Shown piece by piece: positions 1 to 64,000 of a stretch of 64,000 nt of DNA (within the stretch, counting starts at the first letter, position 1; each line of letters starts with the position of its first letter). The translations under genes were made by a program, and so were the position numbers. Source of the DNA: Sphingomonas sp. So64.6b (GTDB lineage Bacteria; Pseudomonadota; Alphaproteobacteria; Sphingomonadales; Sphingomonadaceae); the NCBI RefSeq assembly GCF_014171475.1, contig NZ_CP048817.1, positions 62,001 to 126,000 on the forward strand, written 5' to 3'. The notes under the pieces were generated by a model. It saw nothing but the letters and a program-made list of their open reading frames with translations. It was not told the DNA's origin and did not search any database.

Positions 1-474
1 CGTGACTATAATCAGCTGAATGGAGATGTGCAGCGCTGGTTCGAGCCGATGGAGGACGCCCTTACCGACAGCCCGATGATGCAGCAGCTGCTCCGCGGCG
101 CGACGCTCTGTTTCGAGGGCGCCGGCGAAAGCGCTGCGGCCGCTCATTGGCATGTCGAACTGCATCAGTTTCGGATCGAGACCACGGCGCAGAGCCCTGG
201 TCGTCCGACCCCCGAAGGAATGCATCGCGACGGGGTCGATTGGGTTTTGGTGATGCTGGTCGATCGACTGAACGCCGATGAAGGCGTGACCGAGATTCAG
301 ATTGCCGATCGGCCGGAGATCGACCGCTTCACCCTGGCCGCACCGGGTGACGCGGTGCTTCTGGATGACCATCGGGTGATGCACGGCGTAACGCCGATCC
401 GACCGATCGATGCGGACAGGCCGGCGTATCGCGATGTTTTCGTCGCGACATGGAGGGCGGAAGGCTCTGGCTGA
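1..474 (+). CDS. 2OG-Fe dioxygenase family protein, 5' end missing
   Basis: The reading frame is open to the first base of the window and ends at a TGA at 472-474, so only the C-terminal 157 residues are present. Frame 1 reads RDYNQLNGDVQRWFEP before the first possible start (GTG at 28), and that stretch fits the family, so 28 is not the true start. The HRDG motif (about residue 80) is the usual Fe-binding H-x-D of this small 2-oxoglutarate dioxygenase family. DDHRVMHGVTPI near the end carries the second Fe histidine and a likely 2OG-binding arginine follows. Members known from the literature include free amino acid hydroxylases; the substrate here cannot be told. Confidence 0.8.
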   Translation, partial: RDYNQLNGDVQRWFEPMEDALTDSPMMQQLLRGATLCFEGAGESAAAAHWHVELHQFRIETTAQSPGRPTPEGMHRDGVDWVLVMLVDRLNADEGVTEIQIADRPEIDRFTLAAPGDAVLLDDHRVMHGVTPIRPIDADRPAYRDVFVATWRAEGSG

Positions 475-549
475 GGCGCTGGGGCAGGCGCCCGCAAGCA
501 GAAAGAGGAAAGCACGGGATTTCTTAACGTCGCCCCGCTCCAGGCTTTC

Positions 550-1227
550 TCAGCGAAGCGCCCGGCGCACACTCGGCAAGATCCGCGCCACCATGATCTC
601 CACTCCGCGCGCCGTCGGATGCAACCCATCCGCCTGAAGCAGGCGGCGATTGCCCGCCACGCCGTCGAGGAAGAAAGGGTAGAGCGGCACGCCGTGCGCC
701 CGGGCGAGGGCGGGGTACATCGCCTCGAACGCGCGGACATAGTCGGGGCCGAGATTGGGCGCGGCGCGCATGCCGGCGAGCAGGACGGGGATGCGGCGGC
801 GCTTCAGTTCGGTCAGGATCGCGTCGAGATTGGCCTTTGCCTGCGCGACCGGCAGGCCGCGCAGCATGTCGTTCGCGCCGAGTTCGACGATCACCAGAAC
901 CGGCGTGACGCCGAGCCCGCGCAGGCCCCAGCGTAGTCGCGCGCGCGCCTGTGCCGCGGTGTCGCCCGCGACGCCGCCATTGCGCACCGTCGCGGCGACC
1001 CCCGCGCGGCGCAGCGCCGCCTGAAGCCGCGGCGTGAAGCCTTGTTCGGGCGGCAGGCCATACCCCGCGGTGAGGCTATCGCCCAACGCCCAGATCAGCG
1101 GCGCGGGCGGCGCCTTTGCCGCGGGTTGCGCGGCCGCCGGTTGAACGATCGCCGCGGCGAACAGCAGTGCGAGATGGACAAGCAGCCATCGGAATCCGTA
1201 TCGCAAGCTTAGTGACCATTTCTCCAT
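550..1227 (-). CDS. tesA: Arylesterase / TesA-like GDSL lipase, exported
   Basis: 225 residues. The N-terminus has a basic patch and a hydrophobic stretch ending AAAQPA, a probable signal peptide (residues 1-34), so the enzyme acts in the periplasm. The SGNH/GDSL blocks are complete: ALGDSLTAGYG with catalytic Ser51, NGGVAGDTA, ELGANDMLRG and DGLHPTARG with the catalytic Asp/His. The family (E. coli TesA) hydrolyses acyl esters, thioesters and lysophospholipids. Its start codon lies inside the first codons of the divergent ABC ATPase gene. Gene pairing of this esterase with a lipoprotein-export-like ABC transporter is common in Proteobacteria. Confidence 0.88.
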   Translation of the reverse strand: MEKWSLSLRYGFRWLLVHLALLFAAAIVQPAAAQPAAKAPPAPLIWALGDSLTAGYGLPPEQGFTPRLQAALRRAGVAATVRNGGVAGDTAAQARARLRWGLRGLGVTPVLVIVELGANDMLRGLPVAQAKANLDAILTELKRRRIPVLLAGMRAAPNLGPDYVRAFEAMYPALARAHGVPLYPFFLDGVAGNRRLLQADGLHPTARGVEIMVARILPSVRRALR

Positions 1228-1955
1228 CCCCCGCCGATAGCGACCTGATCGTCGCGCGCAATGTCTCTCTGTCGCTGGGCCGCCCGCCGGCCCGGGTCGA
1301 TATCCTGCGCGGCATCGACCTGACCGTCACCGCCGGCGATAGCGTTGCGTTGCTCGGGCCATCGGGGTCGGGCAAATCGTCGCTGATGGCGGTGCTGTCG
1401 GGACTTGAGCGGCCAAGCGGCGGCGCGGTGCGGGTTACGGGGCTCGATTTCGCGGCGCTGGACGAGGATGCGCTGGCCGTCGCGCGGCGCGGGCGGATCG
1501 GCATCGTGCTGCAGGCGTTTCACTTGTTGCCGACGATGACCGCGCTGGAGAATGTCGCGGTGCCGCTCGAACTGGCCGGTGCGCCCGATGCGTTCGTGCG
1601 CGCCGCGGCGGAATTGTCCGCAGTCGGGCTGGGGCACCGCGGCGATCATTATCCCGCGCAACTGTCCGGCGGGGAGCAGCAGCGCGTCGCGATCGCGCGT
1701 GCGCTGGTCACCGGCCCGGCCTTGCTGTTCGCCGATGAGCCGACCGGCAATCTCGACACCGCGACCGGCGCCGCGATCATGGATTTGCTGTTCGCGCGGC
1801 ACGCGGCGAGCGGCGCGACCTTGTTCGTCATCACTCATGATCCGGCGCTGGCCGCGCGGTGTGCGCGCGTGATCGAACTGGCCGATGGCCGGATCGTTGC
1901 CGATCGGCGCCCGTCGGAAATGGCGCCCGAAACAGCGTCCGGAACCGCCGCTTGA
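1212..1955 (+). CDS. ABC transporter ATP-binding protein (YbbA/LolD-like)
   Basis: 247 residues from a GTG at 1212. The open frame reaches back to 1116, but those codons are antisense to the esterase and give no family-like sequence, whereas [13 protein letters not shown] just after 1212 is a normal ABC start. Walker A is GPSGSGKSS, the Q-loop is in VLQAFHLLP, the signature is [15 protein letters not shown], Walker B is [12 protein letters not shown], and the switch His is in VITHD. The class is that of MacB/LolD/YbbA ATPases that power FtsX-type permeases rather than transport through the membrane. The gene overlaps the permease by a TTGA, which implies translational coupling. Confidence 0.9.
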
Positions 1956-4468
1956 GCATCGTCTGGCGGCTTGCGCTGCGCGACCTCCGGCGCGGCGGGC
2001 GCGGGCTGTTGCTGCTGTTCTTGTGCCTGTTTCTCGGCACCGCCGCCCTGGCCGGGATCGGCAGCCTGTCGGCGAGCATGGTCGCCGCGCTCGATGCCAA
2101 TGGCCGGCAGATGCTTGGCGGCGATGTCGAGCTGACCGTGTCGCAGCGGCGCGCCACGGTGGAGGAAATGGCGGCGTTCGCCGGCGCCGGCCGCATGTCG
2201 GAAACCGTGTCGATGCGCGGGATGGCTTATGCCGGCGGGAGCGGCAGCGAGGGTGCCGGCGGGGGTGGGGGCGTTCTGGTCGCCCTGCGCGGGATCGATG
2301 ATGCCTGGCCGTTGGTCGGGCAATTCAGCCTGGCGCCCGGCGCGCTGGCCGGACGACCGCATGGCGCGCAGGTCGCGATCGCACCGGCACTGGCCGAACG
2401 GCTTGGCGTGAAGGTTGGCGATGATGTGCGGATCGGTGTGGCGACGCTGCGCGTGATCGGGCTGATCGCGGAGGAGCCGGACCGGCTTGGCGCGGGTTTC
2501 AGCCTGGGGCCGCCGGTGCTGGTCGATCTGGCCGGGCTCGACGCGACGCGGCTGGTCCAGCCGGGCAGCCTGTATGAAAGCCGCTATCGCCTGGTGCTGG
2601 CCAATCCGGGCGCCGCGACCGCGACGGGCGACCGGCTGGTCAGGCGCTTTGCCGATAGCGGCTGGTCGGCCAAGGCGAGCGACCGCGCGGCGGGCGGATT
2701 GCGCCGCGGGATCGGGCAGCTTGGGCAATTCCTGCTGCTGATCGGCCTGACCGCGCTGGCGATCGCGGGGATCGGCGTGGGCAGCGGCGTTGCTGCCTAT
2801 CTGACCGCCAAGACGCGGATCATCGCGACGCTCAAGGTGCTCGGCGCGCGTTCCGCGACGATCGCCGCGATCTTTATGACGCAGCTTGGGCTGGTGGCAG
2901 CGGCCGGAGTCGTCGCCGGCCTTGCGGTCGGCGCGTTGGTGCCGTGGATCGTGACCGGGGTTGCGGGATCGGCGCTGCCGGTGCCGCCGCGCCTCGCGCT
3001 TTATCCCGTACCGCTGGTCACCGCCGCGCTGCTCGCGCTGCTGGTCGGGCTATTGTTCGCGACACCGGCCCTCGCACGGGCGCGCTATGTGCCGGCCGCG
3101 TCGCTGCTGCGCGAAGTGGTCGCGCGACGCAGATTGCCGTCCGCGCGCGTGCTCGGCGTGATGGCGTTGTTGATCGTGGCGCTGGTCGCGCTTGCCGTGC
3201 TGACATCGTCAGACCAGTTGCTGGCGCTTGGGTTCGTCGGCGCGGTGGCCGGGCTGATCGCCTTGTTATGGGGCATCGGCCTGATCATTCGCATCGGGGT
3301 GGCGCGGTTGCCGCGCCCGCGCCGGCCATTGTTGCGTCTGGCGCTGGCCAATCTGCATCGCCCGGGCGCGCAGACCGACCGGCTGGTGGTCGCGCTGGGG
3401 CTTGGCTTTTCGCTGTTCGTGGCGCTGGCGGTGATCGACACCAGCCTGTCGGCCGAACTGGCCGGCACCGCGCCCGCCAAGGCGCCGCGCTTTTTCGCGA
3501 TCGACCTGCAGCCCGAAGATGCGGCGCGCTTTCGTGATGCGGTGACCGCCGCATCGCCCGGCGCGCGGGTCGAAACCGTGCCGTCGCTGCGCGGATCGAT
3601 CACCGTCCTACGCGGGGTGCGGGTCGCCGATATGAAAGTGGTGCCCGAGGATGCGTGGGTGCTGCGCGGCGATCGCACGATCACCTGGGCGGCGACCGTG
3701 CCGCCGCGTAACGAAGTGGTCGCCGGGCGCTGGTGGCCGGCCGATTATCGCGGGCCGCCGTTGGTGTCGCTGGAGGACAAGGCGGCGGCGGCGCTTGGCC
3801 TGAAGATCGGCGACATGATCACCGTCTCGGTGCTGGGCGTCGATGTGCCGGCAAGGATCGCGTCGCTGCGCAAGATCGACTGGAATGGCTTGGGGCTCAA
3901 TTTCGCGATCATATTTTCGCCCGGTTATATCGAGGAAGCGCCGCACGGCCTGCTCGCCAGCGTCTATTCGGCCCCGACCAGCGATGGCGCGGTCGCGAGC
4001 AGGGTCGGGACGATACTGCCGTCGGTGACGCTGATCCGGGTCGGCGACGTGATCGGCCAGATCGGGCTGGTGCTGGGCCAGGTGGCACTGGCGATCCGCG
4101 CCGCCGCCGCGGTGACGGTTGCCGCCGGGATCGCGGTGCTGGTCGGCGCGGTCGCGGCATCGGGGCGGAGCCGGCGTTATGATGCGGTGATCCTGAAACT
4201 GCTTGGCGGCAGCCGGCGCCAGGTGCTTGGCGCGCAGGCGTTCGAATATGCGATGCTGTCGCTGGTGCTGATCATCGTCGCGCTGGTGATGGGCAGCGCG
4301 GCCGGCTGGTTCGTCGTGGTGCGGCTGTTCGACCTGGCCTGGGCGCCGCGTTACGATGTCGTCGCGCTGACCCTGGCGGCGTCGGTCATCGTGACACTCG
4401 GCACCGGGCTGGCGGGCAGCGTGCCGGCGTTGCGTGCGCGACCGGCAGAGGCTTTGCGCGAGCTTTAG
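1952..4468 (+). CDS. FtsX-like ABC permease (YbbP-like)
   Basis: 838 residues, starting at a TTG at 1952 that overlaps the ATPase stop codon. The product begins [15 protein letters not shown], the usual opening of this family. It has one N-terminal membrane helix, a periplasmic domain, a group of helices in the middle (FLLLIGLTALAIAGIGVG, residues about 260-400), further helices at about 405-460, a second periplasmic domain and three C-terminal helices. This duplicated FtsX/MacB_PCD layout matches YbbP. With the preceding ATPase it forms a transporter thought to extract or move lipophilic cargo. The cargo is not known. The open frame upstream of 1952 is antisense or ATPase shadow. Confidence 0.88.
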   Translation: MSIVWRLALRDLRRGGRGLLLLFLCLFLGTAALAGIGSLSASMVAALDANGRQMLGGDVELTVSQRRATVEEMAAFAGAGRMSETVSMRGMAYAGGSGSEGAGGGGGVLVALRGIDDAWPLVGQFSLAPGALAGRPHGAQVAIAPALAERLGVKVGDDVRIGVATLRVIGLIAEEPDRLGAGFSLGPPVLVDLAGLDATRLVQPGSLYESRYRLVLANPGAATATGDRLVRRFADSGWSAKASDRAAGGLRRGIGQLGQFLLLIGLTALAIAGIGVGSGVAAYLTAKTRIIATLKVLGARSATIAAIFMTQLGLVAAAGVVAGLAVGALVPWIVTGVAGSALPVPPRLALYPVPLVTAALLALLVGLLFATPALARARYVPAASLLREVVARRRLPSARVLGVMALLIVALVALAVLTSSDQLLALGFVGAVAGLIALLWGIGLIIRIGVARLPRPRRPLLRLALANLHRPGAQTDRLVVALGLGFSLFVALAVIDTSLSAELAGTAPAKAPRFFAIDLQPEDAARFRDAVTAASPGARVETVPSLRGSITVLRGVRVADMKVVPEDAWVLRGDRTITWAATVPPRNEVVAGRWWPADYRGPPLVSLEDKAAAALGLKIGDMITVSVLGVDVPARIASLRKIDWNGLGLNFAIIFSPGYIEEAPHGLLASVYSAPTSDGAVASRVGTILPSVTLIRVGDVIGQIGLVLGQVALAIRAAAAVTVAAGIAVLVGAVAASGRSRRYDAVILKLLGGSRRQVLGAQAFEYAMLSLVLIIVALVMGSAAGWFVVVRLFDLAWAPRYDVVALTLAASVIVTLGTGLAGSVPALRARPAEALREL

Positions 4469-4479
4469 CGCTTGGTTCT

Positions 4480-7122
4480 TTAACCCCCGTCCACCTCCAC
4501 CAGATCCCCGAAACTCAGTGTGAACGCCGCGCCGCCCTCGGTATGGGTGCGCGCGGTCACGCCGACGCCCATCGCAGCGGCAAAGCCCTTGACGATGGCG
4601 AGGCCAAGACCGCTGCCGCCCGAGCGGTCGGTGCCCGTGCCGCTGACGAACATGTCGAAGATGCGCACATCGCTGCCCGGCTCCAGACCAGGGCCGTCGT
4701 CGCGCACGGTCAGCGTGACCTTGCCCGCGTCGCGCCGTCCCTCGATCGTGACGATGCCCGCGCTGCCGGCATGCTGCACCGAATTGGCCAGCAGGTTGAT
4801 CAGCACATGATGCAGCAGCAGCGGGTCGGCACGGACCAAGGGCAAATTGACCGGCACGTCGAGTGCGATCCGCTTGTCGCGGAGCAGGTCGCCGAGATCC
4901 CGACGCGCGGCGCCGACCGCATCGGTCAGGTCGATCGCTTCGCTTGCCGGGGTCAGCGCGCCCGAATCTAGCCGCAGCATCGACAGGAGATTGTCGAGGA
5001 AGCGCTGCAGCCGGTCGACTTCCGCGCGCGCCACTGGCGTTGCGGGGGAGCCGGGATGGTCAGCGGCGATCCGCTCGATCGCCGCGCGCACCGCGGTGAG
5101 CGGAGTGCGCAGGTCATGGCCGATCGAGGAGAGCAGGGCGACGCGCAGGCGGTCGCGTTCCTCGAGCACCGAAAGCTGACGCGTCTCGCGCTCGAGCCGC
5201 AGCCGTTCCTGCGCGAGCGAGGCCTGACCGACCAGAGTGGAGAGCAAGACGGCGCGGTCGGACGGGACCGGCTCGCCGCCGTCGCTGCGCGCGATGCCGA
5301 GCACCGCAAGCACGCCGAGCGAGGTCTTGAGCGGGTGGAATTGCCAGTCCGACCCGTTGAGCGTGGCGGTGCCGTATCCCGCTTCCTCGCCGCGTTTCAG
5401 CGACCAGTCCGCCGCGGCGCGGTCGACCGGAGTCAGCGGCGCTGCGCCCGCGCTGGTCGCGATGACGCCTAGCTGTCCGTCGCTTTCGGCGAGCAGGACG
5501 GTGTTGACGTCGAGCAGTCCGGCGACCTCCTCGCAAATCGTCTCCGCTGTGTGATGCGCGTCGGACACGCGGGTCAGCGCCTGGGCGAAAGCGGCGAGCG
5601 CGGCATTCTCGCGCGCACCGCGCACGCCGATCGTGGCGCGCGAGCGCATGTCGCCGGTCAGGCGGCTGATGAACGCGGCGATGCCGAGCAGCACGATGAA
5701 GGTGAGTACGCTTTGCGGTTCGCCGATGGTGAAGGTGTAGATCGGCGAAAGGAAGAAGAAGTTGAACGCCAGCGCCGCCATCACGCCGGCGGCCAGGCCG
5801 GGGCGCAGGCCATAGCGGCGCGCGGCGACGATCACCGGCAACAGATAGATCAGGTCGATCGCGCCGACGCCGACCAGTGGCAGGACGAGCCGGGCAAGAG
5901 CGGTGGTGAGCGCGACCAGGCCGGCGACATAAAGATAGACGATCGGTCCTTCGTCATCGCCGCGCACGCGTTGCGGGCGGCTGGCGGCGACCTCTCCGGT
6001 GGCGGGGATGACGTGTATCGCAAGCCCGCCTGCCTCGCGCAGCATGGTGGTGACGACCGATCCGTGGCGCAGTTCGAACCACCAGCTGCGGCGTGTCTTG
6101 CCGATCACCAATTGCGTCGCGCGCATCGCCGCGACTTGCGCGCGAAGTCCTGCGATGACGCTTTCGGCCGGCACGGTGACGATTGTCGCGCCGAGGCCCC
6201 CCGCCAGCCGCAGGGTCGCGGCGAGCCGCGCCTTGGCGGCATCGTCGAACGTCTCGGCACGCGGCGTTTCGATGAATACCGCGGTCCAGGGAGCGTGCAG
6301 CGCATCGGCGAGCCGCTTGGTGGTGCGCACCAGGGCTTCGCCGCCGGGCAGTTCGTTGAGCGCGACCAGCACGCGCTCGCCGGCCGCGAAAGTGCCGGGC
6401 GTGGCGCTCGCGTCGAGATGTTCGAGCATCTGGCGGTCGACGGTCTGTGCGGCGCGGCGCAGCGCCATTTCGCGCAGCGCGGAAAGATTGGCCTTGGAGA
6501 AGAAATGGCCGAGCGCGCGGGTCGCCTCGGCCGGGATATAGACCTTGCCATCCTTCAGTCGCTCGATCAGCTCGTCGGGCGGGATATCGACCACCTCGAT
6601 CTCGGCATCCTCAAGCACGCTGTCGGGCACGGTCTCGCGCACGCGGACATGGGTGAAGCTGGCGACCACGTCGTTGAGGCTTTCGACATGCTGGATGTTG
6701 AGCGTGGTGTAGACGTTGATGCCAGCGTCGAGCAGCTCGACGATATCCTGCCAGCGCTTCGGGTGGCGGCTGCCATCGACATTGCTGTGCGCAAGTTCGT
6801 CGACCAGCGCGAGTTGCGGCCGCCTTTCCAGTACCGCGTCGATATCCATTTCGGTCAGGGCCTGGCCGCGATAGTTTATGGACCGGCGCGGGATCGTTTC
6901 GAGCGGGGCGACCAAGGCCTCGGTTTCGGCGCGGCCATGGGTTTCGACGATGGCCAGGACGACGTCCATGCCGGCGCTGGACCGCGCCGCGCCTTCGCTC
7001 AGCATTTCATAGGTCTTGCCGACACCGGGGGCGGCGCCGAGGAAAATCTTCAGCGCACCGCGCGCCGCGCGCCGCGCGGTGCGGAGCAGGGCGTCGGGCG
7101 AGGGGCGGGTGGGGTCTTTCAT
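4480..7122 (-). CDS. kdpD: KdpD osmosensitive K+ sensor histidine kinase
   Basis: 880 residues. The N-terminal KdpD domain has Walker A GAAPGVGKT (29-37) and LVDELAHSNVDGSRHPKRW; a Usp-like domain follows (about 240-370). Four membrane helices lie at about 395-495, then a GAF-like region, then the kinase core with phospho-acceptor His669 in SSIGHDLRTPLTA and ATP-binding boxes NLLANSVQHAG, DDGPGL and GGSGLGLAIVKG. It senses low K+ or turgor and phosphorylates KdpE. It is unusual that kdpD is divergent from kdpFABC and separated from kdpE, which sits at the far end of the structural operon. It ends 12 bases from the convergent permease gene. Confidence 0.96.
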   Translation of the reverse strand: MKDPTRPSPDALLRTARRAARGALKIFLGAAPGVGKTYEMLSEGAARSSAGMDVVLAIVETHGRAETEALVAPLETIPRRSINYRGQALTEMDIDAVLERRPQLALVDELAHSNVDGSRHPKRWQDIVELLDAGINVYTTLNIQHVESLNDVVASFTHVRVRETVPDSVLEDAEIEVVDIPPDELIERLKDGKVYIPAEATRALGHFFSKANLSALREMALRRAAQTVDRQMLEHLDASATPGTFAAGERVLVALNELPGGEALVRTTKRLADALHAPWTAVFIETPRAETFDDAAKARLAATLRLAGGLGATIVTVPAESVIAGLRAQVAAMRATQLVIGKTRRSWWFELRHGSVVTTMLREAGGLAIHVIPATGEVAASRPQRVRGDDEGPIVYLYVAGLVALTTALARLVLPLVGVGAIDLIYLLPVIVAARRYGLRPGLAAGVMAALAFNFFFLSPIYTFTIGEPQSVLTFIVLLGIAAFISRLTGDMRSRATIGVRGARENAALAAFAQALTRVSDAHHTAETICEEVAGLLDVNTVLLAESDGQLGVIATSAGAAPLTPVDRAAADWSLKRGEEAGYGTATLNGSDWQFHPLKTSLGVLAVLGIARSDGGEPVPSDRAVLLSTLVGQASLAQERLRLERETRQLSVLEERDRLRVALLSSIGHDLRTPLTAVRAAIERIAADHPGSPATPVARAEVDRLQRFLDNLLSMLRLDSGALTPASEAIDLTDAVGAARRDLGDLLRDKRIALDVPVNLPLVRADPLLLHHVLINLLANSVQHAGSAGIVTIEGRRDAGKVTLTVRDDGPGLEPGSDVRIFDMFVSGTGTDRSGGSGLGLAIVKGFAAAMGVGVTARTHTEGGAAFTLSFGDLVEVDGG

Positions 7123-7476
7123 TGATTCCAGAGCAGGTGGCTGGGCAAGGCAGGTCCGGTTCGCAATTCAATCCCTTTCGTTCGGCCCAACCCATTCCGT
7201 TCGCCCTGGGCCTGTCGAAGGGCGGGTGCCGCAGATGAGGCCTTCAGCTGTGGCGCGGGGGCTTCGACAAGCTCAGCCCGAACGGTTTTGATGAGCCGCC
7301 GGTCGGCCCGAATTCAACCGAAGCTAGGCGTATGTTAACGCCAACGCCACGCCGCACGGCCAATCTATCTGCAATCTTAATGCGATCGCCGCGCATTCGC
7401 CCGCGCACCTTAATGCCCCCCACGCCTATCTGCCTTGCCGAGCCGGCGAGTCCCACGCCGCAACAAAGGCATTTCC
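7123..7476. other. kdp divergent regulatory region
   Basis: 354 bases between kdpD and the first small ORF of the kdpF operon, without a supportable gene. It contains a pair of dispersed repeats (7197-7223, 7261-7285) and a direct repeat CTTAATGC at 7376-7383 and 7409-7416, exactly 33 bases apart, near the kdp operon side. Both kdp promoters must lie here. The direct repeat is a candidate KdpE site by position only. Confidence 0.6.
7197..7285. repeat. Dispersed intergenic repeat pair (GAGCTTGTCGAA type)
   Basis: Copy one at 7197-7223 contains CCGTTCGCCCTGGGCCTGTC; copy two, inverted, at 7261-7285 reads GCTTCGACAAGCTCAGCCCG and then AACGG. The same element recurs as inverted pairs or singles at 15316, 15646, 18907/18966, 26345/26408, 35900/35947 and 59213/59286. 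Confidence 0.8.
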
Positions 7477-7560
7477 ATGACCGATATCCTGTGGCTCGGC
7501 GCGCTTGCCGGGCTGGTCGCGCTGACTTTGGCTTATGTCCGACTGTGCGATGAGGCCTGA
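7477..7560 (+). CDS. 27-residue membrane peptide upstream of kdpF
   Basis: A short ORF that begins MTDILWLGALAGL and ends YVRLCDEA. It is one hydrophobic helix with a cysteine near the C-terminus. It lies 4 bases before kdpF in the same direction and would be the first cistron of the operon. I recall similar tiny 'LC(D/E)' peptides before kdpF in other bacteria, but it has no function I can name. It could be a second small Kdp subunit or a translational leader. Its codon choices are ordinary for the window and the hydrophobic reading is unlikely to be chance next to kdpF. Confidence 0.6.
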   Translation: MTDILWLGALAGLVALTLAYVRLCDEA

Positions 7561-7564
7561 GCCG

Positions 7565-7654
7565 ATGACGCTGCACCTCACGCTCGCCGCGGTCACTGCC
7601 GTCGGTCTCCTCCTGTATCTCGTGGCCGTGCTTTTGCGGCCCGAGCGTTTCTGA
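7565..7654 (+). CDS. kdpF: KdpF, small subunit of the K+-transporting ATPase
   Basis: 29 residues: a single membrane helix ([20 protein letters not shown]) ending in RPERF, the hallmark C-terminus of KdpF. It starts at the ATG at 7565 and stops 13 bases before kdpA. KdpF is a lipid-like stabiliser of the KdpABC complex in the inner membrane. Length equals that of E. coli KdpF. Confidence 0.9.
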
Positions 7655-7667
7655 ACGGACACGCGCC

Positions 7668-9371
7668 ATGACGCTTCAGGGCTGGGGGCTGATCGCCCTC
7701 TTCATCATCATTCTCTGGGCGCTGGCCAAGCCGATGGGGCTGTGGCTGTTTGCGCTGTATGAAGGCCGCCGCACGGTGCTGCACCGCGTGCTCGGACCGG
7801 TCGAGACCGGCTTTTACAAGCTTGCCGGGATCGATCCGAACGCGGAGCAGGGCTGGCGGCGTTATGCCGTGCACATGCTGGCGTTCAACCTAGCGCTGCT
7901 GCTGCTGACCTATTTCGTGCTGCGCTTCCAGGATCTGCTGCCGATGAACCCGCATGGGCTTGCCGGGATCGCGCCCGACGGCGCGTTCAACACCGCGATC
8001 AGCTTTACGACCAACACCAACTGGCAATGGTATTCGGGCGAAGTCGCGCTGTCGAACTTCAGCCAGATGGTCGGCCTGACGATCCATAATTTCCTCTCGG
8101 CATCGACTGGCATCGCGCTGGCTTTTGCCTTGTTCCGCGGGTTTGCGCGGCGCGAGGCCAAGGCGATCGGCAATTTCTGGGCCGATATGACGCGCGTCAC
8201 GCTCTATCTGCTGCTGCCGATCTGCATGATCTATGCCGTGTTTCTGATCGCCAGCGGCGTGCCGCAGACCCTAGCGCAAAGCGTCGACGCGACCACGCTA
8301 GAGGGCGTGAAGCAAGTCATTGCGCTCGGCCCCGTGGCGAGCCAGGAAGCGATCAAGATGCTCGGCACCAATGGTGGCGGCTTCTTCAACGCCAATAGCG
8401 CGCATCCGTTCGAGAATCCGACCGCACTGACCAACCTTGTGCAGATGCTGTCGATCTTCCTGATCGGCTTCGGCCTGACCTGGACCTTCGGCAAGGCGGT
8501 CGGCAATCCGCGCCAGGGCTGGGCGATCCTCGCCGCGATGACCTTGTTGTTCCTCGCCGGCACCACGGTCGCTTATTGGCAGGAAGCGGCGGGCAACCCC
8601 GTGCTGCATCAGCTCGGCGTGGCGGGCGGCAATCTTGAGGGCAAGGAGGTGCGTTTCGGCATCGCCGCTTCGGCCCTGTTCGCCAGCGTCACCACCGCCG
8701 CGTCGTGCGGCGCGGTCAATGCGATGCACGACAGCTTCACCGCGCTGGGCGGGATGATCCCGCTGATCAACATGCAGCTTGGCGAAGTGGTGATCGGCGG
8801 CGTTGGCGCGGGCATCTATGGCTTCCTGCTCTTCGCCATTCTGGCGGTGTTCGTCGCCGGGCTGATGGTCGGGCGAACGCCGGAATATGTCGGCAAGAAG
8901 ATCGAGAGCCGGGAAGTGAAGCTCGCGGTGCTGGCGATCGCGGTCCTGCCGCTGATGATCCTGGGCGGCACTGCGATCGCCTCGGTGGTGACCGCCGGAT
9001 TGGCCGGGCCGCTCGCCAAGGGACCGCATGGCTTCTCGGAGATCCTCTACGCCTTCACCAGCGCGGTCGGGAATAACGGGTCCGCCTTTGCCGGCCTGAG
9101 CGCGGGCGCCCCCTTCTACAACGCGATGCTCGGCGTCGCGATGTGGGTCGGGCGGTTCTTCGTGATCGTGCCGATGCTCGCCATCGCCGGCAGCCTTGCC
9201 GCGAAGAAGGTCACGCCGCCCTCGTCGGGATCGTTCCCGACCACCGGGCCGCTGTGGGTCGGACTGCTGGTCGGCATCATCCTGATCCTAGGCGGCCTCA
9301 CCTTCCTGCCGAGCCTCGCGCTCGGTCCCATTGCCGATCATCTCGCGATGCTTGGCGGCCACCTCTCCTGA
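7668..9371 (+). CDS. kdpA: KdpA, K+-binding channel subunit
   Basis: 567 residues with about ten membrane helices, homologous to MPM-type K+ channels. The selectivity-filter loops are visible as [56 protein letters not shown] and [13 protein letters not shown]. Length is normal for the family (E. coli 557). It binds and conducts K+ into the complex at the expense of ATP used by KdpB. It lies in kdpF-A-B-C-E order with short gaps, 14 bases before kdpB. Confidence 0.97.
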
Positions 9372-9385
9372 GAGAAGCGACAACC

Positions 9386-11428
<2,043 letters not shown>

Positions 11429-11439
11429 GGATCCACGTC

Positions 11440-12021
11440 ATGCTTACCGACATCAAATCCGCCCTGCGCCCCGCGCTCGCCTTGACCCTCGCCTTCGCGC
11501 TGCTGCTCGGGATCGCCTATCCGCTGGCGCTGACCGGCATCGGCCAGGGGCTGTTCCCCGCCCAGGCCAATGGCAGCCTGATTACCGACCAGGGCAAGGT
11601 GGTCGGCTCGTCGCTGATCGGCCAGGGCTTTGCCAGCCCGCGCTATTTCCATGGCCGGCCGTCCGCCGCGGGCAAGGGCTATGACGCCAGCGCCTCGGCC
11701 GGTTCCAATTTCGGCCCGGCATCGCAGGCGCTGCATGACCGCGTCGTCACCGACCTCGCCGCTACTCGCACATCACCCGGTTCTTCGGTTCCAACCGACC
11801 TGGTGACCACCTCCGCCTCGGGGCTCGACCCCCATATCAGCCCCGAGGCGGCTTTTTATCAGGTCGCGCGCGTCGCGCAGGCGCGCGGCCTCGATTCGAC
11901 CAAGGTCCGCTCACTGGTGCAGGAGCGGGTTGAATATCCTCTGCTCGGCTTTCTCGGCGAACCGCGCGTCAATGTCCTTGAGCTCAACCGGGCGCTCGAC
12001 CGGATGCGCGCGGGGGCCTAA
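11440..12021 (+). CDS. kdpC: KdpC subunit of K+-transporting ATPase
   Basis: 193 residues: one N-terminal membrane helix (ALTLAFALLLGIAYPLAL) and a periplasmic domain with GSSLIGQGFASPRYFHGRPSA, DLVTTSASGLDPHISPEAA and LLGFLGEPRVNVLELNRAL, all KdpC hallmarks. It stabilises the KdpAB complex and is proposed to raise nucleotide affinity. It lies 11 bases after kdpB and 9 bases before kdpE. Confidence 0.97.
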   Translation: MLTDIKSALRPALALTLAFALLLGIAYPLALTGIGQGLFPAQANGSLITDQGKVVGSSLIGQGFASPRYFHGRPSAAGKGYDASASAGSNFGPASQALHDRVVTDLAATRTSPGSSVPTDLVTTSASGLDPHISPEAAFYQVARVAQARGLDSTKVRSLVQERVEYPLLGFLGEPRVNVLELNRALDRMRAGA

Positions 12022-12030
12022 TAAGGCGGC

Positions 12031-12720
12031 ATGCCGATCATGCCGAAAATCCTCGTCGTTGAGGACGACACGCACATCCGCCGCCTGTTGCGGGTGGCGG
12101 TCGAGCGGATGGGATGGCAGGTCGGCGAGGCAGCCACGGCGCGCGAGGCGCTGTCGCTGCTCGACATCGACAAGCCTGAGGTGGTGCTGCTCGACCTCGG
12201 CCTGCCGGACCGCGACGGGCTCGAGCTGATCCAGCTGATGAAGAAGCGCGGTGCCGCGGTGCTGGTCGTGTCCGCGCGCGACGATACGGCGGAAAAGGTC
12301 GCGGCGCTGGATCTCGGCGCCGACGATTATCTGACCAAGCCGTTCGACACCGATGAGCTGCTCGCGCGCATCCGCACTGCGTTACGCCACAATCGCCGCG
12401 ACGACATCGACCCAGCGCCGGTGCGAGCGGGCGATGTGACCATCGATCTGAGCCTGCGCCGGATCGATCGCGACGGGAAAGAGATGCATCTCTCGCCAAA
12501 GGAATATGGCGTGCTTGCCGAACTCGCCAAACGGCCCGGTCGGATCATCGGCCACGCGCAATTGCTCCGCGACGTGTGGGGCGCGGCCCATGAGACGCAA
12601 GTGGACTATTTGCGCATCGTGGTACGCAACTTGCGGCTCAAGCTGGAGGCCGATCCCGCCGCGCCGCGCCTGATCGTCAATGAGCCGGGCGTTGGCTACC
12701 GGCTCACTGTGAAGGAGTGA
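12031..12720 (+). CDS. kdpE: KdpE response regulator (OmpR type)
   Basis: 229 residues from the ATG at 12031, or 226 from the ATG at 12040. AAGG at 12023-12026 favours 12031; the second start would put the phospho-Asp at 52 as in E. coli. The receiver domain has VEDD, LLDLGLPDRDG with the acceptor Asp, VVSARDD and KPFD. The winged-helix domain has LSPKEYGVLAELAKRPG and VGYRLTV. It activates kdp transcription when phosphorylated by KdpD. Here it is the last cistron of the structural operon, so a kdpFABCE transcript would amplify its own activator. Confidence 0.94.
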   Translation: MPIMPKILVVEDDTHIRRLLRVAVERMGWQVGEAATAREALSLLDIDKPEVVLLDLGLPDRDGLELIQLMKKRGAAVLVVSARDDTAEKVAALDLGADDYLTKPFDTDELLARIRTALRHNRRDDIDPAPVRAGDVTIDLSLRRIDRDGKEMHLSPKEYGVLAELAKRPGRIIGHAQLLRDVWGAAHETQVDYLRIVVRNLRLKLEADPAAPRLIVNEPGVGYRLTVKE

Positions 12721-12747
12721 GAACCAGCTTGTGGTTAGCGCATAAGA

Positions 12748-13188
12748 TTATTGCGGGGGCAGGGCCACACCCTTTCTGGTGTGACGGATCTTCGCAAGAA
12801 TTATCCAGCAACCGAACCAAATCAGAGCCACGCCGGCAATCAGGCTGGCAACGCCGCCGATCGACAATATGTCGGATGCTCCCGACAGGGCGAATATCAA
12901 GCCACCCAATAGACCTAAGACTGCCATGCTGACTGGCATCGCGACCAGCAGCTTCTGATGCGTCGGCCCGAATGCGCGCGGGGGCACCGTCGACCGGTTC
13001 GCGATCCCCTTCCTCCAGGCCCGTCGCGAACCCAGAGAGGGTATCTTCAGATAGGCCTCGCGTTCCTCTGCCGTGACGGGAATGCCTCGCGACCAGCGCC
13101 AATAATAGTAGAAATAGCCATCCGCCGACGGCTCAAAGCTCAACGCGAGGATTGCGCGGCCCTCGTCGGATGGTAAAAACAGCGACAT
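12748..13188 (-). CDS. Small membrane protein, unknown
   Basis: 146 residues. The first half is polar, with a region rich in Tyr/Trp (GYFYYYWRWSRG) that looks like a PH-like or stress-type cytoplasmic domain. It is followed by two membrane helices (LLVAMPVSMAVLGLLGGLIFAL and LIAGVALIWFGCWIILA) and a basic tail. I do not recognise a family. It is convergent with kdpE and co-directional with the next small membrane protein. Confidence 0.6.
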   Translation of the reverse strand: MSLFLPSDEGRAILALSFEPSADGYFYYYWRWSRGIPVTAEEREAYLKIPSLGSRRAWRKGIANRSTVPPRAFGPTHQKLLVAMPVSMAVLGLLGGLIFALSGASDILSIGGVASLIAGVALIWFGCWIILAKIRHTRKGVALPPQ

Positions 13189-13229
13189 CGATCCACGCTA
13201 TTTCAAGCGCCGGGCGAGGCAAGAGTTCA

Positions 13230-13544
13230 TTATCCCAATCCTGCCGCGATGCACCCAAGGACCAGAACCAGACCCTCAGCGAGTACCCATATAGCAGCCA
13301 GCAATCCGTAAACGATCGCCCTGGCGGGTTTCATCGTTACGGCAGCCACTGCTGCGGCGACGGCAAGAGCTATTGAGGAGAAAAAGGTCGCGTTCCAACC
13401 GGCGCCCCATATCGTGCCGAGGAGCAATTGGGTCAGGGCGAACGCCAGGGCACCTGCGATTGCGGCCGCCATCAGTCTCCCGAATGGCGTCGGCTCCGCT
13501 CCATACGCGGCAATTGTCTGGAATCTCATCACTCGGCCGTTCAT
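13230..13544 (-). CDS. Small membrane protein, unknown
   Basis: 104 residues with three to four hydrophobic segments (LMAAAIAGALAFALTQLLLG, FFSSIALAVAAAVAAV, IVYGLLAAIWVLAEGLVLVLG). Hydrophobicity and reading direction agree with a real membrane protein; the 41-base gap to the next gene would permit a shared transcript. No recognised domain. Confidence 0.5.
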   Translation of the reverse strand: MNGRVMRFQTIAAYGAEPTPFGRLMAAAIAGALAFALTQLLLGTIWGAGWNATFFSSIALAVAAAVAAVTMKPARAIVYGLLAAIWVLAEGLVLVLGCIAAGLG

Positions 13545-13631
13545 GCCGTCATCCTACGCGTTTTGCGCGTCAGTGCCAGTTTTCGTACTCTCCCATTCCG
13601 CAGCCGCGCCTGCTGGGTTAAAACGCATCTT

Positions 13632-14333
13632 ATGCATGACATCCAGAACGTCGTCATCCTTACCGGCGCAGGCATCTCCGCCGAAAGCGGCATCGCGACG
13701 TTTCGCGGCCCCGGCGGATTGTGGGAAGGACACCGCGTCGAAGATGTCTGCACGCCGCAGGCGCTCATCCATGACCCGGAGCTGGTCCACCGCTTCTACG
13801 ATCTGCGCCGGGCGGCGCTGGCGGATGTCGTGCCCAATGCGGCGCATGAGGCGCTGGCGCGGCTCGATCGGGAATGGCCGGGCGAGTTGCTGATCGTCAC
13901 GCAGAATGTCGATGACCTGCACGAACGAGCCGGGGCGACGCGCATGCTGCATATGCATGGCGAGCTGAATTCCGCGCTGTGCGCGGCGTGCGATGCGCGG
14001 GCCGAGTGGCGGGAATGTTTACCGCCGGGATCGGCTTGCGCCGCGTGCGGGGTCGATGCGCTTCGTCCCGATATCGTATTCTTCGGAGAGATGCCGTACC
14101 GGATGGAAGAGATCGAACGCGCGATTTCGCGCGCTGATCTGTTCGTGTCGATCGGTACGTCGGGCGCGGTCTATCCCGCCGCCGGGTTCGTGCAGACCGC
14201 GCGTTATCACGGCGCGCAGGCGCTGGAGCTCAATCTCGAGCCGTCGGCGGGGAGCGTGTATTTCAGCGAGGTTCGCATGGGCGCGGCGGGCGTGCTGGTG
14301 CCGGAGTGGGTTAGCGAGGTGTTGGGCTCCTAA
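13632..14333 (+). CDS. cobB: NAD-dependent protein deacylase, sirtuin class
   Basis: 233 residues from the ATG at 13632 (MHDIQNVVILTGAG); upstream codons in the open frame do not resemble the family. Seen: GAGISAESGIATFRG (NAD binding), TQNVDDLHERAG, catalytic His in HMHGEL, and a four-cysteine zinc site (ALCAACDA and SACAACGV). The Glu-rich substrate pocket residues of desuccinylase-type sirtuins cannot be judged confidently. It removes acyl groups from lysine in the cytoplasm. It converges with era. Confidence 0.92.
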   Translation: MHDIQNVVILTGAGISAESGIATFRGPGGLWEGHRVEDVCTPQALIHDPELVHRFYDLRRAALADVVPNAAHEALARLDREWPGELLIVTQNVDDLHERAGATRMLHMHGELNSALCAACDARAEWRECLPPGSACAACGVDALRPDIVFFGEMPYRMEEIERAISRADLFVSIGTSGAVYPAAGFVQTARYHGAQALELNLEPSAGSVYFSEVRMGAAGVLVPEWVSEVLGS

Positions 14334-14354
14334 TCCTCCCGTGCCGGGGAGGAT
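14333..14354. terminator. Hairpin between convergent cobB and era
   Basis: ATCCTCCC (14333-14340), a six-base loop, then GGGAGGAT (14347-14354). It lies exactly between two convergent stop codons, so it may end both transcripts. There is no clear T-run on either side. Confidence 0.5.
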
Positions 14355-14358
14355 CCGA

Positions 14359-15261
14359 TCAATCGACCCAATCCAGTCCCATGTCGCGATACACGTCGCG
14401 CTCTTCGTCCCAGCCGGGCTTCACCTTCACATGAAGGTAGAGATGCACCGGCCGGCCCATGATCGCGGCCAGTTCGGTCCGTGCCCTTCCGCCTATCTCC
14501 TTGATGCGCGAGCCGCCCTTGCCGAGGATGATCGCGCGCTGCGTCGGGCGTTCGACCAGGATTTGCTGATGGATCTCGACCGATCCGTCCTCGCGCTCCT
14601 TATATTGTTCGGTCTCGACCGCGCTGGCGTAAGGCAGCTCGGCGTGAAGCTGCAGATAGAGCTGCTCGCGCGTGACCTCTGACGCCAGGCTGCGCTCGGT
14701 CGCATCGGACACCTGATCCTCGGGGAAGTGCCACGGTCCTTCGGGCATCGCGGCGGCGAGATGCTTCTTCAATTCGACCAGGCCGTCGCCAGTCGTCGCG
14801 CTGACGAAGAAAGTCTCCGCAAACCCGACCTGTGCGTTGAGTTTCTCCGCATGGAGCAGCAGCTTGGCCTTGTCGGCGAGATCGACCTTGTTGAGGATCA
14901 GATATTTGGGCTCGCTGCGGTCCTTGATCGATTCAGCGATGTTGGTGACCTTGGCGCCCAGTCCACCCTTGGCATCGACCACCAGCGCGAGTACATCGGC
15001 ACCCTCGGTCCCACCCCAGGCGGCAGAGACCATGGCACGGTCGAGCCGGCGCTTGGGCTCGAAGATGCCGGGCGTGTCGACCAGCAGCAATTGCGTATCG
15101 CCCTCGATCGCGACGCCCATCAGCCGCACACGCGTGGTCTGCGCCTTGGGGCTGACGATCGCGACCTTTTGTCCGACCAGCGCATTGACCAGGGTGGATT
15201 TGCCGGCGTTGGGCGCGCCGACGACGGCAACGAGGCCGCATTTTTGGGTTGTTTCAGTCAT
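14359..15261 (-). CDS. era: GTPase Era, ribosome assembly
   Basis: 300 residues from the ATG at 15261 (MTETTQKCGLVAVVG); the longer frame from 15297 adds residues unlike Era. G1 GAPNAGKST, G3 DTPGI, G4 NKVD and the C-terminal KH domain (IILGKGGSRIKEIGGRARTEL) are present. Era binds the 3' end of 16S rRNA and aids 30S maturation. It belongs to the lepB-rnc-era group, here interrupted by a broken GIY-YIG gene whose second frame runs into the era start. Confidence 0.95.
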   Translation of the reverse strand: MTETTQKCGLVAVVGAPNAGKSTLVNALVGQKVAIVSPKAQTTRVRLMGVAIEGDTQLLLVDTPGIFEPKRRLDRAMVSAAWGGTEGADVLALVVDAKGGLGAKVTNIAESIKDRSEPKYLILNKVDLADKAKLLLHAEKLNAQVGFAETFFVSATTGDGLVELKKHLAAAMPEGPWHFPEDQVSDATERSLASEVTREQLYLQLHAELPYASAVETEQYKEREDGSVEIHQQILVERPTQRAIILGKGGSRIKEIGGRARTELAAIMGRPVHLYLHVKVKPGWDEERDVYRDMGLDWVD

Positions 15262-15621
15262 GCTCGCCGGGTTGGCGCATGGTTGGCCTTTCGACAAGGG
15301 GTGTGTCCCCTACCTCCGTTCGCCCTGAGCTTGTCGAAGGGCCGTTCTTTCCCTTCGCCAGCGTCGAGATCAGCGCCCAGTCGCCGCGGATCAACGCCAG
15401 TTTCTTGGCTTTGCTCCAGCCCTTGATGCGGCGCTCGGCCTCCAGCGCTTCGATCCGCGAGGAAAGTCTTGGCTCCAGACCAAGGTGACAGGAACGTAGG
15501 TGCGAGTGAAACCCGGGATGACTCCGCTCTGGTGTTGGCCGATGCGGGATTCGAGGTTGTCTGTGTGGCCGGTATAAAAAATGCCGCCGCGACAATGGAG
15601 CATGTATGCCCAGAAGCTCAT
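15254..15621 (-). pseudogene. GIY-YIG nuclease-domain protein, frameshifted
   Basis: The first frame (from 15621) reads MSFWAYMLHCRGGIFYTGHT, a GIY-YIG start, and runs to VTLVWSQDFP. The family continuation (SRIEALEAERRIKGW, then KKLALIRGDWALIS) is found in another frame from about 15458. A one-base loss near 15458-15464 explains the switch. Intact relatives are about 95 residues. After the domain, the second frame runs through a dispersed repeat (15316-15342) and stops at 15254, overlapping the start of era. Either a real mutation or a sequencing error. Confidence 0.8.
15316..15342. repeat. Dispersed repeat copy
   Basis: Contains CCGTTCGCCCTGAGCTTGTC followed by GAAGGGC, one unit of the family described at 7197. 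It forms the 3' end of the broken GIY-YIG gene. Confidence 0.8.
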
Positions 15622-15645
15622 TGACGCGGCTTAGAAGAAAGAACG

Positions 15646-15672
15646 GTGCTTCGACAAGCTCAGCACGAACGG
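15646..15672. repeat. Dispersed repeat copy, inverted
   Basis: Contains GGTGCTTCGACAAGCTCAGC followed by ACGAACG. It is preceded by AGAAGAAAGAACG, and almost the same flank and unit recur at 59286-59312. Confidence 0.8.
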
Positions 15673-15706
15673 GGAGGGGGTAGAGCTTTAGTCACAGTCC
15701 GCGCCA

Positions 15707-16384
15707 TCACCCCAATTTCGCCAGCAACGCCGCCGCCGCCGCGGTCTCCGCCTCCTGCTTCGAACTGCCCTCGGCAATGGCCTCCGCCAGAGTCCCGATC
15801 GACGCCTTCACCTTGAAACGTGGCGCATGATGCGGCCCCGAACGGTCCACCACATCGTAACTTGGTGTGCGCCGGTTGTGCGCCGCGGCCCATTCCTGCA
15901 GCGCGGATTTGGGATGTTGCGGCGCGGATCCTTGCGTTTTGACTCGCTCGCCCCAGCCGCAGCGGATCGCGGCGCGAGCGACTTCCAATCCGCCATCGAG
16001 ATAAAGCGCGCCGATCAACGCCTCCATCACGTCTCCAAGCACATTGTCGCTGTCGGTTGCACCATCGTCGCGCGCCTGCTTGCCCAGCTTGAGATGCGTC
16101 GCCACGCCGAGCGTGCGCGCGACATCGGCACACACCGCACCGGTGACCAGCGCATTGAGACGTTTTGACAGCGCCCCTTCGGGCTCGGCCGGAAACAGCG
16201 CGAACAGCCATTCGGCCATGACCAGACCGAGCACGCGGTCACCGAGGAATTCAAGCCGCTCATAGTTCGCCGCTGCCTGGCTGCCATGGGTCAGCGCGCG
16301 CTCGAACGGGGCGAGATCGGCGGGCTTGTGGCCGAAAGTGGCGGCGATCCAATCCTTCAGCTCAGCTGTCGGGCTGGCGCTCAA
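15707..16384 (-). CDS. rnc: Ribonuclease III
   Basis: 225 residues from a TTG at 16384 whose last two bases form the lepB stop (TTGA overlap). The longer frame to 16444 lies within lepB. Seen: ERLEFLGDRVLGLVMAEWLF (the RNase III signature with catalytic acidic residues), DVMEALIGALYLDGG, and a C-terminal double-stranded RNA-binding domain (PKSALQEWAAAHNRRTPSYDVV, then GSSKQEAETAAAAALL). It processes rRNA precursors and structured mRNAs. The order is lepB-rnc-(GIY-YIG)-era. Confidence 0.93.
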   Translation of the reverse strand: MSASPTAELKDWIAATFGHKPADLAPFERALTHGSQAAANYERLEFLGDRVLGLVMAEWLFALFPAEPEGALSKRLNALVTGAVCADVARTLGVATHLKLGKQARDDGATDSDNVLGDVMEALIGALYLDGGLEVARAAIRCGWGERVKTQGSAPQHPKSALQEWAAAHNRRTPSYDVVDRSGPHHAPRFKVKASIGTLAEAIAEGSSKQEAETAAAAALLAKLG

Positions 16385-17238
16385 AAGCCTTCCCCGATGC
16401 GGCTCCACCGTGCCGCGCTGAACCAGGTCCAGGGGAGAAACCAATTGGCCGAACCATCGGTGGAGAAGAAGCTGACCACCGCCTTGCCCTCGATCCGCTC
16501 CAGCGGCACCATGCCCATGCCCTGTGGTGGTTCGAAGCGGCTGTCGCCGCTATCGTCGCGATTGTCGCCCATCACGAAGACATGGCCGGCCGGAACTGAA
16601 TAGATCGAGGTCTCGTCGGCGACCGGATTGTCGCCGCGGTCGAGCACCATGTAGGATTTGCCGCCCGGCAGCGTTTCGCGGAACTGCAGGTAGCGGCAGA
16701 TCGGCTTGCGCGCGGCATCGACGTCCTGGAATTCGGACGGGCATTCCGGGCCAGTATAATTCGGCGTCAGCGGGATGGTGAAGTCGGCCACGCGTTCCTT
16801 GGGAATCGCGGTGCCGTTCAGGATCACCTGACCTGCGCGCATCTGAATCTGATCGCCGGGCAGGCCGATGACGCGCTTGATTACGTCATGCTCATCCGGG
16901 CCAGGCCCTCGGAACACCACGACATCGCCACGGGTCGGATCGCGTCCGAAGATACGGCCGGGGATCAACGGCACACTGAACGGCAGCGAATGGCGCGAAT
17001 AGCCGTAATTCCATTTCGAGATGAACAGATAGTCGCCGATATAAAGCCGCGGCAGCATCGATTGCGACGGGATGCTGAACGGCGAGAAGATGAAGCTGCG
17101 GAAGATCAGCACGACGATCGCCAGCTTGAGCAGGAAAATCAGCGTTTCGGCCGTCTCCGACTTGGGCTTGATCGGCCCGGCAGCGGAGGGCTGGGGATCT
17201 GCGGGTGCCGCATCGGGCAGGGTGTCGGTATCGGCCAT
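16381..17238 (-). CDS. lepB: Signal peptidase I
   Basis: 285 residues. One membrane helix (TLIFLLKLAIVVLIFRSFIF) is followed by box B with the catalytic Ser (FSIPSQSMLPRL), box D with the catalytic Lys (DVIKRVIGLPGD) and box E (GDNRDDSGDSR). A Pro/Ala-rich N-terminal tail precedes the helix. It cleaves signal peptides on the periplasmic side of the inner membrane. First gene of the lepB-rnc-era group, divergent from pgi with a 153-base gap. Confidence 0.95.
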   Translation of the reverse strand: MADTDTLPDAAPADPQPSAAGPIKPKSETAETLIFLLKLAIVVLIFRSFIFSPFSIPSQSMLPRLYIGDYLFISKWNYGYSRHSLPFSVPLIPGRIFGRDPTRGDVVVFRGPGPDEHDVIKRVIGLPGDQIQMRAGQVILNGTAIPKERVADFTIPLTPNYTGPECPSEFQDVDAARKPICRYLQFRETLPGGKSYMVLDRGDNPVADETSIYSVPAGHVFVMGDNRDDSGDSRFEPPQGMGMVPLERIEGKAVVSFFSTDGSANWFLPWTWFSAARWSRIGEGF

Positions 17239-17391
17239 CGGCGCGGTTTGCGCATGCGCGGGCGGGGCGTCAAGCAGGCGCGGGCGAGAGATGTGCCGTT
17301 GCGGCCATTGAGTATGGACCCTAAGCCCACCACATCCACCCCGTCACGACAAACAACCCGCCCGACGACCCCAGACAAACAAGGATTGGAC

Positions 17392-18891
17392 GTGCCCATG
17401 CCCGCAGCCGACTGGACCGCGATCGAGGCGCTCCCCGCCGCCACGTTGAAGAGCCTGTTTGCCGATGATCCGGACCGGCTCGCGCGCTTTTCGGCCGATG
17501 TCGCCGGGATTCATTTCGACTGGTCAAAGACGCATCTGACCGCGGACGCGGTGTCCGCGTTCGAGGCACTGGCCAAGGCGCAAGGGCTGGCGGCCAAGCG
17601 CGAAGCGCTGTTCGCGGGCGAGCCGATCAACATCACCGAGGGGCGCGCGGTCGAACATACCGCCGAACGCGGCGAGGGTGCCAGAGAAAGCGTCGCGCGG
17701 GCACGCGCGCTGCACGCGCGGATGCGTTCGCTGATCGATGCGATCGAGGGCGAGGCGCTCGGCCCGGTCCGCCACATCCTGCATGTCGGTATCGGCGGGT
17801 CGGCGCTCGGCCCACATCTGCTGGTCGATGCGCTGGGCCGCGATTCGGGGCGGTATGACGTCGCGATCGTTTCCAATGTCGATGGGGTCGCACTGGAGGA
17901 GGCGTTCAGGAAGTTCGATCCCGCCGCGACCCTGCTGGTCATCGCGTCCAAGACCTTCACTACCACCGAGACGATGCTCAATGCGCAGAGCGTGCTGCAA
18001 TGGATGGCCGAACATGGTGTCGAGGACACTTATGGTCATGTCGTCGCGCTGACCGCCGAGCCCGATAAAGCGCTCGAATGGGGTGTCGACGAAACGCGCA
18101 TCCTGCCCTTCAGCGAATCGGTCGGCGGGCGTTATTCGCTGTGGTCGTCGATCGGCTTTCCGGCGGCACTGGGACTGGGCTGGGATTGTTTCGAGGAATT
18201 GCTCGAGGGTGCGGCCGAGATGGATCGGCATTTCCGCCTGACCGCGCTGCATGAGAACGCGCCTGCGCTCGCCGCCTTTGCCGATCTTTATTACACACAG
18301 GTGCGCCATACCGAGACGCGCGCAACCTTCGCCTATGACGAGCGGTTGCGGCTATTGCCGTCCTATCTTCAGCAGCTCGAGATGGAATCGAACGGCAAGG
18401 GTGTGACGATCGACGGCAAGCCGCTTGATCGGCCGAGCGCTGCGATCACCTGGGGCGGGGTCGGCACCGATGCCCAGCATGCCGTGTTCCAGCTGCTCCA
18501 TCAGGGCACGCATCTGGTCCCGGTCGAATTCGTCGCGGTGATTGAGGCGGGCGATACCCTGGCCGAGGACCATCACCGGCAATTGCTGCTCAACGCGTTT
18601 GCGCAAGGCGCGGCGCTGATGGCGGGCAAGACGGTCGACGACCCGGCGCGCAGCTATTCGGGTGACCGGCCGTCATCGACCATCCTGCTCGACGATCTCG
18701 ACGCGCGCAGCCTGGGCGCGTTGATCGCATTCTACGAACACCGCGTGTTCGTGAATGGCGTGCTGCTCGGGATCAATTCGTTCGACCAGTTCGGCGTCGA
18801 GCTGGGCAAGGAAATGGCCAAGGCGGCGATCGCTGGCGGGCAAAGCTTCGATGCCTCGACCGACGATTTGATCAAGCGGGCGTTTGGCTAG
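17392..18891 (+). CDS. pgi: Glucose-6-phosphate isomerase
   Basis: 499 residues from the GTG at 17392, or 497 from the ATG at 17398. AAGGA at 17381-17385 has better spacing to the GTG. The open frame back to 16888 is antisense to lepB. Seen: HVGIGGSALGPHLL and SKTFTTTETMLNA (sugar-phosphate binding), GGRYSLWSSIGFPAAL with catalytic Arg, DQFGVELGKEMA near the C-terminus. It interconverts glucose-6-phosphate and fructose-6-phosphate; in sphingomonads it usually serves the Entner-Doudoroff pathway and sugar-nucleotide supply, together with the mannose-6-phosphate isomerase at 31263. Confidence 0.94.
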   Translation: MPMPAADWTAIEALPAATLKSLFADDPDRLARFSADVAGIHFDWSKTHLTADAVSAFEALAKAQGLAAKREALFAGEPINITEGRAVEHTAERGEGARESVARARALHARMRSLIDAIEGEALGPVRHILHVGIGGSALGPHLLVDALGRDSGRYDVAIVSNVDGVALEEAFRKFDPAATLLVIASKTFTTTETMLNAQSVLQWMAEHGVEDTYGHVVALTAEPDKALEWGVDETRILPFSESVGGRYSLWSSIGFPAALGLGWDCFEELLEGAAEMDRHFRLTALHENAPALAAFADLYYTQVRHTETRATFAYDERLRLLPSYLQQLEMESNGKGVTIDGKPLDRPSAAITWGGVGTDAQHAVFQLLHQGTHLVPVEFVAVIEAGDTLAEDHHRQLLLNAFAQGAALMAGKTVDDPARSYSGDRPSSTILLDDLDARSLGALIAFYEHRVFVNGVLLGINSFDQFGVELGKEMAKAAIAGGQSFDASTDDLIKRAFG

Positions 18892-18906
18892 GGCAGTCCC
18901 TGTCTC

Positions 18907-18992
18907 CCGTTCGGGCTGAGCTTGTCGAAGCCCTGTTCTTCCTTTTATGCGCGCAAGATAAGACGGCCCTTCGACAAGCTCAGGGCGAACGG
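18907..18992. repeat. Dispersed repeat, inverted pair
   Basis: Copies at 18907-18932 (CCGTTCGGGCTGAGCTTGTC, then GAAGCC) and 18966-18992 (inverted) can pair and form a stem between pgi and the glutathione reductase gene. The second copy ends only a few bases before the start codon at 19001. Confidence 0.8.
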
Positions 18993-19000
18993 AGATTTAT

Positions 19001-20353
19001 ATGACCGCTCCCAAATATGATTATGACCTGTTCGTCATCGGCGCGGGTTCGGGCGGGGTGCGCGCCGCGCGCGTGTCCGCCGCGCACGGCGCGAAGGTCG
19101 CGGTGGCCGAGGAATATCGCGTCGGCGGCACCTGCGTGATCCGCGGTTGCGTGCCCAAGAAGCTGCTCGTCTATGGCGCGCATTTCGCGGAGGATCTGGC
19201 CGACGCGCGCCGTTTTGGCTGGAACGTGCCGGAGTGCGATTTCGACTGGACGGTGCTGCGCGACAATGTGCTGGAGGAAGTCGACCGGATCAACGGCGCG
19301 TACACCGCGACGCTGGAGAATCACGATGTCGAGATTATTACGGAACGCGCCGTGGTCACCGGGCCGAACAGTGTAAAGCTCGCCGGCGGGCGCGAGGTGA
19401 CGGCCAAGATCATCCTGATCGCGACCGGCGCGACACCGTCGGTGCCGAAATGCCCGGGGCATGAACATGGCATCACATCGAACGAGGCGTTCCACCTCGA
19501 TGCGGTTCCGAAGCGCATCCTGATCGCCGGCGCGGGCTATATCGCGAATGAATTCGCCGGCATCTTCCATCAGCTCGGCGCACACGTCATCCTGATCAAC
19601 CGCACGGATGTGATCCTGCGCGGCTATGATGAATCGATCCGCGACCGGTTGCTGCAAATCTCGATGATGAAGGGGATCGAGTTCCGCTTCCATGCCGAGT
19701 TCGAGGGCATCACCAAGGAGAAGAATGGCTGCCTGACGGTCAAGATGTCGAACCATGAACCAGTCACGGTCGATGCGGTGATGTTCGCCACTGGCCGCGA
19801 GCCGATGACGAACGGCCTGGGACTGGAAACCGCCGGCGTCGAGCTTGACGCCAAGGGCGCGGTCAAGGTCGATGAGGACAACCGCTCGACCTGTCCGAGC
19901 ATCTATGCGGTCGGCGACGTGACCAACCGCGTGCAGCTCACGCCCGTCGCGATCCGCGAGGGGCAGGCGTTTGCCGACACGATCTTCGGTAACAAGCCGA
20001 CTCGCGTCGACTATGGCTGCATCCCATCGGCGGTGTTCAGCCATCCGCCGATGGCTGGCGTCGGGATGACGGAGAGCGAGGCAAAGAACACGCTCGGCTC
20101 GTGCAAGGTCTACACGTCGGATTTCCGGCCGATGAAGAATGTGCTGGCGGGGCGCAACGAACGCTCGCTCTACAAGATGGTTTGCGACAGCGAGACGGGA
20201 AGGGTGCTCGGCCTGCACATGATCGGCCCGGACGCGCCGGAAATCCTCCAGGCAGCGGCGATCGCGGTGAAAGCGGGCCTGACCAAGGACGCGTTCGACC
20301 AGACGGTGGCGCTGCATCCGTCAATGGCGGAAGAGCTGGTGTTGATGCGCTAA
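19001..20353 (+). CDS. gor: Glutathione-disulfide reductase
   Basis: 450 residues. FAD site GAGSGGVRAAR, redox-active disulfide Cys45/Cys50 in GGTCVIRGCVPKK, NADPH site GAGYIANEFAGIF, second FAD motif YAVGDVTNR and the C-terminal catalytic His in VALHPSMAEELV. The NADPH loop (INRTD) lacks the pair of arginines typical of strongly NADPH-specific enzymes, so cofactor preference is open. Cytoplasmic enzyme that keeps glutathione reduced. The start is directly after a dispersed repeat that ends in CGGAGA, which doubles as ribosome-binding sequence. Confidence 0.93.
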   Translation: MTAPKYDYDLFVIGAGSGGVRAARVSAAHGAKVAVAEEYRVGGTCVIRGCVPKKLLVYGAHFAEDLADARRFGWNVPECDFDWTVLRDNVLEEVDRINGAYTATLENHDVEIITERAVVTGPNSVKLAGGREVTAKIILIATGATPSVPKCPGHEHGITSNEAFHLDAVPKRILIAGAGYIANEFAGIFHQLGAHVILINRTDVILRGYDESIRDRLLQISMMKGIEFRFHAEFEGITKEKNGCLTVKMSNHEPVTVDAVMFATGREPMTNGLGLETAGVELDAKGAVKVDEDNRSTCPSIYAVGDVTNRVQLTPVAIREGQAFADTIFGNKPTRVDYGCIPSAVFSHPPMAGVGMTESEAKNTLGSCKVYTSDFRPMKNVLAGRNERSLYKMVCDSETGRVLGLHMIGPDAPEILQAAAIAVKAGLTKDAFDQTVALHPSMAEELVLMR

Positions 20354-20400
20354 CCATTCGCCGGGTGTTGGTTCGGGCGTTTGATGGTTGGATTCCTCTC

Positions 20401-20475
20401 CGTTCGTTTCGAGCGAAGCCGAGAACTGTGCGCGGCGATTGTGGTTTGTTTCTCGACTTCGCTCGAGACGAGCGG
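20401..20475. repeat. Second dispersed repeat family, inverted pair
   Basis: CGTTCGTTTCGAGCGAAGCC at 20401-20420 with GAGAA following, and the inverted copy at 20448-20475 (GTTTCTCGACTTCGCTCGAG). A third copy is at 58026-58055. The family differs from the GAGCTTGTCGAA repeats. Confidence 0.75.
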
Positions 20476-20525
20476 GGGAGTAGTGGTCGGTTCAGTTGGA
20501 AAACATGCTAACCGCGCCGGGCATG

Positions 20526-20562
20526 AAAAAGCCGCCGCACCCGAAGGTGCGGCGGCTTTTTT
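20526..20562. terminator. Bidirectional intrinsic terminator
   Basis: Stem GCCGCCGCACC (20531-20541), loop CGAA, stem GGTGCGGCGGC (20546-20556), flanked by an A5 run on the left and a T6 run on the right. It would stop transcription from the glutathione reductase side and, on the other strand, from the TonB receptor gene that ends at 20581. Confidence 0.92.
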
Positions 20563-20580
20563 CTTGGCCTTGGATCGGGA

Positions 20581-23500
20581 TCAGAAGTCGTAGCTGACGC
20601 CTACCTTCAGACGCCAGACCGACGACGAGACGTTGACCGTATTGTCGGCCTTGAAGGTGTTCACACCCGCCGCGCTGGTGATGATGTACCGGCCCTGAGA
20701 ATCGACACCGGAAACGGTGGCAATGTCCTGAACGCCGAAGAAGTTGCGGCGGTTCTGAACATTCCAGCTCTTGTCGAGCAGGTTCAGGAAATTGTCGACT
20801 GTCGCATAGAGGCGGATCTTGTCGTCGCGCCCGAAGAAGCGGCCCGGTCCGGGCAGTTCCTGTGAGAAGGACAGATCCATGTCGAAATACCAATCGTTGG
20901 TGCAGCTGTTGCGCTCCACCGATTTACCCGAAAACTTCTTGGCGCAATCCAGGGTATTGGTAAAACCGATCAAGTCGCGCACTGCGCCAGATCGCGAACC
21001 GCTGACATAATTACCCTGATTGTCGAGCACTTCGGGCGCGATGTTGGGATCGTTCAAGCCAGTCGGAATATAAGCCAGTGCGTTGTCGCTGGTCGTCAGG
21101 CCGCCATTGGTGGGGTTGAATACATTGTTGCCGGTGAACGTCAGGCTGTACGGGCGGCCCGAACGCGCCACGAACGTGAAGCCCAGCGAGGTGCCGAGAT
21201 CCGAGAAGAACTCGTTCCGGAAATTCGTTGCGAAGGTGATGTTGTGCTTGCTCTGGAAGAAGCCGGTCGATTCGGCCGGGTTCTGGCGGTCGAACGCAGC
21301 ACTCTGGCCATAGTTCGAGCCGGCGGTCGAGTTGTACATGCTCCGGCGGTCGTGCGAGTCGGTATATGCATAACCGAACGACACATAGGTCGAACCGCCC
21401 GAGGTGATCAGGCCGCCCTTGAAATTCTTCGACAGCAACGCCGAGGCGTTGTGGCTGCGGAAGCCTTCCGAGTTGGTCAGCATCAGCTCGGCGCCGCGTG
21501 TGCCGCTGAAGCAGGCCGTGTTCAGGCCCGCATAGACTGGAGGAACGCCGGGGTTCACCAGCCGTCCGGTGCAACCCGTCGCGAGCAGATCGATCGACGA
21601 ATAGATCGGACGCCCGTCGATCGTGTAGCCGTTCAGACCCTTGGCAGGATTGACCGCCTGGGCGAGGTCGACCAGCGTGAACGGATTCCTGTACTTGCTG
21701 TAAATGTAATCGAGGCTGAGGCTCCAATTGCCGAAGAAACCCGAACCAAAGTTCAGCTCGGTCTGGAAGCCAATATTCGCGCGGAACACGGTCGGCATCG
21801 TGATGTTCGGGTCGATCGACTGCGTGCTGCCCTGGCTGGCTGCGGCCTGCGCTTGACCGCTTGCCGCGATGCAGGACGGTACGCCGGTGAACCGGCCACC
21901 GCTCAGCACGCTGATCTGGCCGGTCGGACAGGTCGTTCCGGTCGAGCCGGTGGTACCCAGTCCGAAACCGCTGCCGTCGTTCTGGAAGGCGTTGCCGAAC
22001 CACACGAGAGGATCGCCGCCCGAGAAGATGCCGACGCCGGCGTGCATCTGGGCGCGGCCGAACGGGCCGGTGTCGCCGAAGTCGTAGGTGAAGGCGACGC
22101 GCGGCAGGATCACCGGATCGACCTTGCTGAAGCCGCTATTGTTGCCGAAGCCATAGCGGCGCAGGAAGATCGGATTGAACTCCGGCCGGCCGCCGTCATA
22201 CCAATCGGCGCGAACACCAGCGGTGATTTTCAGCACGTCGTTCACACGCCAGTCGTCCTGAGCGTAGATCGAATAGATGCTGCGGTCGAACTTCGCCGCG
22301 GCGCTGTTGATGTCGCCGTCCTGTGAGAAGTTGCCGAATGCGCCGAACGTGCATCCGTTCACCACGTTGACCGGGGTGGTCGTGGCGGTCGCGGCTGTGC
22401 AGGGCGGGTTAGCGCCGGCCGGTCTGACACCCGGCGACAACAAGCCCGCGCGCAGGTCAGCGACATTGCGGAAGACCAGTGTGCCAGTGGCGTTCTGAAC
22501 GAACAGGTTGAACAGGTCGGCACGGTTCAGCTCGGCGCCGACCTTGATGTTGTGATCGCCCATCGAAAGCTTGGCGACAGCGCGATACTGCTGGACCTTG
22601 GTGCGCAGATCGTTGGCTGAGCGCGAGGTGCCTGGGCCAGCGAGCACGGCGCCATCGATGGCGTTGCCCGGATTGTCGATGCCAACGACGATGCGTGGAA
22701 TCGGGTTGTCCGACTGGGCCTCGCCACCGCCGACCGGATCCTGACGATCGGTGATTTCCGAACGCGAGTAACGCAGTTCGGTCGAGAAAGCGTCGGACCA
22801 TTGCGAATAGAGGCGGCCCGAATAGTAATTCGAGACCGTGCCGCTATTATAGAAAGTGTTCGCGCCGACCGCCTGAGGGGAGCTGCCGGTGAACAGGTCG
22901 TCGGCCTTGATCGTCGATTCCTCAAGGCGCTGATAGGTCGCTTCCAGACGATGCTGATCGTTGATCTGCAAATCGACGCGACCGAAATAGCGGTCGTTGG
23001 TATAGTCGCGGCTGTGAACCAGATCGCCGGTGTCGATGCCGTATTGGCTCTTCAGGACATCGCGGATTTCGTTGAATTGCGTGGCAGAGATGCCGACCTG
23101 CTGGTTGGAATAGCCAGCGCCGGTGGGGCCGTCGTCCTGCGACTGGCCGGCTTCCTGATGCTCATAGGCACCATAGATGAACAGCCGGTCCTTGATGATC
23201 GGGCCGCCGAGCGAGACGCCCCAGCGCTTTTCGGGCTTGATCGGCGCGACCGTGCGCCCAGGGAGGGCCTTGCCGCGCAGGCTCGAATCCGAATATTCGA
23301 AGAAGCCGCCGCCCTTGATCTGGTTGGTGCCCGACTTGGTGACGACGTTGATCGCGCAGCCGGTGAACTGGCCATAGTCGACATCGAATGGTGCGAACTG
23401 GACCGAGGTTTCACGGATCGCGTCATAGGGCAGCGGGGTTGAACTGCGCGATGAGAAACCGGTGTCGTTCAGGCCGTAAATGTCGCTCTGCGGAATGCCG

Positions 23501-24069
23501 TCGACGGTGAAGGTATTGCCGCGATCGTTGCCGCCAAGGCACGAGATGCGGTCCTGGCCCGACCCGCTATCGTCGCGGTCGAGGCTGACGCGCGGATCGA
23601 GGCGGATGATGTCACGGACGTCGCGGTTGAAGCTCGGCGCGTTGGCCAGCACCTCGAGGCCGAACGACTGGCTCGGGCCGACCGCAAGCTGAGTCAGCTT
23701 GGCGCGCGAGGCGGTGACGACGATGTCGCCCGAACCCGACGACAGCGCCAGCGTCAGGTTGGTGTTGCCCTGCAGGGTGGTGACGATGTCCTGGACGGTC
23801 TGACCTTCGAAGCCGCTTGCCGATGCCGATACCGTGTAAGGGCCGCCGGTAACCAGGCCAGTGCTCGTGAAAGTACCCGATGCGCCGGTCGTGACGGTGC
23901 GCTCCGCGCCGGTGCGCGTATCGGTGATCGTGACCTGCGCGCCCGAAAGCGGTGCGCCGGCGTCGTCGGTGACGATGCCTTCGATTCCCGTCGTGATCTG
24001 CTGAGCCTGAACCGCCATTGGCATGACGAGCGCGGCGACGGCCGCGCCGATAAATAGCTGATGTCGCAT
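20581..24069 (-). CDS. TonB-dependent receptor, Oar-like with N-terminal carboxypeptidase-regulatory domain
   Basis: 1162 residues. Signal peptide (LFIGAAVAALVMPMAVQAQ), then a carboxypeptidase-regulatory-like beta-sandwich (about 28-105, GIEGIVTDDAGAPLSGAQVTI), a plug domain (NTFTVDGIPQSDIYG; GCAINVVTKSGTNQIKGGGF) and a long outer-membrane barrel ending in GVSYDF with a terminal Phe. Such OmpA-related/Oar receptors import large ligands or act in adhesion and secretion; the ligand here is unknown. AGGGGAA precedes the ATG at 24069. A strong terminator lies downstream. It is a single-gene unit. Confidence 0.93.
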   Translation of the reverse strand: MRHQLFIGAAVAALVMPMAVQAQQITTGIEGIVTDDAGAPLSGAQVTITDTRTGAERTVTTGASGTFTSTGLVTGGPYTVSASASGFEGQTVQDIVTTLQGNTNLTLALSSGSGDIVVTASRAKLTQLAVGPSQSFGLEVLANAPSFNRDVRDIIRLDPRVSLDRDDSGSGQDRISCLGGNDRGNTFTVDGIPQSDIYGLNDTGFSSRSSTPLPYDAIRETSVQFAPFDVDYGQFTGCAINVVTKSGTNQIKGGGFFEYSDSSLRGKALPGRTVAPIKPEKRWGVSLGGPIIKDRLFIYGAYEHQEAGQSQDDGPTGAGYSNQQVGISATQFNEIRDVLKSQYGIDTGDLVHSRDYTNDRYFGRVDLQINDQHRLEATYQRLEESTIKADDLFTGSSPQAVGANTFYNSGTVSNYYSGRLYSQWSDAFSTELRYSRSEITDRQDPVGGGEAQSDNPIPRIVVGIDNPGNAIDGAVLAGPGTSRSANDLRTKVQQYRAVAKLSMGDHNIKVGAELNRADLFNLFVQNATGTLVFRNVADLRAGLLSPGVRPAGANPPCTAATATTTPVNVVNGCTFGAFGNFSQDGDINSAAAKFDRSIYSIYAQDDWRVNDVLKITAGVRADWYDGGRPEFNPIFLRRYGFGNNSGFSKVDPVILPRVAFTYDFGDTGPFGRAQMHAGVGIFSGGDPLVWFGNAFQNDGSGFGLGTTGSTGTTCPTGQISVLSGGRFTGVPSCIAASGQAQAAASQGSTQSIDPNITMPTVFRANIGFQTELNFGSGFFGNWSLSLDYIYSKYRNPFTLVDLAQAVNPAKGLNGYTIDGRPIYSSIDLLATGCTGRLVNPGVPPVYAGLNTACFSGTRGAELMLTNSEGFRSHNASALLSKNFKGGLITSGGSTYVSFGYAYTDSHDRRSMYNSTAGSNYGQSAAFDRQNPAESTGFFQSKHNITFATNFRNEFFSDLGTSLGFTFVARSGRPYSLTFTGNNVFNPTNGGLTTSDNALAYIPTGLNDPNIAPEVLDNQGNYVSGSRSGAVRDLIGFTNTLDCAKKFSGKSVERNSCTNDWYFDMDLSFSQELPGPGRFFGRDDKIRLYATVDNFLNLLDKSWNVQNRRNFFGVQDIATVSGVDSQGRYIITSAAGVNTFKADNTVNVSSSVWRLKVGVSYDF

Positions 24070-24237
24070 GGTATTCCCCTTTTAGCGCGAAGTCGCTGAG
24101 ACTGCGGCGTGTCTCGCCGTTGCTGGCCCCATGCGACTTGATTATTTCGGATAGATGACATCGGGGTGGTTACGCTAGACCCCGATCGACTCAATCATGG
24201 TGCGTTGCAAAAAAGCATCACCTGAATCGCGGATGAA

Positions 24238-26313
<2,076 letters not shown>

Positions 26314-26344
26314 CTACCGGAGGTCAGGGCAGGGCATCAACCCC

Positions 26345-26465
26345 CCGTTCGTGCTGAGCTTGTCGAAGCACCGTTTTGCTTTTGGCGTCCCGGCCAGGAA
26401 AACGGCACCCTTCGACTGCCTGCAAGGCAGGCGCTCAGGGCAGGCTTCAAGCTCAGTGCGAACGG
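26345..26465. repeat. Dispersed repeat pair, one copy interrupted
   Basis: Copy at 26345-26373 (CCGTTCGTGCTGAGCTTGTC, GAAGCACCG). The inverted partner at 26408-26465 starts CCTTCGAC and ends AAGCTCAGTGCGAACGG, but about 30 extra bases lie in the middle, including the palindrome GCCTGCAAGGCAGGC. Confidence 0.75.
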
Positions 26466-26487
26466 AAATCAAACTTGGTCGCGAAAA

Positions 26488-26691
26488 CTAATCGTCGTCT
26501 TCGCCGGCCATCGCCTTGGCTTCTTCGTTGACGGAACGGCGCTCGGCGGTCTTTTCGGCGCGGGTCGCCATCTCGTCCCAGGCTTTCGCGGCGCGGAGCC
26601 AGCGCGAGCGGACATTGTCGAGGGTCGCGGAATCGGCGTCGGCCTCAGCCTGACGTGCGCGATCGCGATAGAACAGTGCGGTGGTATTCGT
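26488..26691 (-). CDS. Small conserved protein, apparent ACG start
   Basis: 67 residues if read from the ACG at 26691: NTTALFYRDRARQAEADAD, then a helical, charged region with WLRAAKAWDEMATRAEKTAE, ending GEDDD. The pattern (short, helical, LDNVR.RWLRA...W..MA.R.E) matches small proteins I associate with sphingomonads, and these begin at this point with Met. AGGAGA (minus strand, 26703-26698) is exactly six bases before the ACG. No ATG, GTG or TTG is nearer. The only alternative is the GTG at 26763, which overlaps the cspA stop and would add 24 unlikely residues. Confidence 0.65.
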   Translation of the reverse strand, partial: TNTTALFYRDRARQAEADADSATLDNVRSRWLRAAKAWDEMATRAEKTAERRSVNEEAKAMAGEDDD

Positions 26692-26724
26692 AGGGTGTCT
26701 CCTCGGGGTTCCAGGTGAAAGAGC

Positions 26725-26752
26725 GCGGGCGCCGGACGAAGCCGGCGCCCGC
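26725..26752. terminator. Strong stem-loop downstream of cspA
   Basis: GCGGGCGCCGG (26725-26735), six-base loop, CCGGCGCCCGC (26742-26752): an 11-base-pair GC stem directly after the cspA stop and before the small ACG-start gene. It has no U-run, so it may be an attenuating or processing stem rather than a full terminator. Confidence 0.6.
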
Positions 26753-26759
26753 ACATCAA

Positions 26760-26966
26760 TCACGCAGAAGCGAGGTTCACGGCCGACATCTTGCCGCGAC
26801 GATCCTGTTCGAGCTCGTAAGAAACGCGCTGTTCCTTATCGAGCGTGCGCATGCCTGCTGCTTCAACGGCACTGATGTGGACAAAGGCGTCGTTCCCGCC
26901 GCCCTCTGGCGCGATGAAGCCATAGCCCTTGTCGGCGTTGAAGAATTTTACGGTGCCGATCGGCAT
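26760..26966 (-). CDS. cspA: Cold-shock domain protein
   Basis: 68 residues from the ATG at 26966 (MPIGTVKFFNADKGYGFI), AAGGAA six bases upstream. RNP1 is KGYGFI and RNP2 is DAFVHIS. The tail GKMSAVNLASA is usual for alphaproteobacterial Csp. It is a single OB-fold RNA chaperone. The longer frame to 27170 does not resemble the family. Confidence 0.94.
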   Translation of the reverse strand: MPIGTVKFFNADKGYGFIAPEGGGNDAFVHISAVEAAGMRTLDKEQRVSYELEQDRRGKMSAVNLASA

Positions 26967-27051
26967 AGATATTTCCTTGGGTAGACGGAGCCGGGAAGAA
27001 AAACCGAAAGCACCGTCCGGCCCCGGCCGGTGCATCTCGAAGGCGGTCGTC

Positions 27052-27222
27052 TCAATCGGCCAGCGGGCCGACCGAGTTGCGAAACGGATAGGGTTCGGCG
27101 TCAAGCAGCGCGGCATAACCACGCGCGAGCCCAGTGTGCGAAGCGCGCGACGATTCGCATGCGGCGACATCGGCGCGCATCAACGAAATCTGTTCGCGGC
27201 TCAGCAGGTAATTGAGGTCCAA
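27052..27222 (-). CDS. Small conserved protein with TTG start
   Basis: 56 residues from a TTG at 27222 (LDLNYLLSREQISLMRADVA), preceded by GGAG at seven bases. The sequence, a predicted helix pair with an ACESSRASHTGLARGYAALL core, resembles small proteins I associate with sphingomonads that begin MDxNYL and mention Q(V/I)SLMxAxxAAC. No function known to me. It lies 85 bases upstream of cspA on the same strand and could share its transcript. Confidence 0.65.
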   Translation of the reverse strand: MDLNYLLSREQISLMRADVAACESSRASHTGLARGYAALLDAEPYPFRNSVGPLAD

Positions 27223-27472
27223 GAAACGGCTCCGGGGCTTACAACAAGCGGGAGCGCGAAGGTCTCTCAGTCACGCGATGCTTGTGGCAATCTCACGCGA
27301 TGAACCATCTATAGCATGGTTTTGCGGATTTGTCGCATCGTTTAACTCAGGCCCTATTGTCGCCTTATCGCCGCGTAATACCGTCATGTCGCAAATTGGG
27401 AGACGACCTCCGGTAATGATACCAGTGGTGCCGTTCGTGCGGGCGGCGAGTGCTGTTCAAACCACGCCGCTT

Positions 27473-29137
27473 TCACGCCATTTCGAGCAACCGCTCCGCC
27501 TGAGCTCGCGCTTCATCGGTGATGGTCGATCCGGAAAGCATGCGAGCGATCTCCTCGCGGCGTTGTGCATCGTCAAGCGCCCTGACGCCGGTGCGCGTGA
27601 CGGTGCCGTCATGGCTTTTCGCGATGAGCAGGTGATGGCCGCCACGCGCCGCGACTTGCGGGCTGTGCGTCACCACCAGTAATTGGGTGTTCCCGGCGAG
27701 TCGGGCGAGTCGTTCGCCGATCGCGCTGGCCACCGCGCCGCCGACGCCGCGGTCGATTTCGTCGAAGATCATCGTCGCCGCGGCGCCCTCTTCGGCCAGC
27801 GCAACCTTCAACGCGAGAATGAAGCGCGACAATTCGCCGCCGCTGGCGATCTTGGCCAGCGGCGCGAAAGGCGCACCGGGGTTGGTCGATATCTCGAACT
27901 CGATCCGATCCTTGCCGGCGGCGCCCCAGCTTTCGGCAGCGAGCGGCGCGATCGCGGTGCGGAAGCGTGCGGCATCGAGTTTCAGCGGAGCAAGCTCGCC
28001 CTTCACCGCGGCATCGAGTCGTGCCGCCGCGTCGATCCGCCTCGTTGTCAGCAGCCCGGCCTCGGTATCGTAAGTGGCGGCCGCGTCCGCCAGCGTTCGT
28101 TCGAGCGCCGCGATGCCCGCGCCGCCCCTTTCGATCCGTTCCAGTTTCGCGGCCAGCTCTTCGCTGAGCGCTGCGAGATCGTCGGGCTGGACGCGGTGTT
28201 TGCGTGCCAGCGCGCGCAGGTCGAACAGCCTGGTCTCGTCTTCTTCGAGACGCGCCGGATCGAACGCCAGCGCAGCGGCGGCTTCGTCGACCTTTTCCTG
28301 CGCCTCGGCACCCTCGATGATCGCGCGGTCGATTGCCGCCAGCGCTTCGGCCAGCGCCTCATGATCGCCGCCGACACGTTCGAGGATACGTGCCGCCTGG
28401 CGCAGCTTCGCCAGGCCGCCATCCGACCCTTCGAGCAGGTCGGCGATCGCCTGAAGGTCGTCGGCGATCTTCTCGCCACGCTGCATGCCGGCGCGACGGG
28501 TAGCGAGTATTTCCTCCTCACCAGCCTCAGGGCCGAACGCGGTCAGTTCTGCGACGGCATGGTCGAGCCATTCACGGTCGCGCTCCTGCACGTCGAGTTC
28601 GGCACGCGCCGTCGCCAGCTCAGTCTCGGCTGCGCGCCAGATGCGGTGCGCACGCGCCGCCGGGCCGGAATCGATTCGCCCGAACGCATCGAGCAGAGCG
28701 CGGTGGCCGCTCGGTGCGAGCAGGCCGCGATCGTCGTGCTGGCCATGGATTTCGACCAGAAAAGCGCCAAGCTCGCGCAACAGGCCGGCTGAGGCGGGCT
28801 GGTCGTTGATAAAGGCGCGGCTCCCGCCATCGGCCTTGACGATGCGGCGGATGATGAGCGGTTCGCCGGGATCGATGTCGAGGCCGTTTTCGCCGAGCAA
28901 GGCGGCGATCGGGCCATCGCGGTGCGGCGTGTCGAAGCTTGCCGTGACCACTGCCTGCATCGTGCCGTGCCGGACCAGCGCAGTATCGCCGCGTGCGCCA
29001 AGCGTCAGGCCGAGCGCGTCGAGCAGAATCGACTTGCCCGCCCCGGTCTCGCCGGTGAGCACGCCGAGCCCCTCGCGAAACTCCAGGTCGAGTGCCTCGA
29101 TCAGCACGACGTCACGGATGGAAAGCGCGGTCAGCAT
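27473..29137 (-). CDS. recN: DNA repair protein RecN
   Basis: 554 residues. Walker A GETGAGKSILLDALGL near the N-terminus, a long coiled-coil middle, the SMC-type signature ASGGELSRFILALKVAL and Walker B TMIFDEIDRGVGGAVA, then LLVVTHSPQVAARGGHH. It is an SMC-like ATPase acting in double-strand break repair. On the minus strand behind bamD, with an alpha/beta hydrolase gene between. Confidence 0.95.
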   Translation of the reverse strand: MLTALSIRDVVLIEALDLEFREGLGVLTGETGAGKSILLDALGLTLGARGDTALVRHGTMQAVVTASFDTPHRDGPIAALLGENGLDIDPGEPLIIRRIVKADGGSRAFINDQPASAGLLRELGAFLVEIHGQHDDRGLLAPSGHRALLDAFGRIDSGPAARAHRIWRAAETELATARAELDVQERDREWLDHAVAELTAFGPEAGEEEILATRRAGMQRGEKIADDLQAIADLLEGSDGGLAKLRQAARILERVGGDHEALAEALAAIDRAIIEGAEAQEKVDEAAAALAFDPARLEEDETRLFDLRALARKHRVQPDDLAALSEELAAKLERIERGGAGIAALERTLADAAATYDTEAGLLTTRRIDAAARLDAAVKGELAPLKLDAARFRTAIAPLAAESWGAAGKDRIEFEISTNPGAPFAPLAKIASGGELSRFILALKVALAEEGAAATMIFDEIDRGVGGAVASAIGERLARLAGNTQLLVVTHSPQVAARGGHHLLIAKSHDGTVTRTGVRALDDAQRREEIARMLSGSTITDEARAQAERLLEMA

Positions 29138-29192
29138 GGTTCCACGCGGCCTTTAACGAATGTTTCGACGTTCTGGAATTGTTCTTTGCGGG

Positions 29193-30143
29193 TCAGGCCG
29201 GTGCGGCACATTGTTCGGTACACTGGCGTTGGATCCATGTCGCGACCGTCGCGGCGGCGGTGATCGGAATCATATGGCCGCCATCGATCAGGGCGGTCCG
29301 CGCATGCGGGATCAGCGTCGGCAGCGCCTCGCCGTGAAACATGGGATCGAGAATCTCATCGGACCGGCCGTAGAGAATCGACACCGGTATGACGATCTCG
29401 CCATAACGGGCGACGATCGGCGCGAGTTGTTCGGGCGCCTCAGTCAGTTCGGTGGACGCGGTGAAGATCGCACCCGGCCGCTGCACAAGCAGTCCGCCGC
29501 CGCGAATTCCAAAGTCGGCCGGTGCGGGCTCCGGCGCGAAGACGGCGCGCGCCGATTTCGCCGAATTGATTGCCGACATCGGCACTGCGACCACCGATGC
29601 GACAAAATGGCGCACGGCGGTCGAGCGTATCCGGAGCGCGCGGAACGCCGCCGGCGGTGTATCGATCACCCGGGTCAGCGCGGCAAGCAAGGCGACGCCG
29701 CGCAGCTTGTCCGGATGAAGGACAGCGAGCGTCAACGCGACCGCGCCGCCGAGCGAGTGACCGACCACCAACGGCTTGTTCAGGGCAAGATGGTCGATCA
29801 GCCCGGCAATCATCCGTGCCTGGGTCTGCAGCGAGAAATTGCCCGCGATGCCGTCGGAATGGCCGGACCCCGGTCGATCGACCGCGACCACGCGGTGGTT
29901 CGCGGCAAGCAGATCGGTCAGCGCATAGCCGAAATGACGGCCGTTCCCCGCCAGACCGTGGATCAGCACGATCGCGTCGCCGCTGCCGGCATCGGTATAA
30001 TGGAGGCGCTTTCCGTCGATCTCGAAGAAGTGGCCAAGTGGCGGCAGCAGGCCCTCGACCTGACGCGCGCGCAGCATCGAATAGACCAGCCCGGCGACGA
30101 CGAGCGCGGCCAGCGCGGCGGCAATGCCAATGACGACGGTCAT
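29193..30143 (-). CDS. Alpha/beta hydrolase, membrane-anchored
   Basis: 316 residues. An N-terminal membrane helix (VVIGIAAALAALVVAGLVYSM) anchors the hydrolase domain, which has HGLAGNGRHF (oxyanion), nucleophile Ser130 in GHSLGG, and a C-terminal acid and His (YGRSDE; DGGHMIPI). Substrate unknown. It lies between bamD and recN on the same strand. Confidence 0.85.
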   Translation of the reverse strand: MTVVIGIAAALAALVVAGLVYSMLRARQVEGLLPPLGHFFEIDGKRLHYTDAGSGDAIVLIHGLAGNGRHFGYALTDLLAANHRVVAVDRPGSGHSDGIAGNFSLQTQARMIAGLIDHLALNKPLVVGHSLGGAVALTLAVLHPDKLRGVALLAALTRVIDTPPAAFRALRIRSTAVRHFVASVVAVPMSAINSAKSARAVFAPEPAPADFGIRGGGLLVQRPGAIFTASTELTEAPEQLAPIVARYGEIVIPVSILYGRSDEILDPMFHGEALPTLIPHARTALIDGGHMIPITAAATVATWIQRQCTEQCAAPA

Positions 30144-30214
30144 GGGGCGGGGGTCATACAGCGGGGGTCATGCGGCGACGCTCAGCCGCGCCCAGCCGCG
30201 CTGTCGCCCCGGTG

Positions 30215-31135
30215 TCAGGTGCCGCTCGGGCTGCTGTTCGACGGGGCCGGCGCCTTTTCGTCCTTGGGGGCGATCGCGCTGCTGCCGGGCAATGTCGGCT
30301 TCGCGCCGACAGTCCCTTCGGGAATGATCGGCTGACCCGGCGGCGTCGGCTTCATCGCCACGGCGGGATGGTCTTCGATCAGCTTGTAGGCGCGCTGATA
30401 CCAGTCGGAGCCGGGATAATTGGCGCCAAGCACCGCAGCGGATTTCTTCGCCTCATCCGGCACGCCGAGCGCGAGATAGGTTTCGGTCAACCGCATCAAC
30501 GCTTCGGGCGCGTGAGTCGTGGTCTGATAATCGTCGACGACCTTGCGGAAACGCAGCGTGGCGCCAAGCCATTGGCCGCGCCCTTCATAGAAGCGCCCGA
30601 TTTCCATTTCCTTGCCGGCAAGGTGATCGCGGACCAGATCGATCTTGAGCCGCGCGTCGGAGGCATAGCGCGTATTGGGATAGCGCCGCGTCAGTTCGCC
30701 GAGCGAATCGAGCGCCTGCTGGGTAATCTTCTGGTCGCGGGTCACGTCGCTGATCTGCTCGTAATAGCCGAGCGCGATCAGATAATAGGCATAAGGCGCG
30801 TCGCGATTGCCGGGATGGACCGACAGGAAACGCTGCGACGACTGGATCGAGCTGGTGTAATCCTTGCTTAGATAATTGCAGAATGCGCTCATCAGCTGCG
30901 CGCGGCGCGCCCAGATCGAATAGGGGTGCTGGCGCTCGACCTCGTCGAACAGCGCCGCCGCCTCCTTGTAACGCCCCTGGTCGAGCCGATGCTTGGCCGC
31001 CGAATAGAGCGTGCCGACATCGCGGGCGATATAGGGAACGTCGTTCTTGCCGCGATTGCGCGCGCAACCGGCGATCGGAAGCGCCAGCACGGCGATGAGC
31101 GCAAGCGCTAGCGGACGGGACAATGAGATACGCAT
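30215..31135 (-). CDS. bamD: Outer membrane assembly lipoprotein BamD
   Basis: 306 residues from the ATG at 31135. Lipobox LPIAGC with lipidated Cys24. TPR-like repeats follow (YSAAKHRLDQGRYKEAAALFDEVERQHP; LSVHPGNRDAPYAYYLIALGYYEQI; RYPNTRYASDARLKI). The C-terminus is Pro-rich (KPTPPGQP to SNSSPSGT), longer than in E. coli BamD (about 245 residues). It is the essential BamA partner in outer-membrane protein insertion. The frame upstream to 31462 belongs to antisense of the isomerase gene. Confidence 0.93.
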   Translation of the reverse strand: MRISLSRPLALALIAVLALPIAGCARNRGKNDVPYIARDVGTLYSAAKHRLDQGRYKEAAALFDEVERQHPYSIWARRAQLMSAFCNYLSKDYTSSIQSSQRFLSVHPGNRDAPYAYYLIALGYYEQISDVTRDQKITQQALDSLGELTRRYPNTRYASDARLKIDLVRDHLAGKEMEIGRFYEGRGQWLGATLRFRKVVDDYQTTTHAPEALMRLTETYLALGVPDEAKKSAAVLGANYPGSDWYQRAYKLIEDHPAVAMKPTPPGQPIIPEGTVGAKPTLPGSSAIAPKDEKAPAPSNSSPSGT

Positions 31136-31262
31136 CGGCGCATCCTTAGCCCAGCCGCCCGCGCGCCCACAATGTTTTTCGCGTTGCGCCCCGGACGGGA
31201 TCACGTGGCGTGATTTGTGCGTTGCAGCTAAGGAAATCCACGACATCGAAGGGACTCGACCT

Positions 31263-32087
31263 ATGACCGCGACCTTGCTCGCCACGCGCCGGGTGGAAAA
31301 GCCGTGGGGGCGCCATACGCTGTGGCCCGGCTTCGCCGATCCAGCACCCGCGGATGCGCCGATCGGTGAAGTGTGGTTCCAGACGCCGCACGCGGATGAG
31401 CCCGACCTGCTGATCAAATATCTTTTCACTTCGGAAAAACTTTCGGTCCAGGTCCACCCCAATGACGATCAGGCGCATGCCCGCGGCCTGCCGCGCGGCA
31501 AGGACGAATGCTGGGTGGTACTCGCGGCCGAACCCGATTCGACGATCGCACTCGGCACGCTCGTGCCGATGTCGCAGGAGGAATTGCGGCAATCGGCGCT
31601 GGACGGGTCGATCGAGCACAAGCTCGACTGGAAGCCGGTCAAGGCGGGCGACTTCTATTATTCGGCAAGCGGCACGATCCACGCGATCGGCGCCGGCATC
31701 ACGGTAATCGAGACGCAGCAGAATTCGGATACGACCTATCGCCTCTATGACTATGGCCGTCCGCGCGAATTGCATCTCGATGATGGCGTGGCGGTGGCCG
31801 ACGCCGTGCCTTTCGTCGCGCCGAGCGCACCGGGCCGGGTCGCGGACGACCGCATTCTGCTGGTCGAAGGACCGAAATTCGTGCTCGAACGCTGGCCCGG
31901 CGGTGAACGCTCGGTCGTGTTGCCGACGGGCGTGCCCGGCTGGTTCGTGCCGATCACGGGCGAGGGGTATGCCGACGGTGTCGCCTGGAAAGCGGGCGAA
32001 TGCCTGTTGCTCGAAGGGACGACTCAGATCACCGCGTCGATCGGGAGCGATTTGCTGTTCGCCTATCCGGGGGACAAACGGATCTGA
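31263..32087 (+). CDS. manA: Mannose-6-phosphate isomerase, class I
   Basis: 274 residues from the ATG at 31263. Cupin metal-binding residues are visible: QVHPNDDQAHARG and GKDECWVVL early, GTIHAIGAGITVIETQQNSDTTYRLYDYGR in the middle. It is shorter than E. coli ManA (391) and closer to the small isomerases often associated with polysaccharide biosynthesis. It interconverts mannose-6-P and fructose-6-P. Divergent from bamD with a 127-base gap. Confidence 0.88.
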   Translation: MTATLLATRRVEKPWGRHTLWPGFADPAPADAPIGEVWFQTPHADEPDLLIKYLFTSEKLSVQVHPNDDQAHARGLPRGKDECWVVLAAEPDSTIALGTLVPMSQEELRQSALDGSIEHKLDWKPVKAGDFYYSASGTIHAIGAGITVIETQQNSDTTYRLYDYGRPRELHLDDGVAVADAVPFVAPSAPGRVADDRILLVEGPKFVLERWPGGERSVVLPTGVPGWFVPITGEGYADGVAWKAGECLLLEGTTQITASIGSDLLFAYPGDKRI

Positions 32088-32103
32088 TCCCGGGATGCGG
32101 GCC

Positions 32104-32778
32104 CTAGATTCGGAGTTCCGACGCCGGCCCATCGGGCCGGCTCTGCGCCTGGCGTTGCATCATGGGTATCCACTGCGCCAACACGTCGAATGGCACGGGA
32201 ATATCGAAGGCGATGCCGGTCTGGCCATTGTCGCGCCAGCGCACCGATGCCGCGACCGGCGGCAGGCCATTGACCATCAGCACCAGCTTTTCCGCCGGTT
32301 CGATCTCCTCCGCCGCGCGGATTTTGGCCCCACCCTGCGAGATGTTGAGCAAGGTGGCGGCGTGATAACGCGCACCGACGCGGATGCGGCCGGGCAGTTC
32401 GAGTTCCACACGCGGCGCACGCTGCTGTGCCGGCTGCGGTGAAAGATCATCGCCGGACAGGACGCTGGTCGTGTCCACTTTCTCGTCGAACTCCATGCCG
32501 GCCAGGCCGTTGCGCTGCCACAATATGTGTCCGGGAATCGCATGGCCGGATCTGAACTCGACCGTGACATGATCGCCAGTGGCAAGCGTCGAATAAACAT
32601 GGGCCATCAGGCCGCCCGACGAGATATTGCGGACCAGGCAGAGTTCTTCGCCAGCCGCGCTGTGCAATTTGGCGACGCGCAGAACGGTTACCTGCCGGGG
32701 GTCACGCCGGCGCTCCGGCTCCTGCGCGCCGGACGGCGTTGCAATCGTCGACGCATGGTCTTCGTCGTCTTCCAGCAT
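32104..32778 (-). CDS. Tandem PilZ-domain protein
   Basis: 224 residues. Domain one begins RRRDPRQ (the R-x3-R type motif of c-di-GMP binding PilZ) and has VRNISSGGLMAHV (D/NxSxxG). Domain two begins QQRAPRVELELPGRIR and has LLNISQGGAKIRA. The second copy's N-terminal arginine motif is weaker. It likely senses cyclic di-GMP and affects motility or envelope functions. Monocistronic, convergent with manA. Confidence 0.85.
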   Translation of the reverse strand: MLEDDEDHASTIATPSGAQEPERRRDPRQVTVLRVAKLHSAAGEELCLVRNISSGGLMAHVYSTLATGDHVTVEFRSGHAIPGHILWQRNGLAGMEFDEKVDTTSVLSGDDLSPQPAQQRAPRVELELPGRIRVGARYHAATLLNISQGGAKIRAAEEIEPAEKLVLMVNGLPPVAASVRWRDNGQTGIAFDIPVPFDVLAQWIPMMQRQAQSRPDGPASELRI

Positions 32779-33027
32779 GCGGTATTCCCCTGCAAGCAGT
32801 CCAGGCTTACGATCGGCTTCTAATTGTTGGATTTCGCATCATCGTCCTCCCCGCAGACGGCAATGCTTCTCCCGGTCTCAGGGGAGGCTATATTTTTTTA
32901 CAATTAACAACCGCGATATCGACCGTGCTTAACGGCGCATGCAGCATATTGGCTGCGGCGGGCGGACTTCTTGTGGCGAGGCGGGGATAGGAGCAAAGTA
33001 ACCTTCGCGCGTTAAACCCACTCCACC

Positions 33028-34233
33028 ATGCTTCGCGTCCTCACACTCTCGACCTTGTTTCCTGATGTTTCGCGGCCCAATTTCGGGGTGTTCGTGGAAC
33101 GGCAAACACTGGGCCTGGCCGCGCATCCGGACGTCGATCTCCGGCTCGTCACACCGCTCGGCCTGCCGCCCTGGCCGACGGCGATGCTGGCGCATTACCG
33201 ACCGCTTGCCGCTGTGCCCGAGCGTGAAACCTGGAAGGGGCTCGACACACGCCGGCCGCGCTTTGTGACGATTCCGGGCACCCGGGGGCGTTTTCACACC
33301 GCCGCGCTAGTGCGCATGTTGCGGCCATTGCTGGCCGAGATCCGACGCGATTTCGCCTTCGACGTGATTGATGCCGAATTCTTCTTTCCCGACGGACCCG
33401 CCGCAGTCGCGCTCGGCGCGCATTTCGGCGTACCCGTCTCGATCAAGGCGCGGGGCGCCGATATCCATCATTGGGGCACAGCGCCGGCCACCGCGGCGCA
33501 GGTCGTCGCCGCGGGGCGGAAAGCGCAGGGCACGCTCGCCGTCTCACTGGCGATGAAGGCCGACATGGCGGCGATCGGCATGCCGGCGGAGCGCATTCGT
33601 GTCCATCGTACCGGCGTCGATCTCACCCGCTTCGCGCCGCGCGACCGTGCAGCAGGGAAGGCGGCGCTGGGCATCGCCGGGCCGCTGGTCGTGTCGCTCG
33701 GTGCGTTGATTCCGCGCAAGGGTCATGACATCGTCCTGCGCGCGGTCGCGTCGCTGCCCGGCGTTTCGTTGCTGATTGCGGGTGAGGGGCCTGAGCGCGC
33801 CGCACTTGAGGCGGAAATCCTACGGTCGGGGGCGAGCGATCGTATCCGGCTGCTCGGCAGCCTGCCGCATGCCGATCTGCCCGCCTTGCTTGCCACCGCC
33901 GATGTCATGGCGCTGGCGTCGTCGTCGGAGGGGCTCGCCAATGCCTGGGTCGAGTCGCTCGCTTGTGGCACGCCGATTGTGATCACCGATGCGGGCGGCG
34001 CGGGAGAAGTGGTCGACACCCCGGCAGCGGGCCGGATCGTGCCGCGCGACGCCGGTGCTTTCGCGGCGGCGATCGCCGATCTGCTCGCCGATCCGCCGAC
34101 GCGTGATGAAACGCGCAACGCGGCGGCGCGCTTCACCTGGGAAGCGAACACCGCCGCGCTGTACGAGCATTTATCGGGATTAGTGGATCACTTCCGCGAT
34201 TTCCACGGCACGCCGCGCCACTCCGCCGCCTGA
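33028..34233 (+). CDS. GT4-type glycosyltransferase
   Basis: 401 residues. N-terminal Rossmann half (LTLSTLFPDVSRPNFGVFVERQ) and C-terminal GT-B half with VVSLGALIPRKGHDIVLRA, IAGEGPERAALEAE and the E-x7-E-type element ASSSEGLANAWVESLACGTPIVITDAGGAGE. It transfers a sugar from a nucleotide donor, acceptor unknown. The last 46 bases overlap the 3' end of the convergent DUF3089 gene. Confidence 0.9.
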   Translation: MLRVLTLSTLFPDVSRPNFGVFVERQTLGLAAHPDVDLRLVTPLGLPPWPTAMLAHYRPLAAVPERETWKGLDTRRPRFVTIPGTRGRFHTAALVRMLRPLLAEIRRDFAFDVIDAEFFFPDGPAAVALGAHFGVPVSIKARGADIHHWGTAPATAAQVVAAGRKAQGTLAVSLAMKADMAAIGMPAERIRVHRTGVDLTRFAPRDRAAGKAALGIAGPLVVSLGALIPRKGHDIVLRAVASLPGVSLLIAGEGPERAALEAEILRSGASDRIRLLGSLPHADLPALLATADVMALASSSEGLANAWVESLACGTPIVITDAGGAGEVVDTPAAGRIVPRDAGAFAAAIADLLADPPTRDETRNAAARFTWEANTAALYEHLSGLVDHFRDFHGTPRHSAA

Positions 34234-35417
34234 CGATCGGCCAGGGTGACGAGGTCGCCCATCTCGACCGGCATGTCGATCAGGTGCAGGCCCCAATCCT
34301 TGAGCATCTGCCCGCCGACCACGACGTCGCCGACGATCGTGTCGGTGCGCGCGTCCTTCGGGTCGGCATTCACCGTCACCGCCAGATAATCGAAGCCGTC
34401 GTTCGACACGCATTCGGCGGAAATCAGGCCGGGCACCTTCACAAAGCTGGTCGTGACCGGCAATCCGCCGGTCGCCCATGGTCCCATCGGCGCGCTGCCA
34501 AACCCGGCGCCCTTCGCGCCGAGGATCGCGTTGGTCACCGCCTTGCCGCCGGCAAGCGCCGCCGGATTGGTGCAGCCGACCGACTGGCCGGCGGTCGCGA
34601 CCTTGCCGAAGCGGCTGCCCGCTGGTGGCGGCGAATCGGCGCGGAACGTGACGTAGGTGACGACGCAATTATACTGGCCATCGGCGCGGCACAGCGGCAT
34701 CTTTTTGAAATCGCCACCGACCACCTGTCCGGTCGGGACCGCGACATTGGTGCCGATCAGCATCGCCGAGGCGATCTTCTTCAGCGTCGCGCGATTGGGT
34801 TCGATCTCTTTGGCGATCAGTTCCTTGAGGATGCCGGCGCCCTGACTATGGCCGATCAGCACCACGCCGCGGCCATTATTGTCGCGCTCGAGATAATCCT
34901 CCCATGCCGCTTTCACATCGGCATAGGCCATGGCGCGGTCCGCCGCGAGCGGCTTGCCCTGCAATACCGCCTGCAGCGCGGTCAGCGTGACCTGCCGATA
35001 AAGCGGGGCATAGACCTTGCACTTCTGGCTGAAGCGCGCGGCTTGCGCTGCCGCGACGGTCCTTTCCTCGTCGCCTGCGGTCATGTCGCTGTTCGGCGAG
35101 GTATCGAGCGAGACGGTGGGATAGACATAGAAACAGTCGAACTGGATCAGCTGATCGGGTTTGAACTTCTCGATCTTCTGCTTGCCGTCGGGGCGGATGA
35201 TCGTGACATCCTGATTGGCGGCGCAGGCATCGGCCCGGCCCGGCCGACACAGCCAGCTCGCGTCCTGCTTGTAATCGGGTGCGGGCGACGGGCTGGCCGG
35301 CGGCGGCGGCGCATTGATCAACGCCGGTGGCGCGTTCTCAGGAGTCGGCGGCGGTGTCGTTGTCTGGGCGGCGGCGGGTGTCGCAATCAGGGCCAGCAGC
35401 AATGCGGTAGATTTCAT
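34188..35417 (-). CDS. DUF3089 exported alpha/beta-hydrolase-like protein
   Basis: 409 residues. Signal peptide (ALLLALIATPAAAQ), a Pro-rich linker (about 20-45), then the domain with ASWLCRPGRADACAANQDVTI, DCFYVYPTVSLDTSPNSD and the nucleophile elbow VVLIGHSQGAGIL. GHSQG shows the hydrolase fold. The substrate is unknown. Tail-to-tail overlap with the glycosyltransferase. Confidence 0.88.
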   Translation of the reverse strand: MKSTALLLALIATPAAAQTTTPPPTPENAPPALINAPPPPASPSPAPDYKQDASWLCRPGRADACAANQDVTIIRPDGKQKIEKFKPDQLIQFDCFYVYPTVSLDTSPNSDMTAGDEERTVAAAQAARFSQKCKVYAPLYRQVTLTALQAVLQGKPLAADRAMAYADVKAAWEDYLERDNNGRGVVLIGHSQGAGILKELIAKEIEPNRATLKKIASAMLIGTNVAVPTGQVVGGDFKKMPLCRADGQYNCVVTYVTFRADSPPPAGSRFGKVATAGQSVGCTNPAALAGGKAVTNAILGAKGAGFGSAPMGPWATGGLPVTTSFVKVPGLISAECVSNDGFDYLAVTVNADPKDARTDTIVGDVVVGGQMLKDWGLHLIDMPVEMGDLVTLADRQAAEWRGVPWKSRK

Positions 35418-35507
35418 TTTATCCCTCCCTCTTTCGCGACAATCTAGCGCGGTCGTTACGCTCGCGTCGAGGGGGTGCGTTCGGCGTTCGCAGAGAGATT
35501 ATGACCG

Positions 35508-35879
35508 TCAGGCGAGGGGATAAAGCGCGGCGGCGATCCAGCGGCCTTCGCCGCGCAGTACGGCCCATGCGCGCGCGGCGGCGCGGCTGTCCATCGCCTC
35601 GATACCAAGGCCCCGCGCCTCGATCGCCCTGACCAGCGATACTGGCGGACGGATCAGCGACGGCCCCGTGCCGAGCAGCAGGAATTCCGGCGGCGGATCG
35701 AGCGCGAGCAGCGGTTCGAGGTCGGTCAGTGCCAACGCGGCAACCGGCGGTGGCGTCCAGCCATCGGCGCGCACCGGGGTGACCAGCAGCGCGGCATAGA
35801 CGCCGTCGTCGATCTTGAACCCACCCGCCGAAAAGCCCGAGATGATCGGGCCGTCGGTCTTGGCCTTTTCCATCTTCAT
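35508..35879 (-). CDS. Mth938-like domain protein (DUF498)
   Basis: 123 residues from the ATG at 35879 (MKMEKAKTDGPIISGFSAGGF). It has the GPIISGFSAGGFKIDDGVY opening and PEFLLLGTGPSLIRPP core of this family; length is normal. Conserved next to secF in alphaproteobacteria, and human NDUFAF3 is a relative, but the bacterial role is not established. Downstream of secF, separated by a repeat pair. Confidence 0.85.
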   Translation of the reverse strand: MKMEKAKTDGPIISGFSAGGFKIDDGVYAALLVTPVRADGWTPPPVAALALTDLEPLLALDPPPEFLLLGTGPSLIRPPVSLVRAIEARGLGIEAMDSRAAARAWAVLRGEGRWIAAALYPLA

Positions 35880-35899
35880 TGTCGTTCGCCCAAGATGGA

Positions 35900-35971
35900 C
35901 CGTTCGCACTGAGCTTGTCGAAGTGCCTGGCAAACGCCGCTCATAGCCTTCGACAGGCTCAGGCCGAACGG
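35900..35971. repeat. Dispersed repeat, inverted pair
   Basis: Copies at 35900-35926 (CCGTTCGCACTGAGCTTGTC) and 35947-35971 (CCTTCGACAGGCTCAGGCCG, AACGG) lie between secF and the Mth938-like gene, in a 122-base spacer. Confidence 0.8.
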
Positions 35972-36001
35972 ATGCTGGATATCCGTCGGCGGAATCGAGG
36001 G

Positions 36002-36973
36002 TTAGGGCCGGCCTTTGGGGCCGACCCGCTCCGCATTGCTCGATGTGGTCGGCGCATCCGCCTTGTTCGGGTCGGCGCGCAGGCCGAGCGAGATCAGCAG
36101 CGACGACGACACATAGATCGACGAATAGGTGCCGACGAAGATGCCGAGGATCATCGCCGAGGTGAAGCCGCGCAGCACATGGCCGCCGAACATCAGCAGC
36201 GATCCGAGTGCGAGCAGGATGGTCAGCGAGGTCATCACGGTACGCGGCAGCGTCTCGTTGACCGACAGATCGATGATCTGCGGCATCTCCATCTTGCGAT
36301 AGCGGCGCATATTCTCACGGATACGGTCGTCGATGACGATCTTGTCGTTGATCGAATACCCAATGATGGTCAGCACCGCGGCAACGATGTTGAGGTCGAA
36401 TTCGAGCTGAGTCAGCGCGAAGAAACCGAGCGTCATGAGCAGATCGTGGACGATCGCGACCACGGTCGAGACACCGAACTGCCATTCGAAACGGAAGATC
36501 GCGAACAGGCCGATGCCGAGCACCGCGAGCACGACCGCCGCAATACCCCACCAGATCAGCTCGTTCGAGACTTTACCCGAAACCGCGTCCTGCTTGGAGA
36601 ATTTCGCGTCCGGGAATTCTTTGGTGATCGCCGTCTGGACCTTCTGCACGACCGCAGTGGTCGCTGCCTGGTCGGTGCTTGACGGTGGCGGGAGGCGAAT
36701 CGAGACGGTCTTGGGATCGCCGAACTGCTGCAGCCTGACCTCGCCCAGGCCAAGCCGGTCGATTGTGGTCCGCAACTTATCCAGGTTCGGTTCGGTCCCG
36801 AATTTTTCCTCGATCATCAGGCCGCCGACGAAATCGACGCCGAAATTCAGGCCCTTGGCCCAAACCAGTCCGACTGCGGCGAGCGACAAGGCCATGGTCA
36901 GGGCAAAGGCCCATTTGCGTAACGATACGAACGGCAGGTTCGTATTGTCGGGGACGAGTTTCAGGAGGCGCAT
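36002..36973 (-). CDS. secF: Protein translocase subunit SecF
   Basis: 323 residues. Six membrane helices: first at ALTMALSLAAVGLVWAKG, then a periplasmic loop (FGVDFVGGLMIEEKF) and five C-terminal helices with AAVLTIIGYSINDKIVIDDRIREN, the SecF signature. With SecD it uses the proton gradient to pull exported proteins across the inner membrane. Follows secD by 13 bases on the minus strand. Confidence 0.95.
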   Translation of the reverse strand: MRLLKLVPDNTNLPFVSLRKWAFALTMALSLAAVGLVWAKGLNFGVDFVGGLMIEEKFGTEPNLDKLRTTIDRLGLGEVRLQQFGDPKTVSIRLPPPSSTDQAATTAVVQKVQTAITKEFPDAKFSKQDAVSGKVSNELIWWGIAAVVLAVLGIGLFAIFRFEWQFGVSTVVAIVHDLLMTLGFFALTQLEFDLNIVAAVLTIIGYSINDKIVIDDRIRENMRRYRKMEMPQIIDLSVNETLPRTVMTSLTILLALGSLLMFGGHVLRGFTSAMILGIFVGTYSSIYVSSSLLISLGLRADPNKADAPTTSSNAERVGPKGRP

Positions 36974-36986
36974 ATCTGTTCGCCGA

Positions 36987-38576
36987 TCAAATATTGATGT
37001 CTGATGGCCGCGCCTTGCGCAGCCAGAGGGCGACCATCATTCGCGTAAAGACGACGGCGGTGAACACCGATGTGACGATGCCGATCAGCAGCACGACCGC
37101 AAAACCCTTCACCGGGCCCGAGCCGAGCATCAGCATGATCACGCCCGATATGGCATGGGTCACGTTCGCTTCGAAAATCGTGCGGCTCGCTTCCTTGTAG
37201 CCGAGCTCGACCGCCTGGATCACGTTGCGTCCGCGCCGCCGTTCTTCGCGGATACGCTCGTTGATCAGCACGTTGGCGTCGACCGCCGTACCGATGGTCA
37301 GCACGAAACCGGCGATACCGGGCAAAGTGAGCGTGCCGTTGATGACTGCAAGCACGCCGACGATGACGATCACATTGATCACCACCGCGAGGTTCGCATA
37401 GACGCCGAACCGGCCATAGGTCAGCAGCATGAAGACCACGACCGCGGTCACCGCGATCACAGAGGCGAGAATGCCGGAGCGGATCGAATCCGCCCCCAGA
37501 TCGGGGCCGACCGAGCGTTCCTCGATCACTTTGAGCGCCACGGGGAGCTTGCCCGAGCTGAGCGCGATGGCGAGGCTGTTGGCGGATTCGACCGTGAAGC
37601 TGCCCTCGATATACCCAGCGCCACCCAAAATCGGGGTGTTAATGCGCGGCGCCGAAATAACCTTGTTATCGACAATCACGGCAAAGCGCTTGCCGGTGTT
37701 CTGCTGCGTGATGCGGGCGAATTTCTTGCCGCCGACGGTGTCGAAAGCAAAATCGACGACCGGCGAATTATCTTCCTGCTTGAACGACTGCTTGGCGCTG
37801 ACGAGCTGATCGCCGGTCAGGATCGCCTGGCGCTTGACCAGTATCTTGGCTTGTGGCCCACCTTCGGGATAATCGAGCAACTGGCTGCCGACCGGTGCCG
37901 TCGTCTGGCCTGGAATGGTCGGCGTCTCATCGACCATCTTGAATTCGAGCTTGGCGGTGGTCCCGAGCAATTTCTTCAACTCGCTCGGGTCGTTCAGGCC
38001 AGGGACCTGGACGACGATACGCGTCGCACCCTGGCGAATAATCGTCGGCTCCTTGGTGCCCAGCTTATCGATGCGGATGCGTACGACATCGGTCGCGGTG
38101 CTCATCGCATCGGTGATCGCCTGGTCCGTGCCCGCCTTGGTCGGCGTCATCACGATCCGGCTGGCATCGACGACCTGCAGGTCCCAATCGCGCTGACCGG
38201 TCATGCCGGCGCCCTTGGTCAGCTTGTTCAGCCGCTCGCGCGCGTCATCGAGCTGCGTCACGTCGCGCAGCATGAAGCTCAGCTTACCGCCCTGCGAAGA
38301 GATATCCCCAATGCTGATGCGCGGGGCCGTCTTCATCGCGTCGACAATATTGTTGTGCATCAACTCCAGGCGCGAATTCGCCAGGTCGCTCGTATTGGCT
38401 TCAAGCAGCAGATAGGAGCCGCCGGCGAGATCGAGGCCGAGGTTGATCCGCGGATGGGGAAACGAACCCCATTTGCTGGTCACGCTTTCGGGAAAGAAGC
38501 TGGGAACGGCAAGCAGCATCAGCGCCACCAGCAAGGCGACGATCGATCTTACTTTCCAGCGCGGAAAATCGAGCAT
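36987..38576 (-). CDS. secD: Protein translocase subunit SecD
   Basis: 529 residues. N-terminal membrane helix, periplasmic P1 domain with GLDLAGGSYLLLE, and six-helix C-terminal part with TYGRFGVYANLAVVINVI and TIGTAVDANVLINERIREE. Partner of SecF in late protein export. The order is yajC-secD-secF. Confidence 0.96.
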   Translation of the reverse strand: MLDFPRWKVRSIVALLVALMLLAVPSFFPESVTSKWGSFPHPRINLGLDLAGGSYLLLEANTSDLANSRLELMHNNIVDAMKTAPRISIGDISSQGGKLSFMLRDVTQLDDARERLNKLTKGAGMTGQRDWDLQVVDASRIVMTPTKAGTDQAITDAMSTATDVVRIRIDKLGTKEPTIIRQGATRIVVQVPGLNDPSELKKLLGTTAKLEFKMVDETPTIPGQTTAPVGSQLLDYPEGGPQAKILVKRQAILTGDQLVSAKQSFKQEDNSPVVDFAFDTVGGKKFARITQQNTGKRFAVIVDNKVISAPRINTPILGGAGYIEGSFTVESANSLAIALSSGKLPVALKVIEERSVGPDLGADSIRSGILASVIAVTAVVVFMLLTYGRFGVYANLAVVINVIVIVGVLAVINGTLTLPGIAGFVLTIGTAVDANVLINERIREERRRGRNVIQAVELGYKEASRTIFEANVTHAISGVIMLMLGSGPVKGFAVVLLIGIVTSVFTAVVFTRMMVALWLRKARPSDINI

Positions 38577-38580
38577 GGGT

Positions 38581-38919
38581 TCAGTCGTTCGCTGGCTTGG
38601 CGGAACCGGGGCTGGTGATGTCGGTCAGCGTCGCCTTGACCACACGGACCTTGACCGTCGGGGCGATCTCGACCTCGACAAAGCGCTCCTCGACCTTGGT
38701 CACCTTGCCCAGGATGCCACCGGCGGTGACGACCGAATCGCCCTTCTTGACCGCTTCGATGGTTGCCTGAAGCGCCTTCATGCGGCGTTGCTGCGGGCGA
38801 ATCATCAGAAAATAGAAGACGATGAAGACGAGAAACAGCGGCGCGAGGCTGAGGAACGAGCCCATGCCGCCACTGGCGGCCGAACCGGCGGTCTGGGCGT
38901 AGGCTGAGGGGATGAACAT
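38581..38919 (-). CDS. yajC: Sec translocon accessory protein YajC
   Basis: 112 residues: one membrane helix (FLSLAPLFLVFIVFYFLMI) followed by RPQQRRMKALQATIEAVKKGDSVVTAGG, the YajC motif. First gene of the yajC-secD-secF operon, separated from secD by 4 bases. Confidence 0.94.
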   Translation of the reverse strand: MFIPSAYAQTAGSAASGGMGSFLSLAPLFLVFIVFYFLMIRPQQRRMKALQATIEAVKKGDSVVTAGGILGKVTKVEERFVEVEIAPTVKVRVVKATLTDITSPGSAKPAND

Positions 38920-39089
38920 GCTTCTACCTGAATGGCGGGACGGCAGGGCGGACGCCCCACGCTATAAGCGCCGCGCGCTATCATCATCACCGGGGACACG
39001 CAACATTCGTGGTGCGCGACGAACATGCGGCAGCGAACACTGGACGCTTGCATCCGGCGCCACACCCGCATAGACGCGCTCGCCTCGGT

Positions 39090-39166
39090 CGGGGCGTAGC
39101 GCAGCCTGGTAGCGCATCACACTGGGGGTGTGGGGGTCGCAGGTTCGAATCCTGTCGCCCCGACCA
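39090..39166 (+). tRNA. tRNA-Pro (anticodon GGG)
   Basis: 77 bases. Acceptor arm CGGGGCG (39090-39096) pairs with CGCCCCG, discriminator A, CCA encoded (39164-39166). D arm GCGC...GCGC. Anticodon stem TCACA/TGTGG with loop CTGGGGG, anticodon GGG at 39124-39126. T arm GCAGG-TTCGAAT-CCTGT. Proline isoacceptor for CCC codons. The decayed accessory DNA begins right after it, so it may be an insertion site. Confidence 0.97.
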
Positions 39167-39535
39167 AGAAAATCAACGACTTAGTCCCGATTTTCAACCA
39201 ATCTTGGGGGTGTGCTTTTCGTGCTGGCAATCACCCAGCAATCACCGTGTGTGGTAAGCCGGAGCACTTTAGGGCAATCCGATTCGTGGCAGATCGAGTG
39301 ATCCGCATCCAAGTGCAAGCAATATCAGCGCGACTTTGGAAGAGTTTATGCGCGGCATATTGCCGGCTCGTCGATATTGATGTCAGGACGCAGTCGCAGC
39401 AGCGGCTCAGGCTGAGGACGATCAGCGAAGTGCTACGCTGCGCGCCGAAGAAGATGCCGCCAAGGATGCGCAGTATCAAGGATGCGCAGTATAAAGTCAG
39501 CTCGGAGCGGCCCAACAGAGCCGATCAAGCGCGGC
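39167..39535. other. Decayed DNA after tRNA-Pro
   Basis: 369 bases with no supportable gene. Composition is more AT-rich than the neighbours. At 39320-39480 one frame reads fragments such as LEEFMRGILPAR and AQAEDDQRSATLRAEEDAAKD, interrupted by a stop, which look like pieces of a former coding sequence that I cannot name. No integrase was seen. Confidence 0.5.
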
Positions 39536-39727
39536 GGATGCCGCGTTCCCGCCAACCCACGCGGCGGGCTGCGGCGGGATAGCTTCGATCCTGCCTCGAG
39601 TGCCATCCCGATCCCACGCAAGGTGCTGAAAGGCGGCTCGCACCTATGCGCCGCTAATTATTGCCAGAGTTGTTGTCCCGCCGCACGTCACCCACAGGCG
39701 CTGGACACTTCGACCAGTCATATCGGC
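39536..39727 (+). pseudogene. C-terminal fragment of formylglycine-generating enzyme
   Basis: The frame through 39482-39769 gives, from 39536, CRVPANPRGGLRRDSFDP, then IPIPRKVLKGGSHLCAANYC and PAARHPQALDTSTSHIG. This is the C-terminus of SUMF1/FGE-type sulfatase-modifying enzymes, which end GGSHLCAPNYC(R/K)RYRPAAR...DTSTSH(V/L)GFRC. The two active-site cysteines are at 39647 and 39662. The N-terminal four fifths and the final GFRC end are absent, so it cannot be a working enzyme. Such enzymes oxidise a sulfatase Cys to formylglycine; the arylsulfatase 8 kb downstream needs one. Confidence 0.85.
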
Positions 39728-39788
39728 ACCGCCGTATCATCCGCAGCAGGGAAGCTCGCCCGTAACTGACCGGCGGCAGGGCTGGGAG

Positions 39789-40304
39789 CTACTCTTGATT
39801 TTGAAAGTGACGGGCGGTGTACTCGACGGCCTTGGGCAGGTTCTCTGCGAAACGGGTAAGAAAATCGCGAAATTTGTCACGTTCCTCCGGGCTGAAGCCG
39901 TCCAGGAGCACTTCCTCACGTGATCGCGCCATGCGGACGATCTGGCGGTGGACGGGCAGACTCTCTGGCGTGGGCTTCGCGTAACGGCCATGCCTGCCGC
40001 TTTCGATCTTCAAAAGGCGGTTTTTTTCGAGCTTTTTGAGTGACTGGCTGACGGTCGCCTTGTTCATGCTCAAGATATCGCAGATTTCAAACGCCTGCAG
40101 TTCGCCGAACTCGTAGAGGATCGACAGGACCCGCGTCTCGTTTACGCCCATGCCGAGGACATCCAGGTACAGGCGCGACGCGTGCCAAGCATAGCCGTTG
40201 TTGGCCACGGTCAGCAGATGCGGAACGAACTGGTCCTTTTGCAGGTACGCCTCGCGATCGTAATCCGATGGCGGTCGATCGAATGCCTTTTTCATCTGCT
40301 CCAT
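39789..40304 (-). CDS. MarR-family transcriptional regulator
   Basis: 171 residues from the ATG at 40304 (or 40295). Winged helix: NETRVLSILYEFGELQAFEICDIL, recognition helix MNKATVSQSLKKLEKNRLL and wing KIESGRHGRYAKPTPES. Dimerisation helices flank it. MarR repressors usually bind small, often phenolic, ligands. Divergent from the P450 operon with a 129-base gap that holds the operator-like sequence at 40362-40398, so it probably controls that operon and itself. Confidence 0.88.
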   Translation of the reverse strand: MEQMKKAFDRPPSDYDREAYLQKDQFVPHLLTVANNGYAWHASRLYLDVLGMGVNETRVLSILYEFGELQAFEICDILSMNKATVSQSLKKLEKNRLLKIESGRHGRYAKPTPESLPVHRQIVRMARSREEVLLDGFSPEERDKFRDFLTRFAENLPKAVEYTARHFQNQE

Positions 40305-40361
40305 CGTGCGGTCGCCTGCCCTTGTGAGGGATCCGAATGCTGCATTCAGGATTGACTGTCC

Positions 40362-40398
40362 AGAGTTTGTGCTTAAACGAGAGTTTGATTACAAACTC
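40362..40398. promoter_or_regulatory. Candidate MarR operator
   Basis: A perfect inverted repeat GAGTTTG-ATTA-CAAACTC (40381-40398), preceded 18 bases upstream by the same half-site AGAGTTTG (40362-40369, repeated at 40380-40387). It lies between the divergent marR and P450 genes, 35 bases before the P450 start. Confidence 0.65.
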
Positions 40399-40433
40399 CA
40401 GCACCGACTGGCGTGACGCAGGGAGAGGAATGG

Positions 40434-41636
40434 GTGGCAGGCAGGTCAGAATCTGCGCGGACGATCATCGAGATCGATCCGTTTGCCGAGGAAACGCTGT
40501 GCAACCCCGGCACTTTCGATCGCGCCGCGCTCGCGGCGGAGTCGGTCCTCTATCTTCCGCAATACGACCTGTGGGCGCTCGCCCGACACGATCTGGTCAA
40601 GTCCGCGTTCGCCGATTGGCGCCGTTTTTCTTCGGCATCGGGAACCGGGCTGACCAACATCGGGAAGGCCGCCGTCTGGCGTCGCCCAAGCCTGATCCTG
40701 GAAAACGATCCGCCCGATCACGGGCGTTATCGCAAGATCATGGCAAGCGTACTGACCGGCGAGACGCTGACGCGTATTCGCGCGCAGTTTGCGGAAACTG
40801 CCGACGCACTGGCTGCGGCGCTTGTCGCGCAGGGCGAATTCGACGCCGCCAAGGATTATGCCCAGATCTTTCCCTTCATCGTGGTGCCAACGATGTTAGG
40901 GCTGCCGGAGGAGCACCGCGAGGCGATGCTCACCTATTCCGAGCTTAACTTCAACGCGATGGGTCCCGACAACCTCCTTCTAAAACAATCGCGCGAAAAG
41001 GCTGCGCCGATCATGGAAGTCGTGGTTGAGCATTGCCGTCGCGAGCGGCTGTCCGACGATGGCCTGGGCGCCCGGATTTACGCGGCCTGTGCCCAGGCGG
41101 GTATCGACGAAGACGATGCCGCCGTGCTGGTCCGCACCTTTTTTTCGGCCAGCATGGACACGACGATGAATGGCATCGGCTTCGCGATCCAGTCGCTGGC
41201 GCAACACCCTGAGCAATGGGCGCTGGTCCGCCGGGATCTTTCACTGGTCAAGGCAGCATTCGACGAGAGCCTGCGGCACCGATCGCCCAGTCCCTATATC
41301 GGTCGCACCACCACCTGCGATGTCGAGATCGAAGGCGTGACGATCCCGGCCGAGAGCAAGGTGTTGCTACTGGTCGGCGCCGCAAACCGGGATCCGCGTC
41401 GTTTCGATGATCCGGACCGCTTCGACCTGCGTCGTAACTCGGCCGGTCATGTTGCCTTCGGCGTCGGCATCCATGCCTGCATCGGCCAGATGGTCGCCAA
41501 GCTTGAGGCGGAGATGGCGCTGGAGGCGCTTGCTCGTCACGCCGCCACGATCGTGCCGGCTGGCGAGCCGCGCTATCAGATGAACAACTGGCTGCGCGGC
41601 CTGTCGTCGCTGCCGATCCGGGCGACGGCGGCATGA
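40434..41636 (+). CDS. Cytochrome P450, CYP199-like
   Basis: 400 residues from the GTG at 40434, which has GGAGAGG (40422-40428) five bases upstream; the earlier in-frame GTG at 40413 has none. Heme-binding FGVGIHACIG with Cys349, ExxR as ESLR, I-helix FFSASMDTT (acid and Thr present, the usual Gly replaced by Ser). The stretch VGAANRDPRRFDDPDRFDL and GHVAFGVGIHAC closely follows CYP199A enzymes, which oxidise para-substituted benzoates, including O-demethylation. No ferredoxin or reductase partner is in the window. First gene of the accessory operon. Confidence 0.88.
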   Translation: MAGRSESARTIIEIDPFAEETLCNPGTFDRAALAAESVLYLPQYDLWALARHDLVKSAFADWRRFSSASGTGLTNIGKAAVWRRPSLILENDPPDHGRYRKIMASVLTGETLTRIRAQFAETADALAAALVAQGEFDAAKDYAQIFPFIVVPTMLGLPEEHREAMLTYSELNFNAMGPDNLLLKQSREKAAPIMEVVVEHCRRERLSDDGLGARIYAACAQAGIDEDDAAVLVRTFFSASMDTTMNGIGFAIQSLAQHPEQWALVRRDLSLVKAAFDESLRHRSPSPYIGRTTTCDVEIEGVTIPAESKVLLLVGAANRDPRRFDDPDRFDLRRNSAGHVAFGVGIHACIGQMVAKLEAEMALEALARHAATIVPAGEPRYQMNNWLRGLSSLPIRATAA

Positions 41637-42964
41637 CCGCTGTCGGCAATGACGCACTGCCGCCAGAGGCGCCCAGCTCCCCACGGTTCGCCTATGGTCC
41701 GGTGCGGGCATGGGCGGTGGTGGTGGTATTGTTATTTGCCTATGCCGTCTCGTTGATCGATCGCCAGGTCCTCAGCCTGCTGGTACAGCCGATCAAGGCG
41801 AGCCTGGCGATTTCCGACACGCAGGTCAGCTTGTTACACGGCCTGGCATTCGCAATCTTCTACACGATGTTCGGCATCCTGATCGGCCGGGCGGTCGATA
41901 CATATAACCGGCGTAACATCATCGTCGCGGGGATGACATTGTGGTGCATGGCGACCGTCGCCTGCGGCATATCGAGCAGCTTTGCAGGGCTGTTCATCGC
42001 GCGCATGTTCGTGGGCGTCGGCGAAGCGACACTGTCGCCCGCCGCCTTCTCGATGATCGCGGACTATTTTCCGCCCGAACGGCGTGCGCGTGCGATGAGC
42101 GTCTTTTCGACCGGCGTGTTCGTCGGATCGGGACTTGCGCTGATCCTGGGCGGTGTCGCGATCGAGGCGACCGAGCGTTACGCCGGCACCAGCGTACCGC
42201 TGATCGGGCAGGTCGAGGGCTGGCAGCTCGCCTTCTTCGCGGTCGGCGCGCCGGGGCTGCTGATAGCCGCCTTGATCGCGCTGGTGCGCGAGCCTGCCCG
42301 CATGGAAGTGAGCGCCGAGGGTGCGGGCGTTGCCGACAGCCTGGCATTCTTCCGCCGGAACGGTGCGGCGCTTGGCACGATGATGCTGGCGTTCGGCGCA
42401 AATGGCCTGATCAATTTCAGTCTCTCAGGTTGGGCGCCGACGTATTTCATCCGGGTATATGGCTGGTCGGCGGGCCAGATCGGTGCGATCTATGGCACGC
42501 TGCTGCTCGTCTGCGGAACGTCGGGGATCATGCTTGGCGGCTGGATCGCCGATCGCCTTGTCCTGCGCATGGGCCCGCGGGGCGCTCTCGTTACGATGCG
42601 CTGGTCGGCGCTGTTGATGATTCCGTCGCTCGCGGCATTTGGCTTCGTGTCGACACCGCTCACCGCGTTGATCGCGCTCGGCTGGTCGTGCTTCGTGCTG
42701 GGTCTGCCCACCGGACTGGCGCCGGTCGCGCTCTACTCGATCACCCCCAACCAGTTTCGGGGCCAGGTGACTGCCTGCTATCTGTTCGCGGTGACGATGA
42801 TCGGCATGACGCTCGGCTCGACCCTGATCGCTCTGTGTACCGATTATCTTTTCCGCGACGAGACCGCAGTTGGTCGATCGCTCGCGCTCGTGGCCAGTTG
42901 TGCTGCCGCCGTGAGCTTCGTCAGCCTGACGATTTCACAGCGGATCCAGGATCGCGCATCATGA
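41633..42964 (+). CDS. MFS transporter, spinster-like
   Basis: 443 residues with 12 hydrophobic segments. It begins before TM1 (AWAVVVVLLFAYAVSLIDRQVLSLL) and has the A motif in the form GRAVDTYNRRN and RMFVGVGEATLSPAAFSMIADYFPPERRARA. The class includes transporters often found with aromatic catabolic genes in sphingomonads. The ATG at 41633 overlaps the P450 stop (ATGA). Likely carries the P450 substrate or a product across the inner membrane (inference). Confidence 0.88.
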   Translation: MTAVGNDALPPEAPSSPRFAYGPVRAWAVVVVLLFAYAVSLIDRQVLSLLVQPIKASLAISDTQVSLLHGLAFAIFYTMFGILIGRAVDTYNRRNIIVAGMTLWCMATVACGISSSFAGLFIARMFVGVGEATLSPAAFSMIADYFPPERRARAMSVFSTGVFVGSGLALILGGVAIEATERYAGTSVPLIGQVEGWQLAFFAVGAPGLLIAALIALVREPARMEVSAEGAGVADSLAFFRRNGAALGTMMLAFGANGLINFSLSGWAPTYFIRVYGWSAGQIGAIYGTLLLVCGTSGIMLGGWIADRLVLRMGPRGALVTMRWSALLMIPSLAAFGFVSTPLTALIALGWSCFVLGLPTGLAPVALYSITPNQFRGQVTACYLFAVTMIGMTLGSTLIALCTDYLFRDETAVGRSLALVASCAAAVSFVSLTISQRIQDRAS

Positions 42965-44679
42965 AGAGGCTCATCAACGCGGCGTCGGACGTGACGGTGG
43001 ACATGCTCGCGGGCATCGCTTTGGCCGACCGACGCGTGCTTATCATGCCTGAATATAACGTCATCGTACGTGCGGACTATGCCACCTATTGCGACATCGG
43101 CCGGGTGGCGCTGGTCTCGGGCGGCGGTTCGGGGCACGAACCTGCGCATGCCGGTTATGTCGGCGCGGGCATGCTGACGGCGGCGGTCGCAGGCGAAGTC
43201 TTCACTTCGCCCAGCGTCGACGCGGTGCTTGTCGCAATTCGGCTGGTCACTGGGCCGGCCGGATGCCTGCTGATCGTCAAGAACTACACCGGCGACCGGC
43301 TGAATTTCGGATTGGCGGCGGCGCTGGCGCGGGCGGAAGGGCTGAAGGTCGCGGTTGTCCTCGTCGACGACGACGTTGCCCTTGCAGCTGGCAAGAGCCG
43401 CGCCGGAGCACGCGGTCTCGCCGGCACGATGCTGGTGCACAAGGTCGCCGGCGCCGCTGCCGAAGCCGGCGCAACGCTCGAAGCGTTGCAAATCGAATTG
43501 GAACGGCTCGTACCCAATATCGGTACGATGGGAGTCGGACTCTCGGCTTGCACCGTACCGGTCAATGGCACCCCCAGCTTCGTATTGGCCGATGACGAAA
43601 TCGAATATGGGCTGGGCATCCACGGCGAGCCAGGCGCGAGCCGCGAGCCGCCCGCGGCGGCCGAAGCGATCGCGCGACGTCTGATCGACACGATCGCGGA
43701 GCGCAAGTCGATCAAAGCAGGTGCGCGGGTGGTACTCATGATCAATGGCCTAGGCGGCACGCCGCCTGCCGAGCTCTCGATCGTCGCGGGATCAGCGATC
43801 CAGATATGCCGCGAGCGTGGCTTCATCGTCGACCGCGTCATGGTCGGTTCATTCCTGACGGCGCTCGAAATGGCAGGCTGTTCGATCACCCTGGCCATCG
43901 CGTCCGAGCAGATGCTCGATCGACTGGATGCGCCAACCGACGCGCCGGCTTGGTCCACGCCGCTGACACCGGCTTCGAAGCTTCAGCTGCTTGCCGCCCC
44001 CGTCACCGCACCGGCTCTTGTGTCGACGGGCGGCCCCCTCGCCAGCCCCGCCATGCAAGTGCGGCTACGCGCCGCCGTTCAGGCGTCGGCCGACGCTCTG
44101 ATTGCGGCGGAACCGGTGCTGACGGAACTCGACAGCAAGGTCGGCGACGGCGATCTCGGCATCAGCATGGCGCGGGGCGCGCGCGCCGTTCTACATGAAC
44201 TCGACGCGCTCGATCCGGCACACCCGGCTGTCATGCTCGAGCAGATATCGGCCATTCTACGACGCAGCGTCGGGGGCACGTCCGGTCCACTCTATGCGGC
44301 ATTGACGCTGGCAGTCGCGATCAGCCTGCGTGAAGAGGGCGGTATTTTGGCGCTCGCTGATTGGGCCCGCGCGCTTGCCGCCGGGTGCCAGGCGATCACG
44401 GATCTGGGCGGCGCCAAACACGGCGACCGCACGATGCTCGATGCCCTTGTTCCGGCGACCGAGGCGCTGGTCAAGGACGCGCAGGGGGGCAGCAGCGCCG
44501 ATGATGCGCTGGCAAGGGCGGTGCATGCGGCGCGGGCCGGCGCCGACCGAACCGCCGCGCTCGATCCACGCTTCGGACGATCCAGCTACGTTGGTGATCG
44601 CGCGATCGGCCACGTCGATCCCGGCGCGGAAGCCGTCACCGTCTGGCTCGGCGCGCTGCCGAAATCCGATCCGCAATGA
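42961..44679 (+). CDS. Dihydroxyacetone kinase, DhaK-DhaL fusion (ATP type)
   Basis: 572 residues; the ATG at 42961 overlaps the MFS stop (ATGA). DhaK part (1-325): GGGSGHEPAHAGYVG, KNYTGDRLNFG and GLGIHGEPG with His221, which in the family covalently binds the substrate carbonyl. DhaL part (about 355-570): DSKVGDGDLGISMARG for Mg-ATP and GGTSGPLYAAL. Relatives phosphorylate dihydroxyacetone, glyceraldehyde or other short ketoses, and some cyclise FAD. It is unexpected in a P450/sulfatase operon, so the true substrate may be a C3 or C4 fragment of the imported compound. The frame is open upstream to 41941 but that is MFS shadow. Confidence 0.9.
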   Translation: MKRLINAASDVTVDMLAGIALADRRVLIMPEYNVIVRADYATYCDIGRVALVSGGGSGHEPAHAGYVGAGMLTAAVAGEVFTSPSVDAVLVAIRLVTGPAGCLLIVKNYTGDRLNFGLAAALARAEGLKVAVVLVDDDVALAAGKSRAGARGLAGTMLVHKVAGAAAEAGATLEALQIELERLVPNIGTMGVGLSACTVPVNGTPSFVLADDEIEYGLGIHGEPGASREPPAAAEAIARRLIDTIAERKSIKAGARVVLMINGLGGTPPAELSIVAGSAIQICRERGFIVDRVMVGSFLTALEMAGCSITLAIASEQMLDRLDAPTDAPAWSTPLTPASKLQLLAAPVTAPALVSTGGPLASPAMQVRLRAAVQASADALIAAEPVLTELDSKVGDGDLGISMARGARAVLHELDALDPAHPAVMLEQISAILRRSVGGTSGPLYAALTLAVAISLREEGGILALADWARALAAGCQAITDLGGAKHGDRTMLDALVPATEALVKDAQGGSSADDALARAVHAARAGADRTAALDPRFGRSSYVGDRAIGHVDPGAEAVTVWLGALPKSDPQ

Positions 44680-44711
44680 CACATAAGATAATAAATCGAG
44701 GAGGGACAATC

Positions 44712-47186
44712 ATGACAACCACCACTCGCAAGCATGGTTTGCTGTTCGGCGCTTCGACTGCGGCTCTGTTGATGGCCACGGCCGCACATGGGCAGACGAT
44801 TAACGGCCACCCCCAGCCCCAGTCGCCGTCTGCCGACGCGGTGACGCCTGAACAATCGGCACCCGCTGTTCCCGATAAGACATCGCCTGCGTCTGCCGCG
44901 CCCGACACAGGCTCAGAATCGCAGTCCACACCCCCCGGCGACGCGGTCAGCACCGGCGACATCGTCGTGACGGCGCAGTTTCGTACCCAACGCCTTCAAG
45001 ACACCCCGTTGGCCATCACTGCGCTGAACGGCGCATTGCTTGAGTCCAAGGGCGCGAGCAACATTCTCGACGTCGCCAATGCCGCGCCGAACGTGACGAT
45101 GCGTCAGGCCGGCGGTGCTAACGGCGGTGCTGCGCAGGTCTTCATTCGCGGCGTCGGCCAGGCAGATTCGCAATTCGCGTTCGAGCCGGGCGTCGGCATG
45201 TACGTCGACGACGTCTATTACGGCACCGTTTTCGGCTCTATTTTCGACCTGCTCGACCTCGATCGGGTCGAAGTGCTGCGGGGACCGCAGGGCACGCTGT
45301 CGGGCCGCAATTCGATCGGTGGCGCGGTCAAGCTGTTTTCCAAGAAGCCCGAGAGCGGCAACAGCGGCTATGTCGAGGCCGCCTATGGCCGCTTCAACCG
45401 CCTCGAACTGAAGGGCGCCGCCAATTTCGAGCTGATTCCCGACAAACTGATGGTGCGCGTGTCCGGCGTGGCGAAGCGCTCCGACGGCTACTTCAAACGC
45501 TTCGACTATGGCTGTCTCAATCCGAACAGCGGCGTACAATCGTCCGCGTCGGGCAATTGCCAGACCGGCGAGGAAGGCGGCCGCAACTTTCAGGCGGGCC
45601 GCCTGGCGCTGCGCATTATACCCAGCGATAACGTCGAGGTGAATCTGATCGGCACGATCACGTCCGATGATTCCCAGGTCGCGCCGCAGAAGTTGCGGGA
45701 CATCACTACGCGCGCGAACATTCCCGCCGGGATCGATCCGCGCATTTTCATCCCAGGCGCGGAGGATCGGTTCAGCTACGCTACCTACATAAGCCCGGCG
45801 TTCACCGATCCGGCGCGCTTCAACGGCATCCCCGGAGCGGGCGCGCACCCGGCGGTAGCTCTTCAGCCCAACATGCGCCTGCGTGCGAAGATGATTTCCG
45901 GTGCGATCGACTGGGACCTGTCCGATGATCTGACGCTTACCTCGATCACCGCATACCAGCATTATACCGGCAGCAACGCGACGGACATCGACCTGACGCC
46001 GTATGGGCTGAACACCGTATTGTCGACGTATCGCTATAACCAGTTCACTCAGGAATTGCGCCTGGGCGGATCGCTGCTCGACAAGTTTCTGGATTATACG
46101 ATCGGCGCCTATTATTTTAAGTCGGTCGGTCGGTTCGAGGGGGCCAATTACAATCTTCCCGGATTGGCAAACGAGAATATATACGCCTCCAACGACCGTA
46201 TCCCTTCCGAGAGCAAGTCGGTGTTTGCCCATGTTACGGCAAACATCACCGATCGACTCTCGCTGATCGGCGGACTTCGCTATACGAAGGATCGCAAGGA
46301 CTATAGTTTTGGTCGCCTGAACCCGTTCTTCCCCAATCTGCCATCCTACACCTCGGCAGGCCAGATCAACGGAGTCACGGGCAGTTATCGCGGGAACAGC
46401 GTCGATTACCGCGCCAATCTGCAATATCGATGGTCGGATCAGTTGATGACCTATGTCCAGTTCTCCACTGGCTATCGCGCGGGCGGCGTCAATCCGCGTC
46501 CTTATGTCCTGGATCAGGCAGTGCCGTTCGATTCGGAGCGGTTGCAGGCGTACGAGGTGGGATTCAAGGCTGATCTGTTCGGTCGCGTGCTGCGACTGAA
46601 CGGCTCCCTCTTCATCAACGAGTACAGCGACATCCTGTTCAACAACCAGTCGCCGACCCTCACCAGCGTGCTGAATTCGACTCCGGTCAACGCCGGCGAT
46701 GCGCAGTTTCAGGGCGTTGAGCTGGAAGCCAATATCCGTCCGCTCGACGGGCTTCTGATCGATGCCTCGGGCAGCTATCTCGGCTTCGACTTCAAACGCA
46801 TCGGTGCCGCCGGGGCGACGATAACCGGAATTTCGCTGGATAATCGAGCGCCGTTCGCGCCCGAATGGAAGGGCAATCTCGGGATGCAGTACGAGATTGT
46901 GACGAACGGCAAGGGCTCGGTCACGCCACGCTTCGACATCTCCTATCAATCGTCTTTCTTCCCGCAGGTCGACAACGACCCGCGCGCACGGGTGAAGGGA
47001 TACGCGCTCGTCAACACGCGTCTCACGTGGATGAACGATGATCGCGATCTGCAGGTCGCTCTCACGATTTCGAACCTGCTGGACAAATATTACGACATCA
47101 GTGCGCTGAAATATCCGATCGGCGTCGTGTCCGCGACACCGGCACCACCGCGCGAATGGCGTCTTAGCGTTCGCAAAAGTTTCTGA
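44712..47186 (+). CDS. TonB-dependent receptor
   Basis: 824 residues from the ATG at 44712, GAGGAGGGAC upstream. Signal peptide (GLLFGASTAALLMATAAHGQ), a Pro/Ser/Gln-rich linker (to about 80), TonB-box-like DIVVTAQFRTQRLQDTPLAI, plug with FIRGVGQADSQFAFEPGVGMYVDDVYYG and LRGPQGTLSGRNSIGGAV, and a barrel ending in RKSF. Outer-membrane uptake of the cluster's substrate is the likely role. It lies between the kinase and sulfatase genes on the same strand, gaps 32 and 53 bases. Confidence 0.92.
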   Translation: MTTTTRKHGLLFGASTAALLMATAAHGQTINGHPQPQSPSADAVTPEQSAPAVPDKTSPASAAPDTGSESQSTPPGDAVSTGDIVVTAQFRTQRLQDTPLAITALNGALLESKGASNILDVANAAPNVTMRQAGGANGGAAQVFIRGVGQADSQFAFEPGVGMYVDDVYYGTVFGSIFDLLDLDRVEVLRGPQGTLSGRNSIGGAVKLFSKKPESGNSGYVEAAYGRFNRLELKGAANFELIPDKLMVRVSGVAKRSDGYFKRFDYGCLNPNSGVQSSASGNCQTGEEGGRNFQAGRLALRIIPSDNVEVNLIGTITSDDSQVAPQKLRDITTRANIPAGIDPRIFIPGAEDRFSYATYISPAFTDPARFNGIPGAGAHPAVALQPNMRLRAKMISGAIDWDLSDDLTLTSITAYQHYTGSNATDIDLTPYGLNTVLSTYRYNQFTQELRLGGSLLDKFLDYTIGAYYFKSVGRFEGANYNLPGLANENIYASNDRIPSESKSVFAHVTANITDRLSLIGGLRYTKDRKDYSFGRLNPFFPNLPSYTSAGQINGVTGSYRGNSVDYRANLQYRWSDQLMTYVQFSTGYRAGGVNPRPYVLDQAVPFDSERLQAYEVGFKADLFGRVLRLNGSLFINEYSDILFNNQSPTLTSVLNSTPVNAGDAQFQGVELEANIRPLDGLLIDASGSYLGFDFKRIGAAGATITGISLDNRAPFAPEWKGNLGMQYEIVTNGKGSVTPRFDISYQSSFFPQVDNDPRARVKGYALVNTRLTWMNDDRDLQVALTISNLLDKYYDISALKYPIGVVSATPAPPREWRLSVRKSF

Positions 47187-47239
47187 ACCACCACCGGCGG
47201 GTTCCGACCGAGCCGCCATCCCTTGCATCAAGGAGAGCC

Positions 47240-49549
47240 GTGTTGAATCGCCAGTTCCTTCGCCGCGCCGCCAAGGTTTCGAGCATAGCCATCGCGGCCA
47301 TGATGTCGCTCAACGCGGGGATTGTGCCGGTGATCGCGCAGACCCAGTCCGTCGGCGCTTATCCGGAACGGCCGAAAGCCCCGAAGGGCGCGCCGAACAT
47401 TATCGTCATCATGACCGACGATGTCGGCTTCGCTGCCAGCAGCACTTTCGGCGGACCGGTGCCGACGCCGGTTTTCGACGCGCTGGCGGACAAGGGCGCG
47501 CGCTATAACCGGTTCAACACCACGGCCATGTGCTCGCCCACCCGCGCTGCGCTGCTCACGGGGCGCAACCCTCACGAAGTGGGCTTCGGCGTCATCAGCG
47601 AAGAAGCGGCACCCGCCCCAGGCTATAATTCGGTCATTCCGCGTTCGGCGGCAACGTTTGCCGAAGTGCTCGGCATGAACGGCTATAACACGGCGATGTT
47701 TGGCAAGCATCACAACGCGCCGCTATGGGAGGACACGCCCGTCGGCCCGTTTGATCATTGGCCTACCGGGCTTGGCTTTGACTATTTTTACGGCTTCCTC
47801 GGCGGTGCGACCAACCAGTTCGCACCCGCGCTCTATGAGAATCGAGAGTGGAGGGAGGCACCGCAGGACGATCCGAACTACATCCTGGATCGTGATCTGG
47901 CCGACCACGCCATAAAGTGGATGAATACTCAGCGTAGCGTGAGTCCCGATGCGCCGTTCCTGATCTATTACGCGCCCGGTTCCGCGCACTCGCCCCATCA
48001 GGCACCGCCTGACTGGATCGCCCGCTTCAAGGGTCATTTCGATCAGGGGTGGGACAAGGTTCGCGACGCAAGCTTTGCACGCCAGAAAAAGACCGGCGTC
48101 ATCCCCTCGACCGCTGCCCTGACGCCGCGCCCGCCCGTGATCCCCGCCTGGGACTCACTGACCCCGGACGCAAAGCGCGTGGAGGCCCGCATGATGGAAA
48201 TCTATGCCGCGCAACTCGCCTTCGCCGACGATCAAATCGGTCGTTTGATCCAGGCGGTGAAGGACAATGGCGACTTCGACAACACGCTGATCGTCTTCAT
48301 TCAGGGCGACAACGGCGCCAGCATGGAGGGGTCCCCGATCGGAACGATGGACGAGATCGCCCGCGGCAAGAACGCAATGCCCGACACGCTGCAGGATCAA
48401 CTTGCCAGGATCGACGACTTTGGAACGAAGCACTCATGGAACAATTACGGGATCGGCTGGGCGTGGGCGATGAACACGCCCTTTCAATGGGGCAAAGCGA
48501 TTGCCTCGCACCTGGGCGGCGTGCGCAACGGTATGGTCGTGAGCTGGCCGAGGGGGCTTCAGAAGCCGGGACAGATGCGGACCCAATTCACGAACGTGAC
48601 CGACATCGCGCCAACACTCTACGAGGCGGCGGGCATCGCCATTCCCGAATCCGTTCATGGGGTGAAGCAGATGCCGCTGGCGGGCACCAGTTTGGCGTAT
48701 ACTTTCCGACAGCCGAACGCCGCCAGCCGGGACGAAGAACAATATTGGGAACTGCGGGAAAATATCGCCTTCTACGAGAAAGGTTGGCTCGCCGCGACGA
48801 CGCCCCGGGTGATGCCGTGGGATAAGGAGGCGCCTCCAGCAAGCGGCACGCCCGTCGAGTGGCAGCTCTACGACCTGAACAGCGACTTCAGTCAGTCGCG
48901 CGACCTCGCCGCGAAAAACCCGGCCAAACTTGCCGAATTGAAGCAGGCTTATGCGGCGGTCGCGGCGCGCAATCAGGTTGGCTTGCCCGCCGGGGTGTCG
49001 GCGGCGGCGGCGCGTCCGTTTCTTTCCAACGGGCAGACCCGCTTCGTATACCGAAACAGCGACCAGCGTCTGTCGCGGTACAGCTTTGCCAATATCATGA
49101 ACCGATCGTGGCAGGTGACAGCCGACATCGTCGTTCCCGAAACCGGCGGCGACGGTGCCCTGGTCGCGCAAGGCAGTCGGCTGGGCGGCTGGGGGTTACT
49201 TATGATGAACGGGCGACCCGCCTTCCTGTACAACGCCTCGATCCTCGACCGTGACAAGACGCGCATCACCGGCGGCGACGTGCTGAAGCCGGGCGCACAC
49301 AAGATCGTCGCTGATATCGTGTACGACGGCGGTGGTCGCGGAATGGGCGCAAGCGTTCGCATCCTGATCGACGGACGGGAAGTATCGCGCGGTCGCGTGC
49401 CCCGCACGATCGGCGCTCTTCTCGTCAGCGAAGGCGGTGCGTCGATCGGGCGCGATTACGGAACGACGCTGTCCGACGATTATGCCAGCCCGTTCGTTTA
49501 TCCCGGCACGATCGACAAGGTCGTGATCGATGTGGGGCCGACCCGCTGA
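47240..49549 (+). CDS. Arylsulfatase, formylglycine type, exported
   Basis: 769 residues from the GTG at 47240 (AGGAG at 47231; a TTG at 47243 is also possible). Signal peptide to about VIAQTQ. IVIMTDDVGF gives metal-binding Asp residues; MCSPTRAALLTGR holds Cys98, the residue turned to formylglycine; FGKHHNAP and GDNGAS supply Lys/His and further metal ligands. Beyond the catalytic domain lies a beta-rich C-terminal region (about 590-769). It frees sulfate from an aryl or alkyl sulfate ester in the periplasm. It needs a formylglycine-generating enzyme; only a fragment of one is seen nearby. Confidence 0.92.
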   Translation: MLNRQFLRRAAKVSSIAIAAMMSLNAGIVPVIAQTQSVGAYPERPKAPKGAPNIIVIMTDDVGFAASSTFGGPVPTPVFDALADKGARYNRFNTTAMCSPTRAALLTGRNPHEVGFGVISEEAAPAPGYNSVIPRSAATFAEVLGMNGYNTAMFGKHHNAPLWEDTPVGPFDHWPTGLGFDYFYGFLGGATNQFAPALYENREWREAPQDDPNYILDRDLADHAIKWMNTQRSVSPDAPFLIYYAPGSAHSPHQAPPDWIARFKGHFDQGWDKVRDASFARQKKTGVIPSTAALTPRPPVIPAWDSLTPDAKRVEARMMEIYAAQLAFADDQIGRLIQAVKDNGDFDNTLIVFIQGDNGASMEGSPIGTMDEIARGKNAMPDTLQDQLARIDDFGTKHSWNNYGIGWAWAMNTPFQWGKAIASHLGGVRNGMVVSWPRGLQKPGQMRTQFTNVTDIAPTLYEAAGIAIPESVHGVKQMPLAGTSLAYTFRQPNAASRDEEQYWELRENIAFYEKGWLAATTPRVMPWDKEAPPASGTPVEWQLYDLNSDFSQSRDLAAKNPAKLAELKQAYAAVAARNQVGLPAGVSAAAARPFLSNGQTRFVYRNSDQRLSRYSFANIMNRSWQVTADIVVPETGGDGALVAQGSRLGGWGLLMMNGRPAFLYNASILDRDKTRITGGDVLKPGAHKIVADIVYDGGGRGMGASVRILIDGREVSRGRVPRTIGALLVSEGGASIGRDYGTTLSDDYASPFVYPGTIDKVVIDVGPTR

Positions 49550-49776
49550 CAGCTGACACCACTCAGCTTGGGCGGCTGAGCGGGGTGCTTTGAAAGTCTG
49601 ACGATCGACGAGATGGCGTTCGAGATTGAAGTGGTAGTGGACGGTCGCATGGACGCTGACGAACCTCTGCAGCGTCTTCATTCGTCGAACGGGAGCATTG
49701 CTCGCTCGCGTCATCGGAACGGCAGGTGGCTGTTCCCGACCCTGTTGGCCCAGCGTCCACCTCCTGCTTCTCGGCG
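49550..49776 (-). mobile_element. Relic of IS6-family transposase, C-terminal part
   Basis: Minus-strand reading from 49776: RREAGGGRWANRVGNSHLPF, then an in-frame TGA (49713-49711), RERAMLPF, then after a one-base loss near 49676-49690 RRMKTLQRFVSVHATVHYHF, NLERHLVDRQTF and RSAAQAEWCQL. This matches the C-terminus of IS6-type DDE transposases (ENSHLPFRRRERAM...RRM..LQ.F...H...NHFN.ERHL). No inverted terminal repeat is visible and the N-terminal catalytic part is missing. One edge touches the sulfatase stop codon, the other the truncated epoxide hydrolase. Confidence 0.85.
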
Positions 49777-50462
49777 CAGCATGGTTGGGCTATGACCGCT
49801 TCGTCGCACAGGGCGGCGATTGGGGCGCGATTGTCACAGAGCAGATCGGCGTCCAAGCGCCCCCTGGACTTCTCAGCATTCACGCCAACATGCCTTCGGC
49901 CGTGCCCGCGGAAGTGGCAAGCGCTCTGCACTCCGGCAACGGGCCGCCGGCGGAACTTTCGAGCGAGGAGCGCCAGGCGTTCGAGCGCATCAGCTTCTTC
50001 TTCGCCCATGGCGTGTCGTACGCCCAGCTAATGGCGAACCACCCGCAGACGCTGTACGGCCTTGCGGACTCCCCGGTGGGGCTCGCGGCCTGGTTCATCG
50101 ATCACGATCTGCGCAGCTATCGGCTTATCGCCCGCGTGTTCGCGGACGAACATGAGGGGCTCACGCGCGACGACATACTCGATAATATCACTTTGACCTG
50201 GCTGACCAACTCGGCAATTTCCGGAGCGCGCCTGTATCGCGAGAACAAGCTTCCCTTCTTCGCCCCGATGGGCGTCAAAGTTCCGGTCGCAATTACCGCC
50301 TTTCCGGACGAGCTTTACCAGTGTCCGCAAAGCTGGGCCGAGCGGGCCTATCCTAACCTCATCCACTATAATCAGGTGGAAAAGGGCGGGCATTTCGCGG
50401 CGTGGGAGCAGCCAGCGATCCTGACACAGAAACTGCGAGCAGCCTTCCGCTCGCTGCGCTGA
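49777..50462 (+). pseudogene. Epoxide hydrolase (EHN/microsomal type), N-terminus missing
   Basis: From about 49782 the frame reads WLGYDRFVAQGGDWGAIVTE, the nucleophile elbow (Asp in GGDWG) of epoxide hydrolases with an EHN domain, and continues to the catalytic His in VEKGGHFAAWEQP near the end. The C-terminal part (about 225 residues) is intact. Relatives are about 380-400 residues, so the EHN domain and first strands are gone; the codons before 49782 belong to the transposase relic. The frame stays open to 49698, but no good start site is seen. Probably non-functional. Confidence 0.82.
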
Positions 50463-50661
50463 TTATGACGCGGGCGGCACGAGTCTGGGCGACGTCCGCC
50501 CATGTTATTATTTGGAGTATCTATGCGGCGTCGGGGGCAGGTTGAGCCAGCTTGGTTGCATCATGCGGCTGGCTCGACGCTCATGCGTTAACCGTTTAGC
50601 CGAATTGCGATAAAGCCCGTTTCGGGCTTATCCTGTTGCGACGGAAGGGCCTGATTGAACG
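50463..50661. other. Intergenic hairpins
   Basis: Two stem-loops: GAGCCAGC (50544-50551) with GCTGGCTC (50568-50575), and AAGCCCG-TTT-CGGGCTT (50613-50629) followed by a short T-rich stretch. They may end the upstream transcript. No gene seen. Confidence 0.5.
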
Positions 50662-51060
50662 ATGCAAAGAATCGCGGTTTTGATCATCGACGATTCGGTC
50701 ACAATTCGCGCGATGATGGAGCAGGTTCTGCTTCACGATCATCAATTCGAAGTGGCCGGTATCGCTTCCAGCGTGGACGAAGCGCGGCAGATGATGCGTA
50801 CCATTTCTCACGACGTCGTGACGCTCGACCTGTCGATGCCGGATATCGGCGGCCTCGAATTTCTTGACGAGCTGTCGACCCGGACTCACGCGCCGATCGT
50901 CGTGGTCTCTTCGTCCACCAGGAGCGAAAGTCCCGCAGCAGCTGAGGCGCTGGAACATGGCGCATTTGCCTGCTTCGACAAGGCAAGGCTGGTCGCCGAC
51001 GTGCGTGGTTTCCTTGGCGTTCTGCGAAAGGCGGCGACCGGGAAGAAGCGCGCGCAATAA
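50662..51060 (+). CDS. Stand-alone receiver-domain protein (CheB-receiver-like)
   Basis: 132 residues, all receiver domain. Acidic pocket Asp10/Asp11, phospho-acceptor Asp56 in LDLSMPDIGG, VSSST (82-86) and Lys107 in FDKARL. The region resembles the receiver of CheB-type methylesterases (VLIIDDSVTIRAMM; IVVVSSSTRSES) without the esterase domain. No kinase is adjacent, so it is an orphan. Might act as a phosphate sink or in chemotaxis. Confidence 0.85.
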   Translation: MQRIAVLIIDDSVTIRAMMEQVLLHDHQFEVAGIASSVDEARQMMRTISHDVVTLDLSMPDIGGLEFLDELSTRTHAPIVVVSSSTRSESPAAAEALEHGAFACFDKARLVADVRGFLGVLRKAATGKKRAQ

Positions 51061-51138
51061 TCCGCCGGCTCATCCCCCATATTTCGGGGACACAATATTA
51101 AATGTCCGGCTTTGCACAACGATGACGTTTGCACCCCC

Positions 51139-51549
51139 CTAATCAACAACCTGCTGAAGCATCTCGTCGATCAGGCGTTGATCCTGATCGAGCACCCAGC
51201 ATTCGGCCAGCAGGGAATCCCTGACGGCATAGATCAGCGTGCGGTCGATCTCGACCGGACGTCCCCCGATCGAAATCTCCTCGCGCGCCAGGATCACGCC
51301 GCGCGTGGCGCCCGCGGCTATGTCGCTGATCTCGATCAGGCGTCGCCGCGACCGGCGGGAGAAATCCGCCAGTACGGCCAGCGCTGCACCCTTGCCGCGA
51401 TGCACGCCGGCCAGCGGGCTCGTCCCGAAATAATGAAGCGTGAAGTCGTCATGATAGCATGACATGATCGCCTGCAGGTCCCCGGCACGCCATGCCGCGG
51501 CGTAGCGCGTCAGGACGGTGAGGATGTCGTCGCTTGCACTATCATCCAT
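51139..51549 (-). CDS. SnoaL-like / NTF2-fold protein
   Basis: 136 residues. Pattern of the polyketide-cyclase/ketosteroid-isomerase fold: VLTRYAAAWRAGDLQAIMSCYHDDFTLHYFG, then GKGAALAVLADFSR. No signal peptide. Members are isomerases or binding proteins of many kinds; the role cannot be inferred. Divergent from the malonyl-CoA synthetase gene. Confidence 0.7.
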   Translation of the reverse strand: MDDSASDDILTVLTRYAAAWRAGDLQAIMSCYHDDFTLHYFGTSPLAGVHRGKGAALAVLADFSRRSRRRLIEISDIAAGATRGVILAREEISIGGRPVEIDRTLIYAVRDSLLAECWVLDQDQRLIDEMLQQVVD

Positions 51550-51941
51550 CGCCGATCCCTTTCGTCAACTTGATGCAACAACCTTGACCGAATAGCCGCA
51601 CGGCTTTCGCAGGATTGTACCGAAATTCCGCTAATTAATTGATTGTCGAGGATAAATTACAGAATTTTCAGCATATCGCCGCACCAAAGATATGACACGA
51701 CCGGTGTCCCATATCTCCCCCATTCTTCACCGCCCTGGTTGATTCAAGCGCCGTTCGACCGCCGCTAGCACAGCAATCATGGCAACACGCGTTCCAAACT
51801 TTAAACCGACTCACGTCCTGGACCGCAACCCGGGCGAGTATCGCGCCCCGCTCGCTACTCGGCCAGCCGATCGCCTGTTGCGCCATCGCCGGTTCCGCGC
51901 TTCAAGGCGCTGCCCAAACAAAGCGGACTGAGGCGGAATCG
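51550..51941. other. Intergenic region upstream of malonyl-CoA synthetase gene
   Basis: 392 bases without a supportable gene. An AT-rich stretch (51640-51680) precedes the operator-like palindrome at 51688-51716. A 50-codon ATG frame at 51779 has an arginine-rich product without features and is not called. Confidence 0.6.
51688..51716. promoter_or_regulatory. Operator-like element shared with the rut region
   Basis: AGATATGACAC (51688-51698), spacer GACCG, GTGTCCCATATCT (51704-51716): an imperfect palindrome. A nearly identical element lies at 58184-58212 before rutB, and a third GTGTCCCATATCT is at 58154. Downstream of both, GATTCAA is repeated (51741 and 58244). This kind of conservation between two distant promoters suggests one regulator. 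Confidence 0.7.
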
Positions 51942-53453
51942 ATGAGCAATCTCTACAGCCGGCTCGCCGCTTGCTTTCCAAACGATACCAAGCCGTTCGC
52001 ACATCTATCCGACGGCAGGGTCGTCACTTATGGCGACCTGGAGATCGAAACGGCGCGCTACGCCAACGCGTTGACTAAACTGGGCGTCGCGATCGGCGAT
52101 CGGGTCGCGGTGCAGGCGGAAAAGAGCATTGAGTTGCTGATCCTCTACCTTGCCTGCGTTCGTGCGGGTGCGGTGTTTCTGCCGCTCAACCCGGCCTACA
52201 CGGCGGGCGAGCTCGACTATTTCATGCGCGATGCCGAACCTGCGTTGTTCGTGTGCGATCCCGCCAGCCAGACCCGGATCGAAACGCTCGCGGCGGCTGC
52301 CGGAATCGCCCGGGTCGAAACGCTCGATGCGTCGGGCGGCGGATCGCTGCCGGCGATCGCTGCGTCGCAGCCCGCCCTGTTCGAGACGGTCGAGCGCGAC
52401 GACGATGATCTCGCGGCGATCCTCTACACCTCGGGAACGACGGGCCGGTCCAAGGGCGCGATGCTCAGCCACGATAATCTCGCCTCCAACGCCTTTACGC
52501 TGAAGGAGTATTGGCGCTTCACCGGCGATGATGTGCTGCTCCACGCGCTGCCGATCTTCCACACGCACGGCCTGTTCGTCGCGACCAACATCATGCTCGC
52601 CGCTGGCGGATCGATGCGCTTCCTGGCCAAATTCGATGCCGAAGCGGTGCTGCGCGAATTACCGCATGCGACGGTCATGATGGGCGTGCCGACCTTCTAT
52701 ATCAGATTGCTGGGCGAGCCGCGCTTCACGCGCGATCTGGTCGGCCATATCCGCTTGTTCGTGTCGGGCTCGGCACCGCTCTCCGCCGACATCCATCGTG
52801 AGTTTGCGGGCCGTACCGGGCACGCGATCCTCGAACGCTATGGCATGACCGAAACCAACATGAACACGTCGAACCCCTATGACGGCGACCGGCGCGCCGG
52901 CACGGTGGGTTTCCCGCTGCCCGGCGTATCGATCCGCACCGTCGATCCCGAAAACCACGCGCCGCTGGCGCAGGGCGAGGTCGGGATGATCGCGATTGCC
53001 GGTCCCAACGTGTTCAAGGGATATTGGCGAATGCCCGAAAAGACCGCAGCGGAATTCCATGACGGGCATTTCCTGTCCGGCGATCTGGGTTTGATCGATG
53101 ACCGCGGTTACGTCTCGATCGTCGGCCGGGCCAAGGACCTGATCATTTCGGGCGGTTACAACGTCTATCCGGCAGAGGTCGAAACCGCACTCGACGAGCT
53201 TGAGGAAATCCATGAATCGGCGGTGATCGGCGTGCCGCACCCCGATCTCGGCGAGGGCGTGGTCGCGGTCGTCGTGCCGCGCGAAACCGGATTTGCCGAT
53301 TCCGGGCGGGTCAAGGCGTTGCTGGCGGACAGTCTGGCGCGCTTCAAACAGCCGCGCCGTATCGTCTTTGTCGATGCCCTGCCCAAGAACGCGATGGGCA
53401 AGGTGCAGAAGACCGTGCTGCGCGCCGACTATGGGGACAGTTTTACGGGTTAG
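51942..53453 (+). CDS. matB: Malonyl-CoA synthetase-like acyl-CoA ligase
   Basis: 503 residues, ATG at 51942 with GAGGCGGAA upstream. ANL superfamily motifs: YTSGTTGRSKGAMLSH (AMP), RYGMTETNMNTSNPYDGDRRAGTVG, GDLGLIDDRGYVSIVGRAKD and catalytic Lys in NAMGKVQKT. HALPIFHTHGLFVATN and the TSNPYDGDRRAGTVGFPLPG stretch follow MatB rather than long-chain ligases. MatB makes malonyl-CoA from malonate, CoA and ATP. No malonyl-CoA decarboxylase or malonate transporter is next to it. See the shared operator with rut. Confidence 0.83.
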   Translation: MSNLYSRLAACFPNDTKPFAHLSDGRVVTYGDLEIETARYANALTKLGVAIGDRVAVQAEKSIELLILYLACVRAGAVFLPLNPAYTAGELDYFMRDAEPALFVCDPASQTRIETLAAAAGIARVETLDASGGGSLPAIAASQPALFETVERDDDDLAAILYTSGTTGRSKGAMLSHDNLASNAFTLKEYWRFTGDDVLLHALPIFHTHGLFVATNIMLAAGGSMRFLAKFDAEAVLRELPHATVMMGVPTFYIRLLGEPRFTRDLVGHIRLFVSGSAPLSADIHREFAGRTGHAILERYGMTETNMNTSNPYDGDRRAGTVGFPLPGVSIRTVDPENHAPLAQGEVGMIAIAGPNVFKGYWRMPEKTAAEFHDGHFLSGDLGLIDDRGYVSIVGRAKDLIISGGYNVYPAEVETALDELEEIHESAVIGVPHPDLGEGVVAVVVPRETGFADSGRVKALLADSLARFKQPRRIVFVDALPKNAMGKVQKTVLRADYGDSFTG

Positions 53454-53883
53454 GCATCCGCGTGACCTGGATATGCACTGCGCGCCACTCGCCCTTGATG
53501 CGGCGGAAGGTGTCGGAAAAGCGGAAGCGGCTGGCGAAGCTCTTGCCGCCCGAACTGCCCTTCAACAGCGTTTCCGCGCCGACCACACCGGCATCCGGAC
53601 CCAGTTCCGTCACCGTGCGGTCGACCAGCACGATCGGCTCGAAGCGGTCGTCGGGTGCGGTCCACCCTTCGATGAAGTCACGCTTGCCGAGCCGCTTGCC
53701 CGATCCGTCGATGAACACCAGATCGTCGGACACCATCCGTTCGAGCGCGGCGCCATCCTTGGTCAGCTGCGCCTGGTCGAACCTATCCGCGAAGGCGACC
53801 AGCGTGTCGGCAGCGCGATCCGCCGGCGCGGCGAGGGGGGGTGACGCCGTGGCGAGCGCAAGCATCGAAATCAAAAGCTTCAT
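53443..53883 (-). CDS. Exported SnoaL/DUF4440-like protein
   Basis: 146 residues from the ATG at 53883. Signal peptide (LLISMLALATASPPLAA), then an NTF2-like domain: VAFADRFDQAQLTKDGAALERMVSDDLVFIDGSGKRLGKRDFIEGW. Ends GEWRAVHIQVTRMP. Periplasmic, function unknown. Overlaps the end of the ligase gene tail to tail by 11 bases. Confidence 0.75.
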   Translation of the reverse strand: MKLLISMLALATASPPLAAPADRAADTLVAFADRFDQAQLTKDGAALERMVSDDLVFIDGSGKRLGKRDFIEGWTAPDDRFEPIVLVDRTVTELGPDAGVVGAETLLKGSSGGKSFASRFRFSDTFRRIKGEWRAVHIQVTRMPNP

Positions 53884-53933
53884 CGTCGATTCCCCGGTTC
53901 GGTCGGCTTGTTGTGACAGCGTCGTCCGGGCAT

Positions 53934-54536
53934 TCAAGGCACTCGCTTGAAATCGGAGATCCAGTTCACTTCCCAGGTCTTGCCCGCATCGCCGGAAAAG
54001 GATTGTTCGATCCGGAACGCCTTGTCGACCACCGGAGTGAAGATGAAGCGCACGAAGATCTGGCGGTCGCCGAGCGTGTCTTCATTGTAGAATTCACCGC
54101 GCCCGCTGGCGTCGAAACCGCCGATCATCGCCCGTGTGATCCCGCCGTCGCGGCTGCTCGCCCAGCTGACCTTCCATTGATGCGATGCCGGATCGTAGAG
54201 CCTGAGGCTCAGGCCTTCGATCTGCCCGGCTGGACCCGACACATTGAGCTCGCCGAGATTGGCCTTGCCGCCCCACACTTTGCGCACCACCGAGCTGCCG
54301 TCATACTCGACCCATTCGGTTGATCCGGTGAGTGGTTTGGTGCGGCGCGCGATGTGCGCGGTCCATGATCCGAACTCGAAATCGAAATCGCGGCTCCCGT
54401 CGCGCAAGACCGGCATGACTCGCCCGTCGGGCCGTGCCGTCGGTGCGGTGGACTGGGCGATCGCCGGCGCCGGTTGAAGCGCGACGATCGCACTGGCGAT
54501 CAGCGTCCGGATCGAAAGTCGGGCGATCTTGCCCAT
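53934..54536 (-). CDS. Conserved exported protein, unknown
   Basis: 200 residues. Signal peptide (LIASAIVALQPAPAIAQ), then a beta-rich domain with RDFDFEFGSWTAHIARRTKPLTGSTEWVEY and RIEQSFSGDAGKTWEVNW. I recall such sequences as DUF1579-like exported proteins but cannot name a function. Co-directional with 53443 and 54572. Confidence 0.7.
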   Translation of the reverse strand: MGKIARLSIRTLIASAIVALQPAPAIAQSTAPTARPDGRVMPVLRDGSRDFDFEFGSWTAHIARRTKPLTGSTEWVEYDGSSVVRKVWGGKANLGELNVSGPAGQIEGLSLRLYDPASHQWKVSWASSRDGGITRAMIGGFDASGRGEFYNEDTLGDRQIFVRFIFTPVVDKAFRIEQSFSGDAGKTWEVNWISDFKRVP

Positions 54537-54571
54537 GGGGATTTCCTAATGTTGGCGGTGAGGGTGCGCGT

Positions 54572-55033
54572 TCAGCCGTCCAGGCGGCTGAAGACGCCGT
54601 CGCGCTGCGCCTTGGTGTGGCAGGCCATGCAGCGCGTGACGCCCTGAGCCCCCGTGACGGCGACCTCGGTCCGGCTGTCGCCGAGGAATTCGATGAAGCG
54701 CCAGCCGTCGCGCCTCTTCTCCATCACGTCGACCAGCATGCGGGCACCGGGCTGGATACTGCCCGGACCGGTCTTCGGTGCATGCAGGTCGAACGCGATG
54801 ACCGAACCGAGCGGGAACGCACCCGTTCGATAACCCGTCATCGCGGGCTGATTGGCATAGATATGATGGATGCCGGCATATTTCGGAAAGGAAGGATTGC
54901 CTTCGCCGACATAGCTGCTGGTGACATGAGTCCATTCGCGAAAGCCTTGCGGGTAGGCGACCTCGCTATCGTCGCTTGCGCCGATCGTCAGCGTGGCGAT
55001 GCAACCGAGCAGGATGATCTTGAAAGCGGTCAT
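54572..55033 (-). CDS. Cytochrome P460-family exported protein
   Basis: 153 residues from the ATG at 55033; upstream codons of the open frame are not credible. Short signal peptide (IILLGCIATLTIGA). YPQGFREWTHVTSSYVG, HHIYANQPAMTGYRTGAFPLGSVIAFDL and a single heme c site CMACH (C-x2-C-H) are the P460 pattern. It is a small periplasmic c-type cytochrome. No partner oxidase is next to it. Confidence 0.82.
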   Translation of the reverse strand: MTAFKIILLGCIATLTIGASDDSEVAYPQGFREWTHVTSSYVGEGNPSFPKYAGIHHIYANQPAMTGYRTGAFPLGSVIAFDLHAPKTGPGSIQPGARMLVDVMEKRRDGWRFIEFLGDSRTEVAVTGAQGVTRCMACHTKAQRDGVFSRLDG

Positions 55034-55427
55034 GGCTCTGGATGCGGTGCCGCTTGGCGACCGACAACGACCACTTCGATGAATTTCGACGAGACCACTT
55101 GGCCCGCCTGGCAAGGCCGCCGTCATCCGGCTTTGAGCGCAGGAATCGGATTTGGGTGCGGCGCGTGGCGTCGTAGCGCCACCGACCCGACCATCGGCGA
55201 GAGACTTTCGGATGACATTTGCGAACCCGGGCAGTTCATGCGGCCCAGGCACTTCACGCGGACCGCCGAAAGTGGACCGGGTAAAACAGCCCATAGTGGA
55301 CATTGTCCGGAGCGTTTGGCCGATCCACGTCTCGCACCCGGAGGGCTGGTCAATTGGCCCCGCCCGTATCGCGGCACCGTCAGTCACTCAGCGCCATCAA
55401 CTGCCCCGGCGGAACGGAAAGTCATCA

Positions 55428-56423
55428 ATGCGCCACCGCTTTTTCCGCCCGTCCATGATCATGCATCCGGCCTTGCTGCTTTGCGGTGTTGCCGCCGGAC
55501 TATCGCCAATGCCCGGCCTGGCGCAGGAAATTGTGGCGCTTCCCGCGACGGTCGAACGTCAGAAGCTCGACGATGCCTGGTGGACCGGGCCGATGATGGC
55601 CAATTCGGCGGCGACCCTGCCGCGCGGTCATGCGCTGATCGAGACGTATGTCTATGACCGGATCAACGCGACATCGCACGGCTTCGGCTCGCTGACCTAT
55701 CTGCTCTACGGGATCACCGACGGTGTGACGCTGGGCGTGAAGCCGTCATTCGGTTTCAATGCGGTGAAGAATGGCCGCGATGGTTCGGGCGTCGGTTTTG
55801 GCGACCTGACCTTTTCGGCGCAGCTTCGCCTGACCTCGTTCGACGCCGCGAAATCGATTCCGGCGATCGCCGTGTCGTTGCAGCACAGCCTGCCCACCGG
55901 AAAGCATGACCGGCTCGGTGACCGGCCGGGCGATGGGCTCGGCAGCGGCGCCCACACCACCACGCTATCGCTCTATGCGCAGCATTATTTCTGGCTGCCC
56001 AATGGCCGCATCTTCCGGGCCCGGCTGAATGTCTCGAATGCCTTTTCCAGTAAGGCGACGCTGAACGATGTCAGCGTGTACGGCACCGGGGACGGCTTTC
56101 GCGGCCACGCCATGCCGGGCGGGTCCTTCACCATCGGCCTGTCCGGCGAATATAGCCTGACGCGAAGCTGGGTGCTGGCGCTCGACCTGATCCGTAATCA
56201 TGAAGGGCCGACGCGTGTGGCCGGTTTCGATATTCGCGATTTGGCCGATCCGCTGCCGGTCCGCTATCGCTCCAACGTGAGCACGACCTTCGCGATCGCG
56301 CCGGGCGTCGAATATAGCTGGAAAGCCAATCTCGGCATCCTGTTCGCGGCGCGTTTCATTCCGAAGGGGCGTCACAACAGCGCCTCGATCACGCCGGCGG
56401 TGGCAATCAATTACGTCTATTGA
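55428..56423 (+). CDS. Outer-membrane beta-barrel protein (MetA-pathway phenol degradation type)
   Basis: 331 residues from the ATG at 55428 (or 55455). Signal peptide ending PGLAQE. Transmembrane strand-like alternation through the chain and a C-terminal YVY. The middle (GVGFGDLTFSAQLRL, SLQHSLPTGKHDR) matches the phenol_MetA_deg outer-membrane channel family. It probably lets a hydrophobic or aromatic compound in; ligand unknown. Overlaps the MocR gene tail to tail by 7 bases. Confidence 0.75.
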   Translation: MRHRFFRPSMIMHPALLLCGVAAGLSPMPGLAQEIVALPATVERQKLDDAWWTGPMMANSAATLPRGHALIETYVYDRINATSHGFGSLTYLLYGITDGVTLGVKPSFGFNAVKNGRDGSGVGFGDLTFSAQLRLTSFDAAKSIPAIAVSLQHSLPTGKHDRLGDRPGDGLGSGAHTTTLSLYAQHYFWLPNGRIFRARLNVSNAFSSKATLNDVSVYGTGDGFRGHAMPGGSFTIGLSGEYSLTRSWVLALDLIRNHEGPTRVAGFDIRDLADPLPVRYRSNVSTTFAIAPGVEYSWKANLGILFAARFIPKGRHNSASITPAVAINYVY

Positions 56424-57907
56424 GCCGGCGGCGCTTCCCGCATCACATCATGGACCAGCGCCATGGCGCGGCGCATCGCCGGCAGGTCCATCGATCCCAG
56501 CCCGAACACCAGCCCGGCATGGCTCGCCGCGCCAAGATAATATCGCCGCAAGCTGCGGATCTCGACATTGCGCCGCGCCAGCGTCGCGATCACCGCGTCG
56601 ACATCGATCGCCCCGTTCGACAGGGCGGTCACATGCATGCCGTAAGCCGACTCGATCGGATCGAGCCAATCGGCGAAGTCGTCGCGCAACAGGTCGAGCA
56701 GCAACTGCCGGCGCTCGCCATAAAGGCGCCGCATCCGCGCGATGTGACGCGTCAGATGCCCGCCAGCGATGAAGCCGGTCATCGCCGTCTGGGCCGGCAG
56801 CGAGCAGGGCCCGTCGATGCAGATCTTCGCGGTGACCAGCGCTTGCGTCGCCCAGGATGGGGGCAGGACGAAACCGAGCCGGATATTGGGCAAGGTCGAT
56901 TTGGAGAAGGTGCCGACATAGAACACGACGTCGTCCTCGTCGGCGCTCTTCAGCGCCTTGATCGGCCCACCCTTGGCGCGGAACTCCCCGTCATAATCAT
57001 CCTCGATGATGATCGCCCCATGATCGCGCGCGAACTGGATCAGCGCCGCGCGGCGCTTTTTCGACAGCGTCGATCCAAGCGGAAACTGATGTGAAGGGCT
57101 GACGCAGATGATGTCGATATCGGCCGGCAATTGCCCGACGATCATGCCCTCGGCATCGACCTCTACCGGATACAGCGTCGCGCCGGCCGCGGCGAAGGGA
57201 ATGCGCGTCGGCCCGTAACCCGGCTCCTCGACCGCAACCCTGGTGCGGCCCGGATCGACCAGGATCCGCGCGAGCAGGTCGAACGCTTGCTGTGCCCCGC
57301 TGGTGATGATCAGGTCGTCGGCATGACATGCGACCCCGCGCATCACCGACAAATGCATCGACACCGCCGAGCGCAGATCGCGGTCGCCCTGCGGATCGCC
57401 ATAGTTGAACGGTGCCCGCTCGAATGCGCGCTCCTTTTGCGCGGACACTCGGCGCCAGATGTCGAACGGAAAATTCTTCAGGTCGACCAGGCCCGGGCGA
57501 AAATCGAACCGCTCGCCCTCCGGTGCCGGGACGATCGCGCTGCGGTCATCGAAGAAACCAAAGGCCGATGTCACGTCGTGCCGGAACCAGAACGGGTTCA
57601 GCCGATGTTCCGGCACTGGCGTGTCCGCCGCGCGCGCGGCGGGAAGCGATGGCGGGCTGTCCGCGACATAAGTGCCCGACCCGTGCCGCGCGGTCAGATA
57701 CCCTTCGCCAAGCAACTGGTCATAAACACCGACGACGGTCGTCCGCGCCATGCCGAACAATGTGGCCGACTGGCGGCTCGAGGGCAGCTTGGTACCCGGC
57801 TTCAACTCGCCGCCGACAATGGCCGCTTTCAGTTGCTGATGCAGGCGACGTGCCCGATGCGGGGTTTCCGCCGATCCGATATCCAGCTCGATCTCAAAGA
57901 TTTCCAC
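56417..57907 (-). CDS. MocR-type GntR/aminotransferase regulator
   Basis: 496 residues. GntR winged helix at the N-terminus: LHQQLKAAIVGGELKPGTKLPSSRQSATLFGMARTTVVGVYDQLLGEGYLTARHGSGTYV. Then an aspartate-aminotransferase-like domain with the PLP Lys in GTFSKSTLPNIRLGF and IIEDDYDGEFR. MocR regulators sense amino-acid or amine ligands through PLP (for example GabR, PdxR, TauR). It is divergent from the rut operon and could control it, or the genes to its left. Confidence 0.88.
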   Translation of the reverse strand: MEIFEIELDIGSAETPHRARRLHQQLKAAIVGGELKPGTKLPSSRQSATLFGMARTTVVGVYDQLLGEGYLTARHGSGTYVADSPPSLPAARAADTPVPEHRLNPFWFRHDVTSAFGFFDDRSAIVPAPEGERFDFRPGLVDLKNFPFDIWRRVSAQKERAFERAPFNYGDPQGDRDLRSAVSMHLSVMRGVACHADDLIITSGAQQAFDLLARILVDPGRTRVAVEEPGYGPTRIPFAAAGATLYPVEVDAEGMIVGQLPADIDIICVSPSHQFPLGSTLSKKRRAALIQFARDHGAIIIEDDYDGEFRAKGGPIKALKSADEDDVVFYVGTFSKSTLPNIRLGFVLPPSWATQALVTAKICIDGPCSLPAQTAMTGFIAGGHLTRHIARMRRLYGERRQLLLDLLRDDFADWLDPIESAYGMHVTALSNGAIDVDAVIATLARRNVEIRSLRRYYLGAASHAGLVFGLGSMDLPAMRRAMALVHDVMREAPPAQ

Positions 57908-57937
57908 ACATTGGTCCCGCTTGAGTCACGCCGAGCG

Positions 57938-57975
57938 GCATTGAGTGAACGACAATGCTGCCGCCATTACAATGC
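57938..57975. promoter_or_regulatory. Possible MocR autoregulatory site
   Basis: GCATTG (57938-57943), nine bases, CAATGC (57953-57958), then CAATGC again at 57970-57975. The sites lie directly upstream of the MocR start codon at 57907. MocR proteins often bind such spaced direct/inverted half-sites. Confidence 0.45.
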
Positions 57976-58463
57976 CGCTGACGGCGAACGGCCCGGTCGG
58001 CCGGTCGGGTGTCGCCCGGCGACCTCCGTTCGTTTCGTGCGAAGTCGAGAAACGGGCCATAAGCGTTGCGCGGCATCTTGCATAAACTATTGATATCATG
58101 AAATATATGCGGTTCGCGTCACGAGTCTCGCCTTGGAGATACGCAACGTTACGGTGTCCCATATCTCTCCGCGTACCCGCAAAAGATGTGGCACAACCGG
58201 TGTCCCATATCTCTTACAACTGTCCACGGCTGCCGCCGGCCAATGATTCAACCGCCATCGGCCACCCGCTATCTCGGCAAATGTGCATAGGCGTCCCTCA
58301 GAACCCAAAGCCGTTTGGGCGGAACTGCCAGCAGTGGCTGGCTTCGGCTGTCCATCGCTTGCGGTCCAGCCATTCAACGATCGCCCACGCAAAGTCCCCC
58401 CACCCCTTGCGATACCGCCCCGCGCCCGTCACACTTGCCTGCTTCGACTGTAACGAGGTGCCG
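57976..58463. other. Regulatory region between MocR gene and rut operon
   Basis: 488 bases without a supportable gene. It contains a repeat of the second family (58026-58055, CCGTTCGTTTCGTGCGAAGT...), a promoter-like TTGCAT-17-AAATAT (58078-58106), and the operator-like elements at 58137-58212. From 58213 to 58463 I see nothing further apart from the ribosome-binding site of rutB. The long frame from 58098 ahead of rutB has no gene-like content. Confidence 0.6.
58137..58212. promoter_or_regulatory. Two operator-like elements before rutB
   Basis: First: AGATACGCAAC (58137-58147), six bases, GTGTCCCATATCT (58154-58166). Second: AGATGTGGCAC (58184-58194), AACCG, GTGTCCCATATCT (58200-58212). The second is nearly the same as the element at 51688-51716. 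They lie downstream of the best promoter-like match, as repressor sites often do. Confidence 0.7.
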
Positions 58464-59212
<749 letters not shown>

Positions 59213-59225
<13 letters not shown>

Positions 59226-59312
59226 GCTTGTCGGGCCGCAGGCCAACGTCGTTCTTCTTTTCGACCGTCGGAAGAAGAAAGAACGGTGCTTCGACAAGCT
59301 CAGCACGAACGG
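59213..59312. repeat. Dispersed repeat, inverted pair at the end of rutB
   Basis: Copy at 59213-59238 (CCGTTCACCCTGAGCTTGTC, GGGCCG) supplies the rutB stop codon; inverted copy at 59286-59312 lies just before rutC. The flank AGAAAGAACGGTGCTTCGAC repeats that at 15634-15655. Confidence 0.8.
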
Positions 59313-59328
59313 AAGATAGGAAGCCCAA

Positions 59329-59712
59329 ATGCCCTTTACCCCGATCAACCCGTCGCAATTCCCCACCCCGATCGCGCCCTATTCGGCTGGCGCCAGGGCA
59401 GGTAACACCGTCTATGTCTCGGGTGTGCTCGCGCTCGGCGAAGGCGGCGCGGTGCTGCATGTCGGTGATGCGGCGGCGCAGACCCGCCATATTCTCGACG
59501 TCATCAAGATCACGCTCGAGGCCGGCGGTGCGACGCTGGAGGACGTGGCGATGAACCATATCTTCCTCAAGGATCTGGCCGATTATGCCGCGTTCAATGC
59601 GGTCTATGCCGAGTATTTTCCCGGCGCGAAGCCCGCGCGCTACTGCATTCGATGCGATCTGGTGAAGCCCGATTGCCTGGTCGAGATCGCCAGCGTGGCA
59701 CATATCAGTTGA
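59329..59712 (+). CDS. rutC: RutC-like aminoacrylate deaminase (RidA family)
   Basis: 127 residues. RidA fold with [34 protein letters not shown] and the Arg/Glu active site in [26 protein letters not shown], nearly the same as E. coli RutC. It speeds turnover of aminoacrylate or its precursor. TGATG overlap with rutD. Confidence 0.92.
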
Positions 59713-60488
59713 TGCCCGAGGCCGCGGGTCTTTATTACGAAACCCAAGGCTTCATAGATGCGCCGCCGCTTATCCTGTCGTCGGGCATGGGCGGATCGGC
59801 GAGTTACTGGCGCCCGAACATCGCTGCGCTCACTGAGCATTTTCACGTCATCGCTTATGATCATCGCGGTACCGGGCGTTCGGACCGAACGGTCACGCCG
59901 CGCATCGAAAGCATCGGCGACGATATGCTCGCGCTGATGGACGCGCTGAATATCCCGAGCGCCTCGATCATGGGGCACGCCATTGGCGGCATGGGCGGTC
60001 TCGCGCTCGCGCTCGATGCGCCGGCGCGGGTCGATCGGCTGGTGGTGGTCAATGGCTGGGGGCAGCCCGATCCCTATACCGCACGTTGTTTCGACACGCG
60101 GCTGAGCCTGCTGCGTCATGGCGGTGTGCGTGACTATGTCCACGCACAGCCAATCTTTCTCTATCCACCGCAATGGATCTCCGATCATCATGCGGAACTG
60201 GAGGAGGAAGAGGCCGCGCATATCGCAGCCTTCCCCGCCGAGATGGTCGAGCAGCGCATCCTCGAAGCGGTGCGCTTCGATGTGATGGAACGTCTCGCGA
60301 AACTGGTCGTGCCGACGCTGCTGCTCGCAAGTGGCGATGACGGGCTGGTGCCGCCGGGTTGTTCCCAATCGCTCGCAGACGCCATCCCCGGCGCCCGGCT
60401 CGAGACCATGAAATGGGGCGGCCACGCATGCAACGTCACCGATCCCGATACCTTCAACGCACTCATTCTCGATTTTCTGAGGAGCTAA
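59712..60488 (+). CDS. rutD: RutD-like aminoacrylate hydrolase
   Basis: 258 residues from the ATG at 59712, which overlaps the rutC stop. Alpha/beta-hydrolase fold: [22 protein letters not shown], and MGHAIGG, where Ala90 stands at the usual nucleophile Ser position. E. coli RutD also has GHALG here, so this is a family trait, not damage. C-terminal His in [11 protein letters not shown]. It speeds aminoacrylate hydrolysis to malonic semialdehyde. Confidence 0.9.
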
Positions 60489-60492
60489 GCCA

Positions 60493-61554
60493 ATGCAGGT
60501 CGGAGTCTTCGTCCCCATCAACAATAATGGCTGGCTGATCAGCGAGAACGCGCCGCAATATATGCCGAGCTTCGATCTCAACAAGCAGATCGCGCAGAGT
60601 GCGGAGAAGCACGGACTCGATTTCCTGCTCTCGATGATCAAGCTGCGCGGCTTTGGCGGCAAGACCGAGTTCTGGGAGTATGGCCTGGAAAGCTTCACGC
60701 TGATGGCCGGCCTCGCAGCGGTGACCGAGAAGATCAAGATCTACGCGACCTGCCCGACTTTGGTGATCCCGCCGGCCTTTGCCGCGCGCATGTGCAACAC
60801 GATCGATTCGATCAGCCATGGGCGTTTCGGCCTTAACCTGATCACCGGGTGGCAGCGGCCCGAATATAGCCAAATGGGTTTGTGGCCCGGCGACGAGCAT
60901 TTCCGCAACCGCTATCAGATGCTCGACGAATATGCCCAGATTCTCCGTGAGTTATGGGAAACCGGGCGAAGCGACCTGAAGGGCCAATATTACCAGATGG
61001 ACGATTGCCTCGTCCGCCCCAAGCCCGAAGGCGATATGAAGATCATTTGCGCGGGCAGCTCGGACGAGGGTCTCGCTTTCTCGGCCAAATGGGCGGATTA
61101 CGCTTTCTGCCTCGGCAAGGGCGTCAACACGCCGACCGCTTTCTCCTCGAACAATGCACGCCTCGCGGCGGCGACTGCGAAGACCGGGCGCGATGTGTCG
61201 ATCTTCGTGCTGGTGATGATCATCGCCGACGAAACCGACGAAGCGGCAATGGCGAAGTGGAAAAGCTATAATGACGGCGTCGATATCGACGCGATCTCCT
61301 GGCTCGCCGAGCAGGGGGCAGCCGACAAGCACAACGCCTCGACCAATGTCCGCCAGCTCGCCGCGCCGGAGGGCGCGGTCAATATCAATATGGGTACGCT
61401 GGTTGGGTCCTATAAGAGCATCGCGCGGATGCTCGACGAGATGGCGGAAGTGCCCAATACCGGCGGCGTGCTGCTCACCTTCGACGATTTTGTCGAAGGG
61501 GTGGAGGCGTTCGGCACGCGGATTCAACCGCTGATGAAAAGCCGGAATAAGTGA
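60493..61554 (+). CDS. rutA: Pyrimidine oxygenase RutA
   Basis: 353 residues. Luciferase-like flavin monooxygenase fold: [87 protein letters not shown]. All are hallmarks of RutA. It opens the uracil ring using FMNH2 and O2. The flavin reductase RutF, RutE and transporter RutG are absent here, so FMNH2 must come from elsewhere. Last gene of the operon. Confidence 0.93.
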
Positions 61555-61558
61555 CTTA

Positions 61559-61710
61559 TCTCCCCTCCCTGCAAGGGAGGGGCCGGGGGTGGGTAAGCAT
61601 CGGAGCGGGCTCGATGCCCGTTCCGATGCTTCGGGCTTGGCGCGACGAATCTTTATAAGCGCGCGGACGCGCGCACCCACCCCCAACCCCTCCCTTGCAG
61701 GGAGGGGAGA
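61559..61710. repeat. Large imperfect inverted repeat with inner hairpin
   Basis: Left arm 61559-61594 and right arm 61675-61710 match as inverted copies at 34 of 36 positions (start TCTCCCCTCCCTGCAAGGGA). Each arm is itself palindromic. Inside lies AAGCATCGGA...TCCGATGCTT (61595-61631). It forms the intergenic space between rutA and the esterase gene and could act as a transcription end or mobile repeat. Confidence 0.9.
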
Positions 61711-61726
61711 AAGAAGGAGCGCCGCA

Positions 61727-62620
61727 ATGTCGATCTGGATCAAATTGCTGATCGCCATCGTCGCCATCGTGGCGGCGCTCGGCTTGATCCTGCTCTTCGC
61801 CTCACCGCCGGGCGTGCTCAACTTCATCAATTCGCACACCCCGGGCGACGGCAATGCCGAACAGGTCGCGGACGGCGTCGCCTATGGCACCGACCCGGCG
61901 CAGAAGCTCGATGTCTGGGCACCCCGGCAACGCGCCGACGCCACACCCCTTCCGGTGGTGATCTTCTATTATGGCGGCGGCTGGGTGAAAGGATCGCGCG
62001 GCGAATATGGCTTTGCCGGCCGCGCCTTTGCCGCGCAGGGTTTCATCGCGGTGCTTCCCGATTACCGGCTGGTGCCCGGCGTGCGCTTCCCCGTGTTCGT
62101 CCAGGACAGCGCGCTTGCGGTCAAATGGGTGCGCGACACTATCGCGCGCTATGGCGGCGATCCGAAACGGATCACTTTGTCCGGCCATTCGGCGGGCGCC
62201 TATAATGCCGCGATGCTCGCGCTCGACCGGCACTGGCTGACCGATATCGGTGTCGATCCCGGCATCGTCCGCGCCGCCGCGCTGCTTGCCGGACCGTATG
62301 ACTTCTACCCGTTCGAAAAGAAGCGCAGCATCGATGCGATGAGCCACTGGCCACGCCTGCTCGAAACGCAGCCGATCCAGTTCGCGCGCAAGGATGCGCC
62401 GCCTTTATGGCTCGCCGCCGGCACCGCCGATGATGTCGTACGGCCCTATAATGCCGAACATCTCGCGAAACGGCTGAAAGAACTGGGCGCGCCGGTGACA
62501 CTCCGGCTCTACCCCGGACAGAGTCACAATGATCTGGTAATGGGCCTGTCGAAACCGTTTCGGAGCCGCTCACCCACGCTCAAGGAAAGCAGCGATTTCC
62601 TGAAAGCGAATTCGCACTGA
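61727..62620 (+). CDS. Membrane-anchored alpha/beta hydrolase (carboxylesterase/HSL type)
   Basis: 297 residues from the ATG at 61727, AAGGAG seven bases upstream. N-terminal helix (LLIAIVAIVAALGLILLFA) is an anchor or uncleaved signal. Oxyanion motif YGGGW (82-86), nucleophile Ser155 in GHSAG, acid in GTADDVV and His in GQSHNDLVMG. Likely a periplasmic esterase; not part of the rut pathway as known. Confidence 0.85.
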   Translation: MSIWIKLLIAIVAIVAALGLILLFASPPGVLNFINSHTPGDGNAEQVADGVAYGTDPAQKLDVWAPRQRADATPLPVVIFYYGGGWVKGSRGEYGFAGRAFAAQGFIAVLPDYRLVPGVRFPVFVQDSALAVKWVRDTIARYGGDPKRITLSGHSAGAYNAAMLALDRHWLTDIGVDPGIVRAAALLAGPYDFYPFEKKRSIDAMSHWPRLLETQPIQFARKDAPPLWLAAGTADDVVRPYNAEHLAKRLKELGAPVTLRLYPGQSHNDLVMGLSKPFRSRSPTLKESSDFLKANSH

Positions 62621-62632
62621 CGACTGGAGCGA

Positions 62633-63826
62633 TCAGGGCGCCAACGCAGCGAGCTTGCTCGCGTCAACCGCCGCGACCGCCTGTTTCAGCGTGGCGATAT
62701 CGGTGACATTGCCCTCGGCGCTGACGAGGAAGCGGCTCGCGGCCATCGTCTCATATTTGCCGCGCTTCTCGGCGCTGTCCCATTTCTCGGTGACCATCGC
62801 GCCGCCGACCATCTCGGTCTTTTCGTAACCGGTCGAGGTCTGCTTGTTCGACTGGACGTTCAGCGCACCGCCAAGCGTGGCAAGCGCGCCCAGCGCGGAC
62901 ATATCGGCCACCGACAGGGTGAAATGCTGGTCGCCTGCACTATACTTGCCCTGCGCAGTGCTGGCGCCGATGCCGCTGGCGCCGCCGCTGGTCGATTCGG
63001 TATCGCCGCGCGCGAAACCGGCGATCGACGCGGGCAGCATCGCCTGCAACGCCGCCGCCGGCACCGCATCGGTCTTGCCGCTCGCCGCATTGGCCTGCAT
63101 CCGCGCGGTTGCAGCCTCCATCTTCTTGCCCGCCTCCTCGATCTTGCCGAGGTCGACACTGCCCATGCCCGGCACGTTGACCGTGCCACTTGTCGTCCCG
63201 GTGCTTGCGCTGATCAACGGCCGCGCGATCTGTGCCGACACTGCGCCGGCGATCGTGCCGACCACGATGAACACGACCACCGCCACGACCATGGTGATAA
63301 GAACATAGGGCACGGCCTTGTCGGCGGGGGCCTTCATCAGCTTCGGCAGGCCGATCCACAGTAGATAAAGGCTGTACAGGCCGAGCAGGCCGAGGATCAT
63401 GAGCGCCGGCAGGATCTGGAAGATACCGGCCAGCCAGCCCGCAGTGGCGCTGAACGCTGCGACCTTCATCGCGGACACCGGGTTCTTGGTCGCGCCGAAG
63501 CTCGGCGCGAGCGCATCGATGATCAGCGCCAGCACATAGGTGCTGCCCAGCGCCAATGCATATCCGATCACCGCCGTGGTCAGTGCGCTGGTGATCGACG
63601 GGCGATAGGTGATGCCATAGGCGCCATAGCCGAACACGAGTGATCCGATCAGCGCCGCCACCGGGCCGATCGCCGCGAGCGGCACCACCCAGCCGGTGAA
63701 GATGCCCTTGACCGTCATCGGTTCGCTGTCGATCCGGTCCCATTCGGCGGCGGGTGTCATCAACAGTCGCTTGATCCGGTCCACCATTCCCGTCGAACCA
63801 TTATCTTCTGGAAGCTGCGTCGCCAT
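62633..63826 (-). CDS. Yip1-family membrane protein
   Basis: 397 residues from the ATG at 63826 with AGGGGAA upstream. N-terminal cytoplasmic stretch (MVDRIKRLLMTPAAEWDRI), five to six membrane helices to about residue 205, then a soluble, Ala/Gly/Thr-rich C-terminal domain. The helical part matches Yip1 proteins; the tail is unusual and may be periplasmic. Function unknown. Convergent with the esterase. Confidence 0.8.
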   Translation of the reverse strand: MATQLPEDNGSTGMVDRIKRLLMTPAAEWDRIDSEPMTVKGIFTGWVVPLAAIGPVAALIGSLVFGYGAYGITYRPSITSALTTAVIGYALALGSTYVLALIIDALAPSFGATKNPVSAMKVAAFSATAGWLAGIFQILPALMILGLLGLYSLYLLWIGLPKLMKAPADKAVPYVLITMVVAVVVFIVVGTIAGAVSAQIARPLISASTGTTSGTVNVPGMGSVDLGKIEEAGKKMEAATARMQANAASGKTDAVPAAALQAMLPASIAGFARGDTESTSGGASGIGASTAQGKYSAGDQHFTLSVADMSALGALATLGGALNVQSNKQTSTGYEKTEMVGGAMVTEKWDSAEKRGKYETMAASRFLVSAEGNVTDIATLKQAVAAVDASKLAALAP

Positions 63827-63971
63827 GGTCAATTCCCCTGTCGCATATGCGGATTTTCCCCATGCGGATGCTATCGGCATTTCCGCCGAAAGATAGGACC
63901 AAGGCGACATGCGCGCGTTCATTGCGTGTAGCCGATTGCGCGAAGGCCGCGTCCATCCCATATCCGCCGCC

Positions 63972-64000
63972 ATGAGCGATACCATGACGTGGCACGGCAC
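63972..64000 (+). CDS. hslV: Probable start of HslV peptidase, cut by the window end
   Basis: ATG at 63972, then MSDTMTWHGT up to the last base. The TWHGT(T) opening is that of HslV, whose mature protein begins at the Thr after HGT. Only nine full codons are visible, so this is an assignment by motif. The start could also be the ATG at 63984. Confidence 0.5.

Follow-up and report, generated by a model that had tools for sequence, protein, structure and literature searches.

What is the function of an operon that combines a cytochrome P450 with a dihydroxyacetone kinase, a TonB-dependent receptor and a sulfatase? The question is raised by a locus in a 64,000-nucleotide stretch (the window) of the genome of Sphingomonas sp. 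So64.6b, which is a single contig of 5.06 Mb. The operon lies on the forward strand and begins with the P450 gene (40413..41636; PF00067), whose product is assigned by its residues and by its position in a tree to an SPxI sister clade of CYP199A. It is followed by genes for an MFS transporter (41633..42964; PF07690, 148.4 bits), a fused DhaK-DhaL protein of 572 residues belonging to the dihydroxyacetone kinase (DAK) family (42961..44679; PF02733 and PF02734, NF011049 and motifs), a TonB-dependent outer-membrane receptor (44712..47186; PF00593 and PF07715) and a type I sulfatase with a signal-like N-terminus, as judged by eye (47240..49549; PF00884, 200.6 bits). A gene for a MarR-family regulator (39789..40304, reverse strand; PF12802, 40.4 bits against a cut-off of 27) diverges from the operon.

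The open reading frame coordinates and Pfam domain matches bear out the positions and families of all these genes as given in an initial annotation of the window. They also confirm its ATGA overlaps at 41633 (P450 and MFS) and 42961 (MFS and DAK), each a gap of -4, and its gap of 53 bases between receptor and sulfatase. The 32-base gap that it placed between DAK and receptor is obtained with the ATG start at 44712. The receptor reading frame could open from 44676; the start at 44712 is preferred because AGGAGG precedes its ATG.

The annotation had suggested looking for the same gene set elsewhere. A P450 scan of genome contigs gave six loci (L001 to L006), and genome searches added L038 (genome G115) and L073 (G408). 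Some loci carry two labels (L003 is also L041, L005 is L042 and L002 is L037), and there are seven distinct loci including the window, four of them close relatives. The whole set, with MarR followed by P450, MFS, DAK, receptor and sulfatase, recurs in order in three other genomes at 58–88% identity overall: in L001, a marine MAG, at 69–88%, in L002 at 58–73% and in L038 at 58–72%. Since this six-gene order recurs, the orthologues are not scattered independently of each other. Two Sphingomonas MAGs (L041 and L042) have the order MarR, receptor, P450, DAK; the P450 and DAK genes of L042 are fragmented, and either decay or faulty assembly may account for this. At L073 the P450, MFS and DAK genes share one strand and the MarR and receptor genes lie on the other; its P450 is nearly identical to one named from Novosphingobium sp. 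NBM11. Two further loci, L004 and L006 (P450 identity 38 and 36%), gave no DAK match, and their P450 residues are of neither the canonical nor the SPxI type.

The P450, DAK, MarR and receptor genes are each found at all seven loci, the MarR homologues of the six others being 31–82% identical to that of the window. An MFS transporter of some type is common to all seven, and five have the type found in the window. Three loci have a 2Fe-2S ferredoxin gene nearby: it comes immediately after the sulfatase in L002 and L038, while in L041 some 4 kb separate it from the MarR gene. In the window's genome a ferredoxin orthologue (65%) is encoded outside the operon, at 334070–334381 of the contig. The conserved order in other genomes supports the annotation's view of one co-inherited uptake and catabolism operon with its own MarR gene, and we are confident that these genes form one coherent operon.

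The 108 bases between the MarR and P450 genes contain TTGACT (40352..40357, forward strand), a possible -35 element read by eye and kept in L001, L002 and L038, together with two adjacent 18-base palindromes. The first (40363..40380, forward strand) is an imperfect copy with two mismatches; the second, GAGTTTGATTACAAACTC (40381..40398, forward strand), is perfect. Its pattern, GAGTTTN6AAACTC, has no other match in the 5.06-Mb genome. This uniqueness proves little, since the control pattern, read backward, is likewise present a single time; nor is it exceptional for 64 kb to hold two matches when up to two mismatches are allowed (20 of 100 shuffles). The argument for the palindrome rests instead on position and conservation. 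No shuffle of the window's gap out of 1000 contained an equally good palindrome. The best match in the corresponding gap is perfect in L041 as in the window, has one mismatch in L002 and L038 and two in L001, and in these five loci was equalled by 0 to 3 of 1000 shuffles. Support is weak at L042 (three mismatches, 29 of 1000 shuffles equally good) and absent at L073 (four mismatches, 244 of 1000). Greater divergence of the L073 regulator was considered as an explanation and dropped: the MarR protein of L041 is as distant (33% versus 36%), and its palindrome is perfect. A promoter scan did not report TTGACT, and its promoter and terminator output was near shuffle level. Conservation of the promoter block among relatives suggests that the palindrome is likely to be the MarR operator.

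To place the P450, we compared it with solved structures, with relatives in sequence collections and with the residues of the CYP199A substrate pocket. Eighteen solved sequences score 309–337 bits and the next scores 180; those with specific names are CYP199 enzymes, and identity to CYP199A4 is 42%. The nearest named full-length relatives come from Altericroceibacterium and Aurantiacibacter. According to a report on PbdA (PMC11530827), an Arg and two Ser hold the substrate carboxylate, and the pocket is formed by three Phe, Ala, Thr and Val, all conserved in CYP199A4; a second report (PMC11854964) includes Arg92, Ser95 and Ser244 among the carboxylate residues of CYP199A4. The pairing of the two numberings is ours.

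In the alignment, R92, S95 and R243 are kept in all six intact operon P450s, so that the carboxylate-binding Arg and the first Ser are present; the second Ser, S244, is T in five and I in one. The pocket residues F182, A248 and T252 are retained, and all six proteins carry F185M, V295S and F298I. They also have N at position 181 and differ from CYP199A4 around residues 296–299. Canonical sphingomonad relatives keep F185 and S244 in eight of eight cases and V295 and F298 in seven of eight. A protein search scored 7999 candidates and found 153 homologues at 1e-100, of which 120 were listed. Excluding the window's own protein, the 119 listed comprise 109 of the SPxI type, 6 that look canonical and 4 of neither kind. 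Within the SPxI set R243 is conserved throughout, and R92 and S95 are present in all 107 sequences that cover them. In a tree of 44 chosen rows, a branch with support 100/99 splits 16 canonical rows from 28 others and leaves the window's P450 outside the CYP199A4 clade. Every DAK-linked P450 lies in a single group of 15 rows (100/97), in which the gene context read is that of the DAK-linked rows and not of the other nine.

By residues and tree, then, the P450 belongs to a sister clade of CYP199A with a rebuilt pocket. The description of it as CYP199-like holds as far as relationship goes, but not in the sense of a canonical CYP199A enzyme. Because of this position and the rebuilt pocket, methoxybenzoate is not an obvious substrate, and the same grounds weigh against plain 4-methoxybenzoate demethylation. 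The residue pattern suggests instead that the substrate bears a carboxylate and is probably aromatic, and that the oxidised end would carry a different, larger or more polar group.

The kinase scores 595.9 against NF011049 (cut-off 492), with the Dak1 and Dak2 domains in one chain, and 522.5 against the glycerone kinase model TIGR02361, below its cut-off of 574.95. Its motifs SGGGxGHEPAHAG, NYTGD, GxGIHGExG and DxxVGDGDxG, which have substrate and nucleotide roles in the family, are all present in the six P450-linked kinases aligned. The proposal of a small-sugar kinase is thus upheld by a complete set of motifs for a small keto substrate.

P450 and DAK genes adjoin each other at seven of seven loci of this P450 group, in three gene orders; the count covers these loci, most of the SPxI clade, including rhodobacterial and actinobacterial members such as those of Oceanicola sp. 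S124, Celeribacter neptunius and Microbacterium sediminicola, lying outside the neighbourhood reading. No DAK gene was found in the 9 to 20 kb read around 16 canonical CYP199 loci: eight sphingomonad, seven plasmid (read among 20 listed of 63 records) and one from a class sample in which 2 of 106 genomes matched. All seven plasmid loci read are canonical, and no P450 of the SPxI clade was recognised in the plasmid searches, whose best rows partly repeat one another's records. At one of the canonical loci (L149), three formaldehyde genes come after those for the P450, ferredoxin and reductase: the gene for S-(hydroxymethyl)glutathione dehydrogenase, fghA and gfa. Reasoning from this case, the presence of a triose kinase next to the variant P450 suggests that the group released is a triose. 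It is the P450 itself that the kinase accompanies, which would point to the release of three carbons.

The kinase is rare. Any match was found in 29 of 298 family genomes, 22 of which have a separate-subunit kinase only (about 40–45% identity), and among order genomes in 20 of 396, where four matches are very weak. In the two samples together, nine genomes have a fused kinase with an identity near 50% or higher. Six of these also have the P450 (the window's genome, G175, G115, G034, G408 and G117, the last with a kinase split in two, at 59 and 45%) and three do not (G270, G076 and G536). Conversely, a P450 at E 1e-110 or better was found in 5 of 397 family genomes, and a DAK gene adjoins it in all five. 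In the order sample the window's genome is the sole kinase-positive member of its genus; another sample of equal size and scope contains 45 other genomes of that genus. With kinase matches restricted to so few genomes, the operon is patchy in distribution.

In a kinase tree of 14 rows, the L073 kinase clusters with those of L039 and L040, which have no P450 (100/99). The P450-linked kinases are therefore not one clade, and the label needs at least two changes on the tree; its clustering nonetheless exceeds that of shuffled labels, of which 3 of 500 gave a count as low. Such a topology could come from two recruitments or from a single gain followed by losses. It counts to that extent against a tight association, since separate recruitment or a loose link to the P450 may account for it. 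No P450 match was found in the stretches examined around the fused kinases of G270 and G076. In G536 (L120) the genes ahead of the kinase gene encode a Rieske oxygenase pair (alpha and beta subunits) and a PanE/ApbA-type reductase, an observation that counts towards the reading proposed below. Five fused kinases examined outside the sphingomonads have no adjoining P450 or Rieske gene. A ring-cleaving dioxygenase gene lies about 9 kb from the fused kinase of L135, and sugar transporter genes stand beside those of L136 and L137.

We propose that the MarR protein would control a catabolic operon whose receptor brings an organic acid across the outer membrane. Sulfate would be stripped off in the periplasm by the sulfatase, a step of the window's clade, and the MFS protein would then import the resulting compound. 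Inside the cell, with a 2Fe-2S ferredoxin as its partner, whose gene adjoins the operon in some relatives but lies elsewhere in the window's genome, the P450 would grip the compound by its carboxylate and hydroxylate a carbon adjoining a heteroatom. Where CYP199A enzymes give formaldehyde, the hydroxylated product would here collapse to a three-carbon carbonyl, glyceraldehyde or dihydroxyacetone, which the DAK would phosphorylate to triose phosphate. That the P450 dealkylates an aromatic acid, releasing a C3 unit for the DAK, is the reading we favour, though tentatively and with less than even confidence. The fuller version, in which the sister clade oxidatively removes a whole C3 polyol group from a carboxylate-bearing natural product, the DAK returns it to glycolysis and the sulfatase and receptor handle a sulfated form, is possible rather than probable. 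Release of a C3 unit draws support from the intact kinase motifs, the recurring six-gene order, the constant pairing of P450 and DAK, the retained R92, S95 and R243 beside an altered pocket, the separate SPxI branch and the lack of DAK at the 16 canonical loci read. The transporter of L041 also agrees with an aromatic acid substrate: this MFS protein, encoded after DAK and different from that of the window, has an aromatic acid/H+ symport family as its best NCBI model (E 8.8e-94; 314.6 bits, below the cut-off of 418.55), and L042 appears by eye to have the same transporter in two pieces. Against C3 release stand the replaced second Ser, the unsupported palindrome of L073, the small number of loci (seven, four of them closely related), the scattered kinases of the tree, the fused kinases of G270 and G076 with no P450 match, and the fact that no gene in the operon names the substrate.

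Instead of the group removed by the P450, the kinase might use a C3 or C4 sugar fragment that derives from elsewhere in the compound, for example a sugar side group or a product of later cleavage of the ring or side chain. DAK-family kinases accept several small keto and aldehyde sugars, and the sugar transporter genes at L136 and L137 would suit such a role. Apart from the sulfatase, however, no hydrolase or aldolase is common to the seven loci, and the P450 and DAK stay together although sulfatase and transporter type vary. We regard this alternative as a serious one, somewhat less likely than the favoured reading.

Alternatively, the P450 could still be an O-demethylase. A dihydroxyacetone synthase with its gene elsewhere would then join the formaldehyde to xylulose 5-phosphate, and the resulting dihydroxyacetone would pass to DAK. 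Methylotrophic yeasts fix formaldehyde by way of dihydroxyacetone synthase and then phosphorylate the dihydroxyacetone, the nearest characterised relatives of the P450 are O-demethylases, and the DAK motifs are intact. Yet DAK is absent from the stretches read of the 16 canonical loci, the pocket around the leaving group is altered in every intact operon P450, and no dihydroxyacetone synthase gene was recognised within the operons. This route seems improbable.

The initial annotation had proposed a sulfated compound of the methoxybenzoate type, with desulfation as a defining step. The sulfatase itself is supported: its PF00884 domain carries CSPTR (C-x-P-x-R), as in formylglycine-dependent type I enzymes, it holds the same position in four genomes, and proteins of the formylglycine-generating enzyme (FGE) family are predicted in the genome, which has three sulfatases, by matches over the cut-off at four places in five pieces. 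The solved proteins that match it best bear the name arylsulfatase; the leading alignment extends over about 520 residues and includes CSPTR, and about 200 C-terminal residues are without a Pfam match. With a score of 94.7 against the NCBI arylsulfatase model NF010322 (cut-off 481), the name arylsulfatase is a lead only. No sulfatase match was found in the 16 to 20 kb stretches of L041, L042 and L073, and the gene is thus present at four of seven loci. It therefore appears that desulfation is an optional addition to a core of receptor, transporter, P450 and kinase: the presumably periplasmic sulfatase stands as part of the operon, but not as its defining step. As the P450 pocket is also unlike that of the methoxybenzoate enzymes, the scheme as first written is doubtful.

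That the genes are accidental neighbours serving different processes, as the patchy distribution and the lack of a kinase match in any other sampled genome of the genus might suggest, is very improbable and was rejected, given the order retained at 58–88% identity in three other genomes and the conserved promoter block with its palindrome.

Genes to the right of the operon (an epoxide-hydrolase-like remnant, a response regulator, SnoaL and malonyl-CoA synthase) were rejected as operon parts. Among eleven loci their only match was to a receiver domain of L073 (28%), and a separate comparison gave a distant ligase of L004 (33%). Many flanking open reading frames were identified by eye or from their similarity to genes of the window. 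The idea of an island inserted at tRNA-Pro was likewise unsupported: a search of 38900–56000 for a repeat of the tRNA end gave nothing, and no integrase was recognised among the open reading frames read. In four relatives the same tRNA-Pro lies near secD, namely G498, G155, G245 and G091, followed by other genes and with no operon in the stretch read; in G533 it was not found near secD.

The favoured reading, C3 release by the P450, would mean a reaction in which a P450 frees a triose instead of formaldehyde, in a clade some of whose members bear the database label 4-methoxybenzoate monooxygenase, probably wrongly. It would also point to a class of substrate, so far unnamed, used by sphingomonads. 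Should C3 release prove wrong, the repeated pairing of P450 and DAK would still offer a handle on an unknown pathway. Some sphingomonads probably use this set to take up and oxidise an organic acid, sometimes sulfated, and to recover a three-carbon piece as fuel.

The operon brings familiar families together in an unfamiliar, recurring combination, of which a literature search covering few subscription journals found no description. Its P450 resembles the 4-methoxybenzoate O-demethylases CYP199A4 and PbdA of Rhodococcus jostii RHA1 in overall sequence (42% to CYP199A4), in Arg92, Ser95 and Arg243, and in the ferredoxin-type partner near some of its relatives; it differs in lying on a separate branch, in the changes at Ser244, Phe185, Val295 and Phe298, and in having DAK where formaldehyde genes stand in L149. 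That cluster, on pRL12 of Rhizobium ruizarguesonis, likewise joins a P450 to genes that may use the leaving group, but its P450 is canonical, ferredoxin and reductase lie inside the cluster, DAK is replaced by the formaldehyde genes, and no receptor or sulfatase is listed. The kinase shares the fused DhaK-DhaL layout of 1un9, presumably the ATP-dependent dihydroxyacetone kinase of Citrobacter, and matches it over nearly its whole length (E 5.9e-85), but it falls under the glycerone kinase cut-off and sits in a P450 operon. The catalytic domain of the sulfatase, with CSPTR, aligns over about 520 residues with 1hdh and 4cxk, which we take to be the arylsulfatase of Pseudomonas aeruginosa, the window's protein having about 200 further residues at the C-terminus. 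In general outline, porphyran-type loci share with the operon a P450, sulfatases and outer-membrane uptake; in contrast, their P450 demethylases belong to a polysaccharide system with glycoside hydrolases.

The stretch bordered by the tRNA-Pro(ggg) gene near secD (window 39090-39166) was different in every relative read, that is, in the stretches around the same tRNA gene in L124, L125, L127 and L128. No integrase was visible at this site among the open reading frames read. The site is possibly an insertion-prone place.

To the right of the operon, an open reading frame on the forward strand (window 49698-50462) resembles, by eye, an epoxide-hydrolase-type protein reduced to its C-terminal part, with the first half absent. 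A Pfam search with this frame returned no match, and it is probably a remnant. Farther right on the same strand lie a malonyl-CoA synthase gene (window 51942-53453; NF005702, 804.9 bits against a cut-off of 558), for which a near relative was found in only one of six searched genomes of the genus (G498, 59%), and three open reading frames resembling, by eye, the pyrimidine-pathway proteins RutB, RutD and RutA (window 58098-61554, forward strand).

In the marine MAG carrying the complete operon, an additional sulfatase (PF00884) and an additional receptor are encoded about 2 kb to the left of the operon's MarR gene (L001:3352-7646). In the Sphingomonas MAG G117, the P450, dihydroxyacetone kinase and transporter genes appear fragmented (L042:11155-15397), and all three are whole in the near relative L041; the fragmentation may reflect either an assembly fault or decay.

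In G536, genes for the alpha and beta subunits of a Rieske oxygenase and for a PanE/ApbA-type reductase precede a fused dihydroxyacetone kinase gene (L120:9484-14094). The Rieske pair is thus a second kind of oxygenase adjoining such a kinase. The window's own genome also encodes a second, canonical CYP199 (C1:758120-759280), 44% identical to the operon P450, and its surroundings contain genes resembling an aromatic-acid cluster.
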